Positions 1-64,000 of a DNA stretch of 64,000 bases are shown piece after piece. Each line of letters begins with the position of its first letter. Within the stretch, counting starts at the first letter, position 1. The DNA lies in assembly GCF_005160265.1 (NCBI RefSeq), contig NZ_CP039865.1:1264828-1328827 (forward strand), read 5' to 3'. The stretch comes from Phreatobacter aquaticus (GTDB lineage: Bacteria; Pseudomonadota; Alphaproteobacteria; Rhizobiales; Phreatobacteraceae). The notes under the pieces were generated by a model. The model was given only the letters and a program-made list of their open reading frames with translations, was not told where the DNA came from and did not search any database. Position numbers and translations under genes: made by a program.

Positions 1-428
1 CGAAGGCCGCGGATCCTCGGCTTGAGGCCGAAACCGTCAATGTCGATCGAGAAGATGGCTGCGCGGCGTTCCTGCTCGCCGCTTCTGGTCACAGCCTCGA
101 GGAAACTGCGCACCTCGCGGATCCACCCCTCGTCGAGGACGACGCCCGGCCGCATGAACAGGAGCCATGGCGCCCGCGCCACCGACGCCCCTTCGGCCAG
201 CCTCTGGCCGTGGTCGGCAGGCCCCTTCAGGAAGCGGCAGCCGGCGATATCGGCGACGGCGTCGGTGTCGTCGGTCGATCCGCCGTCGACGATGATCGCT
301 TCGGCGATCAATCCATCGGCTGCGCCTGGAACCAGCGAGGCCAGGGTTGGGACGAGACGCCGCTCGTCGTTGAGGGTTGAGATGACGACGCTGAGCAAGG
401 GTGAGGGCCGTTTTCTGTTGCGCTGCAC
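1..428 (-). CDS. Glycosyltransferase family 2 (3' end outside window)
   Basis: Only the first 142 codons are in the window; the gene runs off the left edge. It is read on the minus strand from a GTG at 428, with a TTG at 398 as an alternative start. The protein begins with the strand LLSVVISTLND (about residues 11-21) and carries IIVDGGSTDDTD (about 45-56), the nucleotide-sugar binding signature of GT-A fold family 2 transferases. The later stretch APWLLFMRPGVVLDEGW fits the acceptor half of the small GT2 proteins. The donor and acceptor sugars cannot be told from the fragment. It is divergent from the dikinase gene next to it, with about 170 bases between the starts. Family call is firm, function is open. 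Confidence 0.75.
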   Translation of the reverse strand, partial: MQRNRKRPSPLLSVVISTLNDERRLVPTLASLVPGAADGLIAEAIIVDGGSTDDTDAVADIAGCRFLKGPADHGQRLAEGASVARAPWLLFMRPGVVLDEGWIREVRSFLEAVTRSGEQERRAAIFSIDIDGFGLKPRIRGL

Positions 429-596
429 TATAGGCGCATGCGCGGCCGTTCATCCAGCCTTCATCCAGCGGACATCAAAGCGCCCGGCCGGAATGGTTGA
501 GCACATGCCTCCGTAGTTGAAATGCGGGGGGCAAAGCGCCTAAAGAGGCGCACCGCGCGGTTCTCGCTGCGGTGCAAGATCGGAACCGGGATTTCG

Positions 597-3278
597 ATGA
601 TGACGACATGGGTCTACACTTTCGGCGACGGCAAGGCCGAAGGGCAGTCGAGCATGCGCAACCTGCTCGGTGGCAAGGGCGCGAACCTCGCCGAGATGTC
701 GAACATGGGCCTGCCGGTTCCCCCGGGCTTCACCATCACCACCGAAGTCTGCACCTGGTATTATGCCAACGGTCAGGCCTATCCGCCGGAACTGAAGAGC
801 CAGGTGGAAGCCGGCCTCGCCCAGGTCGGCCGCCAGACCGGCAAGATTTTCGGCGATCCCGCCAATCCCCTTCTGGTCTCGGTCCGCTCGGGCGCGCGCG
901 CCTCCATGCCGGGCATGATGGACACGATCCTCAATCTCGGGCTGAACGACGTCACCGTTGAAGCGGTCGCCCAGGGTGCGGGCGATCAGCGCTTTGCCTA
1001 TGACAGCTATCGCCGCTTCATCCAGATGTATTCGAATGTCGTGCTCGACGTGGAGCACCACAATTTCGAGGAGATCCTGGAGCATTACAAGGACCGCAAG
1101 GGTGTCTCGCTCGACACCGAGCTGGACGCCGCCGACTGGAAGCATCTGATCGGCGAGTACAAGCAGAAGGTCGTCCACGAGACCGGCAAGCCCTTCCCGC
1201 AGGACCCGCATGAGCAGCTCTGGGGCGCTGTTGGCGCGGTCTTCTCGTCCTGGATGAACCAGCGCGCCATCACCTACCGGCGCCTGCACCAGATTCCCGA
1301 GAGCTGGGGCACTGCCGTCAATGTGCAGGCCATGGTGTTCGGCAATATGGGCGACACCTCGGCAACCGGCGTCGCCTTCACCCGCAATCCCTCCACCGGC
1401 GCACATGAACTCTATGGCGAGTTCCTAATCAACGCCCAGGGCGAGGACGTGGTGGCCGGCATCCGCACGCCGCAGAACATCACCGAGATCGCGCGCATCG
1501 CGGCGGGCTCCGACAAGCCGTCGATGGAAACGGCCCTTCCGGCCGTCTACGAGCAGTTCATCAAGGTCGCTGCGACGCTGGAAAAGCACTATCGCGACAT
1601 GCAGGACCTGGAATTCACCGTCGAGCGCGGCAAGCTCTGGATGCTCCAGACCCGCAACGGCAAGCGGACCGCCAAGGCGAGCCTCAGGATCGCGGTTGAG
1701 CTCGCCAATGAAGGCGTGCTGACCCGCGAAGAGGCCGTGCTGCGCGTCGATCCGGCCTCCCTCGACCAGCTTCTCCACCCGACCATCGATCCCAAGGCCG
1801 AGCGGCGCGTGCTCGCCTCCGGCCTGCCGGCATCCCCCGGCGCCGCCCAGGGCGAGATCGTGTTCAATTCGGATGAAGCCGAAGCCATGAAGGCCGCCGG
1901 CCACAAGGTCATCCTGGTGCGCGTCGAGACGAGCCCCGAGGACATCCACGGCATGCATGCAGCCGAAGGCATCCTCACCACCCGCGGCGGCATGACCAGC
2001 CACGCGGCGGTGGTCGCCCGCGGCATGGGCAAGCCCTGCGTCTCGGGCGCCGGCTCGCTGCGCGTCGACTACCAGGCTCAGACCATGACGGTGGCTGGCC
2101 AGACCCTGAAGAAGGGCGATGTCATCACCATCGACGGCTCGACCGGCCAGGTCCTGCTCGGTGAGGTCGCCATGTTGCAGCCGGAACTCTCCGGCGAATT
2201 CGGCACGCTGATGGGCTGGGCCGACCAGACCCGCCGCCTGAAGGTGCGCACCAATGCCGAAACGCCGGCGGATGCCCGCGTCGCGGTCAAGTTCGGCGCC
2301 GAGGGCATCGGCCTCTGCCGTACCGAGCACATGTTCTTCGACGAGGACCGCATCGTCGCCGTCCGCGAGATGATCCTCGCCGACGACGAGAAGGGCCGTC
2401 GTGCCGCGCTCGCCAAGCTCCTGCCGATGCAGCGCTCCGACTTCGTCGAGCTGTTCGACATCATGGCGGGCCTGCCGGTGACCATCCGCCTGCTCGATCC
2501 GCCGTTGCACGAATTCCTGCCGCACACCGACGAGGAAATCGCCGAAGTGGCCAAGGCCATGGGCGCCGATCCCCGCAAGCTCAAGGCGCGCGCCGAGGAG
2601 CTGCACGAGTTCAATCCAATGCTCGGCTTCCGAGGCTGCCGTCTGGCCGTGGCCTATCCCGAGATCGCGGAGATGCAGGCCCGCGCGATCTTCGAGGCTG
2701 CCGCCGATTCCGCCGCCAAGAGCGGCAAGCCGGTCGTCCCCGAGGTCATGGTGCCGCTGGTCGCCATCAAGGCCGAGCTCGACATCGTGAAGGCGCGCAT
2801 CGTCGCCATGGCCGAAGCGGTCATGGCCGAGAAGGGCGTGACGTTCGAATATATCGTCGGCACGATGATCGAGCTGCCGCGGGCTGCCCTGCAGGCTGGA
2901 AAGATCGCCGAATCCGCTGAATTCTTCTCGTTCGGCACCAACGATCTGACGCAGACGACCTTCGGCATCTCGCGCGACGACGCGGCGAGCTTCCTCAATC
3001 CCTATCTCGCCAAGGGCCTGCTGGAGGTCGATCCCTTCGTCTCGCTCGATCAGGATGGCGTCGGCGAACTGGTCAAGATTGCCGCCGAACGCGGCCGCGC
3101 CACCAGGCCCGACATCAAGCTCGGCATCTGCGGCGAGCATGGCGGCGATCCCGCCTCCATCCACTTCTGCGAGACGGTCGGCCTCGATTATGTGTCGTGC
3201 TCGCCGTTCCGCGTGCCGATCGCCCGCCTGGCGGCCGCGCAGGCAGCTCTCGGCAAGGCGGCGGCAAGCCAGGCCTGA
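597..3278 (+). CDS. ppdK: Pyruvate, phosphate dikinase
   Basis: Cytosolic enzyme that interconverts pyruvate + ATP + Pi and PEP + AMP + PPi, linking C3 metabolism to gluconeogenesis. The 893-residue product has the usual family length. The N-terminal ATP-grasp domain comes first, then the swivelling phosphohistidine domain with GGMTSHAAVVARGMG, whose catalytic histidine is residue 469 here. The C-terminal PEP/pyruvate TIM barrel carries GTNDLTQTTFGISRDD and LGICGEHGGDPAS. I start it at ATG 597 (MMTTWVYTFGDG), where family similarity begins. The open frame extends 25 codons further upstream without family similarity, and no clear Shine-Dalgarno decides the start. A weak hairpin follows the stop. 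A regulatory DUF299-type kinase partner is not seen in the window. Confidence 0.97.
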   Translation: MMTTWVYTFGDGKAEGQSSMRNLLGGKGANLAEMSNMGLPVPPGFTITTEVCTWYYANGQAYPPELKSQVEAGLAQVGRQTGKIFGDPANPLLVSVRSGARASMPGMMDTILNLGLNDVTVEAVAQGAGDQRFAYDSYRRFIQMYSNVVLDVEHHNFEEILEHYKDRKGVSLDTELDAADWKHLIGEYKQKVVHETGKPFPQDPHEQLWGAVGAVFSSWMNQRAITYRRLHQIPESWGTAVNVQAMVFGNMGDTSATGVAFTRNPSTGAHELYGEFLINAQGEDVVAGIRTPQNITEIARIAAGSDKPSMETALPAVYEQFIKVAATLEKHYRDMQDLEFTVERGKLWMLQTRNGKRTAKASLRIAVELANEGVLTREEAVLRVDPASLDQLLHPTIDPKAERRVLASGLPASPGAAQGEIVFNSDEAEAMKAAGHKVILVRVETSPEDIHGMHAAEGILTTRGGMTSHAAVVARGMGKPCVSGAGSLRVDYQAQTMTVAGQTLKKGDVITIDGSTGQVLLGEVAMLQPELSGEFGTLMGWADQTRRLKVRTNAETPADARVAVKFGAEGIGLCRTEHMFFDEDRIVAVREMILADDEKGRRAALAKLLPMQRSDFVELFDIMAGLPVTIRLLDPPLHEFLPHTDEEIAEVAKAMGADPRKLKARAEELHEFNPMLGFRGCRLAVAYPEIAEMQARAIFEAAADSAAKSGKPVVPEVMVPLVAIKAELDIVKARIVAMAEAVMAEKGVTFEYIVGTMIELPRAALQAGKIAESAEFFSFGTNDLTQTTFGISRDDAASFLNPYLAKGLLEVDPFVSLDQDGVGELVKIAAERGRATRPDIKLGICGEHGGDPASIHFCETVGLDYVSCSPFRVPIARLAAAQAALGKAAASQA

Positions 3279-3287
3279 CGAATTGCG

Positions 3288-3313
3288 GCGGCTGCGTCTA
3301 ACGGCGCAGTCGC
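3288..3313 (+). terminator. Hairpin after ppdK
   Basis: A 9-bp stem (one G-T pair) with an 8-base loop begins ten bases after the ppdK stop codon. There is no T-tract, so it may be a weak or Rho-assisted terminator or an mRNA-stabilising stem. Confidence 0.35.
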
Positions 3314-3362
3314 CGTCTCTGGCCGTCCGGTGCCAGACATGCGACGGTTCCGGCCAATCCAG

Positions 3363-3671
3363 ATGAGCCGCGAGATCTTCAGCGTGACCGAACCGACCGA
3401 CCGCACCCTGCCCGTCACCGGCCTCGCCTTCACGGCCCTCATGCTGGTGGCGGGCGCAGGCATCGCCTTTCTGCTCAAGGCCTATCCGGGCCTTGGCGAG
3501 AAGGTGCCGGGCATGCTGCTGCTGCTGATCGTCGCCTTCCCGTTCGATCTGGCGGTCAATGCCCTGGCCGCGCGCGGCTCTGTCGGACCGCTGACCATGA
3601 ACTGGCGGGTCGGCGGCTTCATTGCCGGCGCGCTCCTGCAGATCGGCCTGACCGGCTATGTCCTCCGCTGA
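3363..3671 (+). CDS. Small three-helix membrane protein, unknown function
   Basis: A 102-residue product if read from ATG 3363 (MSREIFSVTEP); the frame is also open to a GTG at 3330. After a short polar N-terminus come three hydrophobic stretches, about residues 18-37 (GLAFTALMLVAGAGIAFLL), 47-66 (GMLLLLIVAFPFDLAVN) and 81-100 (VGGFIAGALLQIGLTGYVL). It is thus probably an inner-membrane protein with three spans. No domain or catalytic motif is recognised. Its last 14 bases overlap the start of meaB in a different frame, so the two are probably co-transcribed and translationally coupled, but that does not reveal its role. Confidence 0.6.
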   Translation: MSREIFSVTEPTDRTLPVTGLAFTALMLVAGAGIAFLLKAYPGLGEKVPGMLLLLIVAFPFDLAVNALAARGSVGPLTMNWRVGGFIAGALLQIGLTGYVLR

Positions 3672-4614
3672 TCGTGCGCGGACCGTCCTGACGCTCGATG
3701 GCCTGCGCACCGGCGGCAAGCGCGCCATGGCGGCGGCGCTTGCGGCGATCGAGACGGCTGCCGGGTCCATCGAACTCGCAGATCTCCTCGACCGGGCCTG
3801 CCGCGATCCACGGGCGGCAACACTCGGCCTCACCGGGCCGCCGGGCGTCGGCAAGTCGACCCTCTCCAACGCCCTTGTCAGCGGCTGGCGCCGGGCCGGT
3901 GAGACCGTCGGCGTGATCGCCATCGATCCCTCGTCGCGGCGCACTGGCGGCGCTCTGCTGGGCGACCGGGCCCGCATCTCCACCGACCCGACCGATCGCG
4001 GCGTCTTCATCCGCTCCATGGCGGCACGCGACCGGTTGGGCGGGCTCTCAGACCAGACGGTTGCCGCCATGGTGCTGATGCGCGCGGTCTATGACCGCGT
4101 GCTGATCGAGAGTGTCGGCATTGGCCAGTCGGAAGCCGATGTCGCGATGGTCGCCGACACGGTGGTGCTGTGCATTCAGCCGGGCTCGGGCGACAGCCTG
4201 CAATTCATGAAGGCCGGCGTCATGGAACTGCCGGATGTCATCGTGGTGACCAAGGCCGACATGGGCGAGGCCGCCTTGCGCGCCAAGGCCGATGTCGAGG
4301 GCGCACTGACGCTGGTGACGCGGGATTCCGGCGCCTGGGTCGCACCGGTCGTTCTGGTCTCATCGACGACGGGCTCCGGTCTCGATGCCCTCGCTGACGC
4401 CGTCGCCGCCCATGCTGGCTGGCTGGCTGGCACGAGGCTGACCGAGCGGCGTGTGCTGCAGGAGCGGCAATGGGTCGAGGAGACGATCCGCACGCGCTTC
4501 GGCACGGCCGGCCTGGCGCTGCTCCCGGGTCTCGATGCCCGTGACGGTCCCTTCCAGCGCGAGCGCGCCGCCACCGAAAGTCTCGCGCGCCGCCTTGCCG
4601 GCTCCGGGCATTAA
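3658..4614 (+). CDS. meaB: MeaB/ArgK-family G-protein chaperone of methylmalonyl-CoA mutase
   Basis: P-loop GTPase that protects and loads adenosylcobalamin-dependent acyl-CoA mutases (established for MeaB). The 318-residue product matches the family length. Walker A is GPPGVGKST (residues 60-68), the switch region has IDPSSRRTGGALLGDR, the G3-like segment reads ESVGIGQSE and the base-specificity motif is TKAD. The C-terminal part (ERRVLQERQWVEETIRTRFG) matches the dimerisation helices. The mutase itself is not in the window, so the client enzyme must be encoded elsewhere; propionyl-CoA or ethylmalonyl-CoA pathway use is inference. It overlaps the preceding small membrane protein by 14 bases. 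Confidence 0.93.
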   Translation: MSSADRARTVLTLDGLRTGGKRAMAAALAAIETAAGSIELADLLDRACRDPRAATLGLTGPPGVGKSTLSNALVSGWRRAGETVGVIAIDPSSRRTGGALLGDRARISTDPTDRGVFIRSMAARDRLGGLSDQTVAAMVLMRAVYDRVLIESVGIGQSEADVAMVADTVVLCIQPGSGDSLQFMKAGVMELPDVIVVTKADMGEAALRAKADVEGALTLVTRDSGAWVAPVVLVSSTTGSGLDALADAVAAHAGWLAGTRLTERRVLQERQWVEETIRTRFGTAGLALLPGLDARDGPFQRERAATESLARRLAGSGH

Positions 4615-4715
4615 CCCGCTCTCAACGTTACTTCGGCGATAAGGTTAGCGACCGGTGACCAATGTGTCCGGCCCGGCCTGTTGTTGTGTGGCGTTCTGCG
4701 TGGAGTGCGTTGCCT

Positions 4716-6200
4716 ATGCGTGCGTTGCGTCGGCGTATGGCGTCCAAGATCGGCTCGATGGTCCTTGTTCCGGGCCTCGCCGCGTCTTTCCTGGTCCTCG
4801 GCAACCAGCCGGTGGCCCATCAGGATCTGACAAGCTTTCTCGCGGCCCGGTCGGGCGCTGACCAGACGTGGCGCCGCCATGTCGCAAGCCTTGTGCGCCC
4901 CTCCATGGCGGTCGCAAGCTTCGCCCTGCCTCAGCCCCTGCCGCGTCAGACGACCGAGCCGCTGCGTGTCCTTGCGGCCCATGGCGGGATGTCCGCGACG
5001 CCGGTCGATCCCCGCCGGTCCGGTCGCATGCCGGGCCCGGCGCTCGGCGCTGGCATGGACAGCGCCGTGATCTATCCGGCGGTCAATCGCGAAGCCAAGG
5101 GCGACCTGCTGCTCGAGCGCGTGTCACTGCGTCCCAGCATTGGATCGCTCCGCCAGGAGCCGTCCCTGTTCACCCCGCCGACCGATCTGGCCTCCATCGG
5201 CCGCTTCGAGGCCGAGGATCTCGGCGAGATCGTCGATACCGAACATTCGCCGCTGGCGCTTGGCGGCATCCAGCTTGCGGCGGTGACGCCGGGTATCGGC
5301 ATCGATGACCGGTCGACGGCCGCGAGGCTTGGCCTCGGCGCGCCATTCATCTCGCCTGCCGATCCGCTGCTTGCCGAAGGTCCTGCCGAGGACGCCCCGC
5401 GCCTTGGCGCAGTCCCATCGAGCGAGCGCGCCGGTATCTCCATCACCGGCGATGGCCTTATCGCCCGCGCGGGCGCCGGCTTCGGCGCGCCGTCGATCCC
5501 GCTCGAGAATGAGCCGTTCCGTGTCGCGACCACCCACGAGGCGACGGCCGGCTTCGATCCGATGCCGGGCGGCTTTGCCACCGATCGTCGTGGCGACCAG
5601 CCGAACGGCGTCGTGGCCCGCGCTCTGACCATGCCGGCGCCGTCGGCGCTGCAGCCCTCCCAGCCGATGCCGGTGATGCGGCCGCCGACCAATGGTCATC
5701 CCGCCCTCGCCCTGGGCCTGTCGGGGCCGACGCTGGTGCGCGCCGAACGCTGCCTTGCCGAGGCCGTCTATTGGGAGGCGCGCAGCGAGCCGGAGCGTGG
5801 CCAGATGGCGGTCGCTCAGGTCGTGCTCAACCGGGCCAATTCCGGCTTCTATCCGCGCGATGTCTGCGGCGTCGTCTATCAGAACGCCCACCGGCACCTC
5901 GCCTGCCAGTTCACCTTCGCCTGCGAGGGGCGACGCAGCCTCGTGCCGACCGAGGCCGAACCCTGGGCGCAGGCGACCCGCATCGCACGCGGCATGATGT
6001 CCGGTCAGCTCTGGCTTGCCGATGTGGGCCACGCGACCCATTACCACGCGACCTATGTCCGCCCCTGGTGGGCACGCTCGATGAACCGCCTGCAGCAGAT
6101 CGGCGTCCATGTGTTCTACCGCCCGCGCAACTGGGGCTCCGAGCCGCAACCGGTCGCGGCGCCTCAGGCCCAGGCGGTCGCCGCAGGCGGCGCAAGCTGA
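4716..6200 (+). CDS. Cell wall hydrolase, SleB/Hydrolase_2 domain with long N-terminal extension
   Basis: The last 150 residues form a Hydrolase_2 (SleB-like) domain. It begins at ERCLAEAVYWEARSEP, with the catalytic glutamate expected in EARSE, and continues with QVVLNRANSGFYP, VCGVVYQ, CQFTFACEG and ATHYHATYV. Family members cleave peptidoglycan as lytic transglycosylase or amidase-like enzymes. The first ~330 residues are low in predicted structure, rich in Ala, Pro, Gly and Asp, and lack a known domain. The N-terminus (MRALRRRMASKIGSMVLVPGLAASFLVLG) looks like a signal anchor. ATG 4716 has a GGAG ten bases upstream; an upstream ATG at 4662 would add 18 residues. The product is exported or periplasmic by inference. 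Confidence 0.85.
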   Translation: MRALRRRMASKIGSMVLVPGLAASFLVLGNQPVAHQDLTSFLAARSGADQTWRRHVASLVRPSMAVASFALPQPLPRQTTEPLRVLAAHGGMSATPVDPRRSGRMPGPALGAGMDSAVIYPAVNREAKGDLLLERVSLRPSIGSLRQEPSLFTPPTDLASIGRFEAEDLGEIVDTEHSPLALGGIQLAAVTPGIGIDDRSTAARLGLGAPFISPADPLLAEGPAEDAPRLGAVPSSERAGISITGDGLIARAGAGFGAPSIPLENEPFRVATTHEATAGFDPMPGGFATDRRGDQPNGVVARALTMPAPSALQPSQPMPVMRPPTNGHPALALGLSGPTLVRAERCLAEAVYWEARSEPERGQMAVAQVVLNRANSGFYPRDVCGVVYQNAHRHLACQFTFACEGRRSLVPTEAEPWAQATRIARGMMSGQLWLADVGHATHYHATYVRPWWARSMNRLQQIGVHVFYRPRNWGSEPQPVAAPQAQAVAAGGAS

Positions 6201-6368
6201 ACCCAGGCGCCATCACGGCTTGATCACGCGATGATCACGCCCAGCCTGTCCCGTATCAACGAGGCGTGAGCGCGCAACCGCCTTGCCGTGCCGCTGTGTA
6301 TGGGCCTGCAGAGACGCATGACCGTGTGTCTCGAGACTTGGCCCAGACCCAGTGACATGGAGACCATC

Positions 6369-6593
6369 ATGAAGACCGCCGCTCTTGCCGCCGCCCTCGC
6401 CCTTGCTGCCCTCGCCCCGGCTTTCGCCGAAGGCACCGAACAGCAGTTCATCGGAACGCCCGAGCGCGTGATGACGCAGTCGCCGCGCGAATTCGCAGCG
6501 CCGATGACCCGCGCTGTCCGCCAGATGCCGATGGCCCGCCCCACCGCCGCCCAGGCCGAGATCGATCGCAACGCCGTGCCCCCCGGCATCTGA
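6369..6593 (+). CDS. Small secreted protein, unknown function
   Basis: A 74-residue product from ATG 6369, six bases after a GGAG. Its first 21 residues (MKTAALAAALALAALAPAFA) form a classical Sec signal peptide with an AFA/E cleavage site, leaving a mature protein of about 53 residues. The mature part has no cysteines, has a basic, methionine-rich middle (RAVRQMPMARPTAAQ), and no recognised domain. A strong hairpin lies 25 bases after the stop, supporting a stand-alone transcript. Function is unknown. Confidence 0.6.
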   Translation: MKTAALAAALALAALAPAFAEGTEQQFIGTPERVMTQSPREFAAPMTRAVRQMPMARPTAAQAEIDRNAVPPGI

Positions 6594-6617
6594 TCGGCAG
6601 CCTGGTCTGATACGGAT

Positions 6618-6641
6618 GCGCCGGGGCCCTGTCCCCGGCGC
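6618..6641 (+). terminator. Hairpin terminator after the small secreted protein
   Basis: A perfect 9-bp GC stem (GCGCCGGGG / CCCCGGCGC) with a six-base loop. No run of T follows, so intrinsic termination strength is uncertain. Confidence 0.5.
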
Positions 6642-6757
6642 GTCGCGTTCTGCCATCGCGTACCGGGATGGCAGTCATCACAGCTTTTCGTTTCCGGGTT
6701 GGCCGTAGCTCGGCCTAGTCTATCGTGTACCAGCACGTCGATTCCCCGGAGCGCGCC

Positions 6758-7996
6758 ATGACCTCGACAGACACCGCCCGCCCCGAGACCTGGCGCACGC
6801 CCTTCGTGATCGTCGTCTGCGGCTGCCTGATCGGCCTGCTCTCGTTCGGCCCGCGCTCGGTGGTTGGCATGTTCCTCATGCCGATCTCCAACGAGAACGG
6901 CTGGACGCGTGACGTCCTGTCGATGACGATTGCCATTCAGAACCTGATGTGGGGTATCGGCCAGCCCTTCGCCGGCGCCATTGCCGACCGGTTCGGCACG
7001 CTCCGGGTGTTCTGGGCCGGCGCCATCATGTACGCGCTTGGTCTCGCCTGCATGGGCCTGCCGCTGCCCCCGCTCGCCATGCATGTCATCTCCGGCACGC
7101 TGGTCGGTCTCGGCCTTGCCGGCGTCTCGTTCAACCTGGTTCTGTCCTGCTTCGCCAAGCTCCTGCCCGAGAGCCGCCGGCCCTCCGCGATGGGAGCCGG
7201 CACCGCTGCCTCCTCGCTCGGACAGTTCCTGTTCGCGCCGCTGACGCCCCTGCTGATCGACCTGTTCGGCTGGAAGGTCGCCCTCTTCGTCTTCGCCTGC
7301 GTGCCGGCCCTGATCTTTCCGCTGGCCTTCGCGCTGGCGACCAATCCGGCCGCCAATGTCGGTGCGGGCACCGGCGCGGAGAAGAGCGTCGCCGCGACGC
7401 TGAAGGAGGCCTTCTCCCATCCGAGCTATGTCTATCTGGTGATCGGCTTCTTCACCTGCGGCTTCCAGCTCGCCTTCATCACCACGCACTACCCGCCCTA
7501 CCTGGCGGATCTGAAGATGCCCGCCTGGGTCGCGGGTTTCGCGCTGGCCTTCATCGGACTGTTCAACATCGTGGGATCGCTCACCTCCGGCTGGCTGTCG
7601 GGCCGGATGTTGAAGCGCTGGCTGCTGGTCTATATCTATTTCGCCCGTGGCGCCGTCGGCCTCATGCTGATCGTGCTGCCGCCAAGCCCGGCCGTCGCCC
7701 TGCTGTTCGCGGCCCTGATGGGCCTCCTGTGGCTCTCCACCGTGCCGCCGACCTCCGGCCTCGTCGCGCTGATGTTCGGCACGCGCTACATGGCGATGCT
7801 CTACGGCTTCGTGTTCTTCTCCCACCAGGTCGGTGGGTTCCTCGGCGTCTGGCTGGGCGGCCTGATGTACGAGCGCACCGGCTCCTATGACATCATGTGG
7901 TGGCTGAGCGTGCTGTTCTGCATCGGCTCCGGCCTGATCAACATTCCGATCAAGGAACAGCCGGCCAAGCCGGCGGCTCTGGTGCCGGCCGAATAA
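6758..7996 (+). CDS. MFS transporter, oxalate/formate- or monocarboxylate-type
   Basis: A 412-residue inner-membrane carrier with about twelve hydrophobic segments in two six-helix halves, separated by a polar loop near residues 205-220 (GAGTGAEKSVAATLKEA). The loop after helix 2 carries GAIADRFGTLRVF, the MFS signature. The C-terminal half ends with the monocarboxylate-like segment FGTRYMAMLYGFVFFSHQVGGFLG. The start at ATG 6758 is chosen because a GGAG lies six bases upstream; the open frame begins at 6725. The substrate is not evident, and neighbours (peptidoglycan genes) give no clue. It is convergent with mepA across a shared terminator. Confidence 0.88.
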   Translation: MTSTDTARPETWRTPFVIVVCGCLIGLLSFGPRSVVGMFLMPISNENGWTRDVLSMTIAIQNLMWGIGQPFAGAIADRFGTLRVFWAGAIMYALGLACMGLPLPPLAMHVISGTLVGLGLAGVSFNLVLSCFAKLLPESRRPSAMGAGTAASSLGQFLFAPLTPLLIDLFGWKVALFVFACVPALIFPLAFALATNPAANVGAGTGAEKSVAATLKEAFSHPSYVYLVIGFFTCGFQLAFITTHYPPYLADLKMPAWVAGFALAFIGLFNIVGSLTSGWLSGRMLKRWLLVYIYFARGAVGLMLIVLPPSPAVALLFAALMGLLWLSTVPPTSGLVALMFGTRYMAMLYGFVFFSHQVGGFLGVWLGGLMYERTGSYDIMWWLSVLFCIGSGLINIPIKEQPAKPAALVPAE

Positions 7997-8015
7997 GGCC
8001 CTACCGGGTAGGGCC
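7997..8015. terminator. Bidirectional terminator between MFS gene and mepA
   Basis: A perfect 8-bp inverted repeat (GGCCCTAC / GTAGGGCC) with a three-base loop starts directly after the MFS stop codon. It sits nine bases beyond the mepA stop on the other strand, so it can serve both convergent genes. Confidence 0.6.
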
Positions 8016-8024
8016 GGCCTGGCC

Positions 8025-8954
8025 CTACCGCGCCACCAGCACCTGACGGCAGGCCTCCGGCAGGGCCGCCAGGGTGATCGGCGGCGGCGGGCGCCAGTTC
8101 GGATTGGGGCGGGGGTTCAAGACCGCCTCGGTGAACCACCAGTCGAGATCGGCTCCGCAGCCATCTGTGGTCGGAGGCGGGTCCTGCGGCCGGCAGGACG
8201 CGTCACCGGCCGGGCAGCGGATGCGGATGTGCATGTGATAATTATGACCCGGCACGGGGCGCACCTTGCCAAGCCATGAGCGATCGCCGCTGGCTTCGCG
8301 GCACAGCGCCTTCTTGATGGCGGCATTGACCAGCACCCGCTCCACCTGCGGGTCGGTGGCGGCAGCCCGGATCACCTTGAGATGCTCGGGCGTCCAGGTG
8401 GCTGGATCGATGTCGCGGCGGTCGGCGCGCACCATGTTGATGGCCGAGGTCATTTCCCGTTCCTCGGCAGTCAGGGTCCGCCGCGGCATGGGCATCAGCC
8501 AGATATCGGCATCGAGCCCGATCTGGTGCGAGGCGTGGCCGGTGAGCATGGGGCCGCCGCGCGGCTGTGACAGGTCGCCGACCAGGATGCCCGGCCAGCG
8601 CGAGACGCGCGGCACGTTGCGGGCAAACCGCTCCAGGAAGCCGATCATGTCGGGATGGGCCCAGTTGCGGTTGCGCGACAGGCGCATGACCTGCCAGGTC
8701 TCGCCATTGACCGGTAGGGCGGTCGCGCCGGCGACGCAGCCGCGCGAATAGAAGCCGAAGGCGCGCGCCTGCATCGGCGCCCCGGATGTCGCCCGGCCGA
8801 ACAGCTCCTTGGCGGCCAGGTTCGGATCGTCGGGATTGGCCAGCGGCGGAAGAACGCGTGGCGTCAGCGTGCCGCGGTCCTGGGCCGCCAGCGGCTGGAG
8901 CGCTGCGGCAAGGACGAGGGCGACGAGGGGGAGGCGGGCGAGCATGGATGTCAT
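8025..8954 (-). CDS. mepA: Penicillin-insensitive murein endopeptidase (MepA)
   Basis: Periplasmic LAS-type zinc metallopeptidase that cleaves D-alanyl-meso-DAP cross-links in peptidoglycan. The 309-residue product has an N-terminal signal peptide (LPLVALVLAAALQPLAAQ), followed by the MepA core. Zinc-site residues are visible in GGPMLTGHASHQIGLDADIW (H140, H143, D150) and in GHNYHMHIRIRCP near residue 245. Cysteines in RCPAGDASCRP and DGCGAD would form the family's disulfides. It sits back to back with the L,D-transpeptidase gene, with 220 bases between the starts, which suggests a local cell-wall remodelling pair. Confidence 0.95.
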   Translation of the reverse strand: MTSMLARLPLVALVLAAALQPLAAQDRGTLTPRVLPPLANPDDPNLAAKELFGRATSGAPMQARAFGFYSRGCVAGATALPVNGETWQVMRLSRNRNWAHPDMIGFLERFARNVPRVSRWPGILVGDLSQPRGGPMLTGHASHQIGLDADIWLMPMPRRTLTAEEREMTSAINMVRADRRDIDPATWTPEHLKVIRAAATDPQVERVLVNAAIKKALCREASGDRSWLGKVRPVPGHNYHMHIRIRCPAGDASCRPQDPPPTTDGCGADLDWWFTEAVLNPRPNPNWRPPPPITLAALPEACRQVLVAR

Positions 8955-9174
8955 CCGGCGGCGTCACGGGAAGCAGGCTTCACCTTAGCCATGTTTCGTT
9001 AACCATTCCTGTCCGGCCGCCAGATCCCGGCCGGCCGCGAAAGTCGGAATCCTTTCCAAGGCTTAACGTGAATCCGTGATTCATCTTTACAGCCCGATGT
9101 CGCTACGGAATCAATGAATTCGTGGACACGGAGACTGGGGGAACCGGCACGTGCCGATCAGTGGGAGAGTATCC

Positions 9175-9840
9175 ATGCGTATCGTTGCCGCCATTCTTGC
9201 CCTCGTCGCGTCCATGTTTCTGGTCACGACCAATGCCAATGCTGCGATCGTCGTGCGCGTCGACAAATCGACCCAGACCATGCGCGTGATCGTCGATGGC
9301 GAACACCGTCACACCTGGCAGGTTTCCACCGGTCGGATCGGCTACAACACGCCGGTCGGCACCTACAGCCCGCAGCGGCTGGAGCGGAACTGGCGCTCGC
9401 GCAAATACGGCATGGCGCCGATGCCCTATTCCATCTTCTTCCGCGGCGGCTATGCCATCCATGGCACCACCATGGTTTCCCGCCTTGGCCGCACCGACAG
9501 CCATGGCTGTATCCGCCTGGCGCCGGCCAATGCCCGCGTGCTGTTCGACATGGTGGCGGCCCAGCGCGGCTCGACCCGCATCGTCATCGAGGGCTCGTCG
9601 CCCGCGAGCCAGCCCTTGATGGCGTCCCGCGGCGCTGCCACCCGCGTTGCCTCGGCGCCGGCCCGCAACGCCCAGATGGGCCTTGCCCAGCCCTCCGCCC
9701 CGCGGGCCCAGGTTGCAGGCGGCCAGGCTGCACCGCGTGCCGCCGTTGCGGCCCCGGCCCCACGCGCGGTCGTGGCCGTGCCGGTCGCCTCGGCCGACAA
9801 CCCGAACCGCTTCTTCAACGACTGGTTCCTGCGCCGCTGA
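9175..9840 (+). CDS. L,D-transpeptidase, YkuD family
   Basis: Exported enzyme that forms 3-3 peptide cross-links or anchors lipoproteins to peptidoglycan. From ATG 9175 (GGGAG upstream) the protein has a signal peptide (IVAAILALVASMFLVTTNANA) and then a YkuD domain from about residue 25 to 135. The catalytic motif is complete: H96 in AIHGTT and S109-H110-G111-C112-x-R114 in DSHGCIRL. The C-terminal 80 residues are Ala/Pro-rich linker ending in NPNRFFNDWFLRR. At 221 residues it is of normal size for small alphaproteobacterial LDTs. Which cross-link it forms cannot be told. A short inverted repeat GAATC-CGT-GATTC (9070-9082) lies in its upstream region. Confidence 0.93.
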   Translation: MRIVAAILALVASMFLVTTNANAAIVVRVDKSTQTMRVIVDGEHRHTWQVSTGRIGYNTPVGTYSPQRLERNWRSRKYGMAPMPYSIFFRGGYAIHGTTMVSRLGRTDSHGCIRLAPANARVLFDMVAAQRGSTRIVIEGSSPASQPLMASRGAATRVASAPARNAQMGLAQPSAPRAQVAGGQAAPRAAVAAPAPRAVVAVPVASADNPNRFFNDWFLRR

Positions 9841-9871
9841 CGGAGTCCGGTCTCCGGCATTGTCCAGGACA

Positions 9872-9890
9872 GCTCCGCCCATGGCGGAGC
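9872..9890 (+). terminator. Hairpin terminator after the L,D-transpeptidase
   Basis: An 8-bp perfect stem (GCTCCGCC / GGCGGAGC) with a CAT loop, 31 bases after the stop; no T-tract. Confidence 0.45.
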
Positions 9891-9995
9891 CGCCCCGGCA
9901 CCAGCGCCCCGGCAGACGCGTCGCCGGCCGCAGGTCAGACGGCTGCGTGACCCGCCTTGCTTTTCGCGGCCGGCGCCTTTATCCACCCGCTCCAC

Positions 9996-10085
9996 GGACA
10001 GGTGGCCGAGTGGTTGAAGGCGCACGCCTGGAAAGTGTGTATACGGGCAACCGTATCGCGGGTTCGAATCCCGCCCTGTCCGCCA
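9996..10085 (+). tRNA. tRNA-Ser (anticodon GGA)
   Basis: The acceptor stem GGACAGG pairs with CCTGTCC, followed by G and an encoded CCA. The D-arm region has GGCCGAGTGGTTGAAGGC, the anticodon loop reads CTGGAAA (anticodon GGA), and a long variable arm (TATACGGGCAACCGTAT) marks a class II tRNA. The T-arm carries GGTTCGAATCC. All features fit tRNA-Ser reading UCC/UCU. Confidence 0.97.
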
Positions 10086-10135
10086 GAACCAACATCACCG
10101 TCTGAAATCACAAGCCTCGGCTGAGGGACCCGCGA

Positions 10136-11437
10136 TCAGGGCGCCTGCAGGGTCTGCAGCAGTGCGGCAATGTTGATGGTGGCAAGCTTCGAATAGGTGT
10201 CCGACACGGCATAGGGCAGGATGATCAGATCCTTGTGGCGCATCGCACCACATGTGTAGACGACGTTTGGAACATAGCCTTCGCGCTCGGAAGGCTCGGG
10301 GCGCACCAGGGGTTCGCTCGACCGCGCGATGACCTTGCTGGGGTCGGCCTTGTCGAGCAGCACGGCGCCAATCGAATATTTGCGCACCGGGCCGACACCA
10401 TGGGTGAACATCAGCCAACCCTCGTCCAGTTCGATCGGCGATCCGCAATTGCCGATCTGGACGAATTCCCAGGGGTGCTGGGGTCGCAGGATCGCCTGTC
10501 CGCCATCCCAGACATGCAGATCATCTGACGTCATCAGATAGAGGTTCTCATTGTCCTGCCGGCCGATCATGGCATAGCGCCCGTCGATGCGGCGCGGAAA
10601 CAGGGCCATGCCCTTGTTGCGCGCGGCAGAGCCCCTGAGCGGCGTCATGCGGAATGAGACAAAGTCGGTCGTCTCGATCAGCTCCGATCGGATCGCGGTT
10701 CCGCGATAGGCCGTGTAGGTGGCGTAATAGATGCGCCTGCCATTGTCGTCGAACTCGACGAAGCGCGCATCCTCGATCCCGTTGGACTGCGATTCCGTGA
10801 TCGGGAAGATCACCCGCTCGCTGAGATCGTCTTCCTTGCGGAAGATCACGTCGACATCGTCGCCTTCCGGCCCCTGGGTCCGGCTGGTGATCCTGGGCAC
10901 CGCCGCAAGCCTCGCCGCCGGGTCGACCTCGATTCCGCCATCGGCCCGGATGGTCCCCGATCGGAAGGTCAGCGACGAGACATGCCCTTCGCCGACCGCC
11001 CGAAGCGACAGGATGAACCGGGTGGCGCCCAGAGCGACGCCGCCTTGATCCGGATGGGCGACGATGCTCGGGTTGAACAGGGCAGCCGCCTCGAACGAAT
11101 ATTCGTGCAGGAAATAGGCCCCGACCAGCTGCCTCTGGATGCGCGAGAAATCGGCATGGTTGGTGAGGGCGTCTTCCATGTCGTCGGCCCGGGCTTCGAA
11201 AATGGCCAGCAGGTCGCGGTGTCGCCCCTGAAAATTGTCGAGCACGTCCATCAGTTGCGCCGCGGCGGCATCGGTACCAAGTGCCAGCACGCGGTCGACG
11301 ATATGGTTGGCGCGCGTCTTGTCGGTCGGATTGAGATCGCGGGGCTCGGTCGCCGGCTTGAACGGACGAACGATGACGCGCGCAGGGTCTGGCTTCAGAT
11401 GCAGGGCGTGGCGGTTGAAGAAGGTCGTGTGCGGCAA
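10136..11437 (-). CDS. GH130-family beta-mannoside phosphorylase/hydrolase
   Basis: A 433-residue cytosolic protein of the glycoside hydrolase 130 (PF04041) family, whose known members phosphorolyse or hydrolyse beta-mannosides. An N-terminal helical part (about residues 30-110) precedes the five-bladed propeller. Visible propeller signatures include NPSIVAH, ESQSNGIEDARFVEF (catalytic acid region), NKGMALFPRRIDGRYAMIGRQD, IGNCGSPIELDEGWLMFTHGVG and YVPNVVYTCGAM. The start is a TTG at 11437 with GGAG five bases upstream, the only plausible start in frame. It is the last gene of a four-gene minus-strand unit with a GT4 fusion protein and a mannose-6-phosphate isomerase, which fits mannose chemistry. 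Exact linkage specificity is not predictable here. Confidence 0.88.
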   Translation of the reverse strand: MPHTTFFNRHALHLKPDPARVIVRPFKPATEPRDLNPTDKTRANHIVDRVLALGTDAAAAQLMDVLDNFQGRHRDLLAIFEARADDMEDALTNHADFSRIQRQLVGAYFLHEYSFEAAALFNPSIVAHPDQGGVALGATRFILSLRAVGEGHVSSLTFRSGTIRADGGIEVDPAARLAAVPRITSRTQGPEGDDVDVIFRKEDDLSERVIFPITESQSNGIEDARFVEFDDNGRRIYYATYTAYRGTAIRSELIETTDFVSFRMTPLRGSAARNKGMALFPRRIDGRYAMIGRQDNENLYLMTSDDLHVWDGGQAILRPQHPWEFVQIGNCGSPIELDEGWLMFTHGVGPVRKYSIGAVLLDKADPSKVIARSSEPLVRPEPSEREGYVPNVVYTCGAMRHKDLIILPYAVSDTYSKLATINIAALLQTLQAP

Positions 11438-11475
11438 GAGTTCTCCGGAGGCTCTGGTGAGACGTGGTGGGGACC

Positions 11476-13749
11476 TCAGGCGAGGCGCGATAGTCGCGTT
11501 GCGAGCCCGTCGGTAAGCCTCGCCAGCTGACGGATTTCAGCCAGGCCGAGAAGATAGGAGACGACCGATTCGCCGCCCCGATTCTCGTTTGCGCGGTCGG
11601 GGTGGAGGCCGTCGCGGCAGCTGCCGGTCTCCACATCCACGAGAGAGACCGACAGGTCATTGGCGCCGAGGAACCAGCTGAAGGCGCGAGCGGCATCCGT
11701 GTGCCAGGCCGGGTCGCCGTCGGAGCGCCAGGCCGCAAGGCAGGCCGAAATGGCCGCAGCAGCTTCCACAGGCTGCTGGTCGAAGGGTTCAGGCGCCTGT
11801 CTCCGATCGAAGAAGCCGGCTGTGCCGATCGGGCGGAACAGCCCGGTCGCGCCCGTCTGTTGAGCCATCAGCCAGCGCAGGGTGCGCAAGCCGGCACGGA
11901 CATAGGCAGGCTCGCCCATGGCCTTGCCGGTCACGATCAGCGCCTGACAGAGGCGGGCATTGTCATAGGACAGACCCTCTTCGAACCAGACCCAGTCCGG
12001 CGCTTCCACGGCGGCCAGCAGGGTGATCAGACGGTTCGCAAGCATCCGCCGCAAACGTTCCGCGCCGAGATCCCCAGGTCGCGCCGCGCAATAGCCGTCG
12101 AGGCCGAGCAAGGCGAAGGCCCAGGCCCTCGGGGAGCCAAATGTCTCCACGACCGGAAAGGCCGCTGCAAAAAGTCCCGCAGCCCAGGTCTGGCGCGGGC
12201 GGTCATTGCCGTCCCGGGCGCATTCGCCCAGGGCCCAGAGCGTACGGCCATGGCTGTCCTCGGAGCCGCGATCTTCCAGCCATCGCCGGTCGAAGCCCAT
12301 GAAGTTCCGGAACCGTCCGGCATCGGGATTCCAGGCGTGCTGCACAAAGGCGCTGAACCGGGAAGCCAGGGGAGCGGGCAGTGCCTGTTCCCCGGAAGCC
12401 TCCAGCGCCAGGGCAAGCAACAGCGCGCGCGCATTGTCGTCGACACAATAGCCGTGGGATCTGTCTGGGACGGCATGGACGGCGTGCTGGAACAACCCGG
12501 TATCGTCACACATGGCCATCAGATGGTTCGTGCGCATGGCCGGCGTGGTCCTGTGGTCGCGTCTGCGCTGTTCCGGACGGGCGACAATCCGAAGCGGCGG
12601 GCTCTGGCGGCTGACGCTGGCGAACGCGGCAAGATAGCGCTCGGCTGTGCGGCTCCAGATCATCGATCGGCTGGCCGCATAGGCGCGCTGCCGAATGCCG
12701 TTGCGCCTTTCGGGATCGGTCAGGAGGCCGGCGATCTCACGGCCGAGAGCGCCTGAATCCCCAAACGGCACCAGAACGCCGAGGCCACCCGCCAGCAATT
12801 CCCCCGCATGCCAATAGGGCGTCGAGACCACCGCCTTGCCGAGCCCGAAGCTGTAGGCAAGCGTGCCGGAGGTCATCTGCGCCTCGTTGAGATAAGGCGT
12901 CACGTAGACGTCGCACATCGCGATGAAGTCGAGCAGGGTCGGCAGGTCGACGAACTGGTTGAGGAAGATCACGTGATCTTCGACGCCCAGCGCGCGCGCC
13001 CTCGCCTGCAGGCTTTCCCGATAGGCTTCGCCCTGCTCCCGTACCAGGTTAGGATGGGTCGCGCCGAGCACGACATAGACGGCGTCAGGCCGGCCCTCGC
13101 GGATCGCCGGCATGGCGTCGATCATCACCTCGATGCCCTTGTTGGGTGACAAGAGCCCGAAGGTCAGCACGACGGAACGCCCGCCAAATCCGAGCTTGGC
13201 CTTGGCGGCATCGGGCTCGACGAAGGCGAAGTCGGGTATGCCGTGCGCAATCACCTCGATCTTGTCGGTCGGCACGCGGTAGACGGTGCGCAAGAGCTCC
13301 ATGCCCTTGTCGGCCATCACGATCAGCTTGGCAGAGAGGTTGATGATCGCGGCCATCACCTCCCGCTGCGCCGGCGTCGGGTCGGCGAGTACGGTGTGAA
13401 GCGTCGTGACGACCGGCATCGTGAGACGGGCGAGCAGAAGCAGAATGTGCGCGCCGGCCTCGCCCCCGAAAATCCCGAATTCGTGCTGCAGGCAGACAAC
13501 ATCGGGCTGGCTCGCGTTCAGCGCCGCCGCCGCGCTCAGATAGTCGCCGGGGCTGCCATCGCGGATCTGGATGGTCACTGCGGGGGGATAGTTGTAGCTC
13601 TGGCCGTGGTCGGTCATGGCCACGATGGCCGTTTCCATCGACGGCCGCGCCAACTGGACGGCCTGCTGCAGGTCGGTGGTGAAGGTTGCAATGCCGCATC
13701 GGCGCGGCAGAGAATTGCCGATGAAGGCCACCCGGACCGGATCGCTCAT
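11476..13749 (-). CDS. GT4 glycosyltransferase fused to a C-terminal helical domain
   Basis: A 757-residue two-part protein. Residues 1-385 are a GT-B glycosyltransferase of family 4: GNSLPRRCGIATFTTDL at the N-terminus, QHEFGIFGGEAG (88-99), FGLLSPNKGIEVMIDAM (about 197-213) and the donor-site segment PYLNEAQMTSGTLAYSFGLG (285-304). Residues ~405-757 form a second domain with CDDTGLFQHA, GYCVDDNARALLLALALE, EDSHGRTLWALGE and WFEEGLSYDNARLCQAL, which looks like an all-helical (alpha/alpha) barrel of glycosidase-like fold. The start at ATG 13749 overlaps the manA stop by four bases, so translation is coupled. By context it is a mannosyltransferase candidate; the product glycan is unknown. Confidence 0.8.
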   Translation of the reverse strand: MSDPVRVAFIGNSLPRRCGIATFTTDLQQAVQLARPSMETAIVAMTDHGQSYNYPPAVTIQIRDGSPGDYLSAAAALNASQPDVVCLQHEFGIFGGEAGAHILLLLARLTMPVVTTLHTVLADPTPAQREVMAAIINLSAKLIVMADKGMELLRTVYRVPTDKIEVIAHGIPDFAFVEPDAAKAKLGFGGRSVVLTFGLLSPNKGIEVMIDAMPAIREGRPDAVYVVLGATHPNLVREQGEAYRESLQARARALGVEDHVIFLNQFVDLPTLLDFIAMCDVYVTPYLNEAQMTSGTLAYSFGLGKAVVSTPYWHAGELLAGGLGVLVPFGDSGALGREIAGLLTDPERRNGIRQRAYAASRSMIWSRTAERYLAAFASVSRQSPPLRIVARPEQRRRDHRTTPAMRTNHLMAMCDDTGLFQHAVHAVPDRSHGYCVDDNARALLLALALEASGEQALPAPLASRFSAFVQHAWNPDAGRFRNFMGFDRRWLEDRGSEDSHGRTLWALGECARDGNDRPRQTWAAGLFAAAFPVVETFGSPRAWAFALLGLDGYCAARPGDLGAERLRRMLANRLITLLAAVEAPDWVWFEEGLSYDNARLCQALIVTGKAMGEPAYVRAGLRTLRWLMAQQTGATGLFRPIGTAGFFDRRQAPEPFDQQPVEAAAAISACLAAWRSDGDPAWHTDAARAFSWFLGANDLSVSLVDVETGSCRDGLHPDRANENRGGESVVSYLLGLAEIRQLARLTDGLATRLSRLA

Positions 13750-14681
13750 GCCTGCGCCTCCTTGACCGAGACGGCGGAGGCGATCGCGGCGCCCACGCCC
13801 GCAACGGGCGCGGCCTTTCGACCCTCGACATTGTACAACAGACTGGATGCCGGATCCGGACCTGGATAGGCGACCAGCAGGGAGGCACCGTCGCGCCCGC
13901 CCGACAATCCTGCACGGGCCTTCTCGAGGAAGAACGCCCGCCCCATCTCCGCCTCCTGCTGGCCAAGCCTGGGCTTGCCGCTGATGACGAAAAGCCAGGT
14001 CTCGTTGTCCGCCGACAGTTCCCAATGGGTGTGTGCCGGGAGATCGATGCGTTCCAGCACGAAGGCCGGTGTTGCGGCCAGCAAGGTGCGGACGTCGGTG
14101 AGCTTCATCGGCGGCGCCTGGTGATCGCTCGGCCCGGCTGTCGCCACCTGGATCGCCTCGTCGAGATGCAAGGACCGCCCTCGGCCGAAATCGAACAGGC
14201 GAAAGGTCGTATCGCTGCGCTGCTGGATTTCGGCGATCACCAGCCCCGCACCGATCGCGTGGATCGTTCCCGCCGGTACGGCGATGGTCTGACCGGCGGC
14301 AACGGGGCGCCAGTTGACGAGACCGGCGATGGAACCGTCGAGAATGGCGAGCGCCAGCTCGTCGGCGGTCAGCACACGTGTCAGCCCGGTGGCGACCTTT
14401 GCGTCCGGCTGGGCGGACAAGACATACCAGGCCTCCGCCTTTCCGTTCGGTTCACCGTGCGCCAGCGCATAGGCGTCACCGGGATGAACCTGAATGGACA
14501 GCGGCTTGGCAGCAAAGAGAAGCTTCAAGAGCAGGCGGGGTTGCCGCGCCTCGGGATCAGCGCGCCCGAACCAGATCTCGCCGACCGGTCCGCGGACGTC
14601 ACGGAGCCCGCTCCACGGCTCCAGGTCCGATTGGCCCCACGGCCTCTGCACCATGGTCAGAGACGCGGCTTCGATTGTCAT
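13746..14681 (-). CDS. manA: Class I mannose-6-phosphate isomerase
   Basis: Cupin-fold zinc enzyme that interconverts fructose-6-phosphate and mannose-6-phosphate, supplying activated mannose. The 311-residue product carries the metal-site motif QVHPGD near residue 79, the second metal histidine in VPAGTIHAIGAG (about 148-159) and the conserved EIQQRSDTTFRLFDFGR. It is a short form (about 310 residues) rather than the 390-residue enteric type. An AGGAG lies upstream of ATG 14681. The four-base overlap with the GT4 fusion gene shows that the two are made together, so mannose supply is probably dedicated to that transferase. The housekeeping isomerase may be elsewhere. Confidence 0.9.
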   Translation of the reverse strand: MTIEAASLTMVQRPWGQSDLEPWSGLRDVRGPVGEIWFGRADPEARQPRLLLKLLFAAKPLSIQVHPGDAYALAHGEPNGKAEAWYVLSAQPDAKVATGLTRVLTADELALAILDGSIAGLVNWRPVAAGQTIAVPAGTIHAIGAGLVIAEIQQRSDTTFRLFDFGRGRSLHLDEAIQVATAGPSDHQAPPMKLTDVRTLLAATPAFVLERIDLPAHTHWELSADNETWLFVISGKPRLGQQEAEMGRAFFLEKARAGLSGGRDGASLLVAYPGPDPASSLLYNVEGRKAAPVAGVGAAIASAVSVKEAQA

Positions 14682-14752
14682 GGGTTACTCCTGCAGAACG
14701 GTGCCTGCATGCGGTAGGGCGTGGGGATGAGCAGGGATCGGAGCGCCGGGGC

Positions 14753-15016
14753 TCAGCCGGGAGCAAGATCAGCCGTTAGCGCCCTGTCGAGATCGGCGGG
14801 ATCTATGACGATCATCTGGCGCGTGACGGCTGCTGCGGACATCGCCGGCACGTAGAAGAGCGTCGCCGTCCGGCGAAAGGCGACGAACGAAAGCCCGGAA
14901 ATCTCGTCTTCATCAACGACCACCCGATAGCGGCCGGCGGGCAGGCTGCCCTCGATGGCACTCAGCGAAAACGCCCGCTGGAAGGTCACGATCGATTCGG
15001 TTGTGCGATCGGCCAT
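14753..15016 (-). CDS. Small conserved hypothetical protein (87 aa)
   Basis: Read from ATG 15016 (MADRTTESIVTF), with GGGAGG seven bases upstream, which decides the start. The open frame runs much further upstream without family-like sequence. The 87-residue product is soluble, with alternating strands (AFSLSAIEGSLPAGRYRVVVDEDEI, SFVAFRRTATLFYVPA), and resembles small hypothetical proteins common in Rhizobiales. No catalytic motif is visible. It lies 71 bases upstream of manA on the same strand and is probably the first gene of the mannose unit. A role is not known. Confidence 0.6.
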   Translation of the reverse strand: MADRTTESIVTFQRAFSLSAIEGSLPAGRYRVVVDEDEISGLSFVAFRRTATLFYVPAMSAAAVTRQMIVIDPADLDRALTADLAPG

Positions 15017-15489
15017 GGCCCGACCTCCCTTGTCCTGAACCGGCGGGCGCGCCGGCAGCGTCGGGTGTCGCAAGCGACCGATCTGAGCAGGTCCAAGAGC
15101 AGAGTATGGGTGGCGGTTCGCAGGCCAGTGGCGGCGAGCAAAGGCGGCCGCAACCCAGTTCGTTCGGAGGAACGGCGCTCTCAGGTGTGTCTCATATGGG
15201 GTTCTGCGGCGAGATTGTAAGGTGAAGACGGGCTTCTGCTTCCAATTCCCGGTCGGGTAACGCGAGACGGGGCGGTTCGTTCCACGGCAATCGCAGAACT
15301 GGGGAATTGTGGGTCGCGGCAGGATCTGGACAGGTCCCCCGTCATGCCTGCGCTCTGCACGCCGTCGCTTGCCCCAATCATGTGTCGACGTCCGAAGATT
15401 GAAGGACGCAAAAGGGTAGCGACTCGGGAAATCGGCGTTACCTTGCCCACGTCTCTCGGCCAGTCGGCCGTTCCCTGGGTGGATCATTC
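15017..15489. other. Intergenic region between divergent genes, no gene seen
   Basis: About 470 bases between the 87-aa gene (minus) and the epimerase gene (plus). Open frames here are short, lack ribosome binding sites and show no family resemblance. It should hold both divergent promoters, but no convincing -35/-10 pair or long inverted repeat could be singled out by eye. Confidence 0.4.
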
Positions 15490-16374
15490 ATGCGTGTTCT
15501 TGTTTCCGGCTCGGAAGGCCTGATCGGCAAGTGCTTTCGAGCCCGGATCATGCGGAATGGAGTGGACGCGCCGGGTTTCGACCTCCGTGGAGCCGTGCCC
15601 GAGGACATTAGAAACCGTGAGCAGCTCCGGGCTGCGCTCGCCGCCGTCGACGGTGTCGTTCATCTCGCAGCGGTGTCACGGGTCGTCGACGGCGAGAATG
15701 ACCCCGCCCATTGCTGGGCCGTCAATGTCGAGGCCCTCGACGGCCTCATTCGCGAGATGTTGGACCTGCGAACGCCGCCCTGGCTGGTCTTCGCATCCAG
15801 TCGCGAAGTCTACGGCCGGGTCACATCGCTGCCGGTTCCCGAGACCGCTCCGCCGGCGCCGGTGAATGTCTATGCCCGCAGCAAGGCGGAGGGCGAGCGG
15901 CTGGTCACCGAGGCCCGCGCGGCCGGCTTGTGCGCCAATATCGGCCGCTTCGCGACGGTCTACGGGAGCGCCGAAGACCATGCCGACCGGCTGATCCCGG
16001 CCTTTGCCCGCGCTGCCGCCCTTGGTGGCGAACTGCGCATCGACGGAGCCGAGACAACCATTGACGCCACCCATGTGGACGATGTCGCGGACGGGTTGGA
16101 GCGGCTGATGATCGCGACGTCACGCCAGGAGGTCCTGCCAACCGTGCACTTTGCCAGCGGCGTCGGAACGACCGTTGCGGACCTGGCGGCGCTGGCGCAA
16201 TCGGTCTCGACCCGCATCGTCACCACGCGATCCGAGGGAGCCCGCAGCCACGACGTCGGCAAGTTTGTCGGCGATCCCGCCCGGTGCCAGGCGCTGCTGG
16301 GCTGGTCCTATCGAACCTCCCTCAAGGACGGCTTCACGCGGCTGGTGCGTGATTTCGAGACGGCTGCGGTCTGA
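15490..16374 (+). CDS. NAD-dependent epimerase/dehydratase (extended SDR)
   Basis: A 294-residue Rossmann-fold nucleotide-sugar epimerase-type protein. The cofactor motif is GSEGLIGK (residues 7-14, GxxGxxG with Glu in the second position), followed by HLAAVSRV. The active site is intact: the Ser region ASSREVYG, and Tyr-x3-Lys in NVYARSKAEGERL. The C-terminal half has ETTIDATHVDDVADGLERL and ARCQALLGW, typical of sugar-nucleotide epimerases. It sits between the mannose operon and a UDP-galactopyranose-mutase-like gene, so a role in making a cell-surface sugar is a reasonable inference. The stop is 17 bases from the stop of the convergent flavoprotein gene. Confidence 0.85.
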   Translation: MRVLVSGSEGLIGKCFRARIMRNGVDAPGFDLRGAVPEDIRNREQLRAALAAVDGVVHLAAVSRVVDGENDPAHCWAVNVEALDGLIREMLDLRTPPWLVFASSREVYGRVTSLPVPETAPPAPVNVYARSKAEGERLVTEARAAGLCANIGRFATVYGSAEDHADRLIPAFARAAALGGELRIDGAETTIDATHVDDVADGLERLMIATSRQEVLPTVHFASGVGTTVADLAALAQSVSTRIVTTRSEGARSHDVGKFVGDPARCQALLGWSYRTSLKDGFTRLVRDFETAAV

Positions 16375-16390
16375 TACAGGGCGCCGCGGC

Positions 16391-17866
16391 CTATGTCGCA
16401 GCATTCTCCGGCCGCGTTTCGACCTGCAGCCCCTCGGCCGTGATCACGGAACTTTCCTGGTACTCGTCATCGGCGTTCACGTTCCACAGGTCATGCTCCG
16501 CATGGCCCAGGATCGCTTCGGCGGTGAGCAGGCCCATGAGGATGCTGTGGTCCTGGTTGTTGTACTTGAAGGAACCGTAGCGCCCGATCGCCCAGAGATT
16601 GCGGTGTTCGCGCAAGAAGGCGACGACCGGCGCAAGATGGCTCTTGTAGTCGCGTGAATAGACCGGATAGCAGCGCGGGATCCGGACGACGCTGCCTTCG
16701 AGGATCTCCTGATCGGTCACCAGGCCGGTTTCCGCCATCTCGCGGCGGGCGCGGGCGACCAGTGTCGCCTCGTCCTCGCTCCAGATCGCATCCTCGTTGT
16801 TGCACCAATACTCCAGGGCGAGAATGGCGCCGGGCTGCCGCCGCCGGATTTCGGGAACCCAGTTTCCGAAATGCGTGATCCGGCCTGTCAGGAGCCGCGG
16901 CGAGTGCACGTAAAGCCATTGGTCGCTGAACGAGTCCGGTCGGCTCACACGCAGATAGACGATGATCGTGTTTCGATAGGTGAGTGCGTTGGTGGCAGCC
17001 GTCACCGCCTCTGGAATGTCGGACAGGCCCTTCACCATGGTCGTCAATGGCATGGTGGAGATGACGTGGTCGAAGGCGAGCGACGAGCCATCGGAAAGCT
17101 CAACCCCGCATGCCGCCTTGTCCTTGACGATCACGCGCTTGACCGGAGTGTTCAGTCTGACGTCTCCCCCGAGCTCGGTCACCGCGCGGGCCATCCGCTC
17201 ATAGACCTCGCCATTGCCATTGAGCGGATAGGCAAAGACGTCGGCAAGCGTCCGGTGCTTCTGGCGGGACAGGCCGATCGCTGAGAGAAGCGCCTGCGCG
17301 AGCGAGAAGGATTTGATCCTTTGCGCGGCGAAGTCGGCATTGAGCTCCTTGCACGACAAGCCCCACAGCTTCTCGCTGTAGGATTTGAAGAACATCTCGA
17401 ACAGTCGCCGCCCGAAGCGCGACACGACCCAGTCTTCGAATGTGGCGTCCGGTCCGGTCGCCCGAGGCGGCGCGATCCTGGCCGCGCCATAGCTCAGCAG
17501 GCAGGCCGCAGCTTCGACCGGGCCCATATTCGCCAGCACGTTGCCCGCGCGCAGCGGATACTCGTAGAGACGGTCACCGTAGAGAATGCGCGTCTGCCGC
17601 TCGACCATGCGGTAGTCGCGTCCGATCACCTCCAGCCAGAGGCTGTTCACCCGCGGGTCCTTGCTGAAGAACCGGTGCGGTCCGAGATCGACCCTCTGTC
17701 CCCAGAGATCGAAGCTGCGCGCCATGCCACCGACGGACTTGCCTGCTTCGAAAACCACGACCGTCTGGCCCGCTTTGGCGAGCTGATAGGCGGCGGTCAG
17801 CCCAGCTGGGCCGGCGCCGATGACTGCAATCCTCACGTCGATGCTCCGGTGGATGCCGGCCTGCAA
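16391..17866 (-). CDS. FAD-dependent oxidoreductase / UDP-galactopyranose-mutase-like protein
   Basis: A 491-residue flavoprotein of the amine oxidase / protoporphyrinogen oxidase-like group that includes many polysaccharide-linked enzymes. The FAD-binding Rossmann motif is VIGAGPAGLTAAYQLAKAG (from residue 15), followed by EAGKSVGGMARSF and DLGPHRFFSKDP. The middle has FFKSYSEKLWGLSCKEL, seen in UDP-galactopyranose-mutase relatives, and the C-terminal FAD contact is YGSFKYNNQDHSILMGLLTAE. Product and substrate are not predictable. Start is taken at 17866 (MQAGIHRS); a GTG ten codons downstream (17836) is also possible. Neighbouring epimerase and mannosyl genes suggest glycan or lipid modification. 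Confidence 0.8.
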   Translation of the reverse strand: MQAGIHRSIDVRIAVIGAGPAGLTAAYQLAKAGQTVVVFEAGKSVGGMARSFDLWGQRVDLGPHRFFSKDPRVNSLWLEVIGRDYRMVERQTRILYGDRLYEYPLRAGNVLANMGPVEAAACLLSYGAARIAPPRATGPDATFEDWVVSRFGRRLFEMFFKSYSEKLWGLSCKELNADFAAQRIKSFSLAQALLSAIGLSRQKHRTLADVFAYPLNGNGEVYERMARAVTELGGDVRLNTPVKRVIVKDKAACGVELSDGSSLAFDHVISTMPLTTMVKGLSDIPEAVTAATNALTYRNTIIVYLRVSRPDSFSDQWLYVHSPRLLTGRITHFGNWVPEIRRRQPGAILALEYWCNNEDAIWSEDEATLVARARREMAETGLVTDQEILEGSVVRIPRCYPVYSRDYKSHLAPVVAFLREHRNLWAIGRYGSFKYNNQDHSILMGLLTAEAILGHAEHDLWNVNADDEYQESSVITAEGLQVETRPENAAT

Positions 17867-18002
17867 ACAAAAAGCCGAAGCGCGTCGGCAATGCAGCGCG
17901 GCGTCAGCTATGCCTCATTCACCGTAGACGCCGTCGGGAAGCGCGCGCAAGGCCGGCCGGGATGGGTTACGTGCCGGGATCCGCGAAGGCGCCTCCACGC
18001 GC

Positions 18003-18040
18003 AAAAAAGCGCGCCGCCCCCTGGGAGGAGAGCGGCGCGC
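18003..18040 (-). terminator. Rho-independent terminator for the DUF992 gene
   Basis: On the minus strand a 9-bp stem (GCGCGCCGC / GCGGCGCGC) with a 14-base loop is followed by six T residues. It begins 33 bases after the DUF992 stop and is the clearest intrinsic terminator in the window. Confidence 0.85.
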
Positions 18041-18072
18041 CTGAATAGGCCCGAAGGGGACGCGCGATTGGC

Positions 18073-18558
18073 TCAGCGCGTCCGGGTGAGGCGCAGGTTG
18101 GCAACGCCGAGCGCCAGATTCACACCGATCTGGGCTTCCACCGAGAGCGGCTGGAGCGCGATCGTGTTGCGCGACCCGCCAACCAGGGCATTGGCGCCAA
18201 GGCCGACGCCGAGCGATGCGGCGGCGCTGGCGCCCGCATAGCTGCCGGCGAGCTGGGACCGCGACAGACGGCGGGTATCAGCGAACACCTCCCAAGCGAG
18301 GATGCCCCGGCCGGTGATGCCAATATCGAGACCGACACGGGTGATGCGGCCGGCATAGGCCTCGCGGCCGCGGCGGCCATTGGCGCGGAACACGCAGCCG
18401 ACCTCACGTTGCGAAATCACCAGAAGACCGATACCCGGCGACACGTTGCAGGACAGCACGCCAACCTTCACCCGATTCTGGGCGGCGGCCGGCGTTGCTG
18501 TGAAGGCGGCCGTGCCGATCAGGGCACCGAGGGCAAGGGCGGTGAGGCGGTGGGACAT
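18073..18558 (-). CDS. DUF992 family secreted protein
   Basis: A 161-residue product from ATG 18558, preceded by GGAG. The signal peptide is LTALALGALIGTAAFTATPAAAQ. The mature part matches DUF992: VKVGVLSCNVSPGIGLLV, QREVGCVFRANG, DIGITGRGILAWEVFA and a glycine/alanine-rich end that can form two amphipathic helices (GASAAASLGVGLGANALVGG). Two cysteines (in LSCNV and VGCVF) probably form a disulfide. DUF992 proteins are abundant in Rhizobiales and have no proven role; an outer-surface or periplasmic location is inferred from the signal peptide. It is a single-gene transcript with its own strong terminator. Confidence 0.9.
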   Translation of the reverse strand: MSHRLTALALGALIGTAAFTATPAAAQNRVKVGVLSCNVSPGIGLLVISQREVGCVFRANGRRGREAYAGRITRVGLDIGITGRGILAWEVFADTRRLSRSQLAGSYAGASAAASLGVGLGANALVGGSRNTIALQPLSVEAQIGVNLALGVANLRLTRTR

Positions 18559-18693
18559 GGGATTCTCCGGTCGATGATGATGTCGGAGCATCAACGCGCC
18601 GGATCGCCAATGGTTGCGGCCGGTGGTCTGCTGCCCTATTCCCAGAGGCCTGCCGGCCGAAAGCGCCGGCCCAGCGAAGGGTAACAGGGCGAC

Positions 18694-19857
18694 ATGAGTG
18701 AGGCGGAACGCGCGAAGGAGCTCTTCCTCGCTGGTCTTGACCAGCTCGACCGGCGGCAATTCGCCGAAGCCGAGCGCCAGTTCCGCGCGGCACTTGAGCT
18801 TGCGCCGGGCCGTGCGTCGATCCGGACCAATCTGGCCGTTGTGCTGGCTGACCAGGGCAAGAACCGGGAGGCTCTGGACATTGCGCGAGACCTCGTCGCC
18901 GAGGACCCGTCCAATGACGAGGCGCTTCTGGTCGCTGCCAAGGCCGCTTCCGACGCAGACGAACCGGACGAGGCACTGCGCCTCTGGAAGATAGTGCTCG
19001 AGCGCGACATTGATCGTATTCGCGCCCATTTCGGTATCGCGGCCGCCTATCGCCAGAAGGGGCAGACCGTCGAGGCGCTCGCCGCCTATGAACGCGTCCT
19101 GCGCCTGCAGCCAGACCATCTCCACGCCGCGATCAACCGTGGCAATATCCTGTTCGAGCAGGAGAAATTCGCTCAGGCCCTTGAGTTGTACCGTCGCGCG
19201 GCCGCCAGCAACCCCGGGAGCGCCCTGGCCTGGATCGCGGTCGGCAATGCCCGGCTGCGGCTTGCCCAGCAGCTGCGGGCCGGCCGAAAACCGGCGCCCG
19301 GCGAACCGGATCAGGCCGATCTCAGCCTTCAGGCCTACAAGCGGGCCCTGTCCATCGATCGCAACGCCGCCGATGCCTGGCAGGGCGCGGGCTTTGCGCA
19401 GCTCGCCGCAGGCGCCGCCGCCGAGGCACTGCGCTCGTTCGATCAGGCGCTGGCGCTCGGTCCGCATTCCGCCGCCCTGCTGGCCGGCAAGAGCTGCGCG
19501 CTCTTCGACCTTGGCCGTGCTCGCGAAGCGCTCGTACCGGGCCTGAAAGCCGTCGAACTCGACCCCAACGAGCCGGGTGGCTGGACCAGCCTCGGCAATA
19601 TCCAGTGCGATACCGGGCAGGCCGCCGAGGCGCTCGTGTCCCAGGACCGCGCGCTGGCGCTCGATCCGTCGCTCAGGGACGCCTGGAATGGCCGGGGCAA
19701 CGCGCTGCGCAACCTGCAGCGCCCGCGCGAGGCGATCGCGGCCTATGACCGCGCACTGGCGCTGGACCCTGATTTTGCCGTCGCCCGCGACAATCGCGCG
19801 AGCACCTTGCTCGACCTAGGCGACGAGGCCGTCACACCGTCTGGCCCGGCTCACTGA
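18694..19857 (+). CDS. Tetratricopeptide repeat protein
   Basis: A 387-residue soluble protein made almost wholly of TPR helices. About nine 34-residue repeats are visible, with the typical end pattern A-x-x-L-x-P, for example YERVLRLQPDHLHAAINRGN, LDRALALDPSLRDAWNGRGN and YDRALALDPDFAVARDNRAS. There is no signal peptide, membrane segment or extra catalytic domain. TPR arrays bind protein partners; the partner here is unknown. It ends ten bases before the MocR-type regulator on the same strand, so the two may share a transcript. The upstream 135-base gap is a divergent promoter region shared with the DUF992 gene. Confidence 0.88.
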   Translation: MSEAERAKELFLAGLDQLDRRQFAEAERQFRAALELAPGRASIRTNLAVVLADQGKNREALDIARDLVAEDPSNDEALLVAAKAASDADEPDEALRLWKIVLERDIDRIRAHFGIAAAYRQKGQTVEALAAYERVLRLQPDHLHAAINRGNILFEQEKFAQALELYRRAAASNPGSALAWIAVGNARLRLAQQLRAGRKPAPGEPDQADLSLQAYKRALSIDRNAADAWQGAGFAQLAAGAAAEALRSFDQALALGPHSAALLAGKSCALFDLGRAREALVPGLKAVELDPNEPGGWTSLGNIQCDTGQAAEALVSQDRALALDPSLRDAWNGRGNALRNLQRPREAIAAYDRALALDPDFAVARDNRASTLLDLGDEAVTPSGPAH

Positions 19858-19866
19858 GGGCCTGGC

Positions 19867-21372
19867 GTGGCGCCGTCCGACAGCCGATCGAAATGGGCCG
19901 GCCTGCTCGACCTGACGCTTGATCGCGCCAGTGATCAGCCCCTGTTCCAACAGGTCTATCTGCTGTTGCGTGGCGCCATTGTCGCGCATGCCCTGGCGCC
20001 TGGAACCCGCCTGCCATCAACCCGCGGCCTCGCCGAGCATCTCGGCGTGTCGCGCACCTCGGTCCTCTCAGCCTATGAGCAATTGCTGGCCGAGGGCTAT
20101 GCCGTGGGCCATCCTCGTTCCGGCACCTATGTGTCCGACGATGTGCCCCCGGCGATCACGCCGGTCGAGCCCATGGCCGGTCGTCTCGACGAGGTGCCAC
20201 GCCGCGCGCTCTCCGCGGCCGGCGCACGCTATGGCGCCTTTGGCGCGACCATCGGACCCGTTGCCGACGCTGCCTTTGCCACCGGCTGCTGTTCCATCGA
20301 TGCGGCAACGGTCGAGGCCTGGCGGCGGATCGGCGCGCGCGCGATGCGCGGCCTCGATCCGCTCAATCTCTCCTATGCCGATCCGCTGGGCGAGCCGGCG
20401 CTGCGCCAGGAGGTGGCCGAATATCTGAGAGCGTCGCGGGCCGTGGTCTGCGATCCCGATCAGATCATCATCGTGTCGGGCGCCCAGCAGGCGATCGATC
20501 TGTCGATCCGGGCGCTGATCGATCCGGGCGATGCGGTCTGGGTCGAGGACCCCGGCTATCTCGCCACCCGCTCGGCGCTGACAGCCGCCGGCGCGCGGCT
20601 GGTGCCTGTGCCGGTCGACGAGCATGGCCTGCGGGTCGGCAGCGGCATAGCGGCGGCCCCGACGGCACGGGCCGCCTATATCACGCCCTCCCACCAATAT
20701 CCGACCGGTGCGATCATGAGCATGGCGCGCCGGCTCGATCTCCTGGCTTGGGCGGCCGAGACCGGCGGCTGGATCATCGAGGACGATTACGACAGCGAGT
20801 TCCGCTATGTCGGCCGTCCGCTCGCCTCCCTGCAGGGGCTCGATCGCTCGGGGTCCGTCATCTATGTCGGCACGCTTAGCAAGGTGCTGTTTCCCGGCAT
20901 CCGGCTCGGCTTCGCGGTGGTGCCCAAGCCGCTGGTGGATGCCTTCCGCGGCGCCCGTTTTCTGACCGACCGGCATCCGCCAGCACTGCAGCAGGCCATG
21001 GCGGCCACCTTCATGCACCAGGGTCTGCTCACCAGCCATATCCGGCGCATGCGCCAGCACTATCGCGAGGCGCGCGACGTCGTGGTCGATGCCATCGGCC
21101 GCCACATGGGCGACCTCGTCGATATCGAGGTGCCGGAATGCGGCATCCAGCTGGTCGTCCACTTCAAGGAGCCGATCTCCGACCTGGCAGTGGCCGAGGC
21201 CGCGGCACGGCACGGCGTCACCGTCCGGCCGGTGAGCCCGCTCTATATCGACCAGCCCGCGCGTCAGGGCCTGGTCCTCGGCTATTCCGGCTTCGATCTG
21301 CACCGGCTGCGCAGCGCTGCTGCCGATCTGGCTCGCGCAACGCGATCGGCTGCCATCAGAGGCCTGGCCTAG
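19867..21372 (+). CDS. MocR/PdxR-type GntR-aminotransferase transcriptional regulator
   Basis: A 501-residue fusion of an N-terminal GntR winged helix (about residues 22-95; PLFQQVYLLLRGAIVAHAL, RGLAEHLGVSRTSVLSAYEQL) to a fold-type I aminotransferase-like domain. The PLP lysine is K339 in YVGTLSKVLFPG, and other cofactor contacts are seen in SGAQQAIDL, PSHQYPTG and IIEDDYDSEFRY. MocR proteins sense PLP or amino-compound aldimines and regulate nearby genes. The start is GTG 19867. No aminotransferase or pdx gene lies next to it, so the target is not obvious. Its stop overlaps by four bases the stop of the convergent PPC-domain gene. Confidence 0.93.
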   Translation: MAPSDSRSKWAGLLDLTLDRASDQPLFQQVYLLLRGAIVAHALAPGTRLPSTRGLAEHLGVSRTSVLSAYEQLLAEGYAVGHPRSGTYVSDDVPPAITPVEPMAGRLDEVPRRALSAAGARYGAFGATIGPVADAAFATGCCSIDAATVEAWRRIGARAMRGLDPLNLSYADPLGEPALRQEVAEYLRASRAVVCDPDQIIIVSGAQQAIDLSIRALIDPGDAVWVEDPGYLATRSALTAAGARLVPVPVDEHGLRVGSGIAAAPTARAAYITPSHQYPTGAIMSMARRLDLLAWAAETGGWIIEDDYDSEFRYVGRPLASLQGLDRSGSVIYVGTLSKVLFPGIRLGFAVVPKPLVDAFRGARFLTDRHPPALQQAMAATFMHQGLLTSHIRRMRQHYREARDVVVDAIGRHMGDLVDIEVPECGIQLVVHFKEPISDLAVAEAAARHGVTVRPVSPLYIDQPARQGLVLGYSGFDLHRLRSAAADLARATRSAAIRGLA

Positions 21373-22226
21373 AGCGCCTCGACGACCAGTTCCATGGTCA
21401 TCAGAACCGGATTGTCGCCGCGCACCAGCCGGCCCTCGGCGAGGCCGCCGGTATAATCGACCAGCACCACGTCCAGTTCGGCCTTCAGCTCGCCCTTGGC
21501 GTCGGGCAGGATGCGGCCCCAGCGGATGGCGATCTCGGTCGCGAAATTGTCGATCGCCGTCCCGTCCTCGAACCGCGCGCCGATCGTGCTGCCGACCCCG
21601 CCGTGGATGCGTGCCCGCCCGATCCCCTGCTCGCGGCAGAAGGCCTCCAGCGTGTGGGCGAAGTCCTGGTTCGGCCCGAGCCGCATGGCCAAGACCCGCT
21701 TCGGCGCGGGTACGCCCGCCACTGTGGACGGCAGCGGCGAAAACAGCTTGAAATTGGTCTCTTGGTCGACAACGCCGGTAAAGGCCGCGCCATCGATGCC
21801 GAGCGCTGTCACCTCGAAGCGCTCGGCGACCATGGTCTCATCCGGCATGATGTGGCCGCCGGTGACCTTGCCGTCAGCCTCGGTCCACAGCGCGTGGCAG
21901 TGGAAGAACGGCCCGCCATCGCGCGTGCCGAACGTCATCGCGGCGTTCTTAAGCTTGGTCACGCCCGGCGGGCGGAACACGGCGCTGTAGAAGGCGGCAT
22001 TGGCGCCATCCGTCGACAGCGCCGGCATGACATAGGAGAAGGGCCCGAGCCGTCCGCCGGTGAGGCTTGCGACACCGCTGGCAAAGCCCGCCGCGGCAAA
22101 GCCGCGCCGGACCGCTTCCAGCAGGTTCTCGCCCGCTTCGACGAAGAAGCTGAACTCGCGGCCCTTCGCTTCCACCCAATGGACGCGGATGGCATCGACC
22201 GGGCCGGGTTGCTTGATAGCACGCAT
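21369..22226 (-). CDS. Tandem PPC-domain (DUF296) protein
   Basis: A 285-residue protein with two copies of the PPC/DUF296 fold. The first copy (about 20-150) has HCHALWTEADGKVTGGHIMPDE, close to the family's histidine-rich site; the second (about 175-285) begins RVLAMRLGPNQDFAHTLEAFCREQGIGRARI. PPC domains occur in plant AT-hook proteins and in small bacterial proteins of unknown activity. It is the last gene of an IclR-thiolase-acyl-CoA synthetase operon, and its ATG shares one base with the synthetase stop. The coupling suggests it binds or converts an acyl-CoA intermediate, but this is inference only. Confidence 0.75.
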   Translation of the reverse strand: MRAIKQPGPVDAIRVHWVEAKGREFSFFVEAGENLLEAVRRGFAAAGFASGVASLTGGRLGPFSYVMPALSTDGANAAFYSAVFRPPGVTKLKNAAMTFGTRDGGPFFHCHALWTEADGKVTGGHIMPDETMVAERFEVTALGIDGAAFTGVVDQETNFKLFSPLPSTVAGVPAPKRVLAMRLGPNQDFAHTLEAFCREQGIGRARIHGGVGSTIGARFEDGTAIDNFATEIAIRWGRILPDAKGELKAELDVVLVDYTGGLAEGRLVRGDNPVLMTMELVVEAL

Positions 22227-23860
22227 CAGCCGGCCCTCTTGGCGATCTGGTCGAGCAGGCCGCGGGCCTCCAACTCGTCCTTCACCATGCGCTTCGGCAC
22301 CTTGCCATAGCCGGATTTCGGCAGCGCCTCCCAGAAGAAGAAGCGCTTCGGCATCTTGTAGCGCGGCACCTTGGCGGCGAGATATTCGGCGATCTCGCCC
22401 TCCGAGACCTGCATGCCCTCACGCGCCACACAGACCGCGATGCCGACCTCGCCCCAGACGGGATCGGGAACGCCGACGATGGCGACCTCGCCGATCGCCG
22501 GATGGGTCAGCACCTTCTCCTCGACCTCGCGCGGATAGATGTTGGAGCCGCCGGAAATGTACATGTCGGAGGCCCGGCCGGTGATGTAGACGAAGCCCTC
22601 CTCGTCCATGTGGCCGAGATCGCCGGTGCGGAACCAGCCGTCGCGGAAGGCCTTCGCATTGGCCTCCGGGTTCTCGTAATAGCCGGCAAAGACGGCGGGG
22701 CCGATGGCGCAGATCTCGCCGGTCTCGAAGGGCTGCAACTCGCGGCCATTGTCGTCCTGGATCGACACCTGCATGCCGGTCCGCTCGAAGCCGCAGGTGC
22801 CGATGCGGGCATGCGGCCCGTCTTCCGGATCGTGGAGCGCCGGCGGCAGCACGGTGATGTTGCCGGTGACCTCGCCCAGGCCGAAATATTGCACCAGCAC
22901 CTTGCCGAGCTTGGCGAGCGCCGCCTTCTGGTCCTCGCGGTACATCGGCGCGCCGGCATAGATGATGTAGCGCAGCGACGAGTGGTCGTGCTTGTCGACG
23001 GCCGGATGCTCGACCAGCATCTTCAGGATCGTCGGCACGGTGAACATGTTGGTCACGCGGTGCTTTGCGATCAGCCGGAACGCCTCGTCGATATCGAAGC
23101 GCTCGGTCGGCAGCAGGATGGTCGGCACGGCGCGCGCCGCCTGGCAGAGCTGGTGGACGCCGGCGCCATGGGAGAGTGGGGCGACAACCAGCGAGGCATC
23201 GCTCTCGGTCGTGCCCGGCATCAGGTCGCAGAGATGGTTGGTGACGACGAAGGCCATCTGGCCATGGGTCAGCACGGAGGCCTTCGAGCGCCCGGTCGTG
23301 CCGGAGGTGAAGAAGAACCAGCAAGGGTCGTCGTGATCGACCGCCACATCGGCAAAGGCCTTGCCGGCATTGGCCTTGATGACGTCGGTGAGCGAGGTCT
23401 CGCCGAAGGGCGCGTCCCCGATCCGCCAGGTGAACTCGATGGCCGGGCAGCGCGCCTGAACCGTCTCCGCATGCTCGGGGAAATCGGCATGGCAGAGGAA
23501 GGCCTTGGCGCCCGACGAGATCGCGAGTTCCGCCACCTCATCGGCCATCAGCCGGAAATTGGTCGGCACCCAGACGGCGCCGATCTTGAACGTGGCGAAC
23601 ATCGACCAGAACATCTCGTCGCAGTTCTTGGAATGGACGAGCACACGGTCGCCCTTGCCGATGCCGCGTGCCGCCATGCCGGCAGCGAGCGCCGACACCT
23701 CGGCCTCGATCTCCTTCCAGGTCCAGGTCCGGTCGGCCCAGATGAAGCCGGGACGGCTGCCGTGGCGGCGGGCGTTCTGGGTGAGGATATGGGCGAGGTT
23801 CATCACGCGGCGCGAGACGCGCGCCACGCCGCCCGTTGGGTTGCTGGCCGTAGTGCTCAC
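22226..23860 (-). CDS. Acyl-CoA synthetase (AMP-forming)
   Basis: A 544-residue ANL-superfamily ligase that activates a carboxylic acid to its CoA thioester via an acyl-adenylate. The P-loop is FFFTSGTTGRSKAS (about 186-199). Other core motifs are YIIYAGAPMYRED, GLGEVTGN, DGWFRTGDLGHMDEEGFVYITGRASD, SGGSNIYPREVEE and the C-terminal catalytic lysine region PKSGYGKVPKRM. No membrane segment is present. The substrate pocket does not identify the acid. It overlaps the upstream thiolase by four bases and touches the downstream PPC gene, forming one coupled unit under an IclR regulator, so it probably starts degradation of an imported acid. Confidence 0.92.
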   Translation of the reverse strand: MSTTASNPTGGVARVSRRVMNLAHILTQNARRHGSRPGFIWADRTWTWKEIEAEVSALAAGMAARGIGKGDRVLVHSKNCDEMFWSMFATFKIGAVWVPTNFRLMADEVAELAISSGAKAFLCHADFPEHAETVQARCPAIEFTWRIGDAPFGETSLTDVIKANAGKAFADVAVDHDDPCWFFFTSGTTGRSKASVLTHGQMAFVVTNHLCDLMPGTTESDASLVVAPLSHGAGVHQLCQAARAVPTILLPTERFDIDEAFRLIAKHRVTNMFTVPTILKMLVEHPAVDKHDHSSLRYIIYAGAPMYREDQKAALAKLGKVLVQYFGLGEVTGNITVLPPALHDPEDGPHARIGTCGFERTGMQVSIQDDNGRELQPFETGEICAIGPAVFAGYYENPEANAKAFRDGWFRTGDLGHMDEEGFVYITGRASDMYISGGSNIYPREVEEKVLTHPAIGEVAIVGVPDPVWGEVGIAVCVAREGMQVSEGEIAEYLAAKVPRYKMPKRFFFWEALPKSGYGKVPKRMVKDELEARGLLDQIAKRAG

Positions 23861-25026
23861 TTGGACCGCTCCAGGATCGACACGTAATTGGCGACAGCCG
23901 CGCCGCCCATGTTGAACACGCCGGCAAGCGACGCGCCCGGCAGCTGCATGTCGCCGGCTTCGCCCATCAGCTGCATCGCGGCCATGACATGCTGCGATAC
24001 GCCGGTGGCGCCCAGCGGATGGCCGCGCGACTTGAGGCCACCCGACAGGTTCACCGGCAGCCGGCCGCCACGCGACGACTGACCTTCGCGCGCAACGCGC
24101 CAGCCCTGGCCGGGTTCGGCAAGCCCCATCGCCTCATATTCGATCATCTCGGCGACGGTGAAGCAGTCATGGGTCTCGACGAGGTCGAGATCGTCAATCG
24201 TGATGCCGGCATCTTCCTTGGCGCGGGTCCAGGTGCGGCGCGCGCCCTCGAAGGCGATGGGGTCGCGGCGCGACAGGGGAAGCATGTCATTCATGTGCCG
24301 GCGGGCGCGGAACGAAATGGCGCGCTGCAGTGTTGCGGCCGTCTCGGCATCGGCGACCACGAGAGCCGCCGCGCCATCCGAGACCAGCGAGCAATCGGTG
24401 CGGCGCAAGGGGCCGGCAACCAGCGGGTTCTTCTCCGACACCGTGTTGCAGAAGTCGAAGCCAAAATCCTTGCGCATATGGGCCAGCGGATTGGCCAGAC
24501 CATGGACATGGTTCTTGGCGGCGATCATGGCGAGCTCTTCCGAGCGGTCGCCGTGGCGCTGGAAATAGTTCTGCGCAATGCGGCCGAAAATGCCGGCAAA
24601 GCCCTGGTCGCCGGCTTCTTCCTTGCGGTAGCAGGCGGTGAGCAGGATATCGCCGAGCTCCGCGCCCGGCGTCGCGGTCATCTTCTCGGCGCCGATCACC
24701 AGCGCGATACGGCCGCGGCCGCTCTCGATGAAGTCGAGGGCCGAATAGAGCGCGGCGGAGCCGGTGGCGCAGGCATTCTCCAGATGGGTGGCCGGCACAT
24801 AGGCCAGTTCCGGCATATTGAGCGCCACCAGAGAGCCTTCGAAGGCCTGCTTGGAGAAGCCATTGTTGTAGACGCCGACGGTGATCGCATCGACATCGGC
24901 CGGGCCGACGCCGGCATGGGCGAGGGCATCGGTGGCAACGCGGCCGATCAGGCTCTCGACATCGGGATCGTCCAGCTTGCCGAAGGGGATGTGGGCCCAG
25001 CCCACGATTGCGGCGCGATTGGCCAT
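23857..25026 (-). CDS. Thiolase family protein (SCP-x-like acetyl-CoA acetyltransferase)
   Basis: A 389-residue thiolase-fold protein. The nucleophilic cysteine is C86 in THLENACATGSAAL, and the C-terminal active-site histidine is in GGLKSRGHPLGATGV, with HDCFTVAEMIEYEAMGL before it. This pattern is that of SCP-2/SCP-x type thiolases, which cleave 3-oxoacyl-CoA; many such proteins have unverified substrates. An AGGAG directly abuts the ATG at 25035 but stands nine bases before the ATG at 25026, so I choose the latter (MANRAAIVGW). It lies just after the iclR stop and overlaps the synthetase gene by four bases. Confidence 0.88.
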   Translation of the reverse strand: MANRAAIVGWAHIPFGKLDDPDVESLIGRVATDALAHAGVGPADVDAITVGVYNNGFSKQAFEGSLVALNMPELAYVPATHLENACATGSAALYSALDFIESGRGRIALVIGAEKMTATPGAELGDILLTACYRKEEAGDQGFAGIFGRIAQNYFQRHGDRSEELAMIAAKNHVHGLANPLAHMRKDFGFDFCNTVSEKNPLVAGPLRRTDCSLVSDGAAALVVADAETAATLQRAISFRARRHMNDMLPLSRRDPIAFEGARRTWTRAKEDAGITIDDLDLVETHDCFTVAEMIEYEAMGLAEPGQGWRVAREGQSSRGGRLPVNLSGGLKSRGHPLGATGVSQHVMAAMQLMGEAGDMQLPGASLAGVFNMGGAAVANYVSILERSK

Positions 25027-25031
25027 GGTGG

Positions 25032-25898
25032 TCATCTCCTCTCGTTCGCCCGGCGGGCGGTGGAAGCCGCGACCGGAGCTGTCGTTGTTTTCGTGTCGTG
25101 TTCGAGCGCGAATGTGCCGAGCCTGGCTTCCAGGCGGCGCACCTCGGCGCCGAGCAGGCCCACCAGGACTGGTTCGCGGTCAGGCTGCATGCGGCTCTCG
25201 ACAGCAGCCAGCGACAGGCAGCCGTCCGGCTGTCCGCGACCATCGCGCACCACCATTCCGATCCCCCAGGAACCCGGGAACAGAAGGCCGCGGTTGAAGC
25301 TGTAGCCCTTGGCGCGAGCCTCCGCGACCAGATCGAGGATCAGCGCGCGCGACAGCATCGGGTAGCGTTCGGCCAGGATCGCGGCATTGGCGTCCAGGAT
25401 ATCCACGACCTCCGCCTCGGTGCGGGCTGCAAGCAGTGCAATCCCGCCGGCGCCGACGCCGAGCGGATGGCGGTCACCCGCCGATAGCACGTGGGAGCGG
25501 ATCGGGAAGGGTCCGTCCTCGCGCTGCAGGCAGACCACGAACCCATCGCGCCTGACCTGCAGGAAGGCCGCATCACCGGTCTCGACGGCGAGGCGCGCGA
25601 CGCCCTCGGCCGCCAGCCGGTGAATGCCGAAACGATCCGCCGCCAGCGTCCCCAGCACGAAGGTCTCGGGGCCAAGGAAATAGCGCCGGCTCTCCGGATC
25701 CTGCTCGGCAAGTCCCGCCCCGATCAGCGCCACCAGAATGCGCCGGCAGGTCGGCTTTGAGAGACCGGATGCCGCGACCAGCTGGGACAGCCCGGCGCCC
25801 ATTGTGCCGTGGCCAGCCACCAGCCGCAGAAGCTGAGCGGCCCGCCCGATGCTCTGGGCGCCCGTCGTCTCCGCCTCGCCTTCGTTGCGCTGCAGCAT
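25032..25898 (-). CDS. IclR-family transcriptional regulator
   Basis: A 288-residue regulator with an N-terminal winged helix (about 14-75; AAQLLRLVAGHG, LSQLVAASGLSKPTCRRILVAL) and a C-terminal IclR effector domain (FVVCLQREDGPFPIRSHVLSAGDRHPLGVGAGGIALLAA). Such proteins bind a small carboxylate and an inverted-repeat operator. It is the first gene of the thiolase-synthetase-PPC operon, and lies head to head with a TRAP transporter gene. Two GTCCA-N5-TGGAC sites between the two starts are the likely operators, so it probably controls both uptake and CoA-activation of one substrate. Confidence 0.92.
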   Translation of the reverse strand: MLQRNEGEAETTGAQSIGRAAQLLRLVAGHGTMGAGLSQLVAASGLSKPTCRRILVALIGAGLAEQDPESRRYFLGPETFVLGTLAADRFGIHRLAAEGVARLAVETGDAAFLQVRRDGFVVCLQREDGPFPIRSHVLSAGDRHPLGVGAGGIALLAARTEAEVVDILDANAAILAERYPMLSRALILDLVAEARAKGYSFNRGLLFPGSWGIGMVVRDGRGQPDGCLSLAAVESRMQPDREPVLVGLLGAEVRRLEARLGTFALEHDTKTTTAPVAASTARRANERR

Positions 25899-25903
25899 AG
25901 CTG

Positions 25904-26013
25904 ATCCACATTATGGACCAAAAAGTCCACCTTCGAGCGTTGACACGTCCTGCATTTGGCTGCATTCGTCAACGCCAAAGTTCATAAGCTCAGACATAGT
26001 CCATCATGTGGAC
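25904..26013. promoter_or_regulatory. Divergent operator region with GTCCA-N5-TGGAC sites
   Basis: Two near-identical inverted repeats lie in the 340 bases between the divergent iclR and DctQM genes: ATCCA-CATTA-TGGAC at 25904-25918 and GTCCA-TCATG-TGGAC at 25999-26013. A third palindrome, TGGAC-CAAAAA-GTCCA (25914-25929), overlaps the first site. A plus-strand TTGACA (25940-25945) lies between them, but a matching -10 is poor. The rest of the gap up to 26238 shows nothing else notable. Binding by the adjacent IclR protein is inferred. Confidence 0.6.
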
Positions 26014-26238
26014 CGCTTGATCTGCGAAAGTCTGGCGCTGAACCTTCGGTGGGCTTGACGTCCTTCGGGCCGTTTCGTCTTCATCGGGCACAAGACGAAG
26101 GCAGGCCACCGCCCGTGGACCCGCCATACGGGAGAAACGGACCATGTCGGACATCGCACGCTGCGGCGGTGCGGCTGCCTCGGGGCCTTGCGCCGCCGGT
26201 ATCGCTGCCAGTTCCTTCATCAAGATCAGCGGCCGGTC

Positions 26239-28104
26239 ATGAACCAGGCAACCGACGACATCGTCCTGGAAGGCCTGGGCGAAGAGGGCGGCGCGCGGCC
26301 GACATCCTGGTACATGCGGCCGGTGGAGATCATCGCGTCGGCGCTTCTGGTGGTCATCATCGGCGTGCTGCTGCTCGGCGTCACATCGCGCTATGTCTTT
26401 TCGCTGCCGGTGGTCTGGATCGACGAGGTCGCCTCCATCTCGTTCCTCTGGCTGGCCATGCTCGGCGCCGCCCTCGCGATCGACCGCAACGAGCACCTGA
26501 AGCTCACCCTGTTCGTCTCCCGCATGGGCGAGCGCAAGCGGGCCTTCTTCGAGACCTTTGGTTCCTGCATCACCGGCACCTTCGCCGGCGCGATGATCTA
26601 TCCCGCGGTCGACTACATGATCGAGGAATCCTTCGTCACCTCGCCGGCCCTCAACATCCCGAACAGCTGGCGTGTTTCCGCCATTGCCGTTGGCCTGGTG
26701 CTGATGTTCCTGCTGATGGCCCGCCACCTGGTGGTCAACGCATTGCGGCGTGACGTCGTCATATCCGTCCTGATCCTGGTCGCGCTCGGCGTTGCCGGCT
26801 GGCTCCTGATGCCGGTGTTCAAGGGACTGGGCTATGGCAACATCCTGATCTTCCTGGTGATTGTTGTCGCTGCCTGCCTGTTCATGGGCGTGCCCATCGC
26901 CTTCTGCTTCGGCATGGGCACACTGTGCTTCCTGCTGTTTTCCACCAGTGTTCCGACCCTGGTGATGATCGGCCGCATGGATGAGGGCATGTCGGGCATC
27001 ATCCTGCTCTCTGTGCCGATCTTCGTGCTGCTCGGCTGCGTTCTAGATGCCACCGGCATGGGCAAGGCCATCGTCGATTTCCTCGCCTCCATGCTTGGCC
27101 ATGTGCGGGCCGGCATGTCCTACGTGCTGCTCGGCTCGCTGTTTCTCGTCTCCGGCATTTCCGGCTCAAAAGTGTCGGATATGGCCACAGTCGCCCCGGC
27201 GCTGTTCCCGGAGATGAAGCGGCGTGGCTACAAGCCGAAGGAGCTGATCGCGCTGCTCGCCACCGGCGCCGCCATGGCCGACACGGTGCCGCCCTCCATC
27301 GTCCTGATCGTGCTCGGATCGGTGGCTGGTGTGTCGATCGCAGGCCTGTTCAATGCCGGCTTCGGCATTGCCATGGTGCTGCTCATCGCGCTCGCCCTGC
27401 TCGCCCGCTGGAAGGCGACCGTCGAGGACCTGAAGGGGGTTCAGCGCCTGTCGTTTGCCGCCATCGGCCGCACGGCCCTGGTCGCGACGCCGGCACTCAT
27501 CTTGCCGTTCATCATCCGCGGCGCGGTCGGCGGCGGTGTCGCAACCGCAACCGAGGTCTCCACCATTGCCGTGCTCTACGCGATGATCATCGGCATGGTC
27601 ATGTATGGCGGCATCAAGCCGGCCAAGCTCTACAGCATGCTGGCCGAGACCGCCGCCATGTCGGGCGCCATCCTGATGATCCTCGGCACGGCGCTCGCCA
27701 TGGCCTGGGCCCTGACCCAGACCGGCTTTGCGCGCGATCTCGCCACCTTCATGGCGGGCCTGCCGGGCGGCTGGCTCACCTTCATGGCGTTCTCCATCGT
27801 GGTGTTCCTCATCCTCGGCTGCGTGCTCGAGGGCCTGCCGGCCATCGTGCTGATGGCGCCGCTAATGTTCCCGATCGCCAAGAATCTCGGCATCAACGAC
27901 GTCCACTATTCCATGGTGGTCGTCACCGCCATGAATGTCGGCCTGATGACCCCGCCCATCGGGATCGGCTTCTACATCGCCTGCAAGATCGGCAATGTCT
28001 CGCCTGACGAGGCGATGGGCGCCATCTGGCCCTATCTGATCGCCCTTCTCGTCGGTCTCGCCGTCATCGCGGTGGTGCCGCAATTATCGACCTGGGTGCT
28101 GTGA
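26239..28104 (+). CDS. TRAP transporter, fused DctQ-DctM permease
   Basis: A 621-residue inner-membrane protein in which the small DctQ subunit (residues ~1-170, four helices, with SRYVFSLPVVWIDEVASISFLW) is joined to the large DctM subunit (from ~200, about 12 helices; FCFGMGTLCFLLF, GMSGIILLSVPIFVLLG, SGISGSKVSDMATVAPALFPEM, MADTVPPSIVLIVLG, GLMTPPIGIGFYIACK). Together with a periplasmic DctP it drives Na+-coupled uptake of an organic acid. The start at ATG 26239 gives MNQATDDIVLEG; the frame is open to 26188. The DctP gene follows rather than precedes it. Divergent from the IclR operon. Confidence 0.92.
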   Translation: MNQATDDIVLEGLGEEGGARPTSWYMRPVEIIASALLVVIIGVLLLGVTSRYVFSLPVVWIDEVASISFLWLAMLGAALAIDRNEHLKLTLFVSRMGERKRAFFETFGSCITGTFAGAMIYPAVDYMIEESFVTSPALNIPNSWRVSAIAVGLVLMFLLMARHLVVNALRRDVVISVLILVALGVAGWLLMPVFKGLGYGNILIFLVIVVAACLFMGVPIAFCFGMGTLCFLLFSTSVPTLVMIGRMDEGMSGIILLSVPIFVLLGCVLDATGMGKAIVDFLASMLGHVRAGMSYVLLGSLFLVSGISGSKVSDMATVAPALFPEMKRRGYKPKELIALLATGAAMADTVPPSIVLIVLGSVAGVSIAGLFNAGFGIAMVLLIALALLARWKATVEDLKGVQRLSFAAIGRTALVATPALILPFIIRGAVGGGVATATEVSTIAVLYAMIIGMVMYGGIKPAKLYSMLAETAAMSGAILMILGTALAMAWALTQTGFARDLATFMAGLPGGWLTFMAFSIVVFLILGCVLEGLPAIVLMAPLMFPIAKNLGINDVHYSMVVVTAMNVGLMTPPIGIGFYIACKIGNVSPDEAMGAIWPYLIALLVGLAVIAVVPQLSTWVL

Positions 28105-28198
28105 CGCCAGCCGTCGCCTTCACCCCAATGCCTTGAATGCCGAGGCCGGATCCATACCGGCCCGGTTTCCATCCAAAGACCATACCGGGAGTAACGCC

Positions 28199-29218
28199 AT
28201 GACTCTGTCACGCCGCCGCCTGATGCAGGGCACCGCCGCCGCCGCCACATTCGGCTCATTCTATATCGGTGGGGCCCGCGCCCAGACCGCCGAGTTCACC
28301 TACAAATACGCCAACAACCTTCCGCTCTCGCACCCCGTCAACGTGCGCGCCAACGCAGCGGTGGAGAAGATCAAGGCCGAGACCAACGGCCGCGTCGTCA
28401 TCCAGATCTTCCCGAACAACCAGCTCGGCTCCGACACCGACATGCTGAGCCAGGTGCGCTCGGGCGGCGTGGAATTCTTCACGCTCTCGCCGCTGATCCT
28501 GTCGACGCTGGTGCCAAACGCCTCGCTGAACGGCATCGGCTTCGCCTTCCCCAATTACGACACCGTCTGGAAGGCCATGGACGGCGAGCTCGGCGCCTAT
28601 GTCCGCGGCCAGATTGGCCGCGCCAATCTCGTCGTCATGGACAAGATGTGGGACAACGGCTTCCGCCAGATGACCTCGTCCAAGGGCCCGATCAACACGC
28701 CCGACGACCTCAAGGGCTTCAAGATCCGCGTGCCGGTGAGCCCGCTCTGGACCTCGATGTTCACCGCCTTCCAGTCGGCGCCGGCCAGCATCAACTTCGC
28801 CGAGGTCTATACCGCCCTGCAGACCAAGGTGGTCGATGGCCAGGAGAACCCGCTGGCGATCATCTCGACCGCCAAGCTGTTCGAGGTGCAGAAGTACTGC
28901 TCGGTCACCAACCACATGTGGGATGGCTTCTGGTTCCTCGGCAACCGCCGCGCCTGGGACCGCCTGCCGGCCGATCTGCGCACCATCGTCCACAACAACC
29001 TCAATGCCGCCGCCGTGCTGGAGCGCGATGACGTCGCCAAGCTCAATGCCGGGCTGCGCGCCGATCTGACCTCCAAGGGCATGGTCTTCAACGACACCGA
29101 GGCGGCGCCCTTCCGCGAGGCGCTGCGCAAGGCCGGCTTCTATGCCGAATGGAAGAAGAAGTACGGCGACGAAGCCTGGGCCATCCTCGAAAAGGCTGTC
29201 GGCTCCACGCTCGGCTGA
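28199..29218 (+). CDS. TRAP transporter substrate-binding protein (DctP)
   Basis: A 339-residue periplasmic binding protein of the DctP family. The N-terminus has a twin-arginine-type leader (SRRRLMQGTAAAATFG), unusual but frequent in TRAP proteins. Family motifs: GRVVIQIFPNNQLGSDTDMLSQVRSGGVEF, DDLKGFKIRVPVSPLWTSMF, the substrate-arginine region KIRVP, and AEVYTALQTKVVDGQENPLA. GGGAG precedes ATG 28199, which decides the start over the earlier frame opening at 28133. It lies 94 bases after the fused permease and before a strong hairpin. The ligand is likely a carboxylate; its identity is unknown. Confidence 0.93.
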   Translation: MTLSRRRLMQGTAAAATFGSFYIGGARAQTAEFTYKYANNLPLSHPVNVRANAAVEKIKAETNGRVVIQIFPNNQLGSDTDMLSQVRSGGVEFFTLSPLILSTLVPNASLNGIGFAFPNYDTVWKAMDGELGAYVRGQIGRANLVVMDKMWDNGFRQMTSSKGPINTPDDLKGFKIRVPVSPLWTSMFTAFQSAPASINFAEVYTALQTKVVDGQENPLAIISTAKLFEVQKYCSVTNHMWDGFWFLGNRRAWDRLPADLRTIVHNNLNAAAVLERDDVAKLNAGLRADLTSKGMVFNDTEAAPFREALRKAGFYAEWKKKYGDEAWAILEKAVGSTLG

Positions 29219-29239
29219 GCCATCGGCTTGACCTGATCC

Positions 29240-29272
29240 GATCCCGGCGCATTGCGATGATGCGCCGGGATC
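29240..29272 (+). terminator. Hairpin terminator after the first TRAP operon
   Basis: A perfect 13-bp inverted repeat (GATCCCGGCGCAT / ATGCGCCGGGATC) with a seven-base loop, 21 bases after the dctP stop. No strong T-tract follows. The remaining bases up to 29585 hold no gene that can be supported. Confidence 0.7.
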
Positions 29273-29585
29273 ATCTTTGACCTGGCGCGCGCCGAGTTAT
29301 CCGGCCGCCGACATCTGCCAGGCCTCACGCGTCCCGGAGCAGCCGCCGACGCCGATCGGCCTCTCTGCTGGCGATCGTCCGGCCCTCCAATCCCCATCTC
29401 AGGCGAGCCCCGCTGACCAGCGGCATGAGGCTGACGGCCTTTGGCGACCATCCGAGCGCAGTATCGCTGCCCTTGGCTCGGACCTCTGAACCATCCGACA
29501 GATCCAGGCAGCGCCTTGCGGAGGCGCGCGTCTGCGCGTGCGCGACCCGATTGACAGGCGCACCCGAAACCGCGACAATTATCTT

Positions 29586-29611
29586 GCGAATTAAAATTCG
29601 CATTCCGAATT
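29586..29611. promoter_or_regulatory. Overlapping palindromic operators before iclR
   Basis: GCGAATT-AA-AATTCGC (29586-29601) is a perfect inverted repeat. Its right arm also pairs with a third half-site to give AATTCG-CATTC-CGAATT (29595-29611). The cluster ends 14 bases before the ATG of the second iclR gene in an AT-rich patch, so it probably covers the promoter and mediates autoregulation. Confidence 0.55.
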
Positions 29612-29625
29612 ATTAAAGTCAAGCC

Positions 29626-30456
29626 ATGGCCGCATCGCCATCCACCGAGACATCCGACAAGAACACCGTGCAGTCCCTCGCCAAGGGATTTCGCGTGCTG
29701 CAGGCCTTCACTGCCGATGAGAGCGAGCTTGTCCTCGCCGATGTCGCGCGCGCAGCCGGTCTCGACAACGGCACGACCTTTCGCCTCCTCAACACGCTGG
29801 TCGGGCTCGGCTACCTCGAGAAGGTCCCGGAAACGCGCCGCTTTCGCCTGACGCTGAAATGCCTCGACCTAGGGTTCAATGCGATTGCCCGCAGCGACCT
29901 GAGGACACTCGCCCGGCCGCTTCTGCGCGGTCTTGTCAGCGAGCGCATCGAGGCGGCTTCGCTGGCTGTCCCCGACGGAGCGGACATTGTCTATGTCGAG
30001 CGTGTCCAGGCAGGCTTTGCCCGCCTCGGCGTCGATGTGCGCATCGGCAGCCGCGCGCCGGCCTATTCGACGGCGGTTGGCCAGGTGATCCTCGCCCACC
30101 TGCCGCGCGACACCCAGATCGCGGTGCTGGAAGCCCGCCCGCGCGAGCGCCGCACGCCGGCCACGCTCACCGCGCTGGACGACCTGCTCGCGCGCCTTGA
30201 TGAGGTGAAGGTCGCCGGCTTCGCCCTGTCCGACCAGGAAAATGTCAGCGGTTTGCGCGTGCTGGCGGCCCCCGTTGTTGATGCCGACGGCGTGCCGGTT
30301 GCCGGCCTCAGCGTGGCCGCGCCGTCCTTCGCCATGCCTCTCGCCGATTTCGACAAGGCCGCCCGCCAGCCCGTTCTCGAGGCGGCCAGCCGCCTGTCGC
30401 GCGCCGTCCAGGCTGCCGGCAGCGCGGCCCTGCCTCTCGCCCATCCTTCACCATAA
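29626..30456 (+). CDS. IclR-family transcriptional regulator
   Basis: A 276-residue regulator. The winged helix spans about residues 14-80 (VQSLAKGFRVLQAFTADESELVLADVARAAGLDNGTTFRLLNTL) and the effector domain follows (VYVERVQ, VDVRIGSRAPAYSTAVGQVILAHLP, LSDQENVSGLRVLAAPV). The sequence resembles the PcaR/PobR side of the family, whose known ligands are aromatic or ring-derived acids; that resemblance is weak evidence. No Shine-Dalgarno is visible before ATG 29626. It starts a run with a DapA-like enzyme, a TTT binding protein and an SDR, and is the likely regulator of these genes. Confidence 0.92.
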   Translation: MAASPSTETSDKNTVQSLAKGFRVLQAFTADESELVLADVARAAGLDNGTTFRLLNTLVGLGYLEKVPETRRFRLTLKCLDLGFNAIARSDLRTLARPLLRGLVSERIEAASLAVPDGADIVYVERVQAGFARLGVDVRIGSRAPAYSTAVGQVILAHLPRDTQIAVLEARPRERRTPATLTALDDLLARLDEVKVAGFALSDQENVSGLRVLAAPVVDADGVPVAGLSVAAPSFAMPLADFDKAARQPVLEAASRLSRAVQAAGSAALPLAHPSP

Positions 30457-30483
30457 CCAGCAGAACCGACCAGGGAGCCTTCC

Positions 30484-31428
30484 ATGTCCGTCATGACCAA
30501 TTTCCACGGCCTGATCCCCGCCATGGCCGTGCCGTTCCGCGCCGACCATTCCATCGACGAGCAGGAACTGACCGGCTTTGCCCAATGGCTTGCCCGCCAG
30601 CCCGGTGTCGTCGGCATGATGACCAATGGCCATACGGGCGAAGTCTTCTCACTGACCCCGCGCGAGCGTGCCGAGGTGACCCGGATCGTTGCCAGGGCGA
30701 CCGAAGGTGTCTGCCCGGTCGTGTCCTCTGTCGTCTGCGAGGGCATCCGCGACGGCATCGAGCAGGCCGGCTGGGCCCGCGAGGCCGGCGCCAAGGCCCT
30801 CGACATCATGCCGCCCCATCACTGGCTGCGCTTCGGCTTCCGCCCGAGCCACGTGATCGAATATTTCACGGCCATCGGCGAGGCCAGCGGCCTGCCGCTG
30901 ATCGTCCACGTCTATCCCGCCTGGACCAAGGCCTCGTTCTCCTCCGACTTGCTGGCCGAGCTCGCGCAACTGCCCTTCGTCAAGGCGTTCAAGATCGGCA
31001 CGCGCGAGATGAACAAATATGCCCGCGACCTCCAGGCGATCCGCGCGGTCGCGCCGGGCAAGGCGCTGCTGACCTGCCACGACGAATATCTGCTGGCCTC
31101 GATGGTGCAGGGCGTCGACGGTGCGCTGGTCGGCTTTGCCTCGCTGATCCCCGGCCTGATCAACGATCTGCTGCAGGCGGTGCGCAACGGCGACCTCAAG
31201 ACGGCGCAGATGCTGCAGGCCAAGATCGATCCGCTGAAGGAGGCGGTCTATGGCGGCGGCGAGCCGACCGGCGAGGCCCATGCCAACATGAAGGCGGCCA
31301 TGGCGGCGGCCGGCATCTTCCGCTCCGGCGCCGTGCGTGCGCCGACCATTGCCCCCAATGCACAGGAGCTTGCCGTCATCGCCGAGGCGGTTGCCTCCGC
31401 TGGACTGTCGCGCCTGCGCGCTGCCTGA
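30484..31428 (+). CDS. Dihydrodipicolinate synthase family (DapA-like) aldolase/lyase
   Basis: A 314-residue TIM-barrel lyase of the DHDPS/NAL family. The Schiff-base lysine is K170 in VKAFKIGTRE, and the conserved tyrosine is in VHVYPAW. The family glycine-Thr loop reads MTNGHTGEVFSLT (NGTTGE is normal), so the pyruvate-binding loop is altered. This suggests it is not the lysine-pathway enzyme, whose gene would show GTTGE and GIKDSSGD. Members of this branch act on keto-acid or sugar-acid adducts. GGGAG lies before ATG 30484. It sits between an IclR gene and an uptake binding protein, so a catabolic aldolase or hydratase role is inferred. Confidence 0.85.
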   Translation: MSVMTNFHGLIPAMAVPFRADHSIDEQELTGFAQWLARQPGVVGMMTNGHTGEVFSLTPRERAEVTRIVARATEGVCPVVSSVVCEGIRDGIEQAGWAREAGAKALDIMPPHHWLRFGFRPSHVIEYFTAIGEASGLPLIVHVYPAWTKASFSSDLLAELAQLPFVKAFKIGTREMNKYARDLQAIRAVAPGKALLTCHDEYLLASMVQGVDGALVGFASLIPGLINDLLQAVRNGDLKTAQMLQAKIDPLKEAVYGGGEPTGEAHANMKAAMAAAGIFRSGAVRAPTIAPNAQELAVIAEAVASAGLSRLRAA

Positions 31429-31444
31429 GCCGGAAAAATCCGGC
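31429..31444 (+). other. Short intercistronic hairpin
   Basis: GCCGGA-AAAA-TCCGGC directly follows the DapA-like stop codon, in the 45-base gap before the TTT binding protein. It may protect the upstream mRNA or lower downstream expression. Confidence 0.35.
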
Positions 31445-31473
31445 CTAATAACAACAACCCAAGGGAGGACAAC

Positions 31474-32463
31474 ATGCAGAGACGAACCCTCATCAAGGCC
31501 GCGGCCGGTGCAGCGCTGCTCGGCACCGTCCGCGCGCCTGCCGTGCTCGCCCAGGGCGCCTGGCCGCAGCAGGGCCGCACGATCAAGGTCATCGTGCCCT
31601 GGCCGCCCGGCGCGGCCAATGACGCGCTGGGCCGCCTGCTCGCCCAGCGGCTTCAGGAGAAATACGGCGTCACTGCCGTGGTTGAGAATCGCAGCGGCGG
31701 ATCGGGCCTCGTCGGCACCACCGCCGTGCTTCAGGCTGAGCCCGACGGCTACACGCTGCTCGCCAGCGCCTTCAACACCGCCGTCATGCCCTTCATCCTC
31801 AAGGGCGCGACATTCGATCCGCAAGTCGATCTGGAGGTCATGGCGCGCACCGCAATCGCTCCGCTGGTCAGCGTGATGACGGCCCAGAGGCCGCAGAAAT
31901 CGCTTGGTGAGATGATCGCCGCCGCCAAGGCCAATCCGCGCGACTGGCTCTTCGCCATCTCCTCGCTCGGATCGGCCGGCCATCTGGCGACCATCGAATT
32001 TGCCCGGCGCACCGGCATTCCCTTCGATCTCGTGCCCTATCGCGGCACGGCGCCGGCGCTGACCGACATCATGAGCGGCAATGTCCACCTGCTGATCGAT
32101 CCGAGCTTCGCCCTCCTGCCCGCCGCGCAGGACCCAACGCGGGTGAGGGCGCTTGGCATCGCGACCAAGGCCCGCTCGAAGCTTGCGCCCGACCTGCCGA
32201 CCATGGCCGAATCCGGCCTGCCGGGCTACGAGTTCAACTCGTGGTATGGCGTCTGGGCGCCCAAGGGCACGCCGCGCGAGATCTCCGAAAAGGTCAATGC
32301 ACTGATCCAGGAGACCATGCGCGATCCTGTCGTCGCCAACCGCCTGACCACGACGCTGCTGGAACCGGTCATCGAAAGCATCGACGACACCAAGCGTTTC
32401 ATCGCCAGCGAAATCACCCGGGCGGGCGAACTCCTCAAGCTCGTCAACTTCCAGCCGGCATGA
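31474..32463 (+). CDS. TTT (Bug-family) periplasmic substrate-binding protein
   Basis: A 329-residue tripartite tricarboxylate transporter receptor. It has a twin-arginine-like leader (QRRTLIKAAAGAALLG), then IKVIVPWPPGAANDALGR and VENRSGGSGLVGTTAV, the ligand-binding loops of Bug proteins, and SSLGSAGHLATIEF, YRGTAPALTDIMSG and LPTMAESGLPGYEFNSWYG. GGAGG precedes ATG 31474. No TctA or TctB permease gene is near, so it is an orphan receptor, a common situation for this family. The ligand is probably a carboxylate. Its stop overlaps the SDR start by four bases. Confidence 0.92.
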   Translation: MQRRTLIKAAAGAALLGTVRAPAVLAQGAWPQQGRTIKVIVPWPPGAANDALGRLLAQRLQEKYGVTAVVENRSGGSGLVGTTAVLQAEPDGYTLLASAFNTAVMPFILKGATFDPQVDLEVMARTAIAPLVSVMTAQRPQKSLGEMIAAAKANPRDWLFAISSLGSAGHLATIEFARRTGIPFDLVPYRGTAPALTDIMSGNVHLLIDPSFALLPAAQDPTRVRALGIATKARSKLAPDLPTMAESGLPGYEFNSWYGVWAPKGTPREISEKVNALIQETMRDPVVANRLTTTLLEPVIESIDDTKRFIASEITRAGELLKLVNFQPA

Positions 32464-33149
32464 TCAACGCCATGCGGCACGCCATCGTCACCGGCGCAAG
32501 TTCCGGCATCGGGGCGGCGGTCGCGCGCCGCCTCCTCGTCGCCGGATGGCGGATCACCGGCTTCGATCTCAGCCCCGTCACGATCGACGCTGATGCCTAT
32601 CGCCATGTCATCGTCGATCTGACCGACAGCGCCGCCAGGCTCGCGGCCGTCGATGGCGCCGGGCCCGTCAATGGCCTGGTGCATGCTGCCGGCATCATGC
32701 GCGGCGGCAGGCTTGGCGAACTGGACATGGCGGCGGGAGAGCTGATGTGGCGCCTGCATGTCGAGGCAGCGATTGCCTTGGCCGACCGGCTGGCGCCGCA
32801 GATGACGGCGGGCGGTCGCATCGTGATGATCGGCAGCCGTGCTGGTCAGCGCGGTGTGGCTGCGAAAAGCCAGTACGGCGCCGCCAAGGCGGCGCTGGCA
32901 GGCCTCGCCCGGTCCTGGGCGAAGGAGCTCGCGCTCCGCGGCATTACGGTCAATGTCGTGGCACCGGCGGCCACCGACACCGCCATGCTGGCCGACCCGG
33001 CGCGTTCCGCCATCCCGATGGAAATGCCGCCGATCGGCCGGCTCATCCGCCCCGAGGAGATCGCCGGGCTCGTCGCCTATCTGTTCTCCGAAGACGCCGC
33101 CGCGATAACCGGACAGGACATCGCGATCTGCGGCGGCTCGTCGCTCTGA
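32460..33149 (+). CDS. Short-chain dehydrogenase/reductase
   Basis: A 229-residue classical SDR. The cofactor motif is TGASSGIG (about 11-18), followed by NGLVHAAGIM in place of NNAG. The active-site serine is in MIGSRAGQRG and the Tyr-x3-Lys pair in SQYGAAKAA is intact. The C-terminal LFSEDAAAITGQDIAICGG is typical of the family. ATG 32460 overlaps the preceding stop by four bases; a second in-frame ATG (32472) is possible. It ends the IclR/DapA-like/TTT unit and probably oxidises or reduces a hydroxy/keto acid in that pathway. Confidence 0.88.
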   Translation: MINAMRHAIVTGASSGIGAAVARRLLVAGWRITGFDLSPVTIDADAYRHVIVDLTDSAARLAAVDGAGPVNGLVHAAGIMRGGRLGELDMAAGELMWRLHVEAAIALADRLAPQMTAGGRIVMIGSRAGQRGVAAKSQYGAAKAALAGLARSWAKELALRGITVNVVAPAATDTAMLADPARSAIPMEMPPIGRLIRPEEIAGLVAYLFSEDAAAITGQDIAICGGSSL

Positions 33150-33162
33150 TTCCCTGCGCGGC

Positions 33163-34398
33163 CTAGCCGGCGGCGAGAATGCGCCGGCACGCCTCGACGA
33201 ACACCTGAGCGCCAATGGCGATGTCCTCGTCGGACGTGTTCTCGGTCCAATGGTGGCTGATGCCGCCGATGGACGGCACGAACAGCATGCCTGCCGGCAT
33301 CACTGTTGCCAGGATCTGGGCGTCATGGCCGGCACCGCTCTGCATGCGCAGGGACTTCGACGGCGCAAAGACGCCGCTCGCGGCCTCCACGGCATCCTGG
33401 ATGCGGCCGTCCATGGCCGCGGGCGCGCCGACCCGGATCCGCTCGATCGCGACCTGGCACGGACCATTGGTCGAAGCCTCCTCGGCCATGCTTCGCAAAA
33501 GCGCCTCGAGGCGCGCGATCACCTCGACGTCGGCATCGCGAATCTGGAGCAGCATTTCCGCGCTGCCGGGGATGATGCTGGGCGCGCCCGGATCGAGCGT
33601 GATGCGCCCGGTGGTCCACACCGTCCGGGGGCTTGCGACCTTGGGAAAGCGTTCGTCGACGGCTACGCAGAAATAGGCCAGGGCGAGGCCCGCATCCTTG
33701 CGCACGGCCATGCGCGTGGTTCCCGCATGGTTCTGGACGCCGGTGAACGTGATCCGATATTGCCAGATGCCGACAATGGAGGTCACGACTCCGATCTTCA
33801 GGCCTTGCGATTCCAGTGTGTCGCCCTGTTCGATATGCGCCTCGAGATAGCCGATATGGCGCCCCGGCTCGACCATGGCCCGGGGCCGGCCTTCGAGGCC
33901 GACCTCGCGCAGCGCGTCACGCATGCTGCGGCCGCTCTTGCGATCGCGCGCGGCGTCGATTTCCTCGTCCGTGACCGCGCCGACATAGGACCTGGACCCC
34001 ATCAGCGAGCCGAAATGGCCCTCCTCGTCGCACCAGGCCGCGACCTCCACCGCGCCGGATATCGCGGGATCATTGTTGAGGACGCGCGCGGCCTCCAGCG
34101 CATAGACGACGCCGAGCGGACCATCGAGCCAGCCGGCATGCGACTGGCTCTCCAGATGCGACCCCGCGAGCAGCTTCGGGCCGGACTTTGGGCTCTGCCC
34201 AACGAGATTGCCGATGCCATCGAGCTCGCCCGATAGGCCGGCCTCGCCGAACCGCCGCGACAGCCAGTCCAGCGATTGCATGTGCTCGGGTGAGAATGTC
34301 GGCTTGTGGACGCCGGTTTTGTAGGCCCCGATGGCGCGCAGCGCATTGAGGTCCGCGATCACGCGCTGAGTGTTTACCGCCACAGGGCTGGCCGTCAT
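33163..34398 (-). CDS. M20-family hydrolase, allantoate / N-carbamoyl-amino-acid amidohydrolase type
   Basis: A 411-residue binuclear-metal amidohydrolase of the hydantoinase/carbamoylase family. Metal-site motifs: AGSHLESQSHAGWLDGPLGV, CDEEGHFGSLMGSR and YLEAHIEQGDTLE; the dimer domain has HAGTTRMAVRKDAG; the last metal ligand is in ISHHWTENTSDED. Known members hydrolyse allantoate, ureidoglycine or N-carbamoyl amino acids to release ammonia and CO2. It is convergent with the SDR gene (13-base gap) and divergent from the second TRAP operon, so it may serve the substrate of either. Shine-Dalgarno GAGG is eight bases before ATG 34398. Confidence 0.9.
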   Translation of the reverse strand: MTASPVAVNTQRVIADLNALRAIGAYKTGVHKPTFSPEHMQSLDWLSRRFGEAGLSGELDGIGNLVGQSPKSGPKLLAGSHLESQSHAGWLDGPLGVVYALEAARVLNNDPAISGAVEVAAWCDEEGHFGSLMGSRSYVGAVTDEEIDAARDRKSGRSMRDALREVGLEGRPRAMVEPGRHIGYLEAHIEQGDTLESQGLKIGVVTSIVGIWQYRITFTGVQNHAGTTRMAVRKDAGLALAYFCVAVDERFPKVASPRTVWTTGRITLDPGAPSIIPGSAEMLLQIRDADVEVIARLEALLRSMAEEASTNGPCQVAIERIRVGAPAAMDGRIQDAVEAASGVFAPSKSLRMQSGAGHDAQILATVMPAGMLFVPSIGGISHHWTENTSDEDIAIGAQVFVEACRRILAAG

Positions 34399-34906
34399 CG
34401 CAATTGCCTCTTCCAGGTCGCTGTCCGCAGCAGGTGTGGCGGAACGCCGGTAGCTTTACTGGCGGGGCGGCCGGTCGTGAAGGCCTCGCAGCGCAAGGAG
34501 CACCCGTCACGTTCGAACCAGAATGCGCCGAGGCGGCGAACTCTGCCGCGTCCAGAGCATGGGCCTCAGCGAGGATGAAGCGCGGACTGACGGGTGCCTC
34601 TAGCGCCAATCATGAGCCGCTTCGGCCTTGCAGCTGCCTCAAGGCCTCATGCCTGGAATGGCCTGAAGGAGAGAGCAGGACACACGTCATCAAGGCGGAA
34701 GGCCAGGCACGGACCTGCATACATTCTGCATGCAAGATCGCCATCGCGCCGGTTTCTTGTGCGCCGGAACACGGCAAAGGAACCGCCATCGGCGGTCAAT
34801 TCGCGGTCGGCTCCGCCTTTCTGTCGTGGCATAGGCTTTGCGTTCCGCAGGGGACAGGCCGCCAAGCCCCCGGTGGTGCGGGGTGGGGTCCTGATGGAGC
34901 CCTTCG
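34399..34906. promoter_or_regulatory. Divergent promoter region with a TGCAT...ATGCA palindrome
   Basis: About 508 bases between the divergent amidohydrolase and dctP genes. No supported gene is present. A 19-bp imperfect palindrome, TGCATACATTCTGCATGCA at 34716-34734, has outer arms TGCAT/ATGCA and inner CA/TG pairs, as in operators of FCD-type GntR regulators (family knowledge). No GntR gene of that type is in the window, so the binding protein would be encoded elsewhere. Confidence 0.45.
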
Positions 34907-35902
34907 ATGTCGCATCAGTCCCGGATTTCGCGTCGCAGCCTTGGTCTTCTTGCCGGCGGTGCCGTCGCTGCAGCCTATGTGCGCACGGCCTCGGCGCAGA
35001 CGGTCCTCAAGTTCGCCTATGTCTATGAGCCTGGCGAGCCGCATCACAAGGGCGCGGTCACCGCCGCCGCCGAGATCGAACAGAAGACGGCCGGCCGCTA
35101 CAAGATCCAGCTGTTTCCCTCGGGCACGCTCGGCAAGGAATCCGACCTCAATCAGGGCCTGTCGCTCGGCTCTATCGACATGACGATCAGTGCGGCCAGC
35201 TTCCAGGCGCAGGTCGCCAAGCGCATCGGGGTGGCCTATTTCCCCTTCGTGTTCCGCGACTATGAGCACGTCATGCTCTACGGCAAGAGTGCCGTCTACG
35301 CCTCCTTCGTGGAGGACTATCAGAAGGCGACCTCGAACCGGATCGTCGCGCTGACCTATGCCGCGGAACGGCAGGTGACCTCCAACAAGCCGATCCTGAC
35401 GCCTGAGGACATGAAGGGCCTGAAGATCCGCGTGCCGGATTCTGCCGCTTACATGGCCTTCCCCAAGGCGCTCGGCGCCAATCCGACGCCCATCGCGCTC
35501 GGCGAGGTCTATCTGGCGCTGCAGAGCGGCGTCGTCGATGCCCAGGAGAACGCCTTCAACACGATCTGGTCGCGCAAGTTCCACGAGGTGCAGAAGCACA
35601 TCTCGCTGACCGGGCATGTCATCGACTCGCTGAACTCAATCGTCTCGGGCCTGCTGTGGAACCGGCTGAGCGCCGCCGACAAGACGATCTTCACCGAGGC
35701 CATGCAGAAGGGCGCGCAGCAGGCGAGCCAGGAAATCCGCGACCAGGACAAGGTGCTGATGGAGGAGGTGCGCAAGGCCAATACCTCGACCATCCACACC
35801 GTCGACAAGGAGCGCTTCCGTCAGGCGGTGCTGGCGAGCTCCAAGCCCGAGGATTTCGGCTACCAGCGCGCCGATTACGACAAGATCATCGCGCTGAAGT
35901 GA
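34907..35902 (+). CDS. TRAP transporter substrate-binding protein (DctP), second system
   Basis: A 331-residue periplasmic receptor of the DctP family with a twin-arginine leader (ISRRSLGLLAGGAVAAAYV). Family motifs are GRYKIQLFPSGTLGKESDLNQGLSLGSIDMT, EDMKGLKIRVPDSAAYMAFPKALGANPTPIALGEVYLALQSGVVDAQENAFN (split here into its conserved blocks KIRVP and VVDAQEN), and the arginine of KIRVP expected to bind the carboxylate. GGAG is seven bases before ATG 34907. It is followed at 35 bases by the small permease, forming a standard P-Q-M operon. Sequence relation to the first DctP is distant, so a different ligand is likely. Confidence 0.94.
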   Translation: MSHQSRISRRSLGLLAGGAVAAAYVRTASAQTVLKFAYVYEPGEPHHKGAVTAAAEIEQKTAGRYKIQLFPSGTLGKESDLNQGLSLGSIDMTISAASFQAQVAKRIGVAYFPFVFRDYEHVMLYGKSAVYASFVEDYQKATSNRIVALTYAAERQVTSNKPILTPEDMKGLKIRVPDSAAYMAFPKALGANPTPIALGEVYLALQSGVVDAQENAFNTIWSRKFHEVQKHISLTGHVIDSLNSIVSGLLWNRLSAADKTIFTEAMQKGAQQASQEIRDQDKVLMEEVRKANTSTIHTVDKERFRQAVLASSKPEDFGYQRADYDKIIALK

Positions 35903-35937
35903 GGGCGGGCGGGCAGCCTCCCGCACAGGAGACCGAC

Positions 35938-36477
35938 ATGCAGACCGATCCTCCGGTCCTCGACGACAAGGGCGAATTCGCCGTCGAGGATGAGGCCGTC
36001 GACCTCTCGTCCTATTCGTTCGAGGACTACCTGTCGGTCGCCTTCTTCTGGGTCCTGAGCCTGACAGTGTTCTACCAGTTCTTCACCCGCTACGTGATGA
36101 ACGACTCGGCGGCCTGGACTGAGGAGATCGCGCGCTATCTGCTCGTCTGCGTCGTGTTCCTCGGCGCTGTCGGGCCTGTGCGGCGCAACAGCCATATCCA
36201 GATCGACTTCTTCTATCACGTGCTGCCGAAGCCGGTGATGCGGGTCATGTCGACGCTCGTCGACATCGTGCGCATCGCCTTCCTCAGCTATGCGGCCTGG
36301 CTCACCTGGCAGTTGATGACGCGAATCGGACGGCAGCCCATGTCGGTCGTCGATATCCCGATCGGCGTCGTCTATGCGGTCGTCATGCTGGGCTTTGCCC
36401 TGATGGCGGTGAGGGCCGTCGGCATCGCCATCCTCCATGCGCGGCGCGGCTATTCCATTCTCGAACGGCCGGAATAG
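35938..36477 (+). CDS. TRAP transporter small permease (DctQ)
   Basis: A 179-residue inner-membrane protein with four helices, about residues 30-48 (LSVAFFWVLSLTVFYQFF), 62-80 (IARYLLVCVVFLGAVG), 100-122 and 145-168. The conserved Q-subunit segment FFTRYVMNDSAAWTEEIARY is present. A 27-residue acidic N-terminal tail precedes helix 1. AGGAG lies before ATG 35938. It bridges dctP and dctM in the second TRAP operon and would form the membrane complex with DctM. Confidence 0.9.
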   Translation: MQTDPPVLDDKGEFAVEDEAVDLSSYSFEDYLSVAFFWVLSLTVFYQFFTRYVMNDSAAWTEEIARYLLVCVVFLGAVGPVRRNSHIQIDFFYHVLPKPVMRVMSTLVDIVRIAFLSYAAWLTWQLMTRIGRQPMSVVDIPIGVVYAVVMLGFALMAVRAVGIAILHARRGYSILERPE

Positions 36478-36491
36478 GCCCGAAGGTCGCC

Positions 36492-37895
36492 ATGTCCGCC
36501 ACAGCCTTCAAACTGCTCTTCCTGGCCATGATGGGGTCGGGCATTCCGGTCGCCATCGCCATGGCCGGATCCTCGCTGGTCTATGTGATGACCACCGGCA
36601 TCGCGCCCGATTTCATCATCATCCACCGCATGTTCGCGGGCGTCGATTCGTTCCCGCTGCTGTCCGTGCCGTTCTTCATCATGGCCGGCAACCTGATGAA
36701 CTCGGCCGGCATCACAAACCGCATCTACAATTTCGCGCTGGCCCTGGTCGGCTGGCTGAAGGGCGGCCTTGGCCATGTCAATGTCGTGGGCTCGGTCATC
36801 TTCTCCGGCATGTCGGGCACGGCTGTCGCCGATGCGGCAGGACTCGGCACGATCGAGATCCGGGCCATGAAGGAGCACGGCTATGATGTCGAGTTCGCGG
36901 TCGGTGTGACGGCCGCCTCCGCGACGCTTGGACCGATCATCCCGCCATCGCTGCCCTTCGTCATCTACGGCATGATGGCCAGCGTCTCCATCGGCCAGCT
37001 GTTCCTTGCCGGCATCGTGCCGGGCGTTGTCATGGCGCTCCTGATGATGCTGACCGTGTCCTATTACGCCCACAAGAACGGCTGGGGCGCCGATATCGTG
37101 TTCTCCTGGCCACGGGTGGGCGGGGCGCTCGGCGAACTCGTGGTGATCACGCTGTTTCCGCTGATCCTCTGGGCAGCGATCTCTTGGGGCGCGCCGCCGC
37201 GCCCAACCGTCATCGGCGGTTTCGCGATCCTGCTCGTCATCGACCGGATCATGAAATTCGCGGCCGTCCTGCCGCTCCTGACGCCAATCCTGCTGATCGG
37301 TGGCATGACCTCGGGCGTCTTCACCGCCACGGAAGGCGCGATCGCTGCCTGCGTCTGGGCCCTGTTCCTCGGCCTCGTCTGGTACCGCACCCTGACCTGG
37401 CCGATGTTCCTCAAGGCCTCCCTCGACACGGTGGAGACCACCGCCACCGTCCTGTTCATCGTCTCCGCCGCCTCCGTGTTCGGCTGGATGCTGACGGTAT
37501 CGAAGACCACCGAGATCATCGCCGAATGGGTGCTGAACTTCACCCAGAACAAGGAAATGTTTCTCCTCCTGGCGAACCTCCTGATGCTGTTCGTCGGCTG
37601 CTTCCTGGAACCAACGGCGGCGATCACCATCCTGACGCCCATTCTCCTGCCGATCGTCATGCAGCTCGGCATCGACCCCGTCCATTTCGGCCTGATCATG
37701 GTGCTGAACCTGATGATCGGCCTGCTGCATCCACCCATGGGCCTGGTGCTCTTCGTCCTGGCCCGCGTGGCGAACCTGTCTTTCGAGCGGACAACCATGG
37801 CGATCCTGCCCTGGCTTGTGCCACTGCTGTTCAGCCTGGTCCTCGTCACCTACGTCCCGACGATCAGCCTCTGGCTGCCGGCCCTGCTGAAATGA
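36492..37895 (+). CDS. TRAP transporter large permease (DctM)
   Basis: A 467-residue integral membrane protein with about 12 spans, the Na+/substrate-translocating subunit. Typical DctM segments: DSFPLLSVPFFIMAGNLMNSAGIT, IFSGMSGTAVADAAGLGTIEI, ASATLGPIIPPSLPFVIYG, TSGVFTATEGAIAACVWAL and NLMIGLLHPPMGLVLFVLARV. The family is normally about 430 residues; an extra hydrophobic stretch around 215-250 accounts for the length. The 14-base gap to dctQ suggests coupling. It ends the second TRAP operon. Confidence 0.92.
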   Translation: MSATAFKLLFLAMMGSGIPVAIAMAGSSLVYVMTTGIAPDFIIIHRMFAGVDSFPLLSVPFFIMAGNLMNSAGITNRIYNFALALVGWLKGGLGHVNVVGSVIFSGMSGTAVADAAGLGTIEIRAMKEHGYDVEFAVGVTAASATLGPIIPPSLPFVIYGMMASVSIGQLFLAGIVPGVVMALLMMLTVSYYAHKNGWGADIVFSWPRVGGALGELVVITLFPLILWAAISWGAPPRPTVIGGFAILLVIDRIMKFAAVLPLLTPILLIGGMTSGVFTATEGAIAACVWALFLGLVWYRTLTWPMFLKASLDTVETTATVLFIVSAASVFGWMLTVSKTTEIIAEWVLNFTQNKEMFLLLANLLMLFVGCFLEPTAAITILTPILLPIVMQLGIDPVHFGLIMVLNLMIGLLHPPMGLVLFVLARVANLSFERTTMAILPWLVPLLFSLVLVTYVPTISLWLPALLK

Positions 37896-38080
37896 CGTCC
37901 TGGCCGTCCATGGCAGCCGGGTCATGGCCCGCCACCAACGCAACGACAGGCCCTGCGGATATTCGATCGGCATGCGCGGTGACTTGAAACCCGTTTCTCC
38001 TCGGGCCTGAGAGAGCGGACCATCAAGTCCACGTGGTCGACAGACTCTTCCGAAATCTGGAGGAGGCTCAGATCAGGACG

Positions 38081-38144
38081 ATGATCCATTCGTCGGAGCA
38101 CGCCGCGCGTGTTCAGAATGGTCGGCAGCCAGCCCAGCCCGCGA
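38081..38144 (+). repeat. Left copy of a 64-bp direct repeat
   Basis: Matches 53081-53144 in the same orientation with six substitutions in 64 positions and no gaps. It contains, on the minus strand, the last codons and stop (W-A-G-C-R-P-F-stop) that resemble the end of the argE-like gene at the right copy. It lies in the 343-base gap between the second TRAP operon and the degenerate SDR; the rest of that gap shows no gene. Confidence 0.85.
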
Positions 38145-38238
38145 TCCTGTGCTCCGGAGCAACTCGGCGTGCGTCCCGCTTGCCGGGCGCGTAACTTTGG
38201 TAAATATCAAGTCACTCAACGTCCGCAGGATTTGCCCC

Positions 38239-39018
38239 GTGACGCCAAGGGACATCAACGCATCCAATGCCATCATTGTCGGCGGAACAGCCGGCATTGG
38301 TCTGGCAAGCGCCGAGGCGCTCCTGACGGTTGGCTTGCCGAGACTGGTCCTTGTCGGTCGTTCTCAAGCACGCGGTGAGGCGGTCTGCGATGATCTGAGG
38401 TCACGGTTTCCGGCCGCTGAGATCCATTTCACGGCCTGTGACGCGACAGATGCCGACAAACTGTCGGAAGCGGTCGATAGCGCCGCCGCCCTGATGGGCG
38501 GGATCGACATCCTGGTCAGCTGTGCCGGCGGCGATCCCATGCCGCAGCTGCTGCACACTATCTCGCTCGGCGACATCATGCCGACCATCAACATGATCGC
38601 GGGCGGCGTCATCCTGCCGGCGCGCGCTGTCCTGCCGCATATGACGGCCCGCGGTGGCGGCGTCGTGATCTGCGTCGCCTCCGATGCCGCCAAGGTCGCA
38701 ACTCCCGGCGAAACGGTCATTGGCGCCGCCATGGCCGCCATCACCATGTTCTGTCGGGGCATGGCCTGGGAGGCCAAGCGGCATGGCATCCGGGTCAACT
38801 GCCTGACACCGAGCGTGGTCGGGGACACACCGCTTTACGGACGGCTGAAGGAGGACGATTTCGCGCGCAAGCTGTTTGCCAAGGCTGAAACCATGGCGAG
38901 CCTCGGCATCGTGACCGCAGCCGATCTGGCGGCTGCCATCGTGTTCCTCGCAAGCCCCGCTGCAGCAAAAATGACGGGTCAGACGATCAGCATTACCGGC
39001 GGCATCTCGGCCGTCTGA
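38239..39018 (+). CDS. SDR-fold protein lacking the catalytic Tyr-Lys pair
   Basis: A 259-residue short-chain dehydrogenase homologue. The cofactor motif VGGTAGIGLASA and the CAGGD segment are present. At the active site the serine position is VASDAAKVATPGETV and the usual Y-x3-K reads I-x3-M (VIGAAMAAI), so the proton-relay residues are missing. The C-terminal FLASPAAAKMTGQTISITGG is normal. I start it at GTG 38239 because AGGA lies eight bases upstream and similarity begins there; the frame opens at 38149. It is convergent with the citE-like gene (five-base gap). It may be a non-redox binding protein or use a different mechanism. Confidence 0.82.
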   Translation: MTPRDINASNAIIVGGTAGIGLASAEALLTVGLPRLVLVGRSQARGEAVCDDLRSRFPAAEIHFTACDATDADKLSEAVDSAAALMGGIDILVSCAGGDPMPQLLHTISLGDIMPTINMIAGGVILPARAVLPHMTARGGGVVICVASDAAKVATPGETVIGAAMAAITMFCRGMAWEAKRHGIRVNCLTPSVVGDTPLYGRLKEDDFARKLFAKAETMASLGIVTAADLAAAIVFLASPAAAKMTGQTISITGGISAV

Positions 39019-39023
39019 TCGGG

Positions 39024-39866
39024 TCAGACGCGCGCGAGGATGCGGCGGGCGCGAGCGGCATGGGGGGCGTCCACCATCTGCCCGTCGACCACGGCGATGC
39101 CGGTCGTGGCGGATGCCAGGGCGTCGATCACGCGACGCGCCCAGGACAGCTCATCGGCTGTCGGCTGGAACACGCGGTTGATCACCTCGACCTGCGCCGG
39201 ATGGATCGCCGCCTTGGCGTCGAACCCGTCGCGCCGCGCCGCTTCGGCTTCAGCCTCCAGGCCCTGGAGATCACGCAGGTCGGTCCACACGGCATCGATG
39301 GCGAGAACACCGGCGCGCCGTGCCGCCATCAGGCAGAGGTCGCGCGCCAGCCGGAAGGGGCTGGAATAGGCCCCGTCGGCTTTTCTGTTGGTCGTGCTGC
39401 CAAGCTCGGCCGCAAGGTCTTCGCCGCCCCAGAGCATGCCGCGAAGGCGGGGATGCGCCCAGCGGCTCGCGGCCAGCGCCAGCACCGAACCGGTGGTCTC
39501 GGTCGCCACCACGAGAATGCCGGTCCGCCCTCGATCGAGCTCCCTCGGCGCGATCATGACATCGAGGCTGGCAAGATCGGCAGGCCCCTCTGTCTTCGGC
39601 AGCATGATGAAATCCGGGCGCAGCGGCACGATGGCTGCGAGATCGTCAGCACACCATTCCGTGGCCAGCCCATTCACCCGTACGGCTACCCTGGTCGAGC
39701 CTGCCGGCCGGTCGCGAAGGTGCTGCACCAGCATGGCGCGCGCTTCCGCCTTGGCCGATTGCTGCACGGCGTCCTCCAGATCGAGGATCACCACATCGGC
39801 CGCGCTGGCGACCGATTTTTCCAGCATCTTCGGCGATCCCGCCGGAACGAACAGGAGCGAGCGCAT
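39024..39866 (-). CDS. CitE/HpcH-family beta-hydroxyacyl-CoA lyase
   Basis: A 280-residue TIM-barrel lyase of the citrate lyase beta-subunit-like group. Signatures: RSLLFVPAGSPKMLEKS at the start, VILDLEDAV (metal and acyl-CoA site), VRVNGL, IMLPKTEG, MLWGGEDLAAELG and KAAIHPAQVEVIN. Such enzymes cleave citramalyl-, malyl- or HMG-CoA to acetyl-CoA plus a keto acid. With the MaoC, carboxylase and dehydrogenase genes upstream it parallels M. tuberculosis Rv2498c, which cleaves (R)-HMG-CoA in leucine breakdown (recalled knowledge). ATG 39866 is chosen over a TTG at 39881; the MaoC stop lies one base upstream of it. Confidence 0.88.
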   Translation of the reverse strand: MRSLLFVPAGSPKMLEKSVASAADVVILDLEDAVQQSAKAEARAMLVQHLRDRPAGSTRVAVRVNGLATEWCADDLAAIVPLRPDFIMLPKTEGPADLASLDVMIAPRELDRGRTGILVVATETTGSVLALAASRWAHPRLRGMLWGGEDLAAELGSTTNRKADGAYSSPFRLARDLCLMAARRAGVLAIDAVWTDLRDLQGLEAEAEAARRDGFDAKAAIHPAQVEVINRVFQPTADELSWARRVIDALASATTGIAVVDGQMVDAPHAARARRILARV

Positions 39867-39867
39867 G

Positions 39868-40329
39868 TCAGCCAGCGGCAATCGGGCGCATGCGCATCAG
39901 CGCCTGCCGGTCGCAGATTCCGCAGACGACCCCGTCTTGGTTGAGCGCTTCGTGGCGGAGCGTCACGATCCCCTCGCCCGGCCGCGACTTGCTGGCCCGC
40001 TTGTCGAGCACGGTCGTCCGGATGCGGATCGTGTCGCCCTCGAACAGCGGATGGGGGAAGCGCACGTCGCTCATCCCGAGATTGGCCACCGTCGTGCCGA
40101 AGGTCGTGTCGTTGACCGACATGCCGACCATCAGCCCCAGCGTGAACAGGCTGTTGACCAGCGGGCGCTTCCAGACGCTGTTGGCGGCCGCCACGTTGTC
40201 GATGTGGACCGGCTGGGTGTTCATCGTCAGCAGCGAGAACCACTTGTTGTCGGACTCGGTGATCGTCCGGGTCCACTCGTGCTCGAAGATCCGGCCCGGC
40301 TCGAATTCCTCAAACCACAATCCTGCCAT
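39868..40329 (-). CDS. MaoC-family enoyl-CoA hydratase
   Basis: A 153-residue single hot-dog domain. It carries the R-specific hydratase motif region TITESDNKWFSLLTMNTQPVHIDN, where the catalytic Asp and His are expected (ESD...PVHID), plus NSLFTLGLMVGMSV and DVRFPHPLFEGDTIR. This exact 150-residue type is the one found next to CitE lyases and MCC-like carboxylases. In that setting it would hydrate 3-methylglutaconyl-CoA to (R)-HMG-CoA (inference from the mycobacterial operon). It lies three bases after the carboxylase alpha stop and just before citE, so it is tightly coupled. Confidence 0.88.
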   Translation of the reverse strand: MAGLWFEEFEPGRIFEHEWTRTITESDNKWFSLLTMNTQPVHIDNVAAANSVWKRPLVNSLFTLGLMVGMSVNDTTFGTTVANLGMSDVRFPHPLFEGDTIRIRTTVLDKRASKSRPGEGIVTLRHEALNQDGVVCGICDRQALMRMRPIAAG

Positions 40330-40332
40330 GGC

Positions 40333-42300
40333 TCATTCCTCTCCGTCGGCCGTGATGTCGATCAGGGGTGCGCCGGAGGCGACAACGTCGCCGACCGCGC
40401 AGTGAATGCGGGCGATGCGGCCGTCGCGCGGCGCCGCCAGCGTGTGGACGAGCTTCATCGCCTCCATCTGCACGAGGCTGTCGCCCTTCGCGACCAGCGC
40501 GCCGGCCTCGACGAACAGGCCGGTCACGACACCGGGGAGCGGCGCGGTGACGTGATTGTCGCTGGCCGCATCCGCCGCCGCACCGGCATCGACATCGATC
40601 GCAAGCGAGACCTGGACATCGAGCGACAGCCCGCCCCGGCTGATCTGCACGCGCCCGCCATCGACCAGGGTGGCAGCCGGAATGGTTCCCGACACCTCCG
40701 TCCCGTCCTCGAACCGAACGACGGGAGCATCGGTTTCAAGCCGGACCATGACATCAAGCTCGCCATAGTCATCCTGGAGCCGAAGCTCGACGGTGGCGGC
40801 CCGTCGCTTGCCCATCACACGGAAGGCACTTCGCCTCTGCCAGGGGCTGTCGCCGGCCGGGTCCAGGCCGTGCGCCCAGGCAAGCGCTGCCTGCGCGCGC
40901 AGAGCGCGCAGCTGCTCCGCATCGGGCGTCCAACCGTCCGGAAATTCGCGCGCTAGGAAGCCGGTCGTCAGGCGTCCTGCCGCGAAGTCCGGTCTGGCGA
41001 CGCAGGCTCGCAGAAAGCCGGTATTCGTGCCGATCCCGAGAACGGCCAGATCATCGAGCCCGGTTGCGAGGGCCGAGACGGCATGTTCGCGGTTCGCGCC
41101 ATGGACGATCAGCTTGGCGATCATGCTGTCATAATGCGGCCCGACCTCGGACCCCGCGGCTATGCCTGTATCGAACCGCACGCCACGCGGTACATGAACG
41201 GCCTGGATGCGGCCGGTCGCCGGCTGATAGCCGCGATCGGGCCGCTCGGCCGCAATCCGGGCTTCGATCGCATGGCCCTGCAGCCTGATCTGGTCCTGTC
41301 CAGCCGGCAACGGCAGACCGGCCGCCACACGGATCTGCCATTCCACGAGATCGATGCCGGTCACAGCCTCGGTCACCGGGTGCTCGACCTGCAGCCGCGT
41401 GTTCATCTCGAGGAAGTAGGGCTCGCTGCCGCCTGCTTCCATGATGAATTCGACGGTGCCGGCGGATGTGTAGCCGATGGTCCGGCCGAGCGTCAGGGCG
41501 CGATCGAACAGCTTGGTTCGCACAGCCTCGGACAAATGGGGCGCGGGAGCTTCCTCGAACACCTTCTGGTTGTTGCGCTGGACCGAACAGTCGCGCTCGA
41601 ACAGGTGGACAAGATTCCCATGGGTATCGCTCATGAGCTGAACTTCGAGATGCCGCGGATTGCCGATGAATTTCTCGAGCAGCACCGTATCGTCGCCGAA
41701 GGCCCCCTTGGCCTCCGCTTTGGCAGCCTGCAGTGCCGCGGCAAAACCCTCCGGCCCGTCGACGCGCCGCATACCGCGTCCGCCGCCGCCCGCTGACGCT
41801 TTGATCAGCACGGGGAACCCAATACGTGCCGCCTGCTCGGCGAGCGCGGCCGCCGACTGATCGGCACCGAGATAGCCCGGCACGGTGGGCACTCCGCCCG
41901 CCTCGGCGATCTTCTTCGCCTCGATCTTCGATCCCATGGCGGCAATTGCCACCGAGGTGGGGCCGATGAAGATCAGACCGGCTTCTTCGCAGGCGCGCGC
42001 GAAACCGGCATTCTCCGACAGGAAGCCATAGCCTGGGTGGATCGCGTCGGCACCGCTGCGGCTGGCGGCATCGAGAATGGCGGCGATGCTGAGATAGCTC
42101 TCGGCAGCGGAGGCAGGCCCGATGCGCAGCGCCTGATCGGCTTGGCGCACGTGCAGGGCATCAGCATCGGCGTCCGAATAGACGGCAACGCTCGACAGGC
42201 CCAGCCGCTTGCAGGTGCGGATCACCCGGCAGGCAATCTCGCCTCGGTTGGCAATGAGAATCGTTCTGATCGGACGCGGAGCAGTTGCGAATTCGGTCAT
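40333..42300 (-). CDS. Acyl-CoA carboxylase, biotin carboxylase / biotin carrier subunit
   Basis: A 655-residue alpha subunit. The N-terminal biotin carboxylase domain starts ILIANRGEIACRVIRTCKRLG and has the ATP-grasp segment KASAGGGGRGMRRV; FLEMNTRLQVEHPVTE follows. The C-terminal biotinyl domain has MEAMKL with the biotinylated lysine at K616, and a BT-like linker lies between. The size and linker fit methylcrotonyl-, geranyl- or propionyl-CoA carboxylases. ATG 42300 is two bases after the beta-subunit stop. With an MCC-like beta subunit, 3-methylcrotonyl-CoA is the best-supported substrate, but assays are lacking. Confidence 0.93.
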   Translation of the reverse strand: MTEFATAPRPIRTILIANRGEIACRVIRTCKRLGLSSVAVYSDADADALHVRQADQALRIGPASAAESYLSIAAILDAASRSGADAIHPGYGFLSENAGFARACEEAGLIFIGPTSVAIAAMGSKIEAKKIAEAGGVPTVPGYLGADQSAAALAEQAARIGFPVLIKASAGGGGRGMRRVDGPEGFAAALQAAKAEAKGAFGDDTVLLEKFIGNPRHLEVQLMSDTHGNLVHLFERDCSVQRNNQKVFEEAPAPHLSEAVRTKLFDRALTLGRTIGYTSAGTVEFIMEAGGSEPYFLEMNTRLQVEHPVTEAVTGIDLVEWQIRVAAGLPLPAGQDQIRLQGHAIEARIAAERPDRGYQPATGRIQAVHVPRGVRFDTGIAAGSEVGPHYDSMIAKLIVHGANREHAVSALATGLDDLAVLGIGTNTGFLRACVARPDFAAGRLTTGFLAREFPDGWTPDAEQLRALRAQAALAWAHGLDPAGDSPWQRRSAFRVMGKRRAATVELRLQDDYGELDVMVRLETDAPVVRFEDGTEVSGTIPAATLVDGGRVQISRGGLSLDVQVSLAIDVDAGAAADAASDNHVTAPLPGVVTGLFVEAGALVAKGDSLVQMEAMKLVHTLAAPRDGRIARIHCAVGDVVASGAPLIDITADGEE

Positions 42301-42302
42301 GA

Positions 42303-43904
42303 TCACATCCGGTAGACGGGACGATTGCCCGAGATCGGCGGCTGCGTCGCGCCCGCGGCGAGGCATAGCGATAGCACCGAGCGGGTATCGGTCGGCGCGA
42401 TGATGCCGTCGTCCCAGACCCGGGCCGTGCAGAAATAGGGGTTGGATTTCTCCTCGAACTGGCGCCGGAGCTCGGCCTCGTAGGCCGCAAGTTCCTCGTC
42501 CGTCGCCGGATGTCGTGAGATGCTGGCGCGCCTGAGATCCATCAGAACGGACGAGCCGACATCGGGGCTCATGCCACCGAGGCGCGCGTTCGGCCACATG
42601 AACATGAAGCGCGGCCGGAAGCCGCGCCCGCTCATGCCGTAATTGCCGGCGCCATAGGAGCCGCCCGTCACCAGCGTGTAGCGAGGTACCCGCGTGTTCG
42701 ACACGGCATAGACGAGCTTCGCCGAGTTCTTGGCGATGCCGCCGCGCTCGGCGTCGGAACCGACCATGAAGCCGGTCGTGTTCTGCAGGAACAGGATCGG
42801 GATGTTGCGCTGGTCGCAGAGCCCGATGAAGTGCACGCCCTTCAGCGTGCCATTGGAGAACAGGACCCCGTTGTTGGCGATGATGCCCACGGGAAAGCCG
42901 TCGATATGGGCGAAGCCGCAGAGCAGCGTCTCGCCGAATTGCGGCTTGAACTCGTGGAACTCGCTGCCGTCGACGATCCGCGCAATGATCTCGCGCTGGT
43001 CGAGCGGTCGCGTCAGGTCGGCGCCGACAATGCCCGGCAGTTCGGCTGCATCATGCAGCGGAGCGCGGGATGCGATGCGGGCGGCCGATATCGGCTGCGG
43101 ATAGCTGAGCGCGCCGACGATATCCCGCAGCTTGGCAATCGCCTGGCGCTCGTCGGCGGCGTAATGGTCGGAGACGCCGGACACGGTCGTGTGCATCAGC
43201 GCGCCGCCCAGCGTGTCGCGATCGACGACCTCGCTGATTGCCGCGCGCACGATCTGCGGGCCGCCCAAATGGATCGATGAATTGCCGGCCACCATAACGA
43301 ACTCGTCCGACAGGACCGGGATATAGGCGCCGCCGGCGGTCGACTCGCCGAACACCGCGGCGAGCTGCGGAATGCCCTCGGCCGACATCCGGCACTGGCG
43401 GTAGAAGGTGCCGCCAAAATGCTCCTGGTCGGGAAACACGTCCTCGAGATTCTGGAGGTTCGCCCCGCCGCAATCGACCAGATAGATCACCGGCAGCCGG
43501 TTCTCCTGGGCGATGTCCTGAGCGCGGATGTGCTTCCGCACGGTCTCCTTGAAGAACGATCCGCCCTTCACCGTCGCATCATTGGCGATGATCATGCAGG
43601 TCACGCCGCGCACCGTGCCAATGCCGGTGACGATGCCCGCCGAGGGCAGGCCGTTGTTGTAGAGTCCCCAGCCGGCGAGCGGCGACAGTTCCAGGAACGG
43701 CGTCAGCGGATCGACAAGCAGGTCGATGCGGTCGCGCACCAGGATCTTGCCGCGCTCGTGGTGGCGCCCGATCATCTTCGCGCCGCCGCCGGCAAGCGCC
43801 CAGTCGAACTTGGCGTTCATGTCGGCCAGCAGGGCGTCATAAGCCTCGCTGTTGGCGCGGTAGATCGGATCGGCCGGATTGCATCGGGTCGTGAGGACAG
43901 CCAT
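42303..43904 (-). CDS. Acyl-CoA carboxylase, carboxyltransferase (MCC-like beta) subunit
   Basis: A 533-residue carboxyltransferase. The N half has the acyl-CoA site GGSFFKETVRKHIRAQDIAQENRLPVIYLVDCGGA and FGESTAGGAYIPVLSDE; the C half has QNTTGFMVGSDAERGGIAKNSAKLVYAV, RGFRPRFMFMWPNARLGGM and the end VWDDGIIAPTDTRSVLSLCLAAG. The whole is closer to methylcrotonyl/geranyl-CoA carboxylase beta chains than to propionyl-CoA ones (AccD1-type in mycobacteria). It forms the carboxylase holoenzyme with the alpha subunit downstream. A 74-base gap separates it from the upstream ABC transporter gene; a hairpin is not evident there, so one transcript is likely. Confidence 0.92.
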   Translation of the reverse strand: MAVLTTRCNPADPIYRANSEAYDALLADMNAKFDWALAGGGAKMIGRHHERGKILVRDRIDLLVDPLTPFLELSPLAGWGLYNNGLPSAGIVTGIGTVRGVTCMIIANDATVKGGSFFKETVRKHIRAQDIAQENRLPVIYLVDCGGANLQNLEDVFPDQEHFGGTFYRQCRMSAEGIPQLAAVFGESTAGGAYIPVLSDEFVMVAGNSSIHLGGPQIVRAAISEVVDRDTLGGALMHTTVSGVSDHYAADERQAIAKLRDIVGALSYPQPISAARIASRAPLHDAAELPGIVGADLTRPLDQREIIARIVDGSEFHEFKPQFGETLLCGFAHIDGFPVGIIANNGVLFSNGTLKGVHFIGLCDQRNIPILFLQNTTGFMVGSDAERGGIAKNSAKLVYAVSNTRVPRYTLVTGGSYGAGNYGMSGRGFRPRFMFMWPNARLGGMSPDVGSSVLMDLRRASISRHPATDEELAAYEAELRRQFEEKSNPYFCTARVWDDGIIAPTDTRSVLSLCLAAGATQPPISGNRPVYRM

Positions 43905-43978
43905 GGGTCAGACCTGCTGAGGGAAAGAGGCGCGGTCGCAGCGGTACGGCCGGCGCAATGCGCTGTTGGCGACGCGGG

Positions 43979-44776
43979 TCATCCAAGCCACCGCTTGCGC
44001 CGCCTGTAGTGCTTGATGTTGCGAAACCGGTCGCGGCCCTCGGCACCCGAGAAGCCAAGATAGAATTCCTTGACGTCCTGGTTGCTTTCCAACTGCTCGC
44101 GCGTCCCGTGGAGCACGATGCGGCCGGCCTCCATCACATAGCCGTAGTCGCACTGGCGGACCGCCGCGCGGGCGTTCTGCTCGACCATCAGGATGGTCAG
44201 GCCTTCCTCGCGGCGAATTCGTCCGATCGTTTCGAACAGTTGCTCGACCAGCAGGGGCGCCAGGCCCATCGACGGCTCGTCGAGGATCAGGATCCGCGGC
44301 CGGGCCATCAGGGCGCGGCCGACCAGCAGCATCTGCATCTCGCCGCCGGACAGATAGCCGGCGGTGCGTTGCATGAGCGCTGGCAAGGCCGGGAAGTAAT
44401 TGAAGATCTTCTCGAGATCGGCCTTCACCGCCCGGCTGTCGGCGCGCAGATGCGCGCCGACCATGAGGTTCTGCTCCACCGTCAGGTGCTCGAGGACCTT
44501 GCGCCCCTCGAGAACCTGAACGACGCCGCGCCGGAAGATCGCCGCTGGGTCCTCATGCCGGATGTCGTCGCCGTCCAGCAGCACCTGGCCAGCCGTCACC
44601 TCGCCCAATTCGGCGTGGAGCAGGCCGGAAATGGCCTTGAGCGTCGTCGTCTTGCCGGCGCCATTGGAGCCAAGCAGGACGACCATGCTGCCGTCCGGAA
44701 CCTCAAGGCTGACAGACCGCAGCACCTGGATGACCCCGGCATAGACGACATCGACATTGGTCAGCGACAGGCCCAT
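43979..44776 (-). CDS. LIV-type ABC transporter ATP-binding protein (LivF-like)
   Basis: A 265-residue ABC ATPase. Walker A is GSNGAGKTTTLK, the Q-loop region VVQVLEGRKVLEHLTVEQNL, the signature YLSGGEMQMLLVGRAL and Walker B ILILDEPSMGLAP, then the H-loop MVEQNA. The lack of an extra domain and the order in the operon match LivF. The C-terminal tail is basic (KHYRRRKRWLG). It powers uptake with LivG-, LivH- and LivM-like proteins and the binding protein next to it. The acyl-CoA synthetase in the same operon implies a carboxylic acid rather than an amino acid as ligand. Confidence 0.93.
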   Translation of the reverse strand: MGLSLTNVDVVYAGVIQVLRSVSLEVPDGSMVVLLGSNGAGKTTTLKAISGLLHAELGEVTAGQVLLDGDDIRHEDPAAIFRRGVVQVLEGRKVLEHLTVEQNLMVGAHLRADSRAVKADLEKIFNYFPALPALMQRTAGYLSGGEMQMLLVGRALMARPRILILDEPSMGLAPLLVEQLFETIGRIRREEGLTILMVEQNARAAVRQCDYGYVMEAGRIVLHGTREQLESNQDVKEFYLGFSGAEGRDRFRNIKHYRRRKRWLG

Positions 44777-44800
44777 GGCGCTTCTCAGCCTTTCCTGCCG

Positions 44801-46000
44801 CTACCACTTCGCCAGGTCGGGAACGGTCAGCCAGCCGCCGCCAAGCGGCACGATCTGGCCGTTGCGGACGACCTCGGCCGTCGCCCGGATCTGACCGATC
44901 GGGAACGGTGCCGTCGTGTCGAAGTCGAGCGTCGGCAGGGCTCCGAGCAGTTCCTGTTCGGTGAAGACATTGTCGAGCAGGGCCTGACGCATGGCCTCGC
45001 CGGTGACGTTGTCGCGACCGACCTTGGCGACCGCCCGCTCCAGCACGCGCAGCGCGAGAAGCGCCTGCGACGCGGACTGCGCGGTGATCAGGCCCCAGGT
45101 CCCCCCATCTTTCCGATAGCGCATGAAGATGTCGCGCAGCGGCAGGCTCTCCTGGGAGGGCGAGGCGAACGAGAAGGCTGAGTAGAAGCCCTCCATGTCG
45201 GCCATGCTGGTACCCTTGGCGGCCTCGGTCAGGCCATTGTGGGTCGAGGTGATCACCGGGATCTTGACGCCAAGCTCCTTGAGAGCGCTCGCCGTCGCCT
45301 GGACCTGAGCCGTCGTACCGCCCACGACGATGACATCCGCGCCTTGGGCGACAATCGCGCGCACGCTGCTCGACAGGGACACAGGCGCCGTATCCGCCCA
45401 TTGCGTCTCCATCATCTGGAAGCGCGCCGGATAGGTCTTGGCCAATTGATGCAGGCCGTTCAGCTGGTCGACGAAGCCGGCCTGATTCTGTGTGCTGATC
45501 GAGGCGATCTTGAGCACGCTGCCCTTCTGCTCCTGCAGGCGGGACAGAAGGCCGGCAAATTCATGGCTGTAGGTCGGGCGGATCGAATAGTGCCAGCCGT
45601 TCTCCGCCCAGACGAGGCCGACCATGGCAGTGCCGATGATCATCGGAACCTTGTCGGTCGGCAGACGCCGCATGAGGGTCGTCAGGTCGGGAGAGCCGAA
45701 GCCCAGATGCATGATCGGGCGTTCGGAGCGCAGGATCGACGGCCAGGTGCGCGCGATGACGGCTGCGTCATAGCGCATGTCGTGGATGCTGAGCTTGACG
45801 GTCACCCCGAGGCGCTTGCCCACCTCTTCGTTCCACCAGTCAGCGATGGTCTTCACGCCCGACATGGCATTGGGCATGACATTGGCGAACGGCCCCGAAA
45901 AGTCGGCGCTGACGCTCATCACATAATCGGCCGCGCTTGCCGGCAGGCTTGCGGCCAGCCAAATCGCCGCGGCGATCGCCTTCGTCTTCACCTTGAACAT
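44801..46000 (-). CDS. LIV-type ABC transporter substrate-binding protein
   Basis: A 399-residue periplasmic binding protein with a signal peptide (IAAAIWLAASLPASA/ADYVM). It belongs to the Peripla_BP_6 group: VSADFSGPFANVMPNAMSGVKTIADWWN at the start of lobe 1, SRLQEQKGSVLKIASISTQNQAGF and DVIVVGGTTAQVQATASALKELG in lobe 2. GGAGG precedes ATG 46000. It sits between the LivF-like ATPase and the LivM-like permease. This branch is commonly found with an AMP-binding synthetase; the ligand is unknown, probably a hydrophobic or branched carboxylate. Confidence 0.92.
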   Translation of the reverse strand: MFKVKTKAIAAAIWLAASLPASAADYVMSVSADFSGPFANVMPNAMSGVKTIADWWNEEVGKRLGVTVKLSIHDMRYDAAVIARTWPSILRSERPIMHLGFGSPDLTTLMRRLPTDKVPMIIGTAMVGLVWAENGWHYSIRPTYSHEFAGLLSRLQEQKGSVLKIASISTQNQAGFVDQLNGLHQLAKTYPARFQMMETQWADTAPVSLSSSVRAIVAQGADVIVVGGTTAQVQATASALKELGVKIPVITSTHNGLTEAAKGTSMADMEGFYSAFSFASPSQESLPLRDIFMRYRKDGGTWGLITAQSASQALLALRVLERAVAKVGRDNVTGEAMRQALLDNVFTEQELLGALPTLDFDTTAPFPIGQIRATAEVVRNGQIVPLGGGWLTVPDLAKW

Positions 46001-46050
46001 GTTGTCCTCCCAGCTCTCCGGTTGATCCGGACGTCTTCTCGCCTGCCCGC

Positions 46051-47100
46051 TCAGTTGCGCGGGAAAGGCCAGATCTGAAATGCGTTGCGAAGCACGGCCC
46101 AGCGATGCGCCAGGCCGCGCGGCTCGAAGATGAGCGCGAGCAGGATGCAGCCGCCGAGAATGATGGAGGTCAGCGCGAACAGCATGCCGCCGCTGCCGGA
46201 GCCGGCCTGCATCAGCGTGTTGGCGACCTTGTGCAGGCCTTCCTGCAGGACGGTGATGAACACCACGCCGAGGATGGGCCCGAGGCGGCTGTGCAGGCCG
46301 CCAACGATCAACATGCCGAGGTACCAGACGGACGCGAACAAGGTGAAGCTCGCCGCGGTGACGAATTGCAGGAAATAGGCAAGGCAAGCGCCGGCCACGC
46401 CGGCAAACAGCGAGCCGACGAAGAAGGCCATCAGCTTCACCCGCATCACGGGGATACCCATGACTTCCGCGGCGATGTCGTTGTCCCTGACGGCCATCAT
46501 CGCGCGCCCGAAGCGCGAATGCTGCAGCCGGAACGCCGAGATGGTCAGCAGGGCGACCAGCGCCAGCGTGAAGTAATAGAAGCCCGTTGGCGTGCCGAGG
46601 TCGGCTCCGAACAGGGTGAGCGGTTCCACCGGCATGCCCGCCAGGCCGCCGAGCCAGCTCGCCGGCAGCGCATAGATCACGATCGGGAACATCGCCTGGG
46701 CGGCAAGCGTGGTCAGCGCCAGATAGAGGCCCTTCACCCGCACCGCCGGAAGGGCAAAGAGGATCGACACGCAACCGGCCGCCAGCGCCGCCAACGGGAT
46801 CACCACGAAGACCGGTTGGCCATAGCTCGACAATTTGGCGGCCGCGAAGGCGCCGATACCGACGAAGGCCGATTGCGCGATGTTGATCTGTCCGGCCATG
46901 CCGACCGTGACATAGAGGCCGTAGACCGCCATCAGCGTGATGAACATTTCGCTCGCAACGCCAAGGAGATAGGCGCCTGCGAACAGCGGCGCGCACAGGA
47001 GGCCGAGGGCCAGGGCCGAAGCCCAAATCCGGGACCGCAGGGTCTTGAGGACCCGCGTTTCCGCCGCATAACTCTCGAAGTGGATACCGGTCGGCAGCAT
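46051..47100 (-). CDS. LIV-type ABC transporter permease (LivM-like)
   Basis: A 349-residue inner-membrane permease with eight to ten spans. The typical segment MAGQINIAQSAFVGIGAFAAAKL, the ATPase-contact EAA-like loop RAMMAVRDNDIAAEVMGIPVMRVKLMAFF, and the final VLQEGLHK...LIFEPRGLAHRW are present. ATG 47100 is preferred (AAGG eight bases upstream); a GTG at 47106 overlapping the livH stop is the alternative. It pairs with the LivH-like protein to form the channel. Confidence 0.92.
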   Translation of the reverse strand: MLPTGIHFESYAAETRVLKTLRSRIWASALALGLLCAPLFAGAYLLGVASEMFITLMAVYGLYVTVGMAGQINIAQSAFVGIGAFAAAKLSSYGQPVFVVIPLAALAAGCVSILFALPAVRVKGLYLALTTLAAQAMFPIVIYALPASWLGGLAGMPVEPLTLFGADLGTPTGFYYFTLALVALLTISAFRLQHSRFGRAMMAVRDNDIAAEVMGIPVMRVKLMAFFVGSLFAGVAGACLAYFLQFVTAASFTLFASVWYLGMLIVGGLHSRLGPILGVVFITVLQEGLHKVANTLMQAGSGSGGMLFALTSIILGGCILLALIFEPRGLAHRWAVLRNAFQIWPFPRN

Positions 47101-47102
47101 GG

Positions 47103-48002
47103 TCACAGCCTTTCGATCCGCTTCCAGCCGAACAGCCCCTGGGGCCGCACGAGCAGGACCGCGATCATGACCGCGTAGGGCAACACGCCGGACGCGGCGC
47201 CGTTGGTGAGAGGGTCGAGATAGGCCATGGCGAGCGCCTCCCCGATGCCGATCAGCACGCCGGCCAGCGGCGCGCCGCGGATCGATTCAAGCCCGCCCAG
47301 CAGGGCGACCGGAAGCGCCTTGAAGCCGATATGCGCGACCTCGATCGACACCACGCGTCCCGACAGCAGCACGATGGCTGCGGCCGTGGCGACCACCGTT
47401 CCGAGGATCCATGCCGTTGCGATTGCCCCGCGTACCGAGACACCGAGCGACATGGCGGTGCGATGGTCCTCGGCAACCGCCGCAAGGCGCAGGCCGTAGC
47501 GGGTGCGCGTGAAGAAGGCATGCAGGCAGAGAGCCAGTAGAAGGGAGAACAGTCCGCCGATCAGCAGCGGCGTGCTGATCAGGAACGGCCCCAGCCGGAA
47601 GGCGCCCTCGGGCAGGATCGCCGGAAAGGCGCGCGTCTCGGCGGTCCAGATCAGCTGCGCCGTGCCGCGCAGCACGATCAGCAGCGCGACGCTCGCCATG
47701 AAGATCGCAAAGGCCGGCTGGCTGATCAGCGGGCGGAACACGAAGCGCTCGAGCACCAGGCCGAAGCCGATACAGGCGGCGAGCGTCAGCGCAAGGCTCA
47801 CCACCAGCGGCACCTCCCATCCGACCGCCTTCAGACCGAGCGTGAAGGTCCACAGGAACAGCGCGCCGAAAACCAGCACCTCGCCCTGCGCCAGATTGAC
47901 GATGCGCGAGGCGCGATAGATCACGACGAAGGAAATGGCGACGAGACCGTAGACCAGCCCGACGAGCGACCCTTCAATCAGGATTTGGATCAGCTTGATC
48001 AT
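47103..48002 (-). CDS. LIV-type ABC transporter permease (LivH-like)
   Basis: A 299-residue inner-membrane permease with about eight spans. The LivH signature is ASRIVNLAQGEVLVFGALF near the N-terminus, and the EAA-type loop GLRLAAVAEDHRTAMSLGVSVRGAIATAW contacts the ATPases. The C-terminus ends with VLPYAVMIAVLLVRPQGLFGWK. ATG 48002 overlaps the stop of the acyl-CoA synthetase by four bases, so the transporter and ligase are translationally coupled. Confidence 0.92.
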   Translation of the reverse strand: MIKLIQILIEGSLVGLVYGLVAISFVVIYRASRIVNLAQGEVLVFGALFLWTFTLGLKAVGWEVPLVVSLALTLAACIGFGLVLERFVFRPLISQPAFAIFMASVALLIVLRGTAQLIWTAETRAFPAILPEGAFRLGPFLISTPLLIGGLFSLLLALCLHAFFTRTRYGLRLAAVAEDHRTAMSLGVSVRGAIATAWILGTVVATAAAIVLLSGRVVSIEVAHIGFKALPVALLGGLESIRGAPLAGVLIGIGEALAMAYLDPLTNGAASGVLPYAVMIAVLLVRPQGLFGWKRIERL

Positions 48003-49957
48003 GCCGGTTCCCCGATCCGGTTGATGGCCACGGGGGCGTTCAGCTTGCTGGTATTGCCGTCCTGGTAGCGGACCTCGATCTCGACGCGGATCTCGGCATG
48101 GTCGGCATACAGAGCGTCGATGATCCCGCTGTAGCGATCGTGGATCTGGGCGCGGCGCAGCTTGCGTGAGCGGGTCAGCTCGGATTCGTCGGCGTCGAGC
48201 TCCTTCGGCAAATTGGCGAAGGCGGCGATGCGGGCCCCCGGATCGAGAAGGCGGTTGACCCTGGCGATCGCCTGGTCGACCTCGCTGCGCACTTCGGCAA
48301 GCTGGCTGAGCTCGGGGAACGTGCCGTAGGCCAGACCCTTCAGTTCAGCGAACCGGCCGGCAATCTCGGAATCGACATTGATCAGCGCCACCACGCGCTC
48401 GCGCGTCTCGTCGCCGATCACGATGGCATCGCGGATCAGCGACGCCGCGCGCAAATGGTTCTCGATGAACTGCGGCGGATAGGACTGGCCGCCTTTCAGG
48501 TTGCGCAGGTCCTTCAGCCGGTCGAGGAAGACGAGTTCCCCCGTCTCGTCGATGCGCACCGCGTCGCCGGTCTGGTAGCCGTCCTCGACGCGGCCGAGGT
48601 CGACGGTCGCCTCCGGGTCGTTGAGATAGCCGAGGAAGGCCATGACCTTGAGCCGCAACTGGCCCTTCTCATCGACGAAGGCCTCGATCGGCTCCGCAAT
48701 GGACGGGTCGGACGGCATCAGGCTGCCCAGCGAATGCGCATTGCGGCTGCCGGGCCGGTGGGTCGAGATGAGGCCAAGTTCGGTCGAGCCATAGAGATTG
48801 CCAAGCGGCACGCCGAAGGCGCGGAAGCGTTCAAAGAGCTCGGCCGACAAGCCCGCACCACCCGACAGGACCGCCCGTGCGCGGGTCAGGCCCAGGAGAT
48901 CGCGGACGCCCTTCAGGACGAGCACGTCGGCGATCCGCCACAGGAGCGCATGCCACGGCCCCCGTCCGGTGCCGCGCACCCGGTTCAGTCCCTGCTGCAA
49001 TCCCCAGGCATAGAGGGCCTGGCGGAAGCGACCGGCCGCCATCATGCGCGCCTCGATACCGGAGGCCTGCATCTCCCACTGGCGCGGCGTGAACATCAGG
49101 AATTCCGGGCCGATCTCGCGCAGGTCGCTCTGCACCATGTCCGGCTTCTCGGCGAAATGGACGATCATCGGCGCGAGCAGCGGCAGCGCGATGCCGAAGA
49201 ACTGCTCGGCGGCCCAGGCGGGCGAGATGTAGGAGAGGTAGTTGCCGCCGGGACGGACGTTCAGCGATCCCATCAGCCGATGCGCATTGTCGAGAATGAA
49301 GGCATGCGACAGGACCGCCGCCTTCGGGCGCGACGTGGTGCCCGACGTGTAGCAATAGGCGGCCGGCTCGCTGGCCTTGCCCTCGGCAATACGGGCATCG
49401 ACCCAGGCATTCGACTCGAAGATCTGGCCTTGCTCGACCAGCGCCTTGTAGGACACGAGCCTCGGCTCGTCGTAGGACCAGAGCCCGCGCTCCTCGACGA
49501 ATACGACGCGACGGATGCGGTCGATGGTCGCGAGACAAGCCAGGATCTTGTCGATCTGCTCCTGGTCCTGGCCCAGCGCCATCGTCGCGCCGGAATGGTC
49601 AAGCGCGTAGAGAAGCTCGTCGGCTGGCGCGTCAGGATAGACGCAGACGGTGATCGCGCCGATCGACTGCACCGCCAGTTCGGTGATGAACTGTTCCGGC
49701 GTGTTCTCCGAGATCAGTGCCACAACCTCGCCGCGACGAAGACCGAGCGCCGCAAAACCGCGCGCCACGGACCGCACCTCATCCAGGACCTCGGTCCAGG
49801 TCCGGACATGCCAGATGCCGGCCTTCTTGAATTTCAGCGCGGGATCGGCGGCAAACTCGGCCGCGTTGCTCGCCAGCAATTGCGGCAGCGTGCGGCCTTC
49901 CGAGCGGCGCAGGCCCTCCGGCGCGGGATCGGCCCGGAAGATGCGGGGGGCGATCAT
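47999..49957 (-). CDS. AMP-binding acyl-CoA synthetase embedded in the ABC transporter operon
   Basis: A 652-residue long-chain-type ligase of the ANL superfamily. The P-loop reads CYTSGTTSRPKAAVLSH (residues 202-218), with serine where most enzymes have glycine (TSGTTGxPK). Other motifs: GNLYGSTELGLISTH, DGYQTGDAVRI, FLDRLKDLRNLKGGQSYPPQFIEN. The last 60 residues contain the unusual ELTRSRKLRRAQIHDRYSGIIDALYAD, shared by ligases of this operon type. It is translated from inside the LivG gene (four-base overlap) and into LivH (four-base overlap). This placement suggests that the imported acid is activated as it enters the cell (inference). Confidence 0.9.
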   Translation of the reverse strand: MIAPRIFRADPAPEGLRRSEGRTLPQLLASNAAEFAADPALKFKKAGIWHVRTWTEVLDEVRSVARGFAALGLRRGEVVALISENTPEQFITELAVQSIGAITVCVYPDAPADELLYALDHSGATMALGQDQEQIDKILACLATIDRIRRVVFVEERGLWSYDEPRLVSYKALVEQGQIFESNAWVDARIAEGKASEPAAYCYTSGTTSRPKAAVLSHAFILDNAHRLMGSLNVRPGGNYLSYISPAWAAEQFFGIALPLLAPMIVHFAEKPDMVQSDLREIGPEFLMFTPRQWEMQASGIEARMMAAGRFRQALYAWGLQQGLNRVRGTGRGPWHALLWRIADVLVLKGVRDLLGLTRARAVLSGGAGLSAELFERFRAFGVPLGNLYGSTELGLISTHRPGSRNAHSLGSLMPSDPSIAEPIEAFVDEKGQLRLKVMAFLGYLNDPEATVDLGRVEDGYQTGDAVRIDETGELVFLDRLKDLRNLKGGQSYPPQFIENHLRAASLIRDAIVIGDETRERVVALINVDSEIAGRFAELKGLAYGTFPELSQLAEVRSEVDQAIARVNRLLDPGARIAAFANLPKELDADESELTRSRKLRRAQIHDRYSGIIDALYADHAEIRVEIEVRYQDGNTSKLNAPVAINRIGEPA

Positions 49958-50748
49958 GCCGCATCCCCCAGATAGGCATCGATCACCGCCGGATGGGTGC
50001 GCACCTCGTCGGGCGTGCCGCAGGCGATGACCTCGCCGAAATCGATCACCGTCACCCGGTCGGAGATCGACATCACGACTTCCATGTCGTGCTCCACCAG
50101 CACCACCGGAATGCCAAGGCCCTCGCGGATATCCAGGATGAACCGCGCGAGATCCTCCTTCTCCTCGTTGCTCATGCCGGCCATCGGCTCGTCCATGATC
50201 AGGACCGAGGGTTCGAGCGCGATGGCGCGGCCGAGATCGACGCGCTTGCGCATGCCGTAGGACATGTCGCCGACAGGCGTGTGGCGCAGCTGTTCGAGTT
50301 CGAGGAATTCGATGATCTTCTCGGCGCGCGCGGCGAACTCTTCTTCCTCGCGGCGCGTCGGTCCCCACCAGACAAGCGCGGCAAACGGACCCGTCGACAT
50401 CCGCAAGTGAAAGCCCGACAGGATGTTCTCCCGCGCCGTCATCGAGGGATAGGTCTGGATGCCCTGGAAGGTCCGGCTGATGCCGAGGGCTGCCCTCTTG
50501 TGTGGCGGCAGGCTGGAAATGTCCTTGCCCAGGAATCGCACCGCGCCCGATTGCGGCCGGTAGAATCCCGACAGGCAGTTGAGCAGGCTGGACTTGCCCG
50601 CGCCGTTCGGACCGATCACGGCATGGATCTCGCCCCGCTCCACGCTGAGCGACACGGACTTCAGTGTCTCGACGGCACCGAAACGAAGGCAAAGAGCGTT
50701 CGCCTCAAGAACCGTCGTCCCTTCCGATGGAATGGGTACGAGGGTCAC
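49954..50748 (-). CDS. LIV-type ABC transporter ATP-binding protein (LivG-like)
   Basis: A 264-residue ABC ATPase. Walker A is GPNGAGKSSLLN, the Q-loop SRTFQGIQTYPSMTARENIL, the signature MSYGMRKRVDLGRAIALEP, and Walker B VLIMDEPMAGMS; the H-loop is LVEHDMEVV. Signature LSGGQ is replaced by MSYGM, as in other synthetase-linked LivG proteins. The start is GTG 50748 with GGGAG six bases upstream. A 70-base AT-rich gap separates it from the acyl-CoA dehydrogenase gene. Confidence 0.92.
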   Translation of the reverse strand: MTLVPIPSEGTTVLEANALCLRFGAVETLKSVSLSVERGEIHAVIGPNGAGKSSLLNCLSGFYRPQSGAVRFLGKDISSLPPHKRAALGISRTFQGIQTYPSMTARENILSGFHLRMSTGPFAALVWWGPTRREEEEFAARAEKIIEFLELEQLRHTPVGDMSYGMRKRVDLGRAIALEPSVLIMDEPMAGMSNEEKEDLARFILDIREGLGIPVVLVEHDMEVVMSISDRVTVIDFGEVIACGTPDEVRTHPAVIDAYLGDAA

Positions 50749-50818
50749 GACGTCTCCCTTCAGGGACGCGGGTCAGGCGCCTCTGTTGTCTTCTTGTTTT
50801 TTTGACTGCTATGCGTCG

Positions 50819-51982
50819 TCAGCCGAAGCTGACGTCCAGCCCGCACTCGCGTGCGATCAGGAGTGTCTGGATCTGCGAGCTTCCGTCGCCGATCGTGCAG
50901 ATGCGGTTGTCGCGCAGATAGCGGGACGGCGCACAATCATCCATGAAGCCCCAGCCGCCATGCACCTGGATCGCCATGTTGGCGACCTCGGAGCCGGTTT
51001 CCGTCGCATGGAGCTTGGCCATGGACAGGGCCATCAGGTCGTCCTTGCCCTGATCGACGCCCCACGCGGCGCGATAGGTGACAAGACGCGCGCTGTCGAC
51101 CTTGAGCGCCATCCGGGCGACCAGGTCCTGGATCAGTTGCAGGCGACCGATCGTGCCGCCGAACGCCTTGCGCTCCTTGGCATAGGTGATCGAATGGTCG
51201 AGGCTCGCCTGGGCCAGCCCCAGCGAGCAGGCGGCGAGGAAGACGCGAGCGGCCTGATAGCCCTTGTGCAGCACCCAGCGGCCGGCATGCGGCTTGCCGA
51301 CGATGGCGCTGTCGGGCAACTGGCAATCATCGAGATAGAGCGGTCGCGTGTCCGACGAGCGCCAGCCCATCTTGCGGTACTTCTCGCCCTGGCTGTAGCC
51401 GGCGGTGCCCTGCGGGACCAGGAACAGCGTGTATTGCTTGTGCTCGGCCTCGCGCGGGCTGGACACCGCGAGGATCAGCGCGAAGGATGAGATATCGGTG
51501 CCTGGATTGGTGATGTAGGCCTTTTCGCCGGTCAGCGACCACAGCCCGTTGCCGAGCGCATTGGCGCGCGTCTTGAAGCCAGCCGTGTCACTGCCCGCAT
51601 CCGGCTCGGTGCCGGCGATGGAGCAGATCTTCCGGCCACTGATGATGTCCGGCAGCCATTGGCGCTTCTGCTCCTCGGTGCCGTAGCGCTGCAGTGTCAG
51701 ACCAGTCGCCATCGACACCATGGCCGAGACCGCGAGCGATTGGTCGGCCCGGGCGACTTCCTCGATGGCCAGAACGGCGTCGAACACGCCAAGCCCCATT
51801 CCGCCATATTCCTCGGCGAACGGGATCGACATCACACCGAGCTCACCGAGCTTCTTGAAGAGATCCGTCGGGAAGATGGCGTCGCGATCGAGTTGCTCGG
51901 CGCGCGGCGCGATTTCCGCTTGTGCGAAGCTGCGCACGCGCTCCTGCAAGGCCAGCTGGTCGGGCGTCAGATCGAAATTCAC
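50819..51982 (-). CDS. Acyl-CoA dehydrogenase with Asp at the catalytic-base position
   Basis: A 387-residue FAD flavoenzyme that would introduce the alpha,beta double bond into an acyl-CoA. FAD- and substrate-site segments: SMATGLTLQRYGTEEQKRQWLP, AGTEPDAGSDTAGFKTRA, TGEKAYITNPG, ERKAFGGTIGRLQ and IQVHGGWGFMDD. The catalytic glutamate normally found in YEG/IGEG near the C-terminus is aspartate here (D366 in TIGDGSSQIQ), and the helix-G position used by isovaleryl-CoA dehydrogenase also lacks Glu (AARVFLAACSLG). Start is GTG 51982 with GGGAG upstream. It is the first enzyme gene after tetR and corresponds in position to FadE19 of the mycobacterial leucine operon. Confidence 0.9.
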   Translation of the reverse strand: MNFDLTPDQLALQERVRSFAQAEIAPRAEQLDRDAIFPTDLFKKLGELGVMSIPFAEEYGGMGLGVFDAVLAIEEVARADQSLAVSAMVSMATGLTLQRYGTEEQKRQWLPDIISGRKICSIAGTEPDAGSDTAGFKTRANALGNGLWSLTGEKAYITNPGTDISSFALILAVSSPREAEHKQYTLFLVPQGTAGYSQGEKYRKMGWRSSDTRPLYLDDCQLPDSAIVGKPHAGRWVLHKGYQAARVFLAACSLGLAQASLDHSITYAKERKAFGGTIGRLQLIQDLVARMALKVDSARLVTYRAAWGVDQGKDDLMALSMAKLHATETGSEVANMAIQVHGGWGFMDDCAPSRYLRDNRICTIGDGSSQIQTLLIARECGLDVSFG

Positions 51983-52058
51983 GGCGTTCTCCCTAAGACT
52001 TGTCTTGCAGCCCCTATTCCGGGGTCAGCACATGCTTTTTGGCTCCGCTGCGGGTCTC

Positions 52059-52700
52059 CTAGTCGTGCAACGTGGCGGATAGTCTGTCGCTGGGCTTGGC
52101 CGCCAGCCCACGGGTCGCCATCTCGATGAGAGCGTCGGCGACGTCGGCGGCCGTCCAGGGCCCTTCGGGCGAGTACCACTTGGTGACCCAATGGACGGCG
52201 CCGAGCAGCATGAAGATCGCGATCTTCGGATTCAGCGGCAGGATGCTGCCGTCGGCGATGCCTTCCTCGACAAGTCGCCGCATGCGCTTCTCGAACTCGT
52301 CGCGCAGCCCGATGATCACCTTGGCCTGGGCGCCGGTCAGGGCATTCTCTTCCAGGATCAGGACCGGCACGCCCATGGCGCCGATCATCTCGCGCAGATA
52401 GGTCGACATGCCGATCTGGATTTTCTCAAGACCGGTCCGGCCAGACGCCTCGCCCTGGTCCATGCTCTCGCGGGCAATCTCCATCGCCTCTTCGTGGCAC
52501 GCGTAGAGCAGGTCCTGCTTGCTGGGCACATAGCGATAGAGAGCGGCCTTGGTGACGCCGAGGCGCTCTGCGACGTCGTCGAGCGAGGTGCCGTGGCTGC
52601 CGCGGCGATTGAAGAACCGCGCTGCCTCCCGGATGATCGCCTTGCGCTTGGTCTCAAGCTGCTCGTCCCGATTGGGAAGGGCATTGCCCCAACGCGACAT
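52059..52700 (-). CDS. TetR-family transcriptional regulator
   Basis: A 213-residue regulator. The DNA-binding domain spans about residues 15-65 (KRKAIIREAARFFNRRGSHGTSLDDVAERLGVTKAALYRYVPSKQDLLY, a classical TetR_N helix-turn-helix). The C-terminal domain is helical with a long ligand cavity and resembles regulators of fatty-acid or acyl-CoA genes. GGAG precedes ATG 52700. It lies 76 bases upstream of the dehydrogenase on the same strand and heads the twelve-gene catabolic unit; triple repeats in its promoter region are the likely operator. The effector is probably an acyl-CoA, by family analogy. Confidence 0.92.
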   Translation of the reverse strand: MSRWGNALPNRDEQLETKRKAIIREAARFFNRRGSHGTSLDDVAERLGVTKAALYRYVPSKQDLLYACHEEAMEIARESMDQGEASGRTGLEKIQIGMSTYLREMIGAMGVPVLILEENALTGAQAKVIIGLRDEFEKRMRRLVEEGIADGSILPLNPKIAIFMLLGAVHWVTKWYSPEGPWTAADVADALIEMATRGLAAKPSDRLSATLHD

Positions 52701-52750
52701 CGTCTGAACTCCGCTTGAGGGGCTCCTGGCCCGCGCTGGCCACAAGTCGC

Positions 52751-52800
52751 GTGACTTTCACGACACGCTAATGACTGACACATCATTAAAGTGACTGTCA
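52751..52800. promoter_or_regulatory. Three 10-bp repeats at exact 20-bp spacing upstream of tetR
   Basis: GTGACTTTCA (52751-52760), ATGACTGACA (52771-52780) and GTGACTGTCA (52791-52800) share RTGACTKWCA and are separated by ten bases each. The phase is two helical turns, so three bound dimers or one multimer would lie on one DNA face. The minus strand holds TTGACA (52797-52802 read backwards) next to the last copy. This region, 52701-53080, has no gene. Confidence 0.6.
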
Positions 52801-53080
52801 AGTTACCGGATGCCGCCACAGAGGGCGGACCGAAGCTCGCCACGGCCGTCGAGACGCCGAAGGCGAAGGGCTTGGATGTCCACGGATTGGCATGGGAGTT
52901 CTCGAGAGCCGCGGACGACGAAGCCAGGTTGACCTGCCGCTGACTTGTCATCCAGCTGCGGTTAGAGCCTCGGCGGGTTTTGCGCGGGACTGCGCGGCGG
53001 TAGCCGGGGGCATATCGCGCCACGTGCCCGAAGCCGATGCGGACTGCAGATCGGAAGGGCTGTCGGCAAGCGGTGCTTTG

Positions 53081-53144
53081 ACGATCCACTCGTCGGAGCA
53101 CGCCGCGCGTATTCAGAATGGTCGGCAGGCAGCCCAGTCCGTGA
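53081..53144 (+). repeat. Right copy of a 64-bp direct repeat, overlapping the argE-like 3' end
   Basis: Same orientation as 38081-38144, 58 of 64 bases identical, no gaps. The argE-like stop codon (minus strand, 53113) is in the middle of the repeat, so half is coding and half is downstream of the gene. Confidence 0.85.
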
Positions 53145-54228
53145 GGCGGATGAGGAAGGCGTCGGCTGCGTCGAGTTGGGAGCGCTCGATCCACTCGTCA
53201 GGCTGGTGGGCCTGCGCGATCGATCCCGGCCCGCACACCACCGCGGACATGCCGGCGGCCTGGAAGAAGCCGGCCTCAGTGCCGAAGGGCATCGCGAAGG
53301 GCGGGCCGATGCCGCCGAGAGCGGCGGCCACACCCAGAGCCGACGCGTCGCCGGCAGCCGCCAGGGGCGGAACATGGATATCCCGGCACGTCGACTGGCG
53401 GACCTCCGAAGGCAATGCACGCGTCAGATAGGCTGCGACCAGCTGCTCGATTTCACCGGCATCCTGTGGCGTTACCGGCCGGAACTCCCACACCACTTCG
53501 CAGGCGGACGGCACAATGTTGATCGCCGATCCGCCCTGGATCCGGCCGATATTGACCGTGGTCTGATCGATTCCTGCTCCGGCGCGGTGTCCGACGGATT
53601 TCAGGAAGCTGACGAAATCGGCGGCAGGATAGATTGCACTCGCACCGGCGCTTGGATCGCTGGAATGCGCCGCCTTTCCGTCGAAGCGTGTACGGAAGCC
53701 GAGAAAGCCACGATGGCGATCGCCGAGACGCATCCCGGTCGGCTCGCCGATGATGGCGAGCTCAGGCTTCTCCTCATGGGTCAGCAGATCCTCGATCAGG
53801 CGCGGTACCCCGAGGCAGCCGACCTCCTCATCATAAGACAGGGCGATGTGGATCGGCCGGGCGAGGTCTGCTGCCGAAAAGCCGCCCGCGGCGGCAAGGC
53901 AGGCCGCAACAAAGCCCTTCATATCGGCGACGCCGCGGCCGTAGAGCTTGCCATTGCGCTCGGTCAGACGGAACGGGTCGGACGACCAGTTCTGATCATC
54001 CACCGGCACCACATCGGTATGGCCCGAGAGCACGACCCCGCCGGGCCCCTTCGGCCCGAAGCTTGCGAGGATATTGGCCTTGCTCCGGCCGTCGTCGTAG
54101 CTCAACCGGACGCGCGCGCCGATGCCGTCGAGGCGATCGGCAACGCGGTGGACGAGCGTCAGGTTCGACCGGTTCGACGTCGTGTCCAGGCCTACCAGCT
54201 CCTCAAGCAGGGCGATTGTCGTGGTCAT
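53113..54228 (-). CDS. argE: M20 acetylornithine deacetylase-like (ArgE family) deacylase
   Basis: A 371-residue zinc peptidase of the M20/ArgE group that removes an N-acyl group from an amino acid. Metal motifs: VLSGHTDVVP, GRGVADMKGF, the catalytic Glu in YDEEVGCLG, EPTG, and HQPDEWI near the C-terminus; the dimer domain includes GKAAHSSDPSAGASAI. The length is normal for ArgE. In this operon (amino-acid dehydrogenase, exporter, AlaX) the substrate may be an N-acyl amino acid other than acetylornithine; the housekeeping role is not certain. It is the last gene of an AraC-headed minus-strand unit, six bases after the dehydrogenase. Confidence 0.85.
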   Translation of the reverse strand: MTTTIALLEELVGLDTTSNRSNLTLVHRVADRLDGIGARVRLSYDDGRSKANILASFGPKGPGGVVLSGHTDVVPVDDQNWSSDPFRLTERNGKLYGRGVADMKGFVAACLAAAGGFSAADLARPIHIALSYDEEVGCLGVPRLIEDLLTHEEKPELAIIGEPTGMRLGDRHRGFLGFRTRFDGKAAHSSDPSAGASAIYPAADFVSFLKSVGHRAGAGIDQTTVNIGRIQGGSAINIVPSACEVVWEFRPVTPQDAGEIEQLVAAYLTRALPSEVRQSTCRDIHVPPLAAAGDASALGVAAALGGIGPPFAMPFGTEAGFFQAAGMSAVVCGPGSIAQAHQPDEWIERSQLDAADAFLIRLTDWAACRPF

Positions 54229-54234
54229 GGCCGG

Positions 54235-55302
54235 TCACGCCGCGCGCAAGGCCCGCGCGGCGCGGGCCTGCGCGAGACGGGTCTGAGCCAGTCGAAGCGC
54301 GGCCGCCTGTGTCGGGACGTCCTCCGCTTCGGCGCTTTGGAGGATGGCGAGCAGCGTGTGGCCAATCCCCGCGACGCCGCGGTCGACGAGGTCCTGATCA
54401 TAGCCATCGCGCTCGGAGGCAACGCGGATCATGCCGCCGGCGTTGATGACGAAGTCCGGTGCATAGAGAATGCTGCGCGAGCGCAGGACCTCGCCATGCT
54501 CCTCGTGGGCAAGCTGGTTGTTGGCCGCGCCTGCGACGATTGCGCAGCGCAGCCGCGTCACCGTATCGTCGTTGAGCACGGCGCCCATGGCGCAGGGCGC
54601 GAAGATGTCGACCTCGGCGGCATAGATGGATTCGGGGGCGACGGCCCGCGCGGCGAAGGTCGCGACAGCCTTCGCCACGCGGCTGGCCTGGACATCGCTG
54701 ACGGTCAGCGATGCGCCGGCTTCATGCAGCAATTGGCAGAGATGCCAGCCGACATTGCCGAGGCCCTGCACCGCGACATGCTGGCCGGCAAGGCTATCTG
54801 CGCCCCAGCGATGGCGCACGGCAGCGGCAAGGCCATGGAAGACGCCGAGTGCCGTGGTCGGGGAGGGGTCTCCGGTGCCGCCCAGCGCGACGGGCAGGCC
54901 GACAACATGGCGCGTTGCCTTCCTTATCTCCGCGGCATCGGCCACCGTCGTGCCGACATCCTCGGCTGTGATGTAACGTCCCGCGAGCCGTTCGACCGCC
55001 CGGCCCATCGCCTCGAGCAGCGATGGTGTCTTCTGGCTCAGCGGATCGCCGATGATCACCGCCTTGCCGCCGCCGAGGTCGAGGCCGCAGGCCGCGGCCT
55101 TGTAGGTCATGCCGCGCGACAGCCGCAACGCGTCGCGCAGCGCCGCCTCCTCGTCGGCATAGGGATACATGCGGCAGCCGCCAAGGGCCGGGCCGAGCGT
55201 CGTGTCGTGGATTGCGATGATGGCCTTCAGCCCCGCAGCCTCGTCCGAGACGAACACCACCTGCTCGTGATCGCAGAAAGCCTCATGCAGAAAGACGGTC
55301 AT
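54235..55302 (-). CDS. Leu/Phe/Val/Glu dehydrogenase family protein (leucine-dehydrogenase-like)
   Basis: A 355-residue NAD-dependent amino-acid dehydrogenase that deaminates an L-amino acid to its 2-keto acid. The substrate site has PALGGCRMYPYADEEAALRDALRLSRGMTYKAAACGLDLGGGKAVI, with catalytic Lys in TYKAA and LGGGK; the Rossmann motif is VQGLGNVGWHLCQLLHEAG. The length and motif agree with leucine dehydrogenases. ATG 55302 overlaps the exporter stop by four bases. It lies upstream of the deacylase and close to the leucine-type module, so it may provide 4-methyl-2-oxopentanoate. The branched-chain keto-acid dehydrogenase needed for the next step is not in the window. Confidence 0.92.
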   Translation of the reverse strand: MTVFLHEAFCDHEQVVFVSDEAAGLKAIIAIHDTTLGPALGGCRMYPYADEEAALRDALRLSRGMTYKAAACGLDLGGGKAVIIGDPLSQKTPSLLEAMGRAVERLAGRYITAEDVGTTVADAAEIRKATRHVVGLPVALGGTGDPSPTTALGVFHGLAAAVRHRWGADSLAGQHVAVQGLGNVGWHLCQLLHEAGASLTVSDVQASRVAKAVATFAARAVAPESIYAAEVDIFAPCAMGAVLNDDTVTRLRCAIVAGAANNQLAHEEHGEVLRSRSILYAPDFVINAGGMIRVASERDGYDQDLVDRGVAGIGHTLLAILQSAEAEDVPTQAAALRLAQTRLAQARAARALRAA

Positions 55303-56234
55303 GGCCTAGCTTCTCCGGGGCGTCGGGATGGGGTGGCGTGGCCGCTGGTCGCGGCAAGGCCGAAGCCACCGAGGATCAGAGCAGCGCCAATGAGATGGAA
55401 CCACCGCACGGGCTCCCCGAGGATCAGGAAGGCGAGCGCGGCGGTGAACAGCGCAACGAGATGGAAGGAGGCGCCCGTCACGCTCGCTCCGAGCGTCGCG
55501 ACGCAGCGGTTCCAGATGATGAAGGCCAGCAGCGAGGCGAAGACGCCGATATAGAGCACCGCCGCGATCGGCCCGGGTGTCGTTGGGATCGTCACGCCCT
55601 GCGCGAGCTCCCAGATCCAGAACGGCAGCAGCACCAGCAGCCCCGCCGCCATGGTCGCGGCCAGGAAGACCAGCGGATCGAGATCGGCCGGCCGACGGCG
55701 CAACAGCACCGAATAGACCGCGTAGTTCGCGACAGCGATCAGCACCAGCGGCTCGCCGCCTGCGAGGCTCAATTCCGACAGCGTCGACAGCTCGCCGCGC
55801 GCGACGATCCAGGTCACGCCGATGAAGGAAATGGCGATGCCGGCAAGCGTGCGGGCCGAGACACGCTCGACTCCGAGCAGGAAGGCGGCGAGCGGCACCA
55901 TCAATGGCAGGGTCGAGTTGAGGAAAGCGACGCTTGCAGCCGGTGCGCTCTGCAGGGAGAGATAACCCAGCGCGTTGTAGCCGGCGATGCCGAAGGCGCC
56001 GCAGGCGAAAATGAGGCCGCGGGCGCGGATGAGCGCCTGTCGCTGTGCGCCGATGGCTCCGAGAACGAAGGGAAGCAGGCAGGCGAGTGCGACAACCCAG
56101 CGGCCAACCGCCAGCGAGACAGGGGGAAAGGAGCCGGCGAGCGCCCGGCCGAGCACGAGATTGCCGGCCCAGAACAGCGGCGGCAGCGGCAGGAGCAGCA
56201 TTGGCTGCGCCCATAGGCGCTGGAGGATTGTCAT
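55299..56234 (-). CDS. EamA/DMT superfamily transporter
   Basis: A 311-residue inner-membrane protein with ten hydrophobic segments in two EamA repeats (about 10-140 and 155-290). Signatures: LFWAGNLVLGRAL, LGYLSLQSAPAASVAFLNSTLPLMVPLAAFLLGVERVS and the final IGAALILGGFGLA. These proteins mostly export amino acids or related metabolites. It overlaps leucine dehydrogenase by four bases and follows alaX by ten bases, so an amino-acid export or relief role is plausible. Substrate unknown. Confidence 0.9.
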   Translation of the reverse strand: MTILQRLWAQPMLLLPLPPLFWAGNLVLGRALAGSFPPVSLAVGRWVVALACLLPFVLGAIGAQRQALIRARGLIFACGAFGIAGYNALGYLSLQSAPAASVAFLNSTLPLMVPLAAFLLGVERVSARTLAGIAISFIGVTWIVARGELSTLSELSLAGGEPLVLIAVANYAVYSVLLRRRPADLDPLVFLAATMAAGLLVLLPFWIWELAQGVTIPTTPGPIAAVLYIGVFASLLAFIIWNRCVATLGASVTGASFHLVALFTAALAFLILGEPVRWFHLIGAALILGGFGLAATSGHATPSRRPGEARP

Positions 56235-56244
56235 CGCGCCGCCC

Positions 56245-56970
56245 TCACACGGCGCCGTCGAGGCCGATGCGCAGCCGGCGATTGTGCCGGCCCTTGTTGT
56301 CGATCTTCAGGATGCGGATCGGCGGCGAGGCCCCTGTCGAGGCGAGATGCGTGCCGCCGCAAGCCTGCCGGTCGAGGCCGACAATCTCGACGATCCGCAC
56401 CTTGCCATCCGACGTGGGTGGCGGAGCCACGGAGCGCGAGCGGATCAGGCCCGGCTCCGCGAAGGCCGCTGCCTCCGGAACATGATCCTGGCGGACCACC
56501 AGATCCTGCCGGATCAGTGCGTTGACGGTTGTCTCGATCGCGCGCAGGCGCTCGTTGTCGGCATCGGGCAGGTCAAAATCGATGCGCGCGGTGCCGTCCT
56601 CGTTCATCTGCACCCCGGTGACGAGCGCCTTGTCGAAATCCTGGAAGACCACCGCGTTGACGATGTGCAGATCGGTATGGAGCGCGCGCATCAAGCGGCG
56701 GAACGGAGCATCGACCCGCGCCTCGACGGCGCCCGGCGGCAGCTCGAGCGGCTCGGCCAGGACGTGCCAGAGGTGACCGCCCTCGCTCTCGAAGCCGGAG
56801 ATCGCGACTTCACCGCCATGCCATGCCAGCGTGCCGCGATCGGGCAATTGCCCGCCGCCGCCCGGATAGAACGGACTTTCCGCGAGCGCGACCCGTCCCG
56901 GCCGCGCCTGCACGATGTCGGTCTCCCGTATCAGGACGTCGGGATGGTCGAGGCAGAAGTAGCGGGACAT
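56245..56970 (-). CDS. AlaX-type alanyl-tRNA editing protein
   Basis: A 241-residue free-standing editing domain related to the C-terminal part of AlaRS, which hydrolyses mischarged Ser/Gly-tRNA(Ala). The first zinc motif is HTDLHIVNAV (HxxxH at about residue 96) and the second is CGGTHLAST (CxxxH near residue 208). GGGGQLPDRGTL is the conserved glycine-rich site. It lies in an operon with amino-acid-modifying genes under an AraC regulator rather than near alaS, so a specialised role such as protection when an unusual amino acid accumulates is possible (inference). Confidence 0.9.
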   Translation of the reverse strand: MSRYFCLDHPDVLIRETDIVQARPGRVALAESPFYPGGGGQLPDRGTLAWHGGEVAISGFESEGGHLWHVLAEPLELPPGAVEARVDAPFRRLMRALHTDLHIVNAVVFQDFDKALVTGVQMNEDGTARIDFDLPDADNERLRAIETTVNALIRQDLVVRQDHVPEAAAFAEPGLIRSRSVAPPPTSDGKVRIVEIVGLDRQACGGTHLASTGASPPIRILKIDNKGRHNRRLRIGLDGAV

Positions 56971-57067
56971 GCGATCTCACCTTGCTGCGGCCCCGGCGGG
57001 GCCTTGGCGTGCAGGCGAGACTGGCGTGGTTCGGCATGCGGCTATTGGCGGAAATTGAGCAGGCGGG

Positions 57068-57898
57068 TCAGCCGGTCGCGGCGCGCACCCATTGCAGCGG
57101 CGTGATCCCGTAGGCGCGCTTGAAATGCCGCGTCAGCGCGCTCTGGTCGTAGAAGCCGGCATCGAGTGCAGCAGCAGCGATGGTGGCGCCCCGGTCGAGC
57201 GCTGCGATCGCCGCCTTGAGGCGCAATTGCGTGAGATAAGCGTGTGGGGTCAGCCCTGTGGTGCGCTTGAACAGGGCGATCAGTTGGAACGGCGTCAGCC
57301 CGACTTCCGCCCCCATCTGTTCCAGCGTGAGTTCCTCCGCATGACGCTCGCGCATGATCTCGCGGATGCGGGCCGCCTTGACCCGGTCGCGCGCCGGTTG
57401 CGCCAGTCCGGGTTCGCCGGCGGCATGGCGCCGGATGAGCGTGCCGAAACTGCGCAGGAGAAGCTCGCGCTCCTCAAGAGGATCGTCTCCCTCATCGAGG
57501 ATGCGATGCAGGCCAAGGAAGGCGTCAATCAGATCGGGGTCGTGGAAGCTGTTGCGTGTGAAATAGGCCGTCGTTTCGAGGCCGAGCGCGGTCTTCAGCG
57601 TCTCGATCGCGGGTGGCGTCAGATAGAGCCCGCGATAGACCCAGCGTCGGCTCCAGCCCATCCGTCCCGAATGCGGTTCGTCGGGATTGAACACCAGAAG
57701 GGTCGAGGTCTTGGCCTCGTCGCTCCGCCCTCGGCTCTTGAACTCTGCGCCGCCAGCCTCGGTGACGGCGACGACGAAGCCTTCGTGGCTATGGGGTGCG
57801 TAGTCATGGCTGGTGAAGTCGGCGACAAGGCAGCTCAGGCCCGGAACCCGAGGGTCGCGCCAGTAGCGGGACGAGTTGCGGAGATCAACGCGGGCCAA
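57068..57898 (-). CDS. AraC-family transcriptional regulator
   Basis: A 276-residue regulator with an N-terminal cupin-like AraC_binding domain (about 10-160; FTSHDYAPHSHEGFVVAVTEAGGAEFKSRG, VFNPDEPHSGRMGW) and C-terminal double helix-turn-helix (about 180-276; LEQMGAEVGLTPFQLIALFKRTTGLTPHAYLTQLRL and AALDAGFYDQSALTRHFKRAYGITPLQW). It lies 97 bases upstream of alaX on the same strand and heads that operon, which it probably activates in response to an amino acid or related compound. Confidence 0.93.
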   Translation of the reverse strand: MARVDLRNSSRYWRDPRVPGLSCLVADFTSHDYAPHSHEGFVVAVTEAGGAEFKSRGRSDEAKTSTLLVFNPDEPHSGRMGWSRRWVYRGLYLTPPAIETLKTALGLETTAYFTRNSFHDPDLIDAFLGLHRILDEGDDPLEERELLLRSFGTLIRRHAAGEPGLAQPARDRVKAARIREIMRERHAEELTLEQMGAEVGLTPFQLIALFKRTTGLTPHAYLTQLRLKAAIAALDRGATIAAAALDAGFYDQSALTRHFKRAYGITPLQWVRAATG

Positions 57899-58581
57899 GG
57901 TGCTATCCGGAGGTCAGGACAGCCGCGATCGTGCGATGATCGAAGCAGGATCGCAATCGCGCGGCAGGCTGCCGAAGACGCGACTGGGCGCTCCCTCGAG
58001 GCGCGATGCGAGACAGGCCTGCGCTGCGGCGAGGGTCACGCAGCGCAGGGACCGGAGCAGCTTCCGTCATCGGCGCGAACATGACATCCCCATGGGCAAA
58101 ACCTCGTCTCGCTCGAAGCTTAGCGGATCGGTCGCCGGTGCCTATAGGCGATAATTGCGCGCCGAGCAGCCTGCCGGCGACCAACCGCACCAATGCGGGC
58201 CACGACTGCCACGGCAAGGTCTGGCCGCCGCAATGGTCGAAGGGTCGGGCGGCCATCATCGGCGATGCCGCCCTTGGCATGCCTCGAGCCTTGGCCGTGG
58301 CGCGAGTGTCAGCATGCTCTACGCGGTTAAGCTGGCCGCAGCCGTCGAGAAAACCCAGGCATAAGGCGCCGATTCCGCTGATCGAGACGCGGGTTCTTGT
58401 GAGCCGCGGACAGCGAGGCCTGACGACCGAAGCGGCCGGGGCTGCCGACACATGCCTGCTCTTCGACCGGGTTCCAGTGGGCTCTTGCCCCTCAAAGCCG
58501 GTCTGCGGAGACCAAAACCTGTGCCGGTATCACCCGACAAATCCCGCCGAGATCCAAAAGTTGCTAAGTCATTGAAAAGAC
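57899..58581. other. Intergenic region without supported gene
   Basis: About 680 bases between araC and tRNA-Arg. Open frames on both strands are present (for example 57903-58451 minus) but lack ribosome binding sites, domain resemblance and third-position GC bias typical of neighbours. It may hold the araC promoter and remnants of a decayed gene. Confidence 0.35.
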
Positions 58582-58658
58582 TGGCGCACCCATCAGGATT
58601 CGAACCTGAGACCTTTGCCTTCGGAGGGCAACGCTCTATCCAGCTGAGCTATGGGTGC
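58582..58658 (-). tRNA. tRNA-Arg (anticodon CCG)
   Basis: On the minus strand: acceptor GCACCCA pairing with TGGGTGC, discriminator G and encoded CCA; D-arm AGCTCAGCTGGATAGAGC; anticodon stem TTGCC-CTCCGAA-GGCAA, anticodon CCG; T-arm GGTTCGAATCC. A T-rich stretch follows. It reads CGG codons. Confidence 0.97.
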
Positions 58659-58783
58659 ATCGTGCGCTGCACAGGCGCTGTTTAACCGATCATCGCCGTC
58701 TCGGCAATCGGGGCTTGCAAGTTGCCGGAGAGATTGGGAGGTATCGGGCGACACGCTGCGGGAGACGGCGGGAGGGGGTCTGC

Positions 58784-60334
58784 ATGATTGGTGCATTGTC
58801 AGGCGGAGCGGGCTCGGCGCCGCGTCAGGAACCCGCGTCGGAACAGCTCGGCCTTGCCGGCAAGCGCCCCGTCCGGCTTTGGCTTCCAGCTGGCATCGGC
58901 CGGGGCGCCGTCCTTGCCGCGAACGCGCTCCTCGCCCTTGTCCTGACCGCCAGTCCTGCGGCGGCGGCCGATGGGCTCGATGGTACCGCCATGGGGCTCA
59001 TCTGGTGCCTGCCCTTCGTCGGCCTGCTTTTGTCGATTGCCACCGGCCCGGTGCTCTATCCCCATGTCTGGGAGCATCATTACGGCAAGTTCGCGCTTCT
59101 CTGGGCCGCGCTGACGGTGATCCCGCTCTATCTCGCCTTTCCCGGCGCGTCGGCAACGGCGGCGCTCGCCCACGCCATCCTGCTCGAATATCTGCCCTTC
59201 ATCATCCTGATCTTCGCGCTCTACACCATTGCCGGCGGCATCGTGGTCACCGGCAACATCCATGGCGCGCCCATGACCAACACGGCGATCCTCGCCATCG
59301 GCGCGGCGCTGGCGAGCCTGGTCGGCACCACCGGCGCCTCCATGGTGATGATCCGGCCGATCATCCGCGCCAACGACGACCGCGTCCACAATGTCCATGT
59401 CGTGGTGTTCTTCATCTTCATCGTCTCGAATTGCGGCGGCGCGCTCACCCCGCTCGGCGACCCCCCGCTGTTCGTCGGCTTCCTTAAGGGCGTCGACTTC
59501 TTCTGGACCACCAAGGCGCTCTTCACCGAGACCATGCTGGTGATCGCGCTGCTGCTCGCGATCTTCTACGCGGTGGATAGCTATCTCTATGCCAAGGAGG
59601 GCCGCACCAAGCCGGATCCGACGCCGGATTCCCGGGTCGGCGTCCAGGGCCTCTCCATGGTCTGGCTGATCGCGGTCATGGTCGCCGCCATCCTGCTGCG
59701 CGGCTACTGGAAGCCGGGCATCGGGTTTCGCGTCCTGGGTGTCGAGGTCTCGCTGCAGGACCTGGTGTCCAATGTGGTCATGCTGGGCTCAGGCCTCCTG
59801 TCGTTGAAGCTCGGGCGGCCCGAGAACCGCGAGGCCAATGGCTTCAGCTGGGGGCCGGTGCAGGAAGTGGCGAAGCTCTTCGCCGGCATCTTCATCTGCA
59901 TCGTGCCGGTCCTGGCGATCCTCTCCGCCGGACGCAACGGCGCAGCGGCGCCGCTGGCGGCGCTGGTCTCGCGGCCCGATGGCACGCCCAACGAGGCCAT
60001 GTATTTCTGGCTCTCGGGCCTGCTCTCCTCGTTCCTCGACAATGCGCCGACCTATCTCGCCTTCTTCGAGCTCGCCGGTGGCGATCCGGCAAAACTCATG
60101 GGGCCGCTGGGGCTGACGCTCGCCGCCATCTCCACCGGCTCGGTCTACATGGGCGCCAATTCCTATATCGGCAACGCGCCCAATTTCATGGTGTATGCCA
60201 TCGCCCGCGACCGGGGCGTCGCCATGCCGTCCTTCTTCGGCTACATGCTCTGGTCCGGCGCGATCCTCGTGCCGATCTTCATCCTTGTGACGCTGCTGTT
60301 CTTCATCCGGGGGGCGCCGCTGGCCGGCTGGTAG
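58784..60334 (+). CDS. Citrate transporter-like / sodium:proton antiporter (CitMHS_2 type)
   Basis: A 516-residue inner-membrane protein with an N-terminal 45-residue hydrophilic part and about 12 spans. Family segments include IVVTGNIHGAPMTNTAILAIG, VSNCGGALTPLGDPPLFVGFLKG, the ion-site segment SSFLDNAPTYLAFFELAGG and STGSVYMGANSYIGNAPNFMVYAIA. This fits the NhaD/CitMHS-like group of Na+/H+ or citrate carriers; the transported ion or acid is not certain. ATG 58784 has GGAGGGGG upstream, which decides the start against the earlier frame opening at 58655 that would run into the tRNA. Confidence 0.9.
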   Translation: MIGALSGGAGSAPRQEPASEQLGLAGKRPVRLWLPAGIGRGAVLAANALLALVLTASPAAAADGLDGTAMGLIWCLPFVGLLLSIATGPVLYPHVWEHHYGKFALLWAALTVIPLYLAFPGASATAALAHAILLEYLPFIILIFALYTIAGGIVVTGNIHGAPMTNTAILAIGAALASLVGTTGASMVMIRPIIRANDDRVHNVHVVVFFIFIVSNCGGALTPLGDPPLFVGFLKGVDFFWTTKALFTETMLVIALLLAIFYAVDSYLYAKEGRTKPDPTPDSRVGVQGLSMVWLIAVMVAAILLRGYWKPGIGFRVLGVEVSLQDLVSNVVMLGSGLLSLKLGRPENREANGFSWGPVQEVAKLFAGIFICIVPVLAILSAGRNGAAAPLAALVSRPDGTPNEAMYFWLSGLLSSFLDNAPTYLAFFELAGGDPAKLMGPLGLTLAAISTGSVYMGANSYIGNAPNFMVYAIARDRGVAMPSFFGYMLWSGAILVPIFILVTLLFFIRGAPLAGW

Positions 60335-60403
60335 CCGGCTGGGCTTGCTGCGCAGTCGCCTGATCGCCATCCTTAGGTCCCGATTTCTGGCTGTCCCTCC
60401 ACC

Positions 60404-60727
60404 ATGATCCGTCTGCTGTTTCGCCTCATCGGCCTCGTCTTCGCGCTTGCCGGCTTCGTGGCGCTGGTCATCGACGGCACGCGCTCCATTGCGGGCAGCC
60501 GGCTGATCTACACGGTGGTCGGCGAAACCTGGCGCACGCTCCACCCGGACAGCCTGCTGGCGTTCCAGGCGCTGCTTGAGCGCCGCCAGCTCGGCTGGCT
60601 GTGGGATCCCGGCGTGCTGACCCTTCTGGTCCTGCCGACGGCGCTTGTCGGCCTGGTGCTCGGGGCCCTGTTTCTCATGATCGGTCGCAGGCGGGAGCCG
60701 CAGATCGGTGTCATCGGCCGGCGGTGA
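60404..60727 (+). CDS. Small membrane protein, unknown function
   Basis: A 107-residue product with two hydrophobic segments, about residues 5-24 (LFRLIGLVFALAGFVALVID) and 70-92 (VLTLLVLPTALVGLVLGALFLMI), separated by a polar loop with WRTLHPDSLLAFQ. The C-terminal tail is basic (GRRREPQIGVIGRR). A similar small protein is common near msrA in Rhizobiales, but no function is known. It lies 69 bases after the antiporter and 106 bases before msrA. Confidence 0.7.
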   Translation: MIRLLFRLIGLVFALAGFVALVIDGTRSIAGSRLIYTVVGETWRTLHPDSLLAFQALLERRQLGWLWDPGVLTLLVLPTALVGLVLGALFLMIGRRREPQIGVIGRR

Positions 60728-60833
60728 GGCCCGCTGCCCGCCTTGTCACGCAGGCGTGTTTCCCAATCGCCGGGCCGTCCGGTAACACTGGTCGGGGATC
60801 GTCCGAATACAGGGCCTTGAAGGAGGAATTGTC

Positions 60834-61487
60834 ATGTTCATGTTCCGCAAGAAGCTCGCTCTCCCGACCGCTGCCGAGGCTCTTCCGGGCCGCACGCAGG
60901 CCATGCCCGTGCCCGATCGGCATTTCGTCAACGGCCATGCGCTGAAGGGGCCTTATCCCGACGGCTTCGAGACACTGGTCGTCGGCATCGGCTGTTTCTG
61001 GGGCGCCGAGCGCAAGTTCTGGCAGCTGCCGGGTGTCTGGGTCACCGCGGTCGGCTATGCCGGCGGCCTCACGCCCAATCCGACCTATGACGAGGTCTGT
61101 TCCGGCATGACCGGCCACAACGAGGTGGTTCTGGTGGTCTATGACCCGGCCAAGGTCTCGACCGAGACGGTGCTGAAGACGTTCTGGGAAAGCCACGATC
61201 CGACCCAGGGCATGCGCCAGGGCAATGATGTCGGCACCCAGTACCGGTCCGGCCTCTATGTCGCCAATGCCGCCCAACGCGCCGCCGCCGAGGCCTCGAA
61301 GGAGGCCTATGGCAAGGCGCTGGCAGCCCGCGGCTACGGGCCGATCACCACCGAGATCGTCGACGCCCCGGCCTTCTATTTCGCCGAGGACTACCACCAG
61401 CAATATCTCGCCAAGAACCCCAATGGCTATTGCGGTCTGGGCGGCACCGGCGTCGCCTGCCAGATCGGGGTCGGAGTGACCGCTTGA
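60834..61487 (+). CDS. msrA: Peptide methionine sulfoxide reductase A
   Basis: Reduces the S-epimer of methionine sulfoxide in proteins and free methionine. The 217-residue product has a ~45-residue N-terminal extension, then the catalytic [10 protein letters not shown] with nucleophile C54, GYAGG, the substrate segment [12 protein letters not shown], and [26 protein letters not shown]. Resolving cysteines are near the C-terminus in [12 protein letters not shown]. No signal peptide, so cytosolic. The stop shares a TTGA overlap with the next gene. Confidence 0.97.
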
Positions 61488-62263
61488 AGCCCGTCGCACG
61501 ACCGGGCGACCTTGCCGCTGCCGCCGCCGCCCATGCCCGCGAGGCCGGGCGGCTGATGGCGGCGCCCAAGGACCCGGTCACGGCCGTTCATCAGGCCCGT
61601 CGTCACATCAAGCGCGCCCGCAGCCTCTTGCGGGCGCTGAAGCCGCTGGCAGAGAGCAAGGCCGGCCTGGAAAACGGCCGTCTTCGCGCCGTCGCCCATG
61701 CACTCGCGCCGCTCCGCGATGCCCATGCCATGCAGATTGCCGCCGAAACCATCGGCGCCGCGCGCCCGGCCCTCCCCGAGGCCGCCGTCGCGGTCGATCT
61801 GCCAAGCCTCGCCCGTGCGCTCGCCCGCCAGGCGAAGTCGATCGCGGGTCTTGCGGCGGCGGATGCGCCCAAGCACTTTCTCGCCCGTGCCGTCGCCCGC
61901 TTCTACGGCCGGGCCCGCAAGGCTTTCCGGGCCTATCTGGCCGAGCCTGAGTCCGAACGGCTGCACGAGGCCCGCAAGCGCATCAAGGATTGCCTCCATC
62001 TGGTCGAGGCGCTCGGCGTCCTTCGGCCGAAAGGCTCCGATCCGCGGCCGAAGCGGCTGGCAATGCTCGGCGACCTGCTCGGCGAGTTGCGCGATCTCGA
62101 TCTTCTCGCCGCGAGGCTGGGGCGGGCCGGCAAGCCCTCATCCGCCAAGCGCGTCCGCATCGATGCCCGCCGCAGCCGGCTGGAGCGGCAGATCAGCCGC
62201 GCCGGCGCGCGCGCCTTTGCCCGGCCGCGCCGGGATATCCTCGTTGACTGGCGCCGGTCATGA
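61484..62263 (+). CDS. CHAD domain protein
   Basis: A 259-residue helical protein of the CHAD family, which binds inorganic polyphosphate through basic surfaces (established for several members). Both half-repeats are present, with conserved His in [19 protein letters not shown] (about residue 35) and [18 protein letters not shown]. Lys/Arg-rich overall. The start is a TTG at 61484 overlapping the msrA stop by four bases, with GGAG seven bases upstream; the frame opens further upstream at 61430 without similarity. No CYTH domain is fused to it. Coupling to msrA suggests a stress context. Confidence 0.85.
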
Positions 62264-62784
62264 CCGCAGCATCCTGGCGCCCGATGCAACCGGCCGATCT
62301 TCCCGCGGTCTTTAAAATTGCCACCCTTGTCCACCCGGATTTCCCGGAAAGTGCGGAGGTTTTCGCGGAAAGACTGGCTTTGGCGCCGGAGGGATGTCTC
62401 CTTCTTGTTCCGGATAACGTCGCGCTGGGCTATTGCATAAGCCATCCCTGGCGGGCTTTTCAGCCGCCGCCGCTGGACAGTCTCCTGCAGGGTCTCCCGG
62501 TGTCTCCGGCAACCTGGTACGTCCACGACGTCGCCATCCTGCCCGAGCTCCGCGGCTCCGGCATGGGGCAGGCGGTGACACGGATCCTGGCGGAGAAGGC
62601 GAGCGCGGCGGGGCTTGCCGATCTCTCCCTGGTGGCGGTCAACGGCTCGGCGCCGTTCTGGCGGCGGCAGGGCTTCGAGACCGTCTCAAGGCCCGATCTC
62701 GACGCCAAGCTCGCGACCTATGGCGAGGGCGCCCGCTACATGGTCCGGCCGCTTCCAGCGTCATCCGACCTTCCACCAGCGTGA
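62260..62784 (+). CDS. GNAT-family N-acetyltransferase
   Basis: A 174-residue single GNAT domain. It begins [21 protein letters not shown], has the acetyl-CoA motif A region [23 protein letters not shown] (R/Q-x-x-G-x-G/A seen as RGSGMG), and ends with [13 protein letters not shown]. Substrate unknown; free amino acid, small molecule or protein is possible. ATG 62260 overlaps the CHAD gene by four bases, giving an msrA-CHAD-GNAT coupled unit. Confidence 0.88.
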
Positions 62785-62875
62785 CATCGCCGGGCATATC
62801 TGCAAGATGCCGCCGTCCCGGCCCCGACCGAGGCCGCGCTATCAGCGTGTCGACCATCGCTGCGACCTCCAGGTC

Positions 62876-62920
62876 CCCGAGTGCCAAGTCCCGAGTGCCA
62901 AGCCCCATGAGTGCAAGGTC
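62876..62920 (+). repeat. 14-bp tandem repeat before hisE
   Basis: Two near-perfect units CCCGAGTGCCAAGT/C (62876-62889, 62890-62903) and a degenerate third (62904-62919) end directly at the hisE ATG. The third unit contains AAGG, which may act as the ribosome binding site. Confidence 0.6.
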
Positions 62921-63244
62921 ATGAGTTCCTTCACGCTCGCCGATCTCGAGACGATCGTCGCCGCCCGCGCCTCCGCGCCGCCGGACCAGAGCTACACCGC
63001 CTCGCTGGTCGCCAAGGGGCCGGCCCATTGCGCCCGCAAGTTCGGCGAGGAGGCAATCGAGACGGTCATTGCCGGCGTCGAGGGCGATCCGAAGGCGCTG
63101 GTCGCCGAGAGCGCCGACGTGCTGTTCCACCTCATGGTGCTCTGGAAGAGCCGCGGTATCGCGCTTGGCGATGTGCTGGCCGAGCTCGACCGCCGCACGA
63201 GCCAGTCCGGCCATGCCGAGAAGGCCGCGAGGCCCCGGACGTGA
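62921..63244 (+). CDS. hisE: Phosphoribosyl-ATP diphosphatase
   Basis: Second step of histidine synthesis: hydrolyses phosphoribosyl-ATP to phosphoribosyl-AMP and PPi. The 107-residue product is of normal length for a stand-alone HisE. MazG-like helices carry the metal motif [13 protein letters not shown] (E-E-x-x-E) and [14 protein letters not shown] (the ExxD of the family). Start ATG 62921. The stop overlaps coaA by four bases, as in many Rhizobiales, but hisF, normally upstream, is missing and a GNAT gene is found instead. Confidence 0.95.
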
Positions 63245-64000
63245 ACGAACCAGCGCAGGTTGCACCCACCGAGTACGAGGAGGCTCTCTCGCCCTACCGC
63301 GTCTTCACCCGTGAGCAATGGGCCGCCAAGCGCGCCGACACACCGATGACGCTGACGACCGACGAGGTCACGAAGCTCAAGTCGTTCACCGACCAGTTGT
63401 CGATCGAGGAGGTCGAGGCGATCTACCTGCCGATCTCGCGCCTCCTGTCCTTCTATGTCGCGGCCCAGCAGAACCTGTCGCGCGCCAGCCAGGCCTTCCT
63501 CGGGGCAACGGACGTCAAGATCCCCTTCGTCATCGGTGTCGCCGGATCGGTGGCGGTCGGCAAGTCGACCACCTCGCGCGTGCTGCAGGCGCTCCTGTCG
63601 CGCTGGTCCAACACGCCGAAGGTCTCGCTGGTCACGACTGACGGCTTCCTCTTCCCCAATGCCTATCTCGAGCGCGAGGGGCTGATGAAGAAGAAGGGCT
63701 TCCCGGAGAGCTACGACGCCAAGGCGCTGCTGCGCTTCCTGGCCGATGTGAAGGCTGGCAAGCGGCACGTGAAGGCGCCGCTCTACTCCCATCTCGTCTA
63801 CGATGTCATGCCCGGCGAGACCGCCGAGGTCGACCGGCCCGACATCCTCATCGTCGAGGGCCTCAACGTGCTGCAGACGGGGCGGCCGCCGCGCGATGGC
63901 AAGGCCATCCCCTATGTCTCCGACTACTTCGACTTCTCGATCTTCATCGATGCCGAGGAGGACGTGCTGGAGCGCTGGTATCTCGAGCGCTTCATGCGGC
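63241..64000 (+). CDS. coaA: Pantothenate kinase, type I (3' end outside window)
   Basis: First and regulated step of CoA synthesis. The first 253 codons are in the window and the gene runs off the right edge. After an N-terminal helical part, the P-loop is GSVAVGKST (residues 102-110), followed by [53 protein letters not shown] and the lid-region start [19 protein letters not shown]. The start is a GTG that overlaps the hisE stop (GTGA). It belongs to the prokaryotic type I, CoA-inhibited family. Confidence 0.96.

Follow-up and report, generated by a model that had tools for sequence, protein, structure and literature searches.

The described systems closest to the locus examined here are genomic islands, Campbell-type insertions and rearrangements left by IS3-family elements. 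Integrase-dependent islands at gene 3' ends carry an accessory module between direct repeats, one copy of which completes the 3' end of the gene. Campbell-type (single-crossover) insertion also places direct repeats of shared sequence on both sides. For IS elements, the separation of the copies of a duplicated segment has been described, and IS-associated duplications and deletions without target duplication have been documented (PMC11708052).

The locus lies within a 64,000-nucleotide stretch of Phreatobacter aquaticus DNA, the whole of which is referred to as the window. The original prediction was that a catabolic module had integrated there at the 3' end of an argE-like gene, in the manner of an attachment site. 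Our best explanation is that the locus would be a patchwork of operons, each acquired on its own, within a variable part of the chromosome.

Realignment bore out the repeat on which the original prediction was built. Positions 38081-38144 and 53081-53144 are identical at 58 of 64 bases, without gaps and in the same orientation. A repeat search of the window returned 65 nt (38080-38144 and 53080-53144, spacing 15000), and in 20 Markov-shuffled versions of the window the right copy could be matched, without gaps, at no more than 32-37 of 64 bases, over 20 matches fewer than observed. The 64-bp repeat is real and far above chance. With a 101-base query centred on the right copy's surroundings, the whole genome (4,974,952 bases, one contig) yielded only these two sites at E ≤ 0.001, and at this sensitivity the dispersed repeat that the original prediction had named as counting against it was rejected.

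Both copies read on the minus strand. The argE stop codon (53113-53115) falls inside the right copy, and the left copy holds 31-32 bp of argE 3' end, including the stop codon, plus 32 bp beyond it. In the argE frame the right copy ends in TDWAACRPF and the left copy in AGWAGCRPF, each followed by a stop. Six differences separate the copies (6/64, 9%), three in codons and three past the stop. At the three codon positions, a count by eye over 9 Bosea argE ends gave the left base in 6, 6 and 8 of them and the right base in the other 3, 3 and 1, with a tenth end left out as too diverged. Since the left base is the commoner one in Bosea argE, the left copy has the appearance of a different argE allele rather than of a decayed right copy. 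Commoner left bases would be expected from another argE allele, or from change in the right copy.

Searches with the left copy against 397 genomes of the order gave matches in 35 at E ≤ 0.01, a count that includes its own genome; elsewhere the aligned stretches were shorter than 50 bases. Four of these match loci were opened, and the two with listed frames (L198 and L200) lay in what reads as an outer-membrane-efflux-like gene, so the matches were taken as chance. The right copy matched 4 of 67 Bosea-genus genomes at E ≤ 0.01, with one match at argE, in the coding part only.

Pfam domains agreed with the predicted content between the repeats, which is a plus-strand SDR gene and a minus-strand, TetR-led twelve-gene acyl-CoA/carboxylase/LIV-transporter operon. 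The SDR oxidoreductase (38149-39018, adh_short) has a probable start near 38239. On the minus strand, the first gene of the operon encodes the TetR regulator (52059-52745; PF00440, PF17932). The operon also includes genes for an acyl-CoA dehydrogenase (50819-51982; PF00441/PF02770/PF02771), for LivF, a periplasmic binding protein, LivM, LivH, an AMP-forming ligase and LivG (43979-50748), and for an acyl-CoA carboxyltransferase (42303-43904; PF01039) with 90% identity in the same-genus genome G004 and 83% in G024, from another family. The biotin carboxylase with its biotin carrier domain, BCCP (40333-42306; PF00289, PF02786, PF02785, PF00364), had its length set from G004 and G024. A MaoC-type hydratase (39868-40329; PF01575) scored 156.7 bits against the RipB model, under the cut-off of 340, and an HpcH/HpaI-CitE-type C-C lyase (39024-39881; PF03328) scored 208.6 bits against the RipC model, under the cut-off of 375.

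Comparison with relatives supports the 15-kb block as a discrete, patchily distributed module. At E ≤ 1e-220 the carboxyltransferase occurs in 6 of the 397 order genomes, which include 2 of the 12 in the genus. The whole cluster in G004 matches 39026-52714 in window order, with the SDR inverted relative to the window; in G024 the cluster matches without the HpcH gene, and the SDR reads with the operon. Both orthologous clusters occupy a different genomic place from that in the window. The single module of the original prediction is upheld by these results, and the unfavourable case named there, that all relatives carry it in the same context, does not apply. At the G004 and G024 module loci (L120, L121, L128 and L129) the repeat had no match, and thus it is not part of the module. 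No significant direct repeat was found around the G004 module.

The right repeat adjoins a Bosea-like operon (53113-57898, minus strand) of argE-like deacylase, ELFV dehydrogenase, EamA, AlaX-like and AraC genes, with 80-88% DNA identity to Bosea-genus genomes where intact. Homology to Bosea ends at or near the argE stop. Matches somewhere in the operon at E ≤ 1e-100 occurred in 29 of the 67 Bosea-genus genomes, and of the 11 with a listed match extending to the end of argE, 10 were examined. The DNA match ended at or before the argE stop in nine of these and 11 bases past it in the tenth. No TRAP operon was found near argE in the 10 genomes, one of which has a contig that ends 375 bases after argE, and in six the next gene encoded one conserved protein of ~444 residues, MFS-like by reading. 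In the window, a TRAP transporter operon (34907-37895, plus strand) is the left neighbour of the module, with DctP at 34907-35902 (PF03480) and DctM at 36492-37895 (PF06808). The segment 34943-37895 has an 85% match in a single other genus member, G002, where the sequence downstream differs. A tblastn search with the left-flank peptide returned nothing useful.

IS remnants were seen at both junctions. IS-A (37980-38075, minus strand) appears to be an internally deleted IS3-family remnant whose transposase would read on the minus strand, with the 5' terminus at the right. This terminus, CTCAGATCA at 38067-38075, stops five bases short of the left repeat. The 5' end (38034-38071) is 84% identical to the 5' ends of IS elements (L180, L181) and 87% to a decayed copy in the same genome (L186), and the 3' end (37978-38015) is 82% identical to the 3' end of a G004 copy and 77% to L180. 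The two ends fall in collinear order on a 1207-base element, at its positions 2-36 and 1155-1192; only the G004 alignment spans both, the L180 and L186 coordinates covering the 5' end. In gapped alignments, 0/300 shuffles reached the score for each of the four IS-A copies; the 5' match alone was weak against all plasmids (E 0.2). No coding stretch is left, and no clear target duplication surrounds IS-A, with only GG shared. The terminal sequences, which resemble those of annotated elements, give moderate support to an IS3-family origin. In G004, too, an IS-A remnant is present, 1.4 kb away from the module's TetR end.

At the other junction, IS-B (52930-53011, minus strand) is strongly supported as the 3' end of a second, distinct element of the IS3 family, comprising the orfB end and the terminal TGACCTGCC, the rest being lost. 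Just the last orfB residues remain of its transposase frame. It is 85% identical to L182 over 68-69 bp (E 4e-18), and 254 plasmid records matched it at E ≤ 1 (best 1e-12), an IS3-family transposase being carried by 8 of the 15 plasmid matches listed. Its scores were reached in 0/300 and 0/400 shuffles. The IS-B segment gave no score against IS-A (188/400 shuffles for L180). Two rve-domain matches were found in the genome, neither in the window. Close to IS-B, 52833-52925 matches 58329-58420 over 93 bases at 70%.

Several other sources for the repeat were considered and rejected. The half past the stop codon scored against neither of the two IS elements, so that the repeats cannot be copies of an IS. 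Integron attC sites have a GTTRRRY core, and by eye none is present within the 64 bp. A second argE end within the right flank (57/1000 shuffles) was rejected, as was an island at the tRNA-Arg end, which has no second copy in the window. The half past the stop was also compared as a second piece of argE coding sequence, where a 14-base match to PDEWI codons was suggestive for the left copy against one Bosea argE (14/2000 shuffles) and weak otherwise.

The SDR also differs in orientation from its homologues. It is the last gene and co-directional with the operon in the orthologous modules of another species of the genus and of another family, and it was co-directional in 3/3 loci with an SDR beside the cluster (G004, G024 and G065, the G065 SDR being only 45% identical). 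In the window it reads in the opposite direction, with its stop codon 5 bp from that of HpcH, and an in-place inversion would therefore be the simplest account. The other breakpoint would fall in the segment from 38145 to about 38238, where the absence of detected similarity to the G004 spacer (153/300 shuffles) prevents a closer placement. G194 (a 9-kb contig) and G015 showed no SDR next to the cluster and therefore offer no test of orientation. With the SDR inversion breakpoint no more than about 95 bp from the left repeat, the length of 64 bp probably reflects trimming. The original prediction had mentioned neither IS-A just outside the left repeat, nor IS-B inside the right edge, nor the inverted SDR.

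With roughly even confidence, we propose that argE alleles recombined so that the module came to be flanked by two argE 3' ends, and that erosion from both sides came afterwards. A Bosea-like argE operon and a catabolic module shared within the genus or family may have come to lie side by side, the module most likely entering by recombination with DNA that bore another argE allele. A single crossover needs no integrase to leave a direct repeat at each end. The extra argE copy would then have been eroded on its outer side by IS-A and the internal deletion of that element, and on its inner side by the SDR inversion, so that the 64 bp at the left would be an isolated remainder of this second argE 3' end. 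IS-B may have inserted at the other junction and decayed. The repeats, the IS remnants, the inverted SDR and the integrase-free window are observations; the crossover, the order of events and a once-longer left copy are what we infer from them.

IS3-family remnants at both junctions, the SDR inverted against all comparable loci, modules in G004 and G024 that lack the repeat and the allele-like left copy all favour recombination at argE, which the original prediction had offered as its alternative and which fits better than its main claim. Against it, no donor or intermediate with a longer left argE copy was found, and when the outer flank of the left copy was joined across IS-A, the repeat did not become significantly longer (148/1000 shuffles for the outer part). 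The SDR breakpoint is only broadly bounded, G194 and G015 do not speak to orientation, IS-A is short with a weak database-wide match, and a repeat centred on a stop codon is also how an att site would look.

Site-specific integration, in which the copies are attL and attR of an insertion at the argE 3' end and the integrase has been lost or acted in trans, we regard as unlikely. It explains the stop-codon position well, and the direct orientation, the restored frame at a gene 3' end and the intervening module are all as expected. Direct repeats at both ends and completion of the 3' end of a protein gene are indeed features of genomic islands; an integrase within the element and the same att core beside the same element elsewhere were not found. 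The integrase domain (PF00589) gave 10 matches in the genome, which could act in trans, but none in the window, where the original prediction had likewise seen none. No empty site was found among the 11 other genus members, in the 397 genomes of the order searched with the left copy, or in the 67 Bosea-genus genomes; this absence is not strong, because no second strain of the species was among the genomes compared. The IS3 remnants that abut the repeat go unexplained, and the repeat edges coincide with an IS end and lie near the inversion breakpoint. For att sites, a 9% difference between copies would call for unlike attP and attB or for a long time since insertion. With the orthologous modules also free of the repeat, the attachment-site claim was not supported. 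A fuller version, in which the 3' end of the horizontally acquired argE served as the attachment site and the module is an integrase-less island, moved in trans by one of the genome's other integrases and later invaded by IS3 elements, seems distinctly unlikely.

Imprecise (one-ended) transposition of IS-A beside argE, carrying the 64-bp flank to the left of the module, would account for the five bases between the IS-A terminus and the left repeat, and rearrangements by IS3 elements are known (PMC11708052). We consider it quite improbable, as the right copy has no IS-A terminus and the element adjoining it is IS-B. The sequence at 53012-53080 gave a weak score against the genome's IS-A copy (6/400 shuffles), in one of 25 tests. 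Movement of the module as a composite transposon by flanking IS copies is very improbable: IS3-family remnants in the same orientation lie near both ends, and one lies near the G004 module, but the two copies of one IS at the ends were not found, IS-A and IS-B being different elements, the repeats are not IS sequence, and IS-A shares only GG at its flanks.

Among described systems, the locus resembles IS3-family rearrangement scars in its IS ends at junctions, the lack of a clear target duplication, the duplicated flank and the deletions and inversion nearby. It differs in that the remnants are heavily decayed and belong to two elements, such that cause and later visitor are indistinguishable. 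It shares with integrase-dependent islands a direct repeat, a copy that completes a gene 3' end and an accessory module between; unlike them it has no integrase and no empty site that was found, the module occurs elsewhere without the repeat, and the repeat edges are set by IS-A and probably by the inversion. Like a Campbell-type insertion, it has direct repeats of shared sequence on both sides without an integrase, whereas such repeats normally run to hundreds of bases and only 64 remain here, so that erosion must be assumed. Our best reading is that the repeat is real and its origin of an ordinary kind, a decayed patchwork rather than a special integration site. Were the attachment-site reading true, the insertion sites known so far would be joined by the 3' end of a protein gene, and the locus would also provide a catabolic island that is moved in trans. 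On the preferred reading, recombination between argE alleles followed by erosion, it illustrates in detail that a short att-like repeat where a gene ends can be what remains of an earlier duplication, recognised as such when IS remnants are looked for and gene order is compared with that in relatives.

At the inversion junction of the module, where the SDR gene (38149-39018, plus strand) meets the HpcH/HpaI-CitE-type lyase gene (39024-39881, minus strand), a perfect 6-bp inverted repeat, GTCTGA/TCAGAC (39010-39032), links the stop codons of the two genes. At the opposite end, upstream of TetR, 19 of the 20 bases at 52788-52807 were conserved in G004, the other Phreatobacter-genus genome with an orthologous module. 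This 20-base stretch is likely a TetR operator. The spacer between TetR and argE (52833-52925) showed a 70% match over 93 bases to the stretch left of tRNA-Arg (58329-58420). DNA common to most genus members begins at this tRNA-Arg (CCG) and occupies 58582-64000; the stretch to its left was variable among the genomes compared.

Remnants of IS-A, an IS3-family element, were also seen elsewhere. In G004, a remnant with an internal deletion (L121:14273-14618) lies 1.4 kb off the TetR end of the module, and another decayed copy (L186) is present in the window's own genome. In a single Bosea-genus genome (G411, locus L176), an IS3-type orfA/orfB-like gene pair, identified by eye only, directly follows argE, about 130-1715 bases past it.

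The dehydrogenase adjoining argE (54235-55302) scored highest as tryptophan dehydrogenase ScyB, at 405 bits against a cut-off of 600. Within the module, the operon at 39024-52745 combines an acyl-CoA ligase, an acyl-CoA dehydrogenase, a biotin-dependent carboxylase, a hydratase, a lyase and a LIV-type transporter. The hydratase was RipB-like and the lyase RipC-like, both scoring below the NCBIfam cut-offs. The operon may possibly represent a variant of isovalerate-like degradation with a CitE-type lyase as the last step.
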